Source: Ruminococcus sp. (lineage in GTDB: Bacteria; Bacillota; Clostridia; Oscillospirales; Ruminococcaceae). Taken from it: a stretch of DNA of 33,079 bases. Position numbers and translations under genes: made by a program. Location: positions 1 to 33,079 of the forward strand of contig JAFXDK010000013.1 in assembly GCA_017521805.1 (NCBI GenBank), written 5' to 3'. Below the pieces are notes generated by a model, which was given only the letters and a program-made list of their open reading frames with translations, had not been told where the DNA came from and made no database searches. Positions 1 to 33,079 of this stretch are shown here, piece by piece. The first letter of the stretch is position 1. Every line of letters begins with the position of its first letter.

Positions 1-1299
1 AGGTGAAGTCTCAAGACGTACAAGAACAACCTTCTCGCCCTTAGCGTTCCAAGCCTCAGCGTCCTCAGCTGTGAATACAACCTTACCGCAAGCAGCACCG
101 GGTGAAGCACCGAGTCCCTTGCCCATAGGAGTTGCAGCCTTGAGAGCCTTAGCATCGAACTGGGGGTGGAGGAGTGTATCGAGGTTTCTGGGGTCGATCA
201 TAAGAACAGCTTCCTGCTCACTTCTCATACCCTCATCAACGAGGTCGCAAGCGATCTTAAGAGCAGCCTGAGCAGTTCTCTTACCGTTTCTTGTCTGGAG
301 CATATAGAGCTTACCGTGCTCAACAGTAAATTCCATATCCTGCATATCTCTGTAGTGGTTTTCGAGAATACCGCAAACCTCTGTAAACTGCTTGAATGCC
401 TCAGGGAACTTTTCTTCCATCTGAGCGATAGGCATAGGAGTTCTAACACCGGCAACAACGTCTTCGCCCTGTGCGTTTGTAAGGAACTCACCCATGAGTT
501 TCTTTTCGCCTGTAGCAGGATCTCTTGTGAAAGCAACACCTGTACCGCAGTCGTCACCCATGTTACCGAAAGCCATCATCTGAACGTTAACAGCTGTACC
601 CCATGAATAAGGAATATCGTTGTCACGTCTGTAAACGTTAGCTCTGGGGTTATCCCATGAACGGAATACAGCCTGAACAGCTCCCATGAGCTGCTCCTTA
701 GGATCTGTGGGGAAGTCTGTACCGATCTTAGCCTTGTACTCAGCCTTGAACTGTCCAGCGAGCTCCTTAAGATCGTCAGCTGTAAGCTCAACGTCCTGAG
801 TAACGCCCTTCTTTTCCTTCATTTCGTCGATAAGCTCTTCAAAGTACTTCTTACCAACTTCCATAACAACGTCAGAATACATCTGAATAAATCTTCTGTA
901 GCAGTCCCAAGCCCATCTGGGGTTATTGGAAGCTTCAGCCATGTAATTTACAACGTCTTCGTTAAGGCCAAGGTTGAGGATAGTATCCATCATACCGGGC
1001 ATAGAAGCTCTTGCACCTGAACGAACAGAAACGAGAAGAGGATTCTCCTTATCACCGAACTTCTTACCTGTAACTTCTTCCATCTTTACGATGTACTCGT
1101 TGATCTGAGCCATAATCTCATCGTTGATCTTACGGCCGTCGTCGTAGTAAGCTGTGCAAGCTTCTGTAGAAATTGTGAAGCCCTGGGGAACAGGAAGACC
1201 CATGTTGGTCATTTCTGCCAGGTTTGCACCCTTACCGCCGAGGATTTCACGCATGTCTGCATTACCCTCGGAGAATAAATAACAATACTGATGTGCCAT
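1..1299 (-). CDS. ppdK: Pyruvate, phosphate dikinase, N-terminal part (runs off left edge)
   Basis: Catalyses the reversible conversion of pyruvate, ATP and phosphate to PEP, AMP and pyrophosphate in the cytoplasm; in anaerobes it often works in glycolysis. The translation from ATG 1299 begins MAHQYCYLFSEGN and soon shows GGKGANLAEM, the nucleotide-binding start of the ATP-grasp domain. SVRSGARASMPGMMDTILNL, a hallmark stretch of the family, follows. The frame stays open for 433 residues and leaves the window at VVLVRLETSP, just before the expected phospho-histidine domain, so the swivelling His domain and the PEP/pyruvate barrel lie outside. The family is usually about 875 residues, so roughly half is present. 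The start is set by GGAGG at 1307-1312. Only the gene's left end is missing; nothing looks broken. Confidence 0.96.
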   Translation of the reverse strand, partial: MAHQYCYLFSEGNADMREILGGKGANLAEMTNMGLPVPQGFTISTEACTAYYDDGRKINDEIMAQINEYIVKMEEVTGKKFGDKENPLLVSVRSGARASMPGMMDTILNLGLNEDVVNYMAEASNNPRWAWDCYRRFIQMYSDVVMEVGKKYFEELIDEMKEKKGVTQDVELTADDLKELAGQFKAEYKAKIGTDFPTDPKEQLMGAVQAVFRSWDNPRANVYRRDNDIPYSWGTAVNVQMMAFGNMGDDCGTGVAFTRDPATGEKKLMGEFLTNAQGEDVVAGVRTPMPIAQMEEKFPEAFKQFTEVCGILENHYRDMQDMEFTVEHGKLYMLQTRNGKRTAQAALKIACDLVDEGMRSEQEAVLMIDPRNLDTLLHPQFDAKALKAATPMGKGLGASPGAACGKVVFTAEDAEAWNAKGEKVVLVRLETSP

Positions 1300-1359
1300 T
1301 GGTATTACCTCCAATATAATCTTAGTGCAGGACAAACAGAAGTATGTCCGCTTACAATA

Positions 1360-1388
1360 ATTATAACATATTTGGAAAAAAAAAGCTA
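1360..1388 (-). promoter_or_regulatory. Possible ppdK promoter
   Basis: A perfect -10 (TATAAT, 1360-1365) lies 60 bp upstream of the ppdK start. At 17 bp spacing the -35 position holds only TAGCTT, a poor match. A hairpin built on GGACA/TGTCC (about 1330-1349) would lie in the 5' leader. Confidence 0.4.
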
Positions 1389-1491
1389 TATAGAAAAAAC
1401 AAAAAAATAGCAGTTGATTTCTCAACATTTTGTACAAAAAAACAATGAACGTCCAATATCTGAACAATTCAATACAAAATTGAAAATCCGC

Positions 1492-1546
1492 AAAAGAAAA
1501 AAGCGATTTTCACCGGCACCCTCTCATTTTGCCTTTGAAAACCGCT
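1492..1546 (-). terminator. Intrinsic terminator
   Basis: On the - strand a 10-bp stem (AGCGGTTTTC with GAAAATCGCT, one G-U pair; 1537-1546 and 1502-1511) is followed at once by a T-rich tract (1492-1501). It would end leftward transcription before the ppdK promoter. Confidence 0.65.
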
Positions 1547-1880
1547 GATTCCATTACACCTCCGCACACCCTCAATATGCAGAAGTTTCCGGTAGGTACT
1601 TGCAATACCATTGCAGCTTAGCCATAGAACGTAAATTGTAGAATAAAATTCACTGTTTCCGTCCGTTTTAGGCGATTAAACATATTATAGGCATTAATGT
1701 TTAATATCGGACAGTTTGTAAATATTTAGAATAAATAATCGTTCGTTTTGTCGGCGGAGTTTAATAACCGACGGCTCATTAAATTCATGCTGCATTACCG
1801 TGTTCACAGGACACATAAAATGTATCTTTTGAAAATCCAAAGGAAATATGCCTGTATTTCGGCAGGAATCCCTTTCGATA
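1492..1880 (-). ncRNA. Candidate small RNA (or tiny-peptide transcript) of about 390 nt
   Basis: A good promoter (1886-1914) and a strong intrinsic terminator (1492-1546) on the same strand bracket about 390 bp with no convincing long gene. The only longer frame (1694-1897) would start at a TTG inside the promoter and lacks a ribosome binding site. Two tiny frames lie near the 3' end. One is 17 codons (ATG 1625 to stop 1572, MAKLQWYCKYLPETSAY) without a ribosome site. The other is 14 codons (ATG 1554 to stop 1510, MESAVFKGKMRGCR), with CCTCC/GGAGG at 1559-1563 but only 4 nt from the ATG. I do not recognise a known RNA family. It could equally be a decayed gene remnant. Confidence 0.35.
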
Positions 1881-1885
1881 TGTTT

Positions 1886-1914
1886 ATTATATTCCAAAGT
1901 TCCCTTGTATTCAA
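1886..1914 (-). promoter_or_regulatory. Sigma-A-type promoter for the candidate small RNA
   Basis: TTGAAT (1909-1914), 17 bp spacer, TATAAT (1886-1891), reading leftward. The -10 is perfect and the -35 matches four of six positions. Confidence 0.5.
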
Positions 1915-2260
1915 GGGATAATATTGCTTTGATTTATTACTATATTGCTATTATAAGTTAACACAAAAATATTATATTTTCATTAATATATTTTTAATTT
2001 TTACATATACATTTCGTATTAAAAATGCAATAAAACAATATTCATTTTCTTTTCTTTGACTTTTAAAAGGCGCATTTTCCGCAATATATAGTCAATTCAC
2101 AGCAATAAAATATGCAGCATTTTTATATATCGTATAATTCTGATTTATTTCGACAAATTGTAAATCCACGCACTCATTTCAAGGTGTTTTATTTAACTTA
2201 ATTAAGTTTCAAATATTTTTTACAAAATTACATATTTTTTTATTTTAACAATTATATCAA
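1915..2260. other. AT-rich intergenic stretch, no gene seen
   Basis: Very AT-rich DNA with frequent stops on both strands. The only structure I see is a 14-bp perfect palindrome, AACTTAATTAAGTT, at 2195-2208, which could be an operator or chance in AT-rich sequence. Confidence 0.5.
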
Positions 2261-2290
2261 TGTAAAAGGAGCCTTGCGGCTCCTTTTACA
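2261..2290 (-). terminator. Hairpin terminator after the helical protein gene
   Basis: A perfect 13-bp stem (2261-2273 with 2278-2290) with a 4-nt loop begins right after the stop codon at 2291. The A/T ends of the stem supply the short U-rich 3' arm; there is no long extra U-tract. Confidence 0.75.
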
Positions 2291-3004
2291 TCAAGCGATA
2301 CCCTCTGCGGCATCTGCTATTCGTTTTTCATAATACTTCTCAGTCCACCCGTGTTCAAAGCTCTTGAAAAGCTTCATAGCCGCATAGGCATTTTCAACGG
2401 CATTACCTATGCTTGCCTCATCACCCGATTTCGCACATATATATACACCTGCGATAAGAATTTCCAACAAGATTGCGTCATTTCGCCCCTGCGGCTTATA
2501 TCCGAATCCTTTGAGAAGTCGGAAAGCAGAATTATAATGTTTGGCGGCACAATCAGTATATGAAAGGGCAATATACATAGCCGCTTTCTGCCTCATACTC
2601 ACCTTTTCAGAATGAAGCTGCATGAAATTAATATGCTCGGTACGGAATTCCTCAGCATCACGCCAGTTTCCAACCTTACTCTTGACAAGAAGCGCGGCAA
2701 TACAGTATCTGAATTTTTCCTCGGAATTGAGTTTTTTCTCCATATCCTCAAGCTTTGTAAGGAAAAAAGCAGCAGATTTGTAATCACGCACCTTATCGTA
2801 AAGACGGACAGTCTGAAGAATATCTCCTGGGGCAGGCTTTTTTGCATTCAGCACAAAGAAATCAGCATATTCCGCAGCAAGAGCTTTGGTATAACCATTC
2901 TGACAGAACTCATTATAGAGATCACTGTATTTTTTTTCGGTTTCACTTGATTTTTTGGCAAAAGTAATTTTTTTATAGTGTTCACGTTCCTGTGGCGACA
3001 GCAT
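2291..3004 (-). CDS. Hypothetical all-helical, TPR-like protein
   Basis: I do not recognise this family. The 237-residue product is rich in Ala, Lys, Glu and Tyr and reads as repeated amphipathic helices, for example around KSAAFFLTKLEDMEKKL and MRQKAAMYIALSYTDCAAKHY. This resembles TPR or other helical-repeat scaffolds. It has no signal peptide or membrane segment, so it is probably cytoplasmic. The ATG at 3004 is chosen because GGAG at 3013-3016 is 8 nt upstream; an in-frame TTG at 3010 is only 2 nt from that site. It is a single-gene unit with its own promoter (3043-3071) and terminator, divergent from the two-component system. Any functional link to its neighbours is unknown. Confidence 0.8.
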   Translation of the reverse strand: MLSPQEREHYKKITFAKKSSETEKKYSDLYNEFCQNGYTKALAAEYADFFVLNAKKPAPGDILQTVRLYDKVRDYKSAAFFLTKLEDMEKKLNSEEKFRYCIAALLVKSKVGNWRDAEEFRTEHINFMQLHSEKVSMRQKAAMYIALSYTDCAAKHYNSAFRLLKGFGYKPQGRNDAILLEILIAGVYICAKSGDEASIGNAVENAYAAMKLFKSFEHGWTEKYYEKRIADAAEGIA

Positions 3005-3042
3005 ATTCAACGCTCCTTTTTATACAGATTTCATTTAATATT

Positions 3043-3071
3043 ATTTTAACACAAATCCTAAACATAGTCAA
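3043..3071 (-). promoter_or_regulatory. Promoter of the helical protein gene
   Basis: TTGACT (3066-3071), 17 bp spacer, TAAAAT (3043-3048), reading leftward, about 40 bp before the chosen start codon. Confidence 0.6.
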
Positions 3072-3163
3072 TATTTGTTTATAGTTTTGTAAGTTTTTTG
3101 GTAATATGCACAAAAAACATGATGAAAATTCTATATTATAAAAAAATTAATTTTATTTATTTT

Positions 3164-3192
3164 AAGACTATTTAAAGGAAATATGATATAAT
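3164..3192 (+). promoter_or_regulatory. Possible promoter of the two-component operon
   Basis: A perfect -10 (TATAAT, 3187-3192) with a weak -35 (AAGACT, 3164-3169) at 17 bp. A poor -35 would fit a promoter that needs an activator, but that is inference. Confidence 0.45.
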
Positions 3193-3236
3193 ATAGGTAG
3201 AATACCGTAATATGTCGGTTTTATTCGGAGGATTAT

Positions 3237-3905
3237 ATGAAAATACTTGTTATTGAAGATGAAATCCAGCTTGCCGACGCATTATGCGAGCTGCTGAAAA
3301 GAAATATGTATTCCGTTGATGTCTCATACGACGGCATAAACGGACTTGATAACGCTCTAACAGGGCTGTACGACTGTATTCTTCTTGATATCATGCTTCC
3401 AGGAATGAACGGGATTGATGTTCTTAAAAATATCCGCAAAGAGCGCATAAGCACTCCCATACTTCTCCTTACAGCAAGAAGTGAAGTCAGCGATAAAATT
3501 GCAGGTCTGGACTGCGGTGCCGACGATTACCTCACAAAGCCATTTGTAACAGGAGAATTACTTGCCCGTGTCCGTGCGCTTACACGAAGAAAAGGTGAAA
3601 TTGTGGACGAAAACCGCCTTGAATTCAAAGAACTCAGCCTTAATAAAAACACCTGTTCCATAAGCTGCGGCGGAAATGAAGTAAAACTCAGCCTTAAAGA
3701 ATACAACGTTATGGAAATGCTTATTGCAAATCCCGGACAGATTCTGCCGAAAGAACGTATTATTGAAAAAATCTGGGGTAGCGAAAGCGATGTAGAATAC
3801 AACAACATTGAAGTATACATATCATTCCTGCGCAAGAAAATATCCTCTGTTTCTGCCGATGTCCAGATTAAGACAGCCCGCGGAATAGGCTATTTCATTG
3901 AATAG
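3237..3905 (+). CDS. OmpR/PhoB-family response regulator
   Basis: A 222-residue DNA-binding regulator, phosphorylated by the kinase encoded next to it. The receiver domain (about 1-115) has the acidic pair E8/D9, the phospho-acceptor D51 in LLDIMLPGMNG, the switch region LLLTAR around 77-81 and the conserved K101 in TKPF. The C-terminal half (about 128-222) is a winged helix of the OmpR type, with the family motifs LSLKEYNVMEMLIANPG and NIEVYISFLRKKI and ending RGIGYFIE. The ATG follows GGAGG closely. The stop is 11 bp from the kinase start, so the two are co-transcribed. By position, the pilus operon that converges on it is the obvious candidate target, but no binding site is proven. Confidence 0.95.
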   Translation: MKILVIEDEIQLADALCELLKRNMYSVDVSYDGINGLDNALTGLYDCILLDIMLPGMNGIDVLKNIRKERISTPILLLTARSEVSDKIAGLDCGADDYLTKPFVTGELLARVRALTRRKGEIVDENRLEFKELSLNKNTCSISCGGNEVKLSLKEYNVMEMLIANPGQILPKERIIEKIWGSESDVEYNNIEVYISFLRKKISSVSADVQIKTARGIGYFIE

Positions 3906-3916
3906 GAGGGATATCT

Positions 3917-5797
3917 TTGTTCAGAAAGGTACAGCTGAAATTTTTCGGAATCATCACAGCTATACTCATTGCAATATTCATCGGTGTTCTCAGCTCCATA
4001 AATATCATAATGGACGTTATCATGGAACGTCAGACAAAAGTTGTTCTGCAGCAGGTAGCGTCGGGGGTTGAATACAACAACAAAACCGAAACATTTTCAT
4101 TCAAGAATCCGAACAAGCAAAAGGAAGAACCCAGAAAAAGCAATAAACCGCCTGTAACCAAAGCTCCGATTCAGACAACCACACAGACGGAAACAACAAC
4201 GACTATTGTAAATATAACCGAGGCAAAATCTGTGGAAACAAGTATGGTTACAACAACTGTCCCTCCACAGACTGCTACTGAGGATCCGATTGAAATCCCT
4301 GTAACAGAAGCTCCTACAGAACCGCCAACAGAATTGCCGCGCACAGAGCTGGTCAAGCCGACAGAGCCTCCGCCTGTGGAAAAACCACCGCATAACGAAG
4401 GCGGTAATAACGGCGGCGGAGAAAATCAGCCTCCTCCGCAGGAACAGCCCACAGAGCCGAATCAATGGGAAAATCCGTGGGGTAATCCATGGGAAAATCC
4501 GTGGGCAAATCCATGGGAAAATCCGTGGGGCAATCCATGGGGAAATCCGTGGGCAAATCCATGGTATAACTGGGGAAACAATGGAGATCAGTGGAATTGG
4601 GACGGTCAGAATCAAAACAATGCTCAGCAGCAGAGCTCATGGGGCGGAATAAATCCTGTAGCCAATACCATGTTTGTGCCTGTTCTCAACGAATATACCA
4701 TATCTGTAACAAACACAAAGCCAAAGTTCACAGAAAATTCTCCCCCTCATCCTACCGACCCACAGACCGCCGATGATTTCGTTGAGCCTGTTCCGAAATC
4801 CCTAGGCTCTATTGAATTTTTTGTTATCATGGCAGACAATGACGGCAAATTCACAGCTTCAGCAAACAACGACGGAATGTCTGTTGAACTTGCACAGGAG
4901 TACATAAACGAAATAATTAAAGACAACAATACCATAGGAATGACAAGAAATCACAGCTATTGCGCGGAAAAGAAGCCTAACGGCACTCTCATGGTGCTCA
5001 CCGACAGAACAGCTGAAATTGAAATGATGCGTAAACTCAAGCGTATTACCATTATTGTGGGAATAATCAGTATAATTTTCCTTTCAGTTGCAGCTTATTT
5101 CCTCAGCGGATTGATTGTTCAGCCTTTGAAAGATACCTTTGAAAAGCAGAAACAGTTTATTTCCGATGCAAGTCATGAGCTTAAAACTCCTCTTACTGTA
5201 ATTTCAACAAACGCAGATGTACTGTCAGGAGAAATAGGGAATAACAAATGGCTCAATTATATCCACGACCAGACAGACAGAATGAACGTACTTGTAAACG
5301 ACCTGCTGAACCTTTCCAGACTTGAAAACAGCAATCGAGATTTTATTACAAGCGAATTCGACCTGAGCCGTGCAGTTACAAACGCCGCACTTCCCTTCGA
5401 ATGTCAAGCGTTTGAAAGCAAAAAGAATTTCGTCCTGAATATCGAGGAGGGTATCAGAATAACGGGCAGTGAGCAACATATCAAGCAGATGACAGGAATA
5501 TTCATAGACAATGCGCTGAAATATTCCAAGGACGGTGGAACAGTACGCGTCTCCCTCACCAAAGAAGAAAACAAGGCTGTACTTGTGGTATACAATACTG
5601 GAAGCGGAGTCCCTGAGGAAGATGTTGACAAACTGTTTGAACGTTTCTACCGAAGTGATGAATCCCGTGCCCGCACAACAGGCGGATATGGTCTCGGTCT
5701 TGCAATTGCTAAATCAATTATTGACAAGCACAAATTCAAAATTCAAGTAGAAAATCAAGAGGGCAGAAGCATCAGCTTTGTTGTAACTATGCAATAA
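3917..5797 (+). CDS. Membrane sensor histidine kinase with Trp-rich NPW repeats
   Basis: A 626-residue sensor kinase starting at TTG 3917, six bases after AGGAGGG. Transmembrane helix 1 is about 8-30 and helix 2 about 376-398. Between them lies an outer domain of roughly 345 residues: a Pro/Thr/Glu-rich stretch (about 55-175), eight tandem NPWx units (186-216), a Trp/Asn/Gln-rich tail and a small folded part around 290-370. Inside the cell are the H box SHELKTP with H420, the N box IDNALKYS (about 530), and the G box GGYGLGLAIA (about 588). All key kinase residues are present. The outer domain is far larger and more aromatic than in ordinary OmpR-partner kinases and is the likely ligand-sensing part. 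A Trp-rich surface suits polysaccharide or cell-wall binding; that is inference. Confidence 0.95.
   Translation: MFRKVQLKFFGIITAILIAIFIGVLSSINIIMDVIMERQTKVVLQQVASGVEYNNKTETFSFKNPNKQKEEPRKSNKPPVTKAPIQTTTQTETTTTIVNITEAKSVETSMVTTTVPPQTATEDPIEIPVTEAPTEPPTELPRTELVKPTEPPPVEKPPHNEGGNNGGGENQPPPQEQPTEPNQWENPWGNPWENPWANPWENPWGNPWGNPWANPWYNWGNNGDQWNWDGQNQNNAQQQSSWGGINPVANTMFVPVLNEYTISVTNTKPKFTENSPPHPTDPQTADDFVEPVPKSLGSIEFFVIMADNDGKFTASANNDGMSVELAQEYINEIIKDNNTIGMTRNHSYCAEKKPNGTLMVLTDRTAEIEMMRKLKRITIIVGIISIIFLSVAAYFLSGLIVQPLKDTFEKQKQFISDASHELKTPLTVISTNADVLSGEIGNNKWLNYIHDQTDRMNVLVNDLLNLSRLENSNRDFITSEFDLSRAVTNAALPFECQAFESKKNFVLNIEEGIRITGSEQHIKQMTGIFIDNALKYSKDGGTVRVSLTKEENKAVLVVYNTGSGVPEEDVDKLFERFYRSDESRARTTGGYGLGLAIAKSIIDKHKFKIQVENQEGRSISFVVTMQ
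4472..4564 (+). repeat. 12-bp tandem repeat encoding (NPWx)8
   Basis: Eight 12-bp units in frame, each encoding NPW plus one of E, G, A or Y. The Trp-adjacent codon alternates CCGTGG and CCATGG, so the real unit appears to be 24 bp, suggesting expansion by slippage or unequal exchange. Confidence 0.9.
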
Positions 5798-5801
5798 GAA
5801 A

Positions 5802-5838
5802 AAACACCTCAAAGGCGTAAAAGCTCTTTGAGGTGTTT
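5802..5838. terminator. Bidirectional terminator between kinase and pilus operon
   Basis: A perfect 13-bp stem (5802-5814 with 5826-5838) around an 11-nt loop, with A/T runs on both sides. It serves the kinase gene from the left and the last sortase gene of the pilus operon from the right. Confidence 0.85.
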
Positions 5839-5866
5839 ATATTTAGAGGTGACCTTTATACCAATA

Positions 5867-6508
5867 TTATTCAATTTCAACCGCCCGAACAGTAACCCTG
5901 CTTTGACCGCTGAGAGTACAGGTAAACAGCGTCATATCCCAAGAATCAGCAGAACCGAAATCCATACCGTTAATGTCCCTGCCGTCAAGCTGGATAATTT
6001 CGGTGATTTCATATGTGTGTATTCTGCCGTCCGCCTCTGTAAATGTAAATATTTCTCCGCCTCCCAGTTCAGATAATCTGCCGAAATGAGACCAGTAATT
6101 ATGTGCCGCAATGATAACATCTCCATCTGCAACACTTCCCTTGTATCTGCAAGGCGAAACATCAAGATTTACGTAGCTCCATTCGCTCATGACAGGAAGA
6201 TTCAGTTCCAGAGCAGGAATTGAAACGATTCCTATATATCCCTTTTCAGCAATAGATATAGTAGGCTCAACTTTTGCTTCTGTAACAGGCTCGATGTCAT
6301 ATTCTGCGAGAATATCACTGCCTGTTATAGCTTCGGTAGCCGGTTCAGTAGGCGATGGAGGGATAATCTCCATAAGTTCATTAAGCACTGATTGTGCCGC
6401 TTCACCGCTCTTTTTATTCTCATTTTTATTGTATAAAACGAGGGACAGCGCCGCAATAAGCAGAGCTGTCCCCAGAACTACACAAAATAATCCGTGTTTT
6501 TTATTCAT
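5867..6508 (-). CDS. Small sortase, probably the pilus-to-wall anchoring transpeptidase
   Basis: A 213-residue membrane-bound sortase. An N-terminal membrane helix (about 6-26) is followed by a Pro/Thr linker and the sortase barrel (about 88-213). The catalytic His136 lies in AAHN, Cys197 in TLFTC and Arg204 in GQSRVTVR. It lacks the second, C-terminal membrane helix and the lid segment of class C polymerases, so it is not a second polymerase by shape. It resembles class D/E or housekeeping-like enzymes; I cannot fix the class by eye. Its ATG overlaps the end of the upstream pilin gene by 8 bp (ATGAATAA), so translation is probably coupled. As the last gene of the operon, beside the Thr-rich basal pilin, it is a good candidate for linking the finished pilus to peptidoglycan. 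Confidence 0.9.
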   Translation of the reverse strand: MNKKHGLFCVVLGTALLIAALSLVLYNKNENKKSGEAAQSVLNELMEIIPPSPTEPATEAITGSDILAEYDIEPVTEAKVEPTISIAEKGYIGIVSIPALELNLPVMSEWSYVNLDVSPCRYKGSVADGDVIIAAHNYWSHFGRLSELGGGEIFTFTEADGRIHTYEITEIIQLDGRDINGMDFGSADSWDMTLFTCTLSGQSRVTVRAVEIE

Positions 6509-7637
6509 CTTCGTCCCTCTTTGAGCCGCTGATTATTCTTGTACCTGCCGCAATAAGAACCAGACCGCCTATTGCCATTACAGGCACAGGCCACCATAAT
6601 TGTCCTGTCTGCGGAAGCTTCTTTGATGTAGTTGTTGTTTTTGGGGAAGTTTTTTTAGTTGTTACAGCTGTTGTAGCCGTAGTTGATGATGTAGTTGTAT
6701 CAGTTGCAGAGCTTGATTCAGAGGTACTTGTAGCCTCGTCACCGCCAATCTGATAGCTAACTGTTGTAGTTGTATTAGTATCTGTAGTAGTAGTTGTTGT
6801 TGTGGTGGTTGTGTTCGGAGGAGGGAAATTTGCCTCCCAATCGAATTCAAATCCGGGAACATATGTGTTTACAACGATATAATTCACACCGTCATTCTTG
6901 TAAACAATACAGCAACCCTCGGGGATTTTACGTTCAATAACTGTCCATTTAACACCCGCTTTATCGCTCCATTCGTAATTCCAATTGTTAGTCTCGGAAA
7001 GACGTACCGTTTCATAGAATTTGTAATCGCGGTAAATATCAATAACAATTTCGTTGGGCTTGCGTGGGAGATTCTCATCATTTTCCCAGATTTTCTGGAC
7101 GTTGAATTTTTGAACGCCGTCTGAATCCGCAGCTGTTGGCATAATTTTTGTATATATCGTCATTTCAGATTCTTTCTCAGCGTTCATGACAACAATAGAG
7201 GAAGTCGGAATATACGTTGTTTCTCCGTCTACGTAGTTCTTGGCGGCAATAAGATACAGACCGTCCTCCAGATTCTTGAAAGTAATAGTGCCATCATTTT
7301 TGGAGTTTCCGCTTCCTGCTGATTTAAGCTTGAATGTAAAAGCATAATCAGTTAAAGTTGAAGCGGCATCTGCAAGCCCTGAGGCTGTGAGGTCGCTCAT
7401 ATCAACGGGATATTTTGCAAAATCTCCTTGAAGGGTTATTTTTTCGCCGTCAAAAGTACCGATACGGAAAATTTCCCAACGCATACCCTTAACAGGCTGT
7501 CCTTTCACCTCGTTGATAAGAGTGATTGTTCCGTCGGATTTAGCCGTTGCGGTTGTACAAAGACAGCTCAGACATAGCAGTAAAGCCATTCCCAAGACTA
7601 TTAAAGCTGAGCCGACTTTTTTGCTTATTTCTGTCAT
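6501..7637 (-). CDS. Minor/basal-type pilin with Thr-rich stalk and LPQTG anchor
   Basis: A 378-residue secreted wall-anchored protein. It has a signal peptide (about 5-32) and an N-terminal prealbumin-like domain (about 36-165). A Cna-B domain follows (about 177-262) with a complete isopeptide set: K182 in VQKIW, E235 in TVIERK and N257 in VVNTY. A Thr-rich stretch (about 272-340) then leads to LPQTG (341-345), a membrane helix and an RDEDE tail. A Thr/Pro-rich tail next to the sorting signal is typical of basal pilins that cross the wall. The ATG at 7637 is chosen for its GGAGG at 7644-7648; a longer frame upstream has no such site. It starts 1 nt after the class C sortase gene ends. Confidence 0.9.
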   Translation of the reverse strand: MTEISKKVGSALIVLGMALLLCLSCLCTTATAKSDGTITLINEVKGQPVKGMRWEIFRIGTFDGEKITLQGDFAKYPVDMSDLTASGLADAASTLTDYAFTFKLKSAGSGNSKNDGTITFKNLEDGLYLIAAKNYVDGETTYIPTSSIVVMNAEKESEMTIYTKIMPTAADSDGVQKFNVQKIWENDENLPRKPNEIVIDIYRDYKFYETVRLSETNNWNYEWSDKAGVKWTVIERKIPEGCCIVYKNDGVNYIVVNTYVPGFEFDWEANFPPPNTTTTTTTTTTDTNTTTTVSYQIGGDEATSTSESSSATDTTTSSTTATTAVTTKKTSPKTTTTSKKLPQTGQLWWPVPVMAIGGLVLIAAGTRIISGSKRDEDE

Positions 7638-7638
7638 C

Positions 7639-8520
7639 TTAAACCTCCCTTCCTGCCAGCACCAGACGTGAGGCAATTTCTCTCGGTGATTTTGTTTTGC
7701 GCTTGCCGCCGAATACCCATACACAAACAAGAATCAGTACAAAAGGTGCACAGATAAAAGGTATAACAAGCATGGGGTCAATTTTTACCATTTCAGCAAC
7801 AACTCTGTACTCTTTCTTGTATACCGTTTCGATACGGTGTGAACGGATAAGAAGTCGATGCGTATTAACACCGTAAGGTGTACAAGTCATAAGTGTTACA
7901 TAATCGCTGTTAGGGATAATTGAAAGCGTGTTCATTTCGTGAGGCTCTACAATAAGTATTTCCTCAACTTCATAGGTATATATACGGTCGAGGATATTAA
8001 TTGTAAAAACATCGCCTTTTTCAATTCTGTCAAGGTCTGTGAAAAGTCTTGCTGAGGGCAATCCTCTGTGCGCCGAAATAACAGAATGTGTATTCGCTCC
8101 GCCGACGGGGAGAGACGAACCCTCCAGATGTCCTGCGGCGATATTCAGAACCTCCTCGCTTGTGCCGTGATATATCGGGAGTTCTACCTGTATAACGGGG
8201 ATTGAGATATATCCCATAATTCCCGTACCCGACACATTGAGCGCTGTTTCATAGCCTGAAATTTTGCTGTAATTCACAAATGGCGATTCAAGCCTTGCAA
8301 TTTTCTCGTTGTACTCGTTTGCCTTGGCAATTAACTTGTCTGTTCTGTCTGTGTCCATTTTTGCAACTGCCACTTCATAATTGGCAACTGCTCGGCTTTG
8401 CACCTTGGAATTCCACCAATCGCTTACGATAGGGTAAAGCATCACGGAGACTCCCACGAACAGCATTAATGTAAAAAATATTGTTGCAAATAAGCTTGAT
8501 TTATTGATTTTTTTCTTCAT
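7639..8520 (-). CDS. srtC: Class C sortase (pilin polymerase)
   Basis: A 293-residue enzyme that joins pilins by cleaving their LPXTG signals and linking the Thr to a Lys of the next subunit. It has the class C layout: an N-terminal membrane helix (about 10-30), the sortase barrel, and a C-terminal membrane helix (about 250-270) with a basic tail. The family motifs are clear: LPIYHGTSEEVLNIAAGHL, SLPVGGANTHSVISAHRGLP with His151, and TLMTCTPYGVNTHRLLIR with Cys213 and Arg222. The lid that usually covers the active site carries Asp-Pro-aromatic; here the matching segment reads Ser79-Pro80-Phe81, so the lid Asp appears replaced. GGGAGGA precedes the ATG, and a strong hairpin lies just upstream. 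Confidence 0.95.
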   Translation of the reverse strand: MKKKINKSSLFATIFFTLMLFVGVSVMLYPIVSDWWNSKVQSRAVANYEVAVAKMDTDRTDKLIAKANEYNEKIARLESPFVNYSKISGYETALNVSGTGIMGYISIPVIQVELPIYHGTSEEVLNIAAGHLEGSSLPVGGANTHSVISAHRGLPSARLFTDLDRIEKGDVFTINILDRIYTYEVEEILIVEPHEMNTLSIIPNSDYVTLMTCTPYGVNTHRLLIRSHRIETVYKKEYRVVAEMVKIDPMLVIPFICAPFVLILVCVWVFGGKRKTKSPREIASRLVLAGREV

Positions 8521-8536
8521 GGGATCCTCCCTAATG

Positions 8537-8565
8537 GCCGCCGACGGCTTTTCACCGTCGGCGGC
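8537..8565 (-). promoter_or_regulatory. GC-rich mRNA hairpin between major pilin and srtC
   Basis: A perfect 11-bp stem (8537-8547 with 8555-8565) and a 7-nt loop. On the - strand it is followed not by U's but by the srtC ribosome binding site. It is therefore more likely an RNA-processing, 3'-end stabilising or partial-stop element than a plain terminator. Confidence 0.7.
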
Positions 8566-8627
8566 ATAATTAGGTCAATTAGCCTTTAGTTTTGTTTTCT
8601 ATTCTGATTAAATATTACTATTTTAAC

Positions 8628-10310
8628 TTATTCCTCAGACTTCTTCATTCTTCTCTTGGAAATGAGGTATACGCCGCCGATAGCTGCCATTGCGCCACCG
8701 CCAAGGTAGAAGATTGTTGTACCGATACCACCGGTACCGGGGAGAACTGAACCCTTATTATTTTCAATTATTACAGAGTTGCTCGCATTAGCATTCTCAT
8801 TTGTACCCTGTGTAATTGAAGCAGTTAATGCAGTTAAATCAGTACCAACGGTATCATAAGTTGCTGTTAATTTATTAATTACTACATCAGGACATTTATT
8901 ATATTCAGCAGAAGGTGTTGCAATTTCCTTTATTACATATTTCTGATCATCATCTAATCCTAAGATTCTAAATGTAGCTAATCTACCCTCTGTAGTAGAA
9001 GTAGTGATTACGGTTATCTTATCTTCATCTGCATCATCTGCTGTGGCAATACGATAATAATCAATACCGCCTGCTGTTCCTGCTGATACAAGACTCATAG
9101 CAGTTTCACTATCACCTTCATACAAACTAAACTTAGCACCAGCAAGAGCAGGTTTATCAGCAAGACTACCGTCTACCTTACTTGCATCAAATGTATATGT
9201 CCAATCGTAAACAGTATCTTCCTCAGTATCATTTGTAGAGTGAGTATTTCCGCTTCCACTCTGGTTTGGATTATTAGAGTATGTCAGGTAAGCTGTATTA
9301 TCATTATGCTTATCATCATCAGCACCTGATGAAACCTCAGCTCCTCCATTCAAAACAGCTGAATAGTATGTATAAATTGTACCGCCTGCCGCAAGGTTTA
9401 AGGATTTAAGGTCAAAATTAATGTAGAAATCTTCTACAAAATCAACTGTAGATGAATCATCAGCCGCTGTTATTGTAATATTTGACGGTGTTCCTGTTCC
9501 GTCCCAAAGTGTAGTTGCAGTAGAACCAGCTGTTGCAGGCTGATATTCAATCTTAGTTACTCCAGAATAAGTGAGACCAGCTTCCATATCATCACGAATG
9601 ATATACTTATAAGTGTCATAATCACTTATATCCGGAACTGTTGTTGCGATATAATATTCAACAGTATCACCAATCTGGTTGTCGCCAACGTCTCCCCATT
9701 CGTCAGTTTCATTATGCTTAATCTTCTTTACAAGTGAAGGAGCATCAGTTTTAATTTCAACTGTTTCATCATCAGTTACTTTAAGAATGAATCTTGTCTT
9801 AGCGTCACCAGAATCAGTACCGGAATTTTCGGCATCCTTAACGAAATAGTAACCTGTAGCAAGATTTTCAATCACTCCATTACTTGATGTAGCAGGCGCT
9901 GCATCATCCACTGGTTTAAGTGAGTCATTTACAATTTTAGCAAGAAGCTTAGCATTATCAGCAGCAGTAATATCTGCCAATACTTCAGCAACTGCAGCAG
10001 CGGATGCGCCATCTGCAATTGACGATATACCTAAATCGGTTGCATTAAATTGGAGATTGTTAATAAACACACTTGAATTGATGTTGGAACCCCAAGTTAT
10101 GTTGGTAAGTGTGTTTGTTTTTTCATCCAAATCGCCTTTAAAAATCTGATATGCTTCAAATGTGTGACTTGCAAAAGGTATACTTGCATCACCCTTAGTA
10201 ATTGTAATATTAGCAGCTGATGAAACAGCTGGCATAACAGCACAAGCTGCTAAAAGTGAAGCGGAAGTGATGGCTGCGAATCTCTTAAAAGTTCTGTTAG
10301 TTTTTTTCAT
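8628..10310 (-). CDS. Major (backbone) pilin, SpaH/EbpB-like, LPGTG
   Basis: A 560-residue shaft subunit. The signal peptide is about 1-33 (cleavage near SSA/A). An N-terminal domain follows to about 185. The backbone middle domain starts with APSLVKKIKH, where fimbrial isopeptide domains carry their linking lysine, and continues with IGDTVEYYIATTVPD, a common family stretch. A Cna-B/SpaA domain closes the chain, with an E-box-like segment YVIKEIATPSAEY at about 450-462. The LPGTG signal is at 523-527, then a membrane helix and a KRRMKKSEE tail. A canonical YPK pilin motif is not evident; the lysines in LVKKIK are the best candidates. AAAGGAG precedes the ATG. The order tip, backbone, polymerase matches known pilus islands. 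Confidence 0.93.
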   Translation of the reverse strand: MKKTNRTFKRFAAITSASLLAACAVMPAVSSAANITITKGDASIPFASHTFEAYQIFKGDLDEKTNTLTNITWGSNINSSVFINNLQFNATDLGISSIADGASAAAVAEVLADITAADNAKLLAKIVNDSLKPVDDAAPATSSNGVIENLATGYYFVKDAENSGTDSGDAKTRFILKVTDDETVEIKTDAPSLVKKIKHNETDEWGDVGDNQIGDTVEYYIATTVPDISDYDTYKYIIRDDMEAGLTYSGVTKIEYQPATAGSTATTLWDGTGTPSNITITAADDSSTVDFVEDFYINFDLKSLNLAAGGTIYTYYSAVLNGGAEVSSGADDDKHNDNTAYLTYSNNPNQSGSGNTHSTNDTEEDTVYDWTYTFDASKVDGSLADKPALAGAKFSLYEGDSETAMSLVSAGTAGGIDYYRIATADDADEDKITVITTSTTEGRLATFRILGLDDDQKYVIKEIATPSAEYNKCPDVVINKLTATYDTVGTDLTALTASITQGTNENANASNSVIIENNKGSVLPGTGGIGTTIFYLGGGAMAAIGGVYLISKRRMKKSEE

Positions 10311-10343
10311 AATAATTCTCCTTTAAAATAAATTTTCATTTGC

Positions 10344-10375
10344 GGGGAGGGTATGAGCCTAAACACGCCCTCCCC
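10344..10375 (-). promoter_or_regulatory. GC-rich hairpin between tip adhesin and major pilin
   Basis: A perfect 8-bp stem, GGGGAGGG with CCCTCCCC (10344-10351, 10368-10375), sits between the two genes. No U-tract follows, and I see no clear promoter in the 91-bp gap. It probably marks an RNA cleavage or stability boundary. Confidence 0.6.
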
Positions 10376-10401
10376 TTTCATTGTTTGTTATGCTTTTGCG
10401 T

Positions 10402-13400
10402 TTATTCTTCACGACGTTTTCTCTCGCGTCGTTTAAGACCTGTGAACCCGGCTATACCCAGAAGCATTAACGCGCCTCCGAAGTAGTAGTATGTCTTTAC
10501 TCCGCTTCCGCCGGTGGATGGGAGTTGGCCTTGTGTTTCGGATACAAACTTGTTTCCGACTGTTGCTGTGTTTAAATCGCCTTCCTGAACTGGAACAATA
10601 CCGTTGTTGTAGTAAACATATGGCATATAAATTGTATTACCTGAGTTGATAAGGTATCCGCCTTCCTTCAACGGTTTATAATCATTTTCGCTCAGTTTGT
10701 AAGCAACTTCCTCGATGTAATAGTAATATGGATTACCCTTTGAATCATACATTGGAAGATCAGATATTTCCTTACTCCATTCATCAGCATTAGAGTTTGT
10801 TATTTCGATTATTCTGACTTCATCAAGGAACTTCTCATTTGGAAGATGAGGAACCTTTGGTCTTTCCTTTATCTGGATTGTAATAGTATCAGTAGAGTCC
10901 TTATAATCATCGGTTGCCCTTAATATGATTTCAGCGTCAACATTTTTTGTTACGAGTTTTTCTGTCTTTTTGTAGAATGTTGCGATTTCTTTTCCGTCAG
11001 ATGTTTTAAATTCTATTGTATACACATTATCGGCAACAGTTACGTCATCTGAATTTTCAGCAGACCATTCTATATTTCCGATTGTGTTGTTTACTGTGAA
11101 TACCTGACTGTCTGAATAATCCATAAATTCTTCGCCGTCGATTACAATTCCGTCCTTGACAGTTAATTTAATAATTTTGAACAACTTATTATCAACTGTA
11201 GCACGAATTTTAACTTCTCCAGGTACAAGTGCTTTAACTTTATATGTACCGTTGCTATAAGTTTCCGGCAATTCAACACTTCCACTTGGTTCTGCTGTTA
11301 ACTCTGTAATATTACATCCTACAGTATTGATTGTTAAGTCAAATTCTTCATTTACTCTTACATCACTTCTTTCAGGTATTAGATTTAACTCTCTTCCGTC
11401 AGTCTTGTATACAATATCAATGCTTGATAAAGTTACACTTGTTGTTGAATCATCAGACCACCAAATCTCAAAACTGTAGTAACCGTTCTCTTGACCTACA
11501 GGTATTTTATCAGCAAATGTTTCAGTATTCCATTGCAATGAACCGCTTCCTTGAATGTCACAATTAGTTTTACCACTACTTTTAATCTCGGTATCACCAT
11601 TATATATTACGTGAACAATCTGGTCGCTCTTCATATTTCCGCTCAAATTCGCTTTTATAAACTGAATTTCAGCATTTGACGGAATATCCATAAGATTGAA
11701 CTTATATTTACCTGTTCGACGTACCTTTTTATCAATTACAAAGTTTTTATGTTTATAATTTTCGCCAAGAACTTGAACTGTAAATGTAGCTGTTTTTCCC
11801 TCAGTATCAGTACCGACTATTGTGTATGTGTTAGCTGTGGTTCCGGCTTTCCAGTTTTTACCGGTTGAGTCAATACTAAAGTCTGCTTCTGTAATGTCAA
11901 TTAAAGTATTGTCTGATTTCTTAATTTTCCATGTAACATCACCTGTATTATTTAGGATATCAACTGTGAATTCTTCGCCTTGTTCTAAATAGTACTTTGA
12001 CGGAGTAAGTATCAGTGGAATTTGCCAGTGCACCACAATAGATGCTATTGACAGATTCTCAGAATACCATTGACCTAATTTAATGCTTGTAACATTAGTA
12101 TTCACAGATATATTACATGTAGTTGACTGATCAGTATTATATTGAGCTATATGATTATTGTTACCATTGATATATACGGGACCATTTCCTTTTCCGTTAA
12201 AGCTAATGGTAATTGAATCAACATATTTTTGTAATTCTACAGGAATTGATATTGGTATATCGGTATCAAAATTTAATCCAGTTGTAAATGGGATAGTACC
12301 AGATGTCTGACCATTCATTATGTCCTCATTAATGCTGATAGCTGTAGGATTGAAAGCGAAAGCTTTAGGATAAGTTTCAAGATTTTCAACGTCAACTGCT
12401 GCAGCACTTGGAGTACTTGTAATAACACCGTCAACTTCTGATTCATCACCATAAAGATTTGAATTAGGAGTACCTGTAAGTCCGTATGAACCATACTCAA
12501 CGCCCTCGATCATAGTTGAACGTGCGCCTGTACCATAGAAGTAGTACAAACCTGCCGCTGCACCAACAAGACCTGAGTTATAGTCGATTGCAACCTCGTT
12601 ACAACAATAGTCGTGGAGGTCATCAATGTAAACGTGAGCCGAAGTTGGATGATCGTGATTGTATTGTGCCATCTGAACCTGTTTAGACGGATCGTGAGCT
12701 GCAAATGCAGGACCGCCTGCCAATGCACCGATTAATGTATAGCCGTCTTCGTCATAGCCACAATTAAGTCTGTATTCTTCGTGTGTATCCCAGCCAGATG
12801 CTGCTCTGTGGTGAGCCGCCTGTGGTGTGTCAACGTCAAATCCTTCGGGTACAAAGTTTGTTACAAGACAAATTGGTTTGCCTGTTGTATCAATTGTACC
12901 GTTGTTACATTCGCCGTATGCACTTGAAGCAGTACTATTCTTTACAATTTCGTCTTTCCAATCGTTATCGCCGAGAAGCTGATTCATCTGACCTACTACC
13001 CATTCAAGATATGTATTCTTTTTATCAGAAACATGCTTTGCAGCTATCAGAGTTGCTGTCTGAGCCATTGCGTTGAATCGAGCTGTACCCCAGTCGTGAA
13101 CGTAATAGTAATCATTACCAATATATTTACTATCAATCCAAGCAGTAACTGTGCTCCAATCACCTGTGTCATAAGCTGTTGCCGCTGCTGCTGCAAGATA
13201 AACGCCGTCCCATTCAAGCTTCCCTGCTTCTGTTGTTCTTGCATCTAAGTATTTTTTCTTGTTATCTGTTGAATCTAAATCTGGATTGTTTCTTACTGAC
13301 TTTGCCTTATAAATCCAAGCTGCTGCTAAAGCCTTATCATCACCATCACCACTACCCTGAGGATAGAATGAGTTAGAATATGGGCCTGTGCCTTCTGCAA

Positions 13401-16400
13401 ATTCGTAAAGCTTTTCAGCAAGATTGAGATAATCTTCATCACCGAAATTCAAGTAGCCAAGAGCAAGAGCTGCTGCATATTCATAAGCTATATCACTTCC
13501 ATATTCGCTCCAGATCATAATTCTTGTATCTTCTGACTGATGTTCAGGTGCACACCACTCTACGTGGTCGCCTTCACCGTCGCCCTTTTGAACAAGAATC
13601 TTGGTAATCTTACCGTCATCGCCATACTCTACTGAATTTTCAAAGAATTCATAGAATCTTTTAAGAATCGTTTCGAGATGATTTGCTTCTTCGTTGTACA
13701 TCTTATAATACTGATCACTATTTTTATCAGCACCATTATCATCGTTAGTTGTTGTATTATCCTTAAAGAATTCAAGATAAATCCAGCTGAGCATTGAAGC
13801 TGTATAACCCTGCGGTAAACCAAACATTACGTGGTCGCCCGCATCGTGGTAGCCTCCGGGAACTTCATCTCCAACGTGACAATTTGTTCTCCAAGCTAAA
13901 GCACTGTTTTGGTATACATCATCGCCGCACATATTCGCGTCATAGAAGTAGAGTGAATGTTGTAATAATCTCTTGTAGTCGTCCTTGTAATCGTAAGTTG
14001 TTCCGCTGGTAATATTTTCGTCAGTATATGGTGCATCTGTTTCTGTGTAAGAAGGAGCAACTGATGAACGATACAATTGAAGCATTACTGAATATGGACG
14101 AGTTCCTGTTTCGCCGTCCCAATACTTCTGGAGCTTAAGACTGCCTTTGTCAACATTAAATGTGTTTTCAACTTCAAAACCGTTGCATTCAGTTTCTACA
14201 TTATCAACCATTTTATAAAGTGTTCCGTCAGTTTTAACCCCAACCTCTTGGGTAGGGTAAGTATCATCCCAACCGTAAGTAGTATTAACTTCAACTATGC
14301 GATACTCATAACCCTTTGGCAGACCTTTAAATTCGCCATAATATGTAACTGTTTTATTAGCATCATCTTCGGTACATCCCTTGCTTGTTAATGTAAGCGT
14401 CTTTCCGGGAAGGTCTGTCCAGTTTACTCCGTCAATTTTTGCCTGCAGCTTAACCTTAATTGAATTAGTTATGAATACATCGCTCTTATTATAGCCAGCA
14501 TAACTCCAAAGCTTTTGAATTGGAATATCTACTGTATCAGCTGTATTTGTTACTGTAATTGTACCGCCTTGGTTAAAGCTGAGAGGTACTTTCACGCCGT
14601 TTTCGTCTACTGTTTCAACTTCCGAGGTGTAACCGTTAGCTCCGTTTGCCTCTGCTACTGTGTAGTAGTACAATCCTTCGCTTTCGTTATCGTTGACATA
14701 CATTGGTAAGTTTTCCCAGATGTACTGCCAGTCGTTGGCCTCGGTTAATGTAGCTACTCCACCTGTAGGAGTTCCGTCAACAATATATGGATTACACTCT
14801 ATAAAGCCATTTGCATCAGCACCAGTTTCAGATTTTATGGTTCCGTCTGCATTAACTGTCTTACGTTTAAGCTGAATTGTTACTGTCTTTCTGAACTCTG
14901 TAATTCCTCTGTCCCCTGCCCACTTCTTTTCAACCTTAAGCTTCATAACATTGCCAATTTCTTTATTCTTAATTTTAATGTCATTTCCGCCAGGTGATAT
15001 AATAAGTGGTACATCGGGTGTTTCAGGTGTTTCGGGGGTTTCAGGTTCTTCGCTATTAGCTTCTACATTAATTTCCGCAGTTGCACTTACTTCTGGCTTA
15101 CCTTCTTTTGTAGCCTTTACAGTAATTGTAATCTTTCCATTCTGAACATATGATTCCAAAGCAGGAGAATTGTTAGTAAACTCGTTATTGTTTATATAGT
15201 ACTTTATAGTGTAATCACTTGTAGGTTGATTTTCAATGCTAAGATTAATATTTTCACCTATTTTAACAGTTTCAGGTGCAGTTAATTTCATTTCTAAAAC
15301 TGTCAGGGTAACGGATTGTGTTTCTTCGCTTCCGTTAGCTTTAGCTGTAATTACAAAATCACCTGCTTGTTTTGCTACGACTTTTGTATCACTATCAATT
15401 ATTTCAGCTGTGTCAGTATTGCGACTTGATGTAATAGAACCATTTTGAATAGTAAGATTTACTGTTTCACCAATACAAACTTCATAATCACTTAATGAAA
15501 TGCTTAATGCATCTTGAGAAGGTACAGTAACATTTGCATTTGCAATTACATCTGTATCGCCGTCCTTTGTAGCCTTAGCAGTAATTATGATTGTTTGACC
15601 TGCATAATCGCCGCTTACAGTAGAGTCAGAATTAATCTCTTGCTCACCTATATAATACTTTATGGTATATCCATTAGGTCGATTTGTTAAGTTGAGATTA
15701 AATTTGCTACCTACAGAAACAGTTTGATTTGTATTTTCAAAAGCCATTACGTTAACTGTTATTGCAGCGGTATCTTCTGCTATTACTGTATTGCTGCTGT
15801 TTAAAGCCTTTGCTGTAATTGTAATCGTTCCATTCTGAACATATGAGTTCAAAGCAGGAGTATTGTTAGAAATTTCGTTATTGTTTATATAGTACTTTAT
15901 AGTATAATTTTCTGTAGGTGGGTTTGTAATATTAGTACTAAGTTCAATATTATCACCTATTTCAACACTTCCCGGTGCATTTAAGGTTATTTTTGTTTCC
16001 GTGTCATCGCTTGACTCTTCGTAGTATACCTTAACAGAACTAAGTATAGCTCCCCATCCATTTACACTAAGAGTAGTTATATTATTCGCTGGGGTTTTGC
16101 CATTCCATACGCCATGGAAATTACCGTCAGATTTTGGAATTGAAACTAAAGTATTACCATCCCATGAACTTCCATCGCCACAACTCAAACCAGTACTTGT
16201 ATCACTAGCATTCGCAAAATATACACTTGTACTTCCTATTTTAATTTGACCATTTTGTTTGTCAAGAGCAAATTCTACTTTTGTTACATTTTTACCTTGC
16301 AGTAATGATGCCACATTTGCATCCTGCCCGTTCTTAATCTTATTAAATAATTCACTATTATTATTTGCATCAAATACAACTACCTTTTCTACTCCCTTAA

Positions 16401-19400
16401 CATTTACATTGCCAATTGAGTTAAGAGATACATCCGCCAACACTCTGATACCTGTCTGCTTCATAGCAAAAGCCATAAGAGAAGTAATACCTTTGGTAAC
16501 ATTAGTCGTATCAAGTTCATCTACAGAAGCTGTAGCTGCTGCACTAATCGGAGATGTACTATCAGCCTCAGCAGAAATATGATATACACGGTTTCCATTT
16601 ACAGGACAATATGGTGCATTACCATCATATCCATCTGGTGAATCGCCCCATATTTTCTCGCCTTTGGAATTGACAATCTTTATTTTATCTTCGCCGCTTG
16701 TTTGTCCTTCTTTATATACTGCCTCAATTGAAATAGCTACTACGCCTTTTGTTTGTTCAGGAAGTTGGATATAATGATTATAGTCAGCAACATGTTCTGT
16801 TATTGTTGGATTTTCAATAATCGAAGTTTCACCATTAGCAAGATGGAAAGTCATTTTATTTACTTTATAATTTGTAGAATATTGATTATTACAGAACATT
16901 ACATTTTTTATAGTCTCTCCGCCCAGATTGACATAAGCTTCGAATGTACCGTCTGAATTCTCAATAACCTCAAAGTGTAATGGTGCCATCGCCGGCTCAT
17001 AACCTGTCGGAGCTGAAATTTCCTTAAGGTAATACTCTCCCGGTTTAAGATATCCGTTTTCAATATATCTCGGATTATAAACCTTGTAAGGCTCTTGACT
17101 GAAATCCAATGTTACCTGTCCGCCTGTAACAACGAACTTGGATAAAATCTCTGTACCGTCAGCGGCATATAAGCTGAATACTGCGTCTTTTTCACCCGTA
17201 CCAACTGTAATTTTATTGCCGTTCATATCAGTCTTAGTGATAACTGGCTTAATACCTGGGATAGGTACATTTTTCATACGGATTATATTGCTGCTGCTTG
17301 TAGAGTCGATAACTTCATAACCAGTTGGATTTTCAGCAGATTTTTTATTTGCAGGTTTTGTGCTGCTTCCTGTCCAGTAATGAACTGTATTATTATCCAC
17401 CTTTACCATGTAGATATCATCCGCACGCTCGTATAAACCGCCTGTATTGGATTCATGGAATGTGTAGATAGCACCTACATCTAATTGATTAAACTCTAAA
17501 ATCCACTCACTTGTTGTGCCTTTTAACCAATTCCAAATGCTTGTATCTACAGAAGTTCCATTCTTTAGAAGATCAATTTGTACATCCTTTACAGCTGCAC
17601 CGTTATCATTAACCTTTCTGAAAAGTATACCCTTTGTATTAGCAAATGTTATGTGAGTTTCAGGTACACTAACAATCATCTTTGAAGAGGGGTCGAAACA
17701 ATATTTCTTTCCGCCATATTCAAATTCATGAATAGAGGATATGTTAGAAATTATTGCTGTACCACCAGCTTCAACAGTTACATTATTTTGTAAATCTGTT
17801 GTTACTGTAAATTCTGTTTCGCCAATTGTAACTATTCTTGTATATGGATCAACCTTTGTTTTGTTATTGTCATTTTCATCTACATATGTGCGATAAATCA
17901 CATCCATTTCAGTTTTAAAAATTGGAGTATCTATTTCGTTTTCTTTATATGCTTTGATTGTTGTTTTAACGTGTGCAGGATATGTGAGATAATTGTGTGT
18001 TACAACATCTTCAAGAAAAACAACCTCTGTTACTTCAACATAGATTTTATCTTCAGTCTTTTTGTAACCTGTAGGAGCCTGTAACTCTTCGATTGTATAA
18101 GTATTCTGAACAACTAATTTATCGCTTGCGATTCCACTTATATCAATTACTTGTGAAACATATTTGTTGATTACGTATTGGTTTACAACCAAGTCAGAGT
18201 TAATAGCTTGGATTTCAACCTTGCTGACATTTTCCAGATTATTGCCGTCAATCTTTACCTTACCGTCTTTATCGATTGCGACTTCTTTACCTGTATAATC
18301 AGCAATGGGAGCACCGTTGGTATCAATTAATGTGTACTTAACTCTACCACCTGAATAAACATCAAGTACAACGCTTTCAAGCTTTTCACCCCAGTTGCCA
18401 AGCTCTATTATTTTGCTTTCATTCTGAGCAAGCTTGAATCCAGAGCCTGAAGTCTTGGTAACCATAATGCCCTTGGTTCTTACTTTTGGGATATATGAAC
18501 CAATTTCTAACCAGCCTTCACTAACTATAACTTCGAACTTTGTTATAGGCTTCTTTTCAGCATTTTCAATATCAGCTACGTTAATGTCAATGTAATTTCT
18601 TGTTTGATTTTGATTATCACCAGTTGTGCTTTGAATTGTTTCACTTTGTACTGTATAACCTTTCTTAGTACCTATGAGTTCATCGCCTGAATAAAACTTA
18701 ACATCAACTACATATGCATCCTTTGAATACTGGTCTTTTGCATAATCACTAACAATGAGCTTAATACCGTCATATTCTTCGCTATCACTTAAATCACCAT
18801 TAATTATTAATGTATTTGTACTAAAAACAGATGCAGCTCGCTTTAATGACCTAAGTGCATATGATGTAACAATATTACTGTTAGTAAATGAGGAGTTCCA
18901 TTCGGTTTCGGCACCACCTGAAAGTCTAACATTTATGTAAAACTCAAAGTTGCCATTGCCGAGGGTTGTAGTATCAATAGTTATAAGCTGTCCTTCGAAT
19001 TTAATGTATTCATTACTGAGAATTTTCTCCGTATTTGAAGAAAGATCTTTAACCCGGAATTCCAACACAGTACCAACTGATTGATCACCTATTTTTGCTA
19101 ATTGGATTGCGTGAATTCCATTTCCTTTATTATTAGGGAAAATGGAGAATTCAGCATTGATTTTTGCGGTTTTCCTTGCTATTTCCGCACCGGTTTTTTC
19201 TCTGAATACATAAGTGATATCGCCAACGCCTTGTGGTGTAAAGCTTGCTGTTGTTCCAGTACCACTTGCAAGTGTATTGGACTCAAAATAGTAGTAAACA
19301 ATCCATTCTACATCATTAGGATTTGCATCTGTATTAAGGTTTGCTGTAATATTGTTACCTGGTAAGAACGTACCAGCAAAGGTAATAGTACCTGTATGGG

Positions 19401-22400
19401 TACTTGGTCCGCTGACCACTTCCCTTGGTTTAACTGTTACCCAATGATTTGATAATACTGTTTGTTCAGCATTGTTATCGAATTTTATTGTAACTTTTAC
19501 TTCATATGTTCCTTCGGTCTGAGGATAGAATGTCACTTCCTGAGTTCCACTACCCCATGCTGTTTTCGTTTCTTTTCTATTGTCATAGAATGTAACATCT
19601 GCCCTATAACCATTCGGAAGGTCCGGTATAGTTACCTTGAACTCTTTTCCGATTTCACATTCAGTAGCACTTACAGAAGGTGAAATTTGCTTATATTTAC
19701 CTGTTATAATACTTTGCCCTGTATTGTTATAATTGAAATAGATATTTTTTGTAAGTCCGTTATTAGAAATAACTGCATATACAGGAATAGTGCCTATGAG
19801 CTTAGCGTTATTATAAGTATAAGTGGCTTTATATGAATTATTATCGAAATAAGAACTACTGTTGCCTACACAACCGTCATTATAATAATATTGAACATAT
19901 GTGTTTTCCGGTATATTGGTTAAAGTATAGATAATATCGTCATTATTGTCCACACCTACTACATATTCCGATGGTGTAACTGTTAATCCAATATTTTCAG
20001 GGAAGTTTACTGTTACTGTATCATAAAGAGTCATCGTATGCATAGTACCATTATCACTTATTTCCACAACAGCTCTGACAGAAAGATCTTTTCCCACTAT
20101 ATTATTTGTTGAAAATTTTGCAGTAGTATCTTTATTATACTTTTGTCCCTCACTATTGTAGAAATAATATGTTACATTCGCATTTGTAATATTTTCTAAG
20201 CCTTTTACAGACATTTCTAAATCGTTACCTGAAATTACTGAATCAGGAACGTCAAAAGTCAATTCAGGCATTACAAAGTTTTTCTTTGTAACTGTTACAT
20301 TGTTTGATGCCTTAGCAATAAGACGAGGAGTACCGTTTTCAGTTTCTTCATAATAAGCCTCGGCAGTAATTGATAAAACACCTACGTGAGCGGAAGTAAC
20401 TCTGAAACCCTCTGCTGAATACTGTATTTCCTCGTTATTTATATAATACTTATAAGTTATCTTTTCATCACGTTCGGGTAAATTTAACAACTGATATGTA
20501 ATATCTTTAAAAGCATCAGCTCCGGAATCCAACTCAATCTCCGTTTCACTTACAGATAAAGCCATCGGTGTAAAGTTTACTTTCACACCACCACTCTCGG
20601 ATTTACTTGTTGCCACAGTTGAAGCATTAACTGTAAGTTCTGTAACATCAGTAGCATCAGTAATGGGCGAATTCAGATAAACTGTATATACATAATCTAC
20701 ATCTTCTCCGTCGACTTCGACTACCTGCGGATTATTGTCACAATAAATCTGAGGATTCTGTGCTATATTTACTTTCTGATTAGTTTTGATATAAAATTTT
20801 CCTAAAACAGGTATTGCATCCGTGCCAATAGCGTTTACACAATCTGCATCTGTATACGCTGCTATAGTAAGCGGAGCTTTAATCGTTTTGCCCACATCTT
20901 CAGGATCTTTATCTTCTACTATATTAGCTTCATTTTGCTCAACCTTTTCAGCTTGATAAAGAGTCTTACCTGTGAAGTCTACCTTGGAAGGAATAACAGC
21001 AAAGTCTGTTTTTTCACTACTCTCGAACAGGTTTAAAATCTTATCGCCTTCCTTAACTGCGAAAATCGCACCGGGAAGATGATTGTCCGCAGCGCCTGCT
21101 ACAACCTTATCAACAGGAACTTCATAACCTGCTGAAAGACCAAGAACGTCAACGCCGCCACGGTAAGGTCTGTAACCAAATTCAAGACCGCCTTCAAATG
21201 ACTTTGCAATCATAGCACCTGAAAGGTGTCCGGGACATCTTTGAGGTGATGTAACATCAGCATTAGGTGCAAGAATCGTACCGTTAAGATTACAGTTATT
21301 AGTAAAATTAATATTAGTTGCATTATAGAAATTATAAACGATATTTGATGAAAGCGGGTGGTTATTTGTAGAGTTATCTTCTCCACGCTTACTGATCTGA
21401 TGTTTTTCCTCATTCAACTCTTCATTAGAAGGTCTTACAAATGTTGTCATACCCTTAAGGGATATTGTTTCATCCTCACAGCTAATGATAATATTCAAAT
21501 CAAGTTCACTAATTGTTTCAACGCCCGGAGTATAATAATCATCATGGGCTATAACTCTATTAGGAGGAACAATGATTTCAACTCTATCAATAGTTGGCCA
21601 GCTCTCAAGTTTGAAATATGCTGTTTCAGCGTCGCCTATATCAGAAGCATCCAAAATAAGCACATTCGTATCATTGTTATTAATTTTTTTAGTGACAATG
21701 TTAACATTTTTAGCTTCCATTTCGCCAAGATTTTTTGCACGTGCTCTTACAGTATCAAAGGTCTTTTCAAGAATCGTGCTTACATCGTCATAAATATAAA
21801 ACTGTGAAAGCTCATTTACATTGCCTAAATAATCGTGATCTGTTTTGCTGCTGCATATTGCACAATTGCTGTCATAATACAAATGATTACAACTTGTACT
21901 GTATGGAACGTCCTTTGAAACTCCATCACCCATTGTTTCGTAATCTTCATCAAGGTGAAGTGAATCTTTAAGATTACCAACTACAAATCTCTTATATGCA
22001 CCTTCCTCAGGATACAGGAAAACATCGTATCCATTAACATGTCTTTTACCTTTATTACCTAAAACACCTGTTAAAGGAGGAGCCGCATTTAAATTTGATG
22101 AAGCACCTGTACCCATTGTACCAAGACGATAAACCTTACCGCCGATGATACCTGATGCAAAACCTGTTAAATCACCATATTCATCTGTCTGTGAAATAGG
22201 ATCGAAATGACCATAGTCACCTGCACCTACCTGATAGTTCCATTCACCTACTTCCGAATTACCATTGAAGATAAGGTCGCCGCCAACAAACATACGTCCT
22301 TCGGCGTCGGCATCATATGCAATAAAGTCACCCTCAATAAAAGCACAGAAGTCACTTGCGAAACCTAAGAAGAACTCTTTACTTGCCTTCTGCAGATTAG

Positions 22401-22911
22401 CATCAAGAGATGCTCCAGGTTCAACCCAGTGAGCTTTATTAGCACTTATAGCTTCTTGATCAAGTTCACCGAAAAGAAGTGTATAAAGCGGAACTTCTGC
22501 AGGGTTGTACCAACCGGTCCCGTCTGCAAACTCATGTGCATTATCAGAATTGTAGCTTCCGTCTGGATTCAATCCGCCGCCTGCATTTGATACATAAATG
22601 TTATCATCGTGAGACGTTCCGCTTGATGAACCCTTTAAAGAAAGAAGCGAAAACTTCTTGTAACACTCATTTGTATGAATATGTTCCTCAATATCACAAA
22701 TAAGGTCATTGCCGTCGTAACACTCTGCATTATGAGTATGAACAGCCTTATTACATACAAGAATACCAGTCATACTATCCGCAGGCTCAATAAGAATAAG
22801 AGGAACCACGAAAGAAACGAGCAGAGAAAGTGCCGTCAGCATAGCGACATATCTCTTATGATGTTTCAAAGCATCCATGTGTTTATAAAGGAAATTCTGC
22901 AGCTCTTTCAC
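10402..22911 (-). CDS. Giant pilus-tip adhesin with nested GH9 cellulase, LPSTG-anchored
   Basis: About 4,169 residues, numbered from GTG 22911, which follows GAGGTGAT by the proper gap; a GTG at 22920 lies inside that site. Layout: membrane/signal helix 21-41; Cys/His motif 53-84; choice-of-anchor A domain about 177-587, ending in TILAP and FGYRPY; SpaA-like and many Ig-like modules to about 2610; a PET linker near 2615; two Cna-B domains about 2655-2915. A third Cna-B is split: strand LKLQKYW (K2929), then a 1,100-residue insert, then its second half at about 4031-4120 (E4068, N4120). The insert starts with a GH9 domain (2973-3465): YHDAGDH (D3023, D3026), HHR 3367-3369 and NEVAIDYN (E3439), all key residues kept. 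CBM-like and Ig-like modules follow. LPSTG is at 4130-4134, then a helix and a basic tail. Substrate inferred: beta-glucan. Confidence 0.93.
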   Translation of the reverse strand: MKELQNFLYKHMDALKHHKRYVAMLTALSLLVSFVVPLILIEPADSMTGILVCNKAVHTHNAECYDGNDLICDIEEHIHTNECYKKFSLLSLKGSSSGTSHDDNIYVSNAGGGLNPDGSYNSDNAHEFADGTGWYNPAEVPLYTLLFGELDQEAISANKAHWVEPGASLDANLQKASKEFFLGFASDFCAFIEGDFIAYDADAEGRMFVGGDLIFNGNSEVGEWNYQVGAGDYGHFDPISQTDEYGDLTGFASGIIGGKVYRLGTMGTGASSNLNAAPPLTGVLGNKGKRHVNGYDVFLYPEEGAYKRFVVGNLKDSLHLDEDYETMGDGVSKDVPYSTSCNHLYYDSNCAICSSKTDHDYLGNVNELSQFYIYDDVSTILEKTFDTVRARAKNLGEMEAKNVNIVTKKINNNDTNVLILDASDIGDAETAYFKLESWPTIDRVEIIVPPNRVIAHDDYYTPGVETISELDLNIIISCEDETISLKGMTTFVRPSNEELNEEKHQISKRGEDNSTNNHPLSSNIVYNFYNATNINFTNNCNLNGTILAPNADVTSPQRCPGHLSGAMIAKSFEGGLEFGYRPYRGGVDVLGLSAGYEVPVDKVVAGAADNHLPGAIFAVKEGDKILNLFESSEKTDFAVIPSKVDFTGKTLYQAEKVEQNEANIVEDKDPEDVGKTIKAPLTIAAYTDADCVNAIGTDAIPVLGKFYIKTNQKVNIAQNPQIYCDNNPQVVEVDGEDVDYVYTVYLNSPITDATDVTELTVNASTVATSKSESGGVKVNFTPMALSVSETEIELDSGADAFKDITYQLLNLPERDEKITYKYYINNEEIQYSAEGFRVTSAHVGVLSITAEAYYEETENGTPRLIAKASNNVTVTKKNFVMPELTFDVPDSVISGNDLEMSVKGLENITNANVTYYFYNSEGQKYNKDTTAKFSTNNIVGKDLSVRAVVEISDNGTMHTMTLYDTVTVNFPENIGLTVTPSEYVVGVDNNDDIIYTLTNIPENTYVQYYYNDGCVGNSSSYFDNNSYKATYTYNNAKLIGTIPVYAVISNNGLTKNIYFNYNNTGQSIITGKYKQISPSVSATECEIGKEFKVTIPDLPNGYRADVTFYDNRKETKTAWGSGTQEVTFYPQTEGTYEVKVTIKFDNNAEQTVLSNHWVTVKPREVVSGPSTHTGTITFAGTFLPGNNITANLNTDANPNDVEWIVYYYFESNTLASGTGTTASFTPQGVGDITYVFREKTGAEIARKTAKINAEFSIFPNNKGNGIHAIQLAKIGDQSVGTVLEFRVKDLSSNTEKILSNEYIKFEGQLITIDTTTLGNGNFEFYINVRLSGGAETEWNSSFTNSNIVTSYALRSLKRAASVFSTNTLIINGDLSDSEEYDGIKLIVSDYAKDQYSKDAYVVDVKFYSGDELIGTKKGYTVQSETIQSTTGDNQNQTRNYIDINVADIENAEKKPITKFEVIVSEGWLEIGSYIPKVRTKGIMVTKTSGSGFKLAQNESKIIELGNWGEKLESVVLDVYSGGRVKYTLIDTNGAPIADYTGKEVAIDKDGKVKIDGNNLENVSKVEIQAINSDLVVNQYVINKYVSQVIDISGIASDKLVVQNTYTIEELQAPTGYKKTEDKIYVEVTEVVFLEDVVTHNYLTYPAHVKTTIKAYKENEIDTPIFKTEMDVIYRTYVDENDNNKTKVDPYTRIVTIGETEFTVTTDLQNNVTVEAGGTAIISNISSIHEFEYGGKKYCFDPSSKMIVSVPETHITFANTKGILFRKVNDNGAAVKDVQIDLLKNGTSVDTSIWNWLKGTTSEWILEFNQLDVGAIYTFHESNTGGLYERADDIYMVKVDNNTVHYWTGSSTKPANKKSAENPTGYEVIDSTSSSNIIRMKNVPIPGIKPVITKTDMNGNKITVGTGEKDAVFSLYAADGTEILSKFVVTGGQVTLDFSQEPYKVYNPRYIENGYLKPGEYYLKEISAPTGYEPAMAPLHFEVIENSDGTFEAYVNLGGETIKNVMFCNNQYSTNYKVNKMTFHLANGETSIIENPTITEHVADYNHYIQLPEQTKGVVAISIEAVYKEGQTSGEDKIKIVNSKGEKIWGDSPDGYDGNAPYCPVNGNRVYHISAEADSTSPISAAATASVDELDTTNVTKGITSLMAFAMKQTGIRVLADVSLNSIGNVNVKGVEKVVVFDANNNSELFNKIKNGQDANVASLLQGKNVTKVEFALDKQNGQIKIGSTSVYFANASDTSTGLSCGDGSSWDGNTLVSIPKSDGNFHGVWNGKTPANNITTLSVNGWGAILSSVKVYYEESSDDTETKITLNAPGSVEIGDNIELSTNITNPPTENYTIKYYINNNEISNNTPALNSYVQNGTITITAKALNSSNTVIAEDTAAITVNVMAFENTNQTVSVGSKFNLNLTNRPNGYTIKYYIGEQEINSDSTVSGDYAGQTIIITAKATKDGDTDVIANANVTVPSQDALSISLSDYEVCIGETVNLTIQNGSITSSRNTDTAEIIDSDTKVVAKQAGDFVITAKANGSEETQSVTLTVLEMKLTAPETVKIGENINLSIENQPTSDYTIKYYINNNEFTNNSPALESYVQNGKITITVKATKEGKPEVSATAEINVEANSEEPETPETPETPDVPLIISPGGNDIKIKNKEIGNVMKLKVEKKWAGDRGITEFRKTVTIQLKRKTVNADGTIKSETGADANGFIECNPYIVDGTPTGGVATLTEANDWQYIWENLPMYVNDNESEGLYYYTVAEANGANGYTSEVETVDENGVKVPLSFNQGGTITVTNTADTVDIPIQKLWSYAGYNKSDVFITNSIKVKLQAKIDGVNWTDLPGKTLTLTSKGCTEDDANKTVTYYGEFKGLPKGYEYRIVEVNTTYGWDDTYPTQEVGVKTDGTLYKMVDNVETECNGFEVENTFNVDKGSLKLQKYWDGETGTRPYSVMLQLYRSSVAPSYTETDAPYTDENITSGTTYDYKDDYKRLLQHSLYFYDANMCGDDVYQNSALAWRTNCHVGDEVPGGYHDAGDHVMFGLPQGYTASMLSWIYLEFFKDNTTTNDDNGADKNSDQYYKMYNEEANHLETILKRFYEFFENSVEYGDDGKITKILVQKGDGEGDHVEWCAPEHQSEDTRIMIWSEYGSDIAYEYAAALALGYLNFGDEDYLNLAEKLYEFAEGTGPYSNSFYPQGSGDGDDKALAAAWIYKAKSVRNNPDLDSTDNKKKYLDARTTEAGKLEWDGVYLAAAAATAYDTGDWSTVTAWIDSKYIGNDYYYVHDWGTARFNAMAQTATLIAAKHVSDKKNTYLEWVVGQMNQLLGDNDWKDEIVKNSTASSAYGECNNGTIDTTGKPICLVTNFVPEGFDVDTPQAAHHRAASGWDTHEEYRLNCGYDEDGYTLIGALAGGPAFAAHDPSKQVQMAQYNHDHPTSAHVYIDDLHDYCCNEVAIDYNSGLVGAAAGLYYFYGTGARSTMIEGVEYGSYGLTGTPNSNLYGDESEVDGVITSTPSAAAVDVENLETYPKAFAFNPTAISINEDIMNGQTSGTIPFTTGLNFDTDIPISIPVELQKYVDSITISFNGKGNGPVYINGNNNHIAQYNTDQSTTCNISVNTNVTSIKLGQWYSENLSIASIVVHWQIPLILTPSKYYLEQGEEFTVDILNNTGDVTWKIKKSDNTLIDITEADFSIDSTGKNWKAGTTANTYTIVGTDTEGKTATFTVQVLGENYKHKNFVIDKKVRRTGKYKFNLMDIPSNAEIQFIKANLSGNMKSDQIVHVIYNGDTEIKSSGKTNCDIQGSGSLQWNTETFADKIPVGQENGYYSFEIWWSDDSTTSVTLSSIDIVYKTDGRELNLIPERSDVRVNEEFDLTINTVGCNITELTAEPSGSVELPETYSNGTYKVKALVPGEVKIRATVDNKLFKIIKLTVKDGIVIDGEEFMDYSDSQVFTVNNTIGNIEWSAENSDDVTVADNVYTIEFKTSDGKEIATFYKKTEKLVTKNVDAEIILRATDDYKDSTDTITIQIKERPKVPHLPNEKFLDEVRIIEITNSNADEWSKEISDLPMYDSKGNPYYYYIEEVAYKLSENDYKPLKEGGYLINSGNTIYMPYVYYNNGIVPVQEGDLNTATVGNKFVSETQGQLPSTGGSGVKTYYYFGGALMLLGIAGFTGLKRRERKRREE
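15121..15921 (-). repeat. Two near-identical Ig-like repeat copies inside the giant gene
   Basis: About 105 bp at 15121-15225 recur at about 15813-15917 with only a dozen or so differences by eye, about 692 bp apart. Both encode the same segment, including TIKYYINNNE and SYVQNG. The conservation at the DNA level suggests a recent duplication. Confidence 0.75.
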
Positions 22912-22961
22912 GGATATCACCTCTTTCCGAATTATTTTTGTTTGCTGCTTAATTTACTAAA

Positions 22962-23543
22962 TTAAAGTGGGCTTATAGCCTTAAAGGGCCATACCCTGAA
23001 AATCAGTCTGCCTATGATATATTCATCTGCTATACAGCCGACCATTGAAGTACGGCTGTCAACTGAAGTCGCGCGGTGGTCGCCCATTACGAAAATTCTG
23101 CTTTCAGGAACCTGATATGGTAAATCAATATCACATTCACCGAGTGCTTTTTCATCAATGTACGGTTCATCAAGTTCTTCACCGTTTACATAAACCGTAC
23201 CGTCCTCTGTGATGTCAACCCAATCGCCAGGGAGACCAATCACACGTTTAAGAAGAATCTTATTATTAAAATAAAATGCTATCATATCGCCATGCTTGTA
23301 ATTACTTCGTTTGTTGCATATTACAAGTTCATCATTATACAGTGTAGGCGTCATGCTTGTTCCTGTAACTCTCAGAACCGGCAAAAACAACATTGAAATC
23401 AGAACTGACATTGCCGCTACAACTATAAGTGAACTTACAGTTGTGATGATGGTTTTTCTGAAATTCTTTTTGTATCTCACCCGCTTCATTTCAGCATAGA
23501 ACTGATTAGCGGTAGGAAGGTCACGTTTTATTTCTTTTTCCAT
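22962..23543 (-). CDS. lepB: Signal peptidase I, pilus-operon copy
   Basis: A 193-residue membrane protease that removes signal peptides from exported proteins. A single membrane helix (about 32-54) leads into the S26 catalytic domain: GTSMTPTL with nucleophile Ser63, LLKRVIGLPGD with general-base Lys99, and GDHRATSVDSR near the C terminus. The Ser/Lys pair is that of ordinary bacterial enzymes, not the Ser/His pair of the SipW type. The start at ATG 23543 overlaps the upstream gene by 23 bp; GAGG is about 12 nt away, so coupling to the upstream gene probably drives it. Longer in-frame starts upstream lack a ribosome site. Pilus islands in streptococci also carry a dedicated signal peptidase, and here it directly precedes the tip adhesin gene. 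Confidence 0.93.
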   Translation of the reverse strand: MEKEIKRDLPTANQFYAEMKRVRYKKNFRKTIITTVSSLIVVAAMSVLISMLFLPVLRVTGTSMTPTLYNDELVICNKRSNYKHGDMIAFYFNNKILLKRVIGLPGDWVDITEDGTVYVNGEELDEPYIDEKALGECDIDLPYQVPESRIFVMGDHRATSVDSRTSMVGCIADEYIIGRLIFRVWPFKAISPL

Positions 23544-23823
23544 GCTTTTGTTTAACCTCATTATTTTGCTGAGTAGATATATTATTTTGTTCATCATCTG
23601 TTGAGTTTAACTGTACAGCCTCTCTTGCTCCGTCTCTTGCTGCGGACTTAACCGCTTTAATGATTCTTTTCAATTCATTCTCAGACAAACTCACTTTAGC
23701 ATTTTCAAGCTGAGTTATCAAAGATTCATTTTCTTTGTTAAGTTCCTCGATTTCTTTTTGCAGATAGTAGAGTATTTCAAGTAAATCGGCACGTTTTAAT
23801 TTTCTTATTTCTTTATCTGTCAT
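23521..23823 (-). CDS. Small coiled-coil protein, first gene of pilus operon
   Basis: A 100-residue hydrophilic protein of unknown function. The N-terminal region RKLKRADLLEILYYLQKEIE continues into a heptad-like coiled coil to about residue 45. A helical segment follows, KRIIKAVKSAARDGAREAV (about 53-71), and then a Gln/Asn-rich, basic tail. There is no signal peptide or membrane helix, so it is likely cytoplasmic. GGAG lies before ATG 23823, and the operon promoter is 56 bp upstream. It overlaps the signal peptidase start. Being first in the operon, it may be a regulator or assembly helper, but nothing in the sequence proves this. Confidence 0.8.
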   Translation of the reverse strand: MTDKEIRKLKRADLLEILYYLQKEIEELNKENESLITQLENAKVSLSENELKRIIKAVKSAARDGAREAVQLNSTDDEQNNISTQQNNEVKQKHGKRNKT

Positions 23824-23878
23824 TGTTATTTCTCCATTTATTTAACTATTTTCTGTTGTTATTTCTTCCATTGATATA

Positions 23879-23907
23879 ATTATACTACAAGTATCGCAGA
23901 AAGTCAA
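23879..23907 (-). promoter_or_regulatory. Pilus operon promoter
   Basis: TTGACT (23902-23907), 17 bp, TATAAT (23879-23884), reading leftward into the pilus operon: near-consensus for sigma-A. No other convincing promoter is visible before the tip or major pilin genes, so this one probably drives all seven genes. Confidence 0.8.
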
Positions 23908-23910
23908 TCT

Positions 23911-23951
23911 TTTGATGTTATATTCTACAATTATTACAAAGCTTTGATGTT
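23911..23951. promoter_or_regulatory. Direct repeats upstream of pilus promoter, possible operator
   Basis: TTTGATGTT occurs at 23911-23919 and again at 23943-23951, 32 bp apart or about three helical turns. The first copy starts 4 bp beyond the -35. Spacing and place suit an OmpR-type activator, but two 9-mers in AT-rich DNA could be chance. The rest of this 460-bp divergent gap is AT-rich without a gene. Confidence 0.3.
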
Positions 23952-24187
23952 TTTATATACATGATGCACAAATCATAAATTTACTATATGTATTATTTAG
24001 CTTGATTATTACCTCGATTTGCCGTTTATTTTCTCAATATTAATTCCATATTTCTATTCTGTAAATTTGTATATTATATTATCTTTAGATTTCAGTACTA
24101 TTTTTCTTCATATTTCATTCACAAATTCACCCTTCTACATTATTATATAGAGCTCTAAAAATGTTCCTTGAAATTGTAGAATTACTC

Positions 24188-24216
24188 TTGACTTTAATAC
24201 AAGAATATGATAAAAT
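24188..24216 (+). promoter_or_regulatory. Promoter of the zinc-ribbon membrane protein gene
   Basis: TTGACT (24188-24193), 17 bp, TAAAAT (24211-24216), about 67 bp before the start codon. Confidence 0.65.
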
Positions 24217-24282
24217 TTATTATAGAAAATCTTATCAGGAAAACAGTATATATTTCCTGATTCATAACAAGGAGGTTATAAC

Positions 24283-24972
24283 ATGGCATTTTGCAAATTC
24301 TGCGGAAAAGAACTGGGCGAAGATAACAAATGTACCTGTGCTGAATTTCAGGATAACGAAAGAAGCGCCGAGATATTTAATAACGTCGTAGTACCTGGCG
24401 AGGATAAACCAATCAAGCGAGGCGGAACATTTAAATATCTTTTAGCTTTCCTTATATTCTTAGCCGTTGGCGCAATAGTTATTATGTGCTTAGCAGGTGC
24501 AAATTCTTACAAAACACCAATCAAATCCTTGGCAAAAGGCATCAGAAAAGCCGACTCTTCACGTATCATAGAGTCAATGTATACAGAGACAACAGTTGCT
24601 GAAATCACTCTTAAAGCCAAGGAGAACGGTCTGACATGGAACGACTACCTCAAGCAGAATGACAAAGCCATTGAATCTGCCATTGACGGCATGGGAATCA
24701 AACGTCTTAAAGTTGATATCCTTGCAAAAGAAAAGCTCAGCGGAAGTAATTTCGATAATATTGAAAAATACTACAATGATACATATGGTCTGAAAGCTAA
24801 AAAGGCTTACCGAGTGGAAGTAGAATTTGCATACAAGCAGGACGGAGAAAAAATCCCACCCCTAAAAGGCTGGCTCTGTGTAGTTAAGCTAAAAGGTGAA
24901 GGCTGGAAATTCTGTCCTAAGTACAGTCCCGACAGCTTCGAATTTATTGATAAGACAATTTATTTCGAGTAA
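24283..24972 (+). CDS. Zinc-ribbon, single-pass membrane protein of unknown function
   Basis: A 229-residue protein. It opens with a short zinc ribbon (C4, C7, C17, C19 in MAFCKFCGKELGEDNKCTC). A polar linker and a membrane helix follow (about 51-72), then a folded outer domain of about 155 residues with alternating helices and strands, ending in an FEFIDKTIYFE strand. The topology is a cytoplasmic ribbon with a domain outside the membrane. The outer part suggests the NTF2-like or lipoprotein-type folds seen in other ribbon-anchored Firmicute proteins, but I do not recognise the family. GGAGG precedes the ATG, with a good promoter upstream and an intrinsic terminator after it, so it is a single-gene unit. 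It diverges from the pilus operon. Confidence 0.85.
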   Translation: MAFCKFCGKELGEDNKCTCAEFQDNERSAEIFNNVVVPGEDKPIKRGGTFKYLLAFLIFLAVGAIVIMCLAGANSYKTPIKSLAKGIRKADSSRIIESMYTETTVAEITLKAKENGLTWNDYLKQNDKAIESAIDGMGIKRLKVDILAKEKLSGSNFDNIEKYYNDTYGLKAKKAYRVEVEFAYKQDGEKIPPLKGWLCVVKLKGEGWKFCPKYSPDSFEFIDKTIYFE

Positions 24973-24976
24973 AATT

Positions 24977-25002
24977 AAGTGTCGCATACGCGGCACTTTT
25001 TT
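24977..25002 (+). terminator. Intrinsic terminator
   Basis: A 9-bp stem with one G-U pair (24977-24985 with 24990-24998), 4-nt loop and a run of six T's. Confidence 0.85.
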
Positions 25003-25384
25003 GTTGCATTTTCACAATTTTTTTGATTTTTCCGCTATTTTAAAAAGGCACTCAGAACGAAATATACAAACTGCATTTAGTTGCACACCATATACAATCA
25101 GTAATTATATCACACGACCACGATTAAGCGTCATATATAAAAAATTTATAGCGCCATAGAGCTGAATCGGCTTTATTACGTCGTTTAGTTATTATACTTA
25201 TATCTAATATCGTCGATATTATATTTTTCTATTTTTCTACTTCCAGTACACTTTTGGAGATTTTTTTCATTAGTTTTCATTCAAAATACGGAATTTTTAA
25301 CAAAAATAATAAGTTAAGTTTGTTAATAACGCTGATTTTTATTTAAATCAGTAAAAAAGGGTTTTATTTTTATTTAAAACGTGT
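25003..25384. other. AT-rich intergenic DNA, no gene seen
   Basis: No supported frame. A small A/T hairpin (CTGATTT with AAATCAG, about 25333-25352) is the only structure noted before the leader of the ROK-like gene. Confidence 0.5.
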
Positions 25385-25390
25385 TATAAT
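25385..25390 (+). promoter_or_regulatory. Possible -10 element for structured leader/ROK gene
   Basis: A perfect TATAAT with only T-rich DNA at the -35 position. If used, transcription would begin near 25397 and give a leader of about 445 nt before the ROK-like gene. Confidence 0.4.
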
Positions 25391-25482
25391 ATATTTGTAT
25401 TAAGAAGTGGGAAAAATAAAACTAAAACGTAATACACATAAAACTATATCACGCTCACGGACTTGCTCCAAAGAGAAAAACA

Positions 25483-25813
25483 AGGGCGTTGTACAGTTCC
25501 GCTGTTTCTGACAGCTTTTATGTGCCGTTACACTATTGTCAGGCACCGCCCTCTCATCCAGCGTTTTATCGCAAGGAATCCTGTATTTACTGCATAAGTA
25601 CAGTACTCCCCCTGCAATATCCGCGGAACAGGGAAAGCAAAAGCGTGTACCCGAATACCCGTTACAGAAGCTGTACAGAGTACAGCGAACTACTGCACCC
25701 GAACTGTAATGAGTATAATGTACATATAGGCAGCCTTTGCTAAGCCACGACAATAACATTGAGAGAGCCGCATAATCCCCGATTATCCCTCACAGTCCAC
25801 AGGACTTTGCGGC
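25483..25813 (+). ncRNA. Candidate structured RNA or long leader of the ROK-like gene
   Basis: A GC-richer island, in AT-rich surroundings, packed with paired segments. AGGGCG/CGCCCT (25483-25488, 25547-25552) encloses GCTGT/ACAGC (25501-25515) and GTGCC/GGCAC (25522-25546). A 9-bp stem, CTGTATTTA/TAAGTACAG, has a 5-nt loop (25581-25603). CCCTG/CAGGG lies at 25610-25633. GTTACAG/CTGTAAT (25661-25710) encloses the perfect GCTGTAC/GTACAGC (25670-25686). GCCGCA/TGCGGC (25767-25813) encloses TAATC/GATTA and AGTCC/GGACT. It resembles no RNA family I recognise. An 84-codon frame at 25489-25743 has no ribosome site and is unlikely to be real. It may be a free RNA or a cis leader. Confidence 0.55.
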
Positions 25814-25841
25814 AAAATATTTAGGAATGGAGTAAAAAACA

Positions 25842-27062
25842 ATGGAAAAAAGAGGAATAAGTAAACTTGATTTGAAAAGACGCAATAGAATGCAGATATT
25901 GCGCATCATCAGAGAGTACGGTCCAATTTCAAGAGTCGACGTTGCAAGCATTCTTGAAATCACACGTGCCGCTGTAACAATCATCACAAATGAGATGATT
26001 GAAGAGGGCGTGCTCGTTGAAATCGGTGAGGCTCCTGTAAACGCCGAGAAGCTTCAGAAGGGCAGAAGAAAGATTCTCATTGATATCAATGTCAACAGCC
26101 GTTTTGCACTGGGCGCAACAGTTGACGAAAAGGAAGTTACAGTCGGACTTACAAACCTTAATTCCGAGGTTCTTGATAAGTCAAGCATGGTTATCGACGA
26201 GAGAACAACAAGCAAGGATATCATCAGTTACATAATCAAGACATGCAACACAATGATAGAAAATTCTGCACTTACAGCAGATAAGGTTCTCGGTCTCGGT
26301 GTAGGCGTTGTACCGTCTATGTGGGGCAAGCTGAAGATTTTCTACAAGGACGGCATTCTCGACTTCTCCAGCTTCATCGACAAGCTTTCAAGCGGTCTCG
26401 ACCTCGAAATCTGCTGTGGAAATGCTGTTGGTCTTATGGCTCTTGCAAGCAACGATTACAGAACTCAGAGCGGCTATCAGACAAACACTGCATTTATCCA
26501 CAATGGTAATCAGGTAAATCTCGCTATCGTAAACAAGAACGAGCTTTCAAGCGATTATATTTCTTACACTTCCATGATTGAGAAGTTCATCGTATGTCCT
26601 AACGGAAGAAGCTACGAGGGTTATCCCAACGGCTCTGTAAAGGGCGAGCTTTCACGCAATGCCATGCTCTCTGCTATCTGGGAGATTTATTCAAAGGATA
26701 ACACACCTGTTCTCTGGGACCTCACAGAAGGCGATAAGAACAAGATAAATATGGATAACGTGTTTATGGCTCTTATGCGCGGCGAGGAGACGGTTAAAAA
26801 TGTTGTTGACGATATCATTGCTAAGTTTACTGTACTTGTAAATAATATCGCTATCAGCCATTTCGCTAAGAAAATCGTTCTCCACAACTACAAGCTCAAC
26901 GAGAAGCAGTTTGACTACGTAAAGCGCGAGATGATACATCTTGTAAGCGAGGAGATTGCTGACAGAGTAGTTCTCTCCAGCCTCGACGGAAAGAATAACT
27001 TCCTCGGCGGATGCGCTCTTATCATTCAGGAGAACTTCTATACCAAGGGCGGCATGAGATAG
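25842..27062 (+). CDS. ROK-like transcriptional regulator, degenerate sugar-kinase domain
   Basis: A 406-residue NagC/XylR-type protein. The N-terminal winged helix (about 8-75) has the family pattern NRMQILRIIREYGPISRVDV followed by a helix-turn-helix around ITRAAVTIITNEMIEEGVL. A ROK/hexokinase-like domain follows, with LGVGVVPSMWG around 150 and GNAVGLMALA around 193-202. The zinc-binding cysteine cluster expected after the GH-x motif in ROK proteins is not there; the region instead reads FIVCPNGRSYEGYPNG. The usual ATP-site glycines are also poorly kept. It therefore probably senses a ligand without kinase activity. GGAG lies 9 nt before the ATG. Codon use looks enriched in the host's preferred codons, suggesting good expression. 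Targets are unknown; sugar-use genes are typical for the family. Confidence 0.85.
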   Translation: MEKRGISKLDLKRRNRMQILRIIREYGPISRVDVASILEITRAAVTIITNEMIEEGVLVEIGEAPVNAEKLQKGRRKILIDINVNSRFALGATVDEKEVTVGLTNLNSEVLDKSSMVIDERTTSKDIISYIIKTCNTMIENSALTADKVLGLGVGVVPSMWGKLKIFYKDGILDFSSFIDKLSSGLDLEICCGNAVGLMALASNDYRTQSGYQTNTAFIHNGNQVNLAIVNKNELSSDYISYTSMIEKFIVCPNGRSYEGYPNGSVKGELSRNAMLSAIWEIYSKDNTPVLWDLTEGDKNKINMDNVFMALMRGEETVKNVVDDIIAKFTVLVNNIAISHFAKKIVLHNYKLNEKQFDYVKREMIHLVSEEIADRVVLSSLDGKNNFLGGCALIIQENFYTKGGMR

Positions 27063-27064
27063 AA

Positions 27065-27094
27065 ATGCGTAGTGCGTAATTCGTAATGCGTAAT
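27065..27094. repeat. Short GCGTAAT direct repeats
   Basis: Four closely packed variants of TGCGTAATT just after the ROK-like stop codon; a low-complexity remnant. Confidence 0.6.
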
Positions 27095-27117
27095 TATTAA
27101 TCTGTTTATAATTAAAG

Positions 27118-27152
27118 ATACCCGTGAAGATTTAGTCTCCACGGGTATTTTT
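27118..27152. terminator. Bidirectional terminator, overlaps end of PARG gene
   Basis: ATACCCGTG pairs with CACGGGTAT (27118-27126, 27140-27148), followed by T's on the + strand and with A's on the other side. The stop codon of the leftward PARG gene (27132-27134) lies in the loop, so the hairpin arm doubles as the last codons. Confidence 0.8.
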
Positions 27153-27950
27153 ATTGAAAACGTTTCTGAACTCTGTTATGTTTCTGCCGTCCTCTTTGCC
27201 ATAAACCGCAAAACAAACCTCATCAAAGCATCTGCCATACTCCTCATCAACAAGGACTTTTCTGAAATATTCCGCTACTTTTCGAGGATTATTACGGAAT
27301 GCACCACAGCCCCACGCTCCAAGCACAAGATTGCGATGTCCTTTCTTTGCGGCAATTCTAAGCATAATACGAATTCTTCGTGTCATAGTCTCTGCAATCT
27401 TTTTATCAGTCGCCAATATAGCCGCACCATTGCGGTTAGGAGCAGCAACAGTTACAACAGCCGCCATAAACGGCTCTGTAAGCAATCTGCACTTCTCGTC
27501 ACGGAATACGCACACCTGAGGCGAATACAGCATATAATCCGATTCCACACTGCTTATATGGGCGTTATTATAGCGATACATCTCCTTAGCATTATCAGAA
27601 GATATAGAAGCATACAGGGTACTGCATCTGCACAACGCTTCCTCCTGTGCATTTGCACCAAGCATAAAGCCACCGCCTGCCTTATGAGCATTTGCAAAGT
27701 TCATAACAAAAGGATTTTCAAGACGGCTTGCCGCACTAAAAGAATCCTCATTTGTAACTGAAATCCCGCACATTTCCTCACTGAATTTTGCAGATATATC
27801 CCATTCAAGCAATTCCCTGCCTATTTTCTGCGAATATACTTCAACAGCCGCGTAATCTAAATCGGGAAGAAGATAAATTTTTTCATCAATGGAATACTTC
27901 TTTTCATCAGTAATCCTTATAGCATCCTTTGCAATCGCAATATTATTCAT
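27132..27950 (-). CDS. Bacterial-type poly(ADP-ribose) glycohydrolase (TIGR02452-like macrodomain)
   Basis: A 272-residue cytoplasmic enzyme expected to release ADP-ribose from modified macromolecules. The diagnostic PARG signature GGG-x7-QEE is intact: GGGFMLGANAQEEALCR, with GGG at 92-94 and QEE at 102-104, where the second Glu is catalytic. Also typical are NFANAHKAGGG before it, YSPQVCVFRD, VAAPNR, and LVLGAWGCGAFRNNP, which forms the ribose/phosphate loop. An N-terminal helical accessory part (about 1-70) is normal for the microbial type. AGGAG precedes ATG 27950. A terminator for the upstream pspA unit sits just 13 bp before the start, so its promoter must lie further upstream or it depends on read-through. 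A nearby ADP-ribosyltransferase is not visible. Confidence 0.9.
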   Translation of the reverse strand: MNNIAIAKDAIRITDEKKYSIDEKIYLLPDLDYAAVEVYSQKIGRELLEWDISAKFSEEMCGISVTNEDSFSAASRLENPFVMNFANAHKAGGGFMLGANAQEEALCRCSTLYASISSDNAKEMYRYNNAHISSVESDYMLYSPQVCVFRDEKCRLLTEPFMAAVVTVAAPNRNGAAILATDKKIAETMTRRIRIMLRIAAKKGHRNLVLGAWGCGAFRNNPRKVAEYFRKVLVDEEYGRCFDEVCFAVYGKEDGRNITEFRNVFNKNTRGD

Positions 27951-27962
27951 AATTTACTCCTG

Positions 27963-27995
27963 AAAAAACGGCTCCTGATGCTATATCAGAAGCCG
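27963..27995 (-). terminator. Terminator of the pspA unit, in the PARG leader
   Basis: An 11-bp stem with one mismatch (27985-27995 with 27969-27979), followed on the - strand by TTTTTT (27963-27968). It lies between the 56-residue gene and PARG. Confidence 0.8.
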
Positions 27996-28013
27996 CTGTA
28001 TTCTTATTCCGGC

Positions 28014-28184
28014 TTATACGCCGCAGTCCTCATAGTCCTTCCACTTTTCAAAGTATATCTTATTGCTCCAGCTCTTGTACAGAATGTACAATATAGAACT
28101 AAGTGCGATAAATATTGCTCCTACAATGGGTAAAAACATATTGAGAACCTTATTCGGATTCATATCCTGATTATTATTTGTCAT
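28014..28184 (-). CDS. Small (56-residue) membrane protein linked to pspA
   Basis: ATG 28184 to TAA 28014-28016 encodes 56 residues. A polar Asn-rich start (MTNNNQDMNPNK) is followed by one membrane helix, about 14-41 (LNMFLPIVGAIFIALSSILY). A charged, aromatic tail then ends in DYEDCGV. It starts 3 nt after the pspA stop, so it is co-transcribed and probably coupled; TAAGG overlaps that stop as a weak ribosome site. Its stop is followed by an intrinsic terminator, which supports it as a genuine last gene of the unit. I do not recognise the family. A single-helix partner could anchor or regulate PspA at the membrane, as PspB/PspC do in other bacteria, but it has no clear similarity to them. 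Confidence 0.7.
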   Translation of the reverse strand: MTNNNQDMNPNKVLNMFLPIVGAIFIALSSILYILYKSWSNKIYFEKWKDYEDCGV

Positions 28185-28187
28185 ACC

Positions 28188-28865
28188 TTACTCAGCTGCG
28201 CCGCCGTTCATCTCAGCCATAAGTCTTGCAAGCTCAGCGTCAACCTTAGCATCCTTTTCAATCTGGTCGAAAGACTCTACAAGTTCATCATCTGTGCCGC
28301 CGATTTCAGCAAAAGCGTCAGCCTCAGCCTCCTTACGCTGTATCTTTTCTTCCATACGGTCAAACTTTTCAAGTGCAGAAGCACCGTCGAAGCCGCCCTG
28401 TGATTTAGCCAGTGCCTTCTTTGTGTCAGCCATCTGTGAACGAGCGATAAGCATAGCCTGTCTTGACTTTGCCTCATCAAGCTTGGACTTGAGAACCTCA
28501 ACCTGATTCTCGATAGCGTCTGTCTGAGTAGAAATTGACTCATACATCTCTGTGTATGTAGCAACTTCCTCATCAGCTCTTACCTTCTTAGCGAGAGCCT
28601 GCTTAGCCATATCCTGATTGCCCTGAGAGAGAGCAGCCTTAGCCTTAGCCTCCCAGCCTGCAGCAACCTTTACAGCATCGTCCATTTTCTTCTGAGCGAG
28701 ACGCTCACTTGCCTTAGCCTTGCCGAGATTCTGAGTAGCTATTGTAAGCTCTTTCTGCATATCAATAATGATCTGCTTCACCATTTTCTCCGGATCCTCT
28801 GCCTTATCGAGAAGGTCGTTGATGTTTGACTTAAGAATATCACTGATTCTGCTGAATACTCCCAT
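28188..28865 (-). CDS. pspA: PspA/IM30 family membrane-stress protein
   Basis: A 225-residue peripheral membrane protein related to ESCRT-III, which polymerises on damaged membranes. The N-terminal helix MGVFSRISDILKSNINDLLD is the family's lipid-binding amphipathic helix, followed by AEDPEKMVKQIIIDMQKEL, a signature of PspA/IM30. Long coiled-coil helices extend to about residue 150 (Ala/Lys/Glu-rich), and then FDRMEEKIQRKEAEADAFAE and a short acidic C-terminal region. The length matches PspA proper. GGAGG precedes the ATG, and a consensus promoter is at 28954-28982. There is no pspF-like activator near; the sigma-A promoter suggests basal expression. The following 56-residue membrane protein is likely its partner. 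Confidence 0.95.
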   Translation of the reverse strand: MGVFSRISDILKSNINDLLDKAEDPEKMVKQIIIDMQKELTIATQNLGKAKASERLAQKKMDDAVKVAAGWEAKAKAALSQGNQDMAKQALAKKVRADEEVATYTEMYESISTQTDAIENQVEVLKSKLDEAKSRQAMLIARSQMADTKKALAKSQGGFDGASALEKFDRMEEKIQRKEAEADAFAEIGGTDDELVESFDQIEKDAKVDAELARLMAEMNGGAAE

Positions 28866-28953
28866 TTTTTTAATCCTCCTGTTTCATGTATAAAAATATT
28901 ATTTGGACGGCTAACCCCATTTCGAATATATATAATATTCATGCCGTAAGTAT

Positions 28954-28982
28954 ATTATACTATATTTCCAACTGTTTGTCAA
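28954..28982 (-). promoter_or_regulatory. pspA promoter
   Basis: Exact consensus on the - strand: TTGACA (28977-28982), 17 bp, TATAAT (28954-28959). Confidence 0.85.
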
Positions 28983-29030
28983 GGGATTTTTATGTATTTT
29001 TTGTGAAAATATTGTGACAGAAATAATAAT

Positions 29031-29064
29031 ACCGCACAAAGCCCTGTATTAAGCCTTGTGCGGT
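29031..29064 (-). terminator. Terminator after the PVLDD-repeat membrane protein
   Basis: A 9-bp perfect stem (29031-29039 with 29056-29064), extended with mismatches, followed on the - strand by ATTATTATTT. Confidence 0.6.
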
Positions 29065-29069
29065 GAATA

Positions 29070-30131
29070 TTAATTATGATACTCTTTCTTGAAATAAAGT
29101 CCTACTTCCTCAGAACCTGTCATAAAGATAAATGATGTTATTGTCAATCCCAGTGATACTGCATAAAGAATTATTGTCAGAACAAGACTGCCCTCATGCT
29201 GAGGTATCATGAATACACCCGGCAGGACCTGAACAAAGGCTGAGCCGAAGTATATCAGAGTTGCAAGGGATTTCAGGAACCCTACGCCTGTCATAAGTGT
29301 AAGTCCTGATACTATCATTGCCGCCGCAATATAAAGCGATGTATCCTTTAACACCTTTGAGAAGCCGTCAAGACCGTCCTTGTATGTAAGCCCAAGGCCG
29401 CCGCTGTAGAGCAGATAGAACGCTACAGCCGCAACTATTCCCACAAGCGAGAGAACTATGCATATCTTGAATCCCTTTGCGGCTTTTTCACGATTTCGTT
29501 CCTCTTTCAGCGCAAGCATCTTTTTCAGGCTTTCCTTGTTTGGCTTCACTTCCTCTGTAAGCTGGGAAGTTACAGCCTGTTTTGCGCCCTCGCGCTTTGC
29601 ACGTTCAAGGTCCTCATCAACGAATTTAGGCTTGTATACAGGTGTCTCAGGCTCATCGTCAAGTACAGGCGCTTTCAGCTCTGATACAGGCTGTTCAGGG
29701 GCAGGCTTTTCCGTTGTCGGAGGCGGTGTATAAGTATCATCGTCAAGAACAGGAGCTGTTACCTCCTCCTTGGGAGCTTCAACGCCCTTTTGCTTTCTCA
29801 GCTGTTCAAGCACTCTTTCGCGGTTTGCCTCGGGGAATTTCATGAATGTTTCACGCTGTTCGGGAGAAAAAGTCGCAATAAGCTCCTCATCGGTCATGAT
29901 TCTGACTTCCTGCTTTTTGTGCTCGTATACCTGTGTATTGTCATCGAGAACAGGTGCAGATACTCCCGTGGGAGCGCCTTTTTTCTGTGCAGTCGGCGGC
30001 ACATATGCGTCCATATCGTCCAGAACAGGAGCTGATACTCCCGTAGGACCGCCTTTTTTTGCGGCAGGCGCTGTGTACTCTATATCATCGAGAACGGGTA
30101 CTCCTGTGCCGTAGTTGTTTTCATCGTTCAT
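29070..30131 (-). CDS. Membrane protein with five PVLDD motifs
   Basis: A 353-residue protein I do not recognise. The N-terminal 220 residues are soluble and disordered-looking, rich in Pro, Lys and Glu. They carry five copies of a PVLDD motif (12-16, 35-39, 60-64, 127-131, 155-159), two of them inside a duplicated PTGVSAPVLDD block. Between copies three and four is a helical piece, EELIATFSPEQRETFMKFPE. The C-terminal part has four predicted membrane helices (about 221-243, 266-283, 287-308, 316-337). No signal peptide is present, so the repeats face the cytoplasm. They look like docking sites for a partner protein. GAAGGTGAT precedes the ATG; the gene starts 4 nt after the transglutaminase-dockerin gene and shares its transcript. 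Confidence 0.85.
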   Translation of the reverse strand: MNDENNYGTGVPVLDDIEYTAPAAKKGGPTGVSAPVLDDMDAYVPPTAQKKGAPTGVSAPVLDDNTQVYEHKKQEVRIMTDEELIATFSPEQRETFMKFPEANRERVLEQLRKQKGVEAPKEEVTAPVLDDDTYTPPPTTEKPAPEQPVSELKAPVLDDEPETPVYKPKFVDEDLERAKREGAKQAVTSQLTEEVKPNKESLKKMLALKEERNREKAAKGFKICIVLSLVGIVAAVAFYLLYSGGLGLTYKDGLDGFSKVLKDTSLYIAAAMIVSGLTLMTGVGFLKSLATLIYFGSAFVQVLPGVFMIPQHEGSLVLTIILYAVSLGLTITSFIFMTGSEEVGLYFKKEYHN

Positions 30132-30135
30132 TATA

Positions 30136-31287
30136 TCACCTTCTTAAATAGTCTTCAATAGATATTTTTCCTCCTGTTGATACATAGGAGTAATATGCCA
30201 GAATACTTGAAGCGTCTGAAGAATCAATGATTTCATCGCCGTTCACATCAGCCACGGTCTTTTGTGCCGACGAAAAGCCGCTTGCCGCCGCAGTGGATGA
30301 ACGGGCATACTCCGCCATTACAAGAGAAGCGTCAGCAGAATCAACAACATTGTCACCGTTGACATCTCCCATGCTGTAATTGGCTTTATATGCAGAAGCC
30401 GCCAGTCTGTAACGGGAAATAAAATCCCTTGTGGTATAGTTCAGCTTAAAAGGATTTTCTTCATCGGGGCTGTCGGGGACATGGACAATTTCACTGTCGT
30501 ATTCATCAAAATCCTGAGAGCCTTTCATGAAGTAATTACAATCCTCTATACCGCTGCAAAAGACATCGTATGTAGCATCACATAAATAATACAGTCCTTC
30601 CACCTCGACGATATTCCACGCATGAGCGTCGGTAGTAGTACCAAAAATCATACGGCATGAAATCCCTGCCTCTTTTACAAGACGGTAGAAAAGCTGAGCA
30701 TATCCTTGACAAACGGCTTTTCCCTCTTTAAGAGCACCGTATGCCGTGAAGTATCTGATATCCTCAGATTCATATTCATAATCGACGTTTTTAATAATAT
30801 ATTCGTAAATTGCTGCGATTTTGCCGTAATCGTCGAGACTGTCTATATTCAATTCCCTCAAAAGCTCAGAAACTCTGCCTGTGACGTATTTTTCCTGTTC
30901 AACTGTTGAATTATACGTAACAACGTAAGTGAAATAGCATTTCTGAGAATCAACAGCTCTTTTGCATACAATTTCGTGGACTGACTTTCTGAGATAGTCG
31001 CCCTCTGCGCCGTTGTCAGTTTCATTAAAGGCGAGAGAAACAGTCTGATTAAAGCTGTCAACATATGATGCAGGCATGGAAAACAATATATTTTCTTCTC
31101 TGTTCATCATTGCTTCTCTGACATAATCAGCAGCTGATTCCAGACTGTTGAAATGCGTGCCTGTTTTGTTGATATCAGAAAGGGGCACATCTGTACTCAC
31201 CAAGAAAGCAGAGGCATTAACAGCAGGAATACCGACTGTCATTGTCAGCGCCATTACAGCAGATAATAAACCTTTGTAAAATTTCAC
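30136..31287 (-). CDS. Secreted transglutaminase-like protein with type I dockerin
   Basis: 383 residues from GTG 31287, chosen because GGAG lies 8 nt upstream; the GTG at 31296 is too close to it. A signal peptide occupies about 1-27 (ending NASA). The transglutaminase/protease core (about 150-240) shows the triad Cys193 (GKAVCQGYAQLF), His222 (DAHAWNIV) and Asp237 (YLCDATYD). A type I dockerin closes the protein (about 306-373): two calcium loops, DVNGDNVVDSAD and DVNGDEIIDSSD, each with Asp/Asn at the binding positions. It should bind a scaffoldin cohesin and so join a cellulosome. The role of the core is unknown; it could cut or cross-link protein in the plant wall or in the complex. It lies 43 bp after purA with no terminator between. 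Confidence 0.93.
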   Translation of the reverse strand: MKFYKGLLSAVMALTMTVGIPAVNASAFLVSTDVPLSDINKTGTHFNSLESAADYVREAMMNREENILFSMPASYVDSFNQTVSLAFNETDNGAEGDYLRKSVHEIVCKRAVDSQKCYFTYVVTYNSTVEQEKYVTGRVSELLRELNIDSLDDYGKIAAIYEYIIKNVDYEYESEDIRYFTAYGALKEGKAVCQGYAQLFYRLVKEAGISCRMIFGTTTDAHAWNIVEVEGLYYLCDATYDVFCSGIEDCNYFMKGSQDFDEYDSEIVHVPDSPDEENPFKLNYTTRDFISRYRLAASAYKANYSMGDVNGDNVVDSADASLVMAEYARSSTAAASGFSSAQKTVADVNGDEIIDSSDASSILAYYSYVSTGGKISIEDYLRR

Positions 31288-31330
31288 AATACTCACTCCT
31301 TATTCAGAAATGAAGTAAAACTGCCTTATA

Positions 31331-32668
<1,338 letters not shown>

Positions 32669-32670
32669 TT

Positions 32671-32699
32671 ATTATATCACAGTATGAATAATATTTCAA
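32671..32699 (-). promoter_or_regulatory. purA promoter
   Basis: TTGAAA (32694-32699), 17 bp, TATAAT (32671-32676), about 65 bp before the start codon. Confidence 0.75.
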
Positions 32700-32732
32700 G
32701 TGCTTTTGAAAAAAAGATTATTTACAGGCTGA

Positions 32733-33079
32733 TTCAAGAAGTCCAAGAAGTCCGCTTTGCACACACATGTACTCTTGAACCTCTTGAACCTCTTGCTTTA
32801 ACTGACTAAAGCAAAGCCTATAGCCGTTAGCTTGTAGGGGCTGCCTTTGGCAGTCCGTGGGCGGATAATATCCGCCCCTACTACGCCGTAACATCTTAAA
32901 CTTTATATTTTATAATGATATTTTGTAGGGGAGGTTGCCCACGACGTCCCGTTAATTAAACGATGTAGCGTCACGGCGTGCCGTGACCGCAATTTCGAAA
33001 CGAAATTCAATTTTTTCGACATTCTCAGGACTGCCAAAGGCAGCCCCTACAAAAAATAATAGACAATTTCAAGAAGTCC
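32733..33079. repeat. 12-bp direct repeats flanking the inverted-repeat element
   Basis: TTCAAGAAGTCC occurs at 32733-32744 and again at 33068-33079, the very end of the window. At the left it is followed by AAGAAGTCC, a partial second copy. Short TTGAACCTC repeats lie near 32774-32792. No gene is seen in this 470-bp stretch beyond purA. Confidence 0.65.
32832..33052. repeat. 221-bp element with perfect 25-bp terminal inverted repeats
   Basis: The arms 32832-32856 and 33028-33052 are exact reverse complements. Each arm also folds on itself (CTGCC/GGCAG). Inside are further palindromes, such as GGGCGGAT/ATCCGCCC (about 32860-32878) and GTCACGGC/GCCGTGAC. There is no coding frame. It looks like a MITE-like or dispersed intergenic repeat. 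Confidence 0.8.

Follow-up and report, generated by a model that had tools for sequence, protein, structure and literature searches.

The giant gene and its pilus operon

The window, by which we mean the whole stretch of 33,079 nucleotides analysed here, carries on its reverse strand a pilus operon whose largest gene, from a gut bacterium related to Ruminococcus, codes for a giant tip-pilin-like protein (Table 1). Translation of this gene starts at a GTG, either at 22920 or at 22911, and a candidate ribosome site, AAGAGGTGAT, was picked out by eye ahead of the latter. The backbone pilin and the class C sortase share the operon with the giant gene, the arrangement that we took to mark a tip pilin, and the minor pilin is the probable base pilin. 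Searches with Rfam at gathering thresholds gave zero matches within the window.

Table 1. Features of the giant gene, its protein and the neighbouring operon genes
Feature	Position	Strand	Evidence or remark
Giant tip-pilin-like gene, 4,172 aa	10402..22920	-	one open frame without stop
Putative N-terminal adhesive domain, pAdhesive_15 / choice_anch_A, residues 185-582	21175..22368	-	profile matches
SpaA prealbumin-like stalk domain, residues 1911-1989	16954..17190	-	profile match
Uninterrupted Cna-B, residues 2656-2795	14536..14955	-	71.6 bits, model 2-99; member of the scoring model's own training set
Uninterrupted Cna-B, residues 2796-2923	14152..14535	-	69.8 bits, model 1-94; member of the same training set
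N-part of terminal Cna-B, residues 2926-2953, contains K2932	14062..14145	-	alignment and Cna-B model
GH9 domain; D3026, D3029, H3370, R3372, E3442	12559..13977	-	Pfam
Remainder of insert, family-less modules, putatively beta-sandwich or Ig-like	10855..12483	-	
C-part of terminal Cna-B, residues 4027-4125, contains E4071 and N4123	10546..10842	-	Pfam, alignment, Cna-B model
LPSTG cell-wall sorting signal, residues 4133-4172	10405..10524	-	TIGR01167
Signal peptidase I of operon	22962..23597	-	profile matches
Backbone pilin, SpaH/EbpB-like, LPGTG	8628..10310	-	NF033902 91.9 bits, slightly below cut-off 95; TIGR04226 56 over 30
Class C (pilus) sortase	7639..8520	-	NF033745, 272.2 bits, cut-off 160
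Minor pilin, LPQTG, one Cna-B	6501..7730	-	
Second sortase	5867..6508	-	PF04203 49.8 bits, cut-off 26.6

The C-terminal LPXTG sorting signal of the giant protein scores 21.5 bits with TIGR01167 (cut-off 15.9) and 19.5 bits with Pfam, slightly below the cut-off of 20. The mark of a cellulosomal enzyme, a dockerin, was absent from the giant protein by Pfam and NCBIfam at E 0.01; the genome to which the window belongs has four cohesin matches.

A terminal Cna-B domain in two parts

The GH9 domain sits between two complementary Cna-B parts, the second of which is followed by LPSTG, so that the enzyme-bearing domain is the last one ahead of the anchor and wall-proximal, with about 2,900 residues extending further out to the N-terminus. 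An earlier note on this DNA had read a Cna-B N-half, a complete GH9 and a C-half ahead of LPSTG, and the motifs were found where it placed them: LKLQKYWDG at residues 2928-2936 (14113-14139); YHDAGDH, HHR and NEVAIDYN of the GH9 at 3024-3030, 3370-3372 and 3441-3448; and SDLPMYD, YYYYIEE and LPSTG at 4053-4059, 4065-4071 and 4133-4137. The C-part by itself passes Pfam Cna_B (PF05738; 25.6 bits, cut-off 22.3; profile 38-77 of 87). The 70-residue N-part of the window gave no Pfam match, and that of a relative, L057, matches the Cna_B profile over 3-32.

Both halves also scored above shuffled sequences, which preserve composition only, when aligned to a model of 46 uninterrupted Cna-B domains with segments left untrimmed on the gap side. 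The N-side of the window reached 14.1 bits from model position 3 vs a maximum of 10.1 in 480 shuffles, and the C-side 18.2 bits vs 11.5 in 400 shuffles. Across the tip proteins with a nested GH9, all shuffles were beaten by 23/24 N-sides and 16/20 C-sides in untrimmed form (the exceptions being N-side L099 and C-sides L051, L050, L044 and L094), and by 23/24 and 19/20 when tighter segments were cut by hand. N-sides matched the model from positions 3-4 to 32-54 and C-sides from 11-46 to 71-99; the untrimmed matches of the window overlap (N-side 3-53 or 3-63, C-side 11-73 or 12-73), and consequently the precise border between the parts is not fixed. The signature of the C-part occurred in 0/24 N-sides, and the KxW signature of the N-part in 0/20 C-sides. 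The insertion site coincides with the stretch whose length varies most among the 46 domains of the model (positions 31-41; up to 41 residues, sd 8.8), and the segment from the N-part to the GH9 measures 31-73 aa across tips.

The putative isopeptide residues stand on opposite sides of the insert, K2932 on one side and E4071 with N4123 on the other, and all three are invariant in a nine-row alignment. The terminal Asn is found in 20/20 complete tips; the Lys is found in 24/24 and the Glu in 20/20, but both of these residues helped to define the search patterns. We take K2932 and N4123 as the candidate Lys-Asn isopeptide pair, and E4071 as its candidate catalytic Glu. Judged from these sequence features, both parts probably come together in a single domain, closed by an isopeptide bond between Lys2932 and Asn4123 that Glu4071 would catalyse.

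The GH9 is complete, since its Pfam match (PF00759; 194.9 bits, cut-off 27.7) covers profile positions 1-370 and 376-443 of 444, and its active-site residues (Table 1) are present; these are the catalytic set of the family, namely the two Asp of DAGD, HxR and the Glu of NE. The interval of about 1,100 residues that the earlier note placed between the halves was right in length, the insert having 1,079 aa (573-1,314 aa across the 20 complete tips), but only about half of it is GH9 and roughly 560 residues belong to other modules. These modules gave no match above any Pfam cut-off in the window, and nothing below E 0.4 against PDB sequences, either by phmmer of a 157-aa stretch or with a profile of eight stretches. 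The corresponding region of relatives has Big_2 matches, and the modules after the GH9 may be carbohydrate-binding.

Recurrence of the arrangement in relatives

Eight relatives, 28-47% identical across the nested region, share the arrangement, which argues against the sequencing artefact that the earlier note had named as a way to refute its reading; an assembly artefact was accordingly rejected. Nested GH9 loci total 24, with 22 in 21/125 genomes of the genus, one in G002 and one in G499, a genome of another genus; counted by genome, a nested GH9 tip is present in 22/125 of the genus and in one outside it. Left out of these counts is L109, a 286-aa frame on contig 32 of G123 that has a GH9 end and a C-part. 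In the family sample, searched with an N-junction profile, nested GH9s were found in 4/396 genomes, G000, G068 and G041 of the genus and G499; in G426 an 816-aa frame that contains two stops gave a match from position 5, which we left uncounted. The order sample gave the genome of the window alone (1/394) at the strict threshold of E 1e-44, and the phylum sample gave 2/398, that genome and G1208, whose match covers only 52-127, the GH9 part. The wider samples are partial and hold few members of the genus, so that rarer cases may exist elsewhere.

In a tree of 22 nested and 54 free rows, made without L043 and L044 and with the L049 row shortened, the nested GH9s form one group (96/85), and the closest rows are free ruminococcal GH9s. 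The nested rows L046, L102, L050, L048, L105 and L100 have long branches and were flagged as unsure by the tree program. Among the 23 nested GH9s examined, both Asp and the Arg of the active site are kept in 23 and the Glu in 22, which favours catalysis; L043 was left out of this table, and the acid of L049, whose cut ended early, was scored by motif.

Relatives of the backbone pilin and of the class C sortase lie downstream of the tip, as in the window, in 14/16 other GH9-tip loci tested, and a signal peptidase I relative is near 12/16. This neighbour test took in 16/23 other GH9 tips, the rest having too little flank or not being included. Of the 18 GH9 tips followed by 2 kb or more of sequence, three have no recognised pilus genes there: G006, G072 and G123 (only 2.3 kb visible).

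The earlier note had also proposed looking for other LPXTG proteins with GH modules between Cna-B halves; with 24 nested GH9 loci, the window's case is not unique, and SGNH hydrolases occur in split Cna-B domains of some other giant tips of the genus. Tips with other cargo also have a split terminal domain, strongly so in some of them, and many N-parts of the non-GH9 tips are weak. With roughly balanced chances, a split Cna-B domain, mainly the wall-proximal one, may be a general cargo slot in Ruminococcus tip pilins, where the hypervariable loop of a self-locking Ig domain would have taken up exchangeable GH9 cellulase, SGNH esterase, carbohydrate-binding or Ig modules, and where enzyme-bearing, covalently closed pili would stand next to the cellulosome as a second surface system. 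Such a slot would tolerate even circularly permuted cargo, such as the GH9 of G002.

A probable tip pilin with a built-in putative cellulase

We consider it probable, at about 0.74, that the giant protein serves as tip pilin on a sortase-assembled pilus and bears a GH9 on a split, isopeptide-locked terminal Cna-B domain, in a Ruminococcus whose genome encodes cellulosome components as well. The terminal domain would consist of its first strands, the insert in the hypervariable loop, the remaining strands and LPSTG, and the insert of a putative GH9 beta-1,4-glucanase followed by the other modules, so that the enzyme would be held beside the pilus shaft on a covalently closed loop. LPSTG would probably be joined to the backbone pilin by the class C sortase. 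The idea in the earlier note that the GH9 replaces the binding domain does not hold, as the pAdhesive_15 match at residues 185-582 still stands N-terminal and the GH9 lies in the last domain; the putative adhesive domain, which lies some 2,900 residues beyond it, would grip the fibre, and the GH9 would cut glucan near the shaft.

A reading of the halves as separate, truncated remnants, with the GH9 just in tandem, would agree with the low scores of single parts and with their fuzzy borders, overlapping in untrimmed searches. We rejected an independent truncation of two Cna-B domains as very improbable, given the complementary signatures, neither side carrying that of the other, and the invariant Lys, Glu and Asn divided between them; the short path from N-part to GH9, and the recurrence of the split domain with other cargo, also argue against it. 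It is unlikely that the nested protein stands on the wall as a single molecule, attached by a housekeeping sortase, instead of being built into a pilus; glycoside hydrolases anchored to the cell wall are known, and the three tips with unrecognised pilus genes downstream fit this alternative, but the pilus-gene relatives after the tip in most other loci tested speak against it. Moreover, alternate tips may stand apart from the pilus cluster, as CafA of A. oris does (PMC11389406).

The function of the nested GH9 bears on two further alternatives. It is quite unlikely to be mainly a glucan-binding head in an adhesin that retains the fold. In G087 the acid of the GH9 has changed from E to G and one histidine from H to F, while its frame is still open and Pfam still matches the fold over 1-443, so that catalysis was dispensable at least once, and tip proteins in which a vWA domain is nested are adhesins (PMC7893114); against this stands the near-constant active site of the nested GH9s, kept across long branches. 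It is somewhat unlikely that the enzyme acts on something else than cellulose, for instance on mixed-linkage glucan, on xyloglucan or on a polysaccharide of bacteria. The sequence does not fix the substrate, and NCBIfam gave no assignment of the GH9 part at E 0.01, but the closest relatives of known structure bear the names endoglucanase (2yik) and cellulase Cel9M (1ia6), and the nearest tree rows are free ruminococcal GH9s.

The tip-pilin reading suggests an undescribed way to display enzymes on covalently assembled fibres, with the same design, bearing the same or other enzymes, in relatives within the genus. Among the open-access papers listed, no title or abstract opening described a glycoside hydrolase nested in Cna-B, nor a sortase pilus that bears a GH9. 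Attachment of ruminococcal cellulases to fibre has been discussed via cellulosomes, CBM37, the glycocalyx and type IV pili (PMC4300822 and PMC4081043). If the reading is true, sortase pili into which a GH9 is built would be an added covalent, long-reach route to hold cellulases on fibre, and the nested-domain design of adhesive tips would become one of enzyme display, natural cargo swaps revealing what the loop accepts; such a pilus would also offer a scaffold for enzyme display.

The nested GH9 is of the same type as free ruminococcal GH9s (39-50% identity among the rows listed) and has its active-site residues in common with the four free rows compared, whereas the free enzymes stand alone and, in the window's genome, at least 3/8 loci examined have a dockerin-like repeat by motif match. 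As in sortase-anchored enzymes and in Ruminococcus cellulosomes held by ScaE, which in R. flavefaciens is itself sortase-anchored (PMC4081043), a cellulase would be kept at the cell surface via a sortase signal; unlike in those systems, the enzyme lies inside the Cna-B of a pilus-operon protein in which no dockerin was found. PilB of Streptococcus sanguinis type IV pili (PMC8179133) bears a vWA module on a pilin through a short loop and is modelled at the fibre tip, and thus shares the grafting of a functional module via a loop, but its pilus type is unrelated and its module binds and is no enzyme. A related design is that of the RrgA and GBS104 pilus tip adhesins, whose stalk domains D1 and D2 are non-contiguous in sequence because a functional domain stands between their parts (PMC7893114). 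In those subunits the inserted domain is a vWA that serves adhesion; in the protein described here an enzyme interrupts the final Cna-B ahead of the anchor, and the N-terminus has a putative adhesive domain of its own.

Two probable parts of one Cna-B domain

The earlier note had claimed that a GH9 cellulase is nested inside a Cna-B domain of a sortase-assembled pilus tip protein. The motifs and coordinates it gave are correct in the translated protein, and its sequence observation stands; its interpretation, in which a catalytic domain takes the place of a binding domain, is in need of correction.

Features of the giant putative tip protein (residues) and of the six-gene block that encodes it (nucleotides of the window)
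Feature	Position	Strand	Basis or remark
Putative adhesive domain, pAdhesive_15 / choice_anch_A	residues 185-582		N-terminal
Long stalk with SpaA domains	after adhesive domain
Uninterrupted Cna-B	residues 2656-2795
Uninterrupted Cna-B	residues 2796-2923
Cna-B N-part	residues 2926-2953
GH9	residues about 2982-3466
Other modules	between GH9 and C-part		roughly 560 residues
Cna-B C-part	residues 4027-4125
LPSTG	starts at residue 4133
Signal peptidase I	22962-23597	-	domain search
Giant protein, 4,172 aa	10402-22920	-	open frame
Backbone pilin, SpaH/EbpB-like	8628-10310	-	NF033902 91.9 bits, just below cut-off 95
Class C sortase	7639-8520	-
Minor pilin, LPQTG	6501-7730	-
Second sortase	5867-6508	-

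Against Pfam Cna_B, the C-part of the window tip aligns to profile positions 38-77 of 87, and the N-part of a relative (L057) to positions 3-32. A Cna-B model was also built from 46 uninterrupted domains of the same proteins, with both parts left out, and was used to score the N-side up to the GH9 start and, as the C-side, the 200 residues preceding the anchor. Untrimmed, every one of the 24 N-sides begins its match at model position 3 or 4, with ends at 32-54, and 23 score above all 480 shuffles. Matches of the 20 C-sides extend from 11-46 to 71-99, with 16 above all 400 shuffles. Motif-trimmed segments place the N-parts at 3-35 and the C-parts mainly at 36-99, borders that the trimming itself partly fixes, and exceed the shuffles in 23/24 and 19/20 cases, respectively. 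Low part scores, together with the overlap in model positions between untrimmed N- and C-side alignments, speak against a single domain. The C-part signature occurs in none of the 24 N-sides and the KxW signature in none of the 20 C-sides, and the insertion point is the stretch with the greatest length variation among uninterrupted Cna-B domains. Furthermore, K2932, W2934, E4071 and N4123 are invariant in a nine-row alignment, and the Lys, Glu and Asn are residues which we take to be the isopeptide triad. The terminal Asn is kept in all 20 complete tips; Lys (24/24) and Glu (20/20) belong to the patterns used to locate the parts, so that their counts are partly built in. Several sequence tests agree in pointing to N-part and C-part as probably a single Cna-B domain.

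Spread and active site of the nested GH9

A set of 125 genus genomes was searched with residues 2950-4172 and, at E up to 1e-40, with a profile of the N-junction. The junction, matched from position 1-3 in a frame of more than 1,200 aa, was found at 22 loci in 21 genomes; one extra locus with a permuted GH9, in G002, raises this to 23 loci in 22/125 genomes, and G499, from another genus, contributes one more. The nested GH9 is confirmed and is more widespread than first stated, in about one sixth of the genus genomes searched; the nested GH9 proteins number 24, window included. A contig edge ends the protein before the C-part in four of them (L041, L043, L047, L100); in the other 20 the C-part precedes the anchor, and inserts measure 573-1,314 aa. 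In a tree, 22 nested rows group together versus 54 free, stand-alone GH9 rows (96/85; 97% of bootstraps). Since the tree program flagged long branches, six of them of nested rows, a single origin is likely rather than proven. In the G002 locus (L048, 9993-11645) GH9 profile positions 44-443 come first, followed by 1-41, an order that amounts to circular permutation if the assembly is correct.

All 23 nested GH9s examined keep D3026, D3029 and R3372; 22 keep the acid E3442 (L049 counted by motif) and 21 the first His of HxR, which is F in G087 and Q in G072 in this alignment. This conservation favours catalysis as the usual role of the nested GH9. The clear loss is in the G087 locus (L050, 9394-10836), where acid Glu is Gly and the HxR His is Phe in an open frame, probably a dead enzyme. 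The closest solved structures to the window GH9 are endoglucanase 2yik and Cel9M 1ia6.

The split Cna-B domain may act as a slot for exchangeable cargo. The C-part profile revealed more giant tips in the genus, of which 20 loci were fetched. In 13 of these we read N-like and C-like partial matches as flanking an insert ahead of the anchor; six N-parts (L106, L113, L119, L122, L124, L125) exceed the 7.0-bit shuffle maximum, and the other seven score 4.3-6.9 bits. L106 has only a short insert. Pfam places GDSL/SGNH hydrolases in five giant tips, preceding the terminal C-part in L108 and further inside in L113, L118, L122 and L125, and CBM_4_9 in L120. For the inner SGNH tips, the Cna-B model detects a C-part in L113, L118 and L122 and a weak one in L125; L122 also shows an N-part, L125 a weak one, and L113 and L118 just a KxW motif in its place. 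A junction profile for this inner form matches 7/125 genus genomes; four of the seven were sources of the profile.

Pilus operon and genome

The six-gene block was defined by Pfam and NCBIfam domain search. Its genes served as tblastn queries on 16 of the other 23 GH9-tip loci: 14 have relatives of the class C sortase and the backbone, 12 have one of the signal peptidase, and G006 (L102) and G072 (L105) have none of the three. In G123 (L045), outside these 16, a motif scan met no pilus gene within 2.3 kb of downstream sequence. Each of these three may be an alternate tip or a singly anchored wall protein. In A. oris, lack of linkage to the pilus cluster does not keep a tip pilin from being assembled, and tip fate is set by the sorting signal (PMC11389406, in part). 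A sortase relative occurs in 91/125 genus genomes (E up to 1e-50). In sortase pili the tip C-terminus attaches to the shaft; consequently, the GH9 would be expected where a long arm meets the shaft.

The draft genome around the window comprises 2.54 Mb in 112 contigs, the window being contig 91. Among named genomes, a scan picked up 12 loci, nine at E 4e-13 or better, labelled Ruminococcus (six), Oscillospiraceae (two) and Lachnospira (one); two of the six Ruminococcus loci are contigs of a single genome, and one is R. flavefaciens. By these labels, the window would come from a Ruminococcus. Adjoining the operon, a sensor kinase (3917-5797, +) carries a Trp-Pro-Asn repeat (NPWENPWGNPW...) in a probably extracellular part and had no relative among 21 loci tested. 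The protein at 30136-31296 (-) matches a transglutaminase-related model below cut-off and ends C-terminally in two dockerin-like repeats, recognized by eye. Contigs 104, 25 and 50 of this genome hold four cohesin matches above cut-off, and a cellulosome therefore probably coexists with this pilus.

Comparison with known systems

Passages of PMC4081043, PMC4300822 and PMC3672088 deal with cellulosomes, CBM37, type IV pili and ScaE and make no mention of a sortase-pilus cellulase. Enzyme cargo in a pilus-operon Cna-B domain was not met among the matches listed from the open-access literature. In RrgA and GBS104, D1 and D2 are non-contiguous, with a vWA domain inserted (PMC7893114, in part), and in GBS PilA, Cna-B domains flank vWA (PMC2674936, in part); nesting is therefore already known. 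Whereas the nested cargo of RrgA and GBS104 is vWA, that of the window tip is an enzyme.
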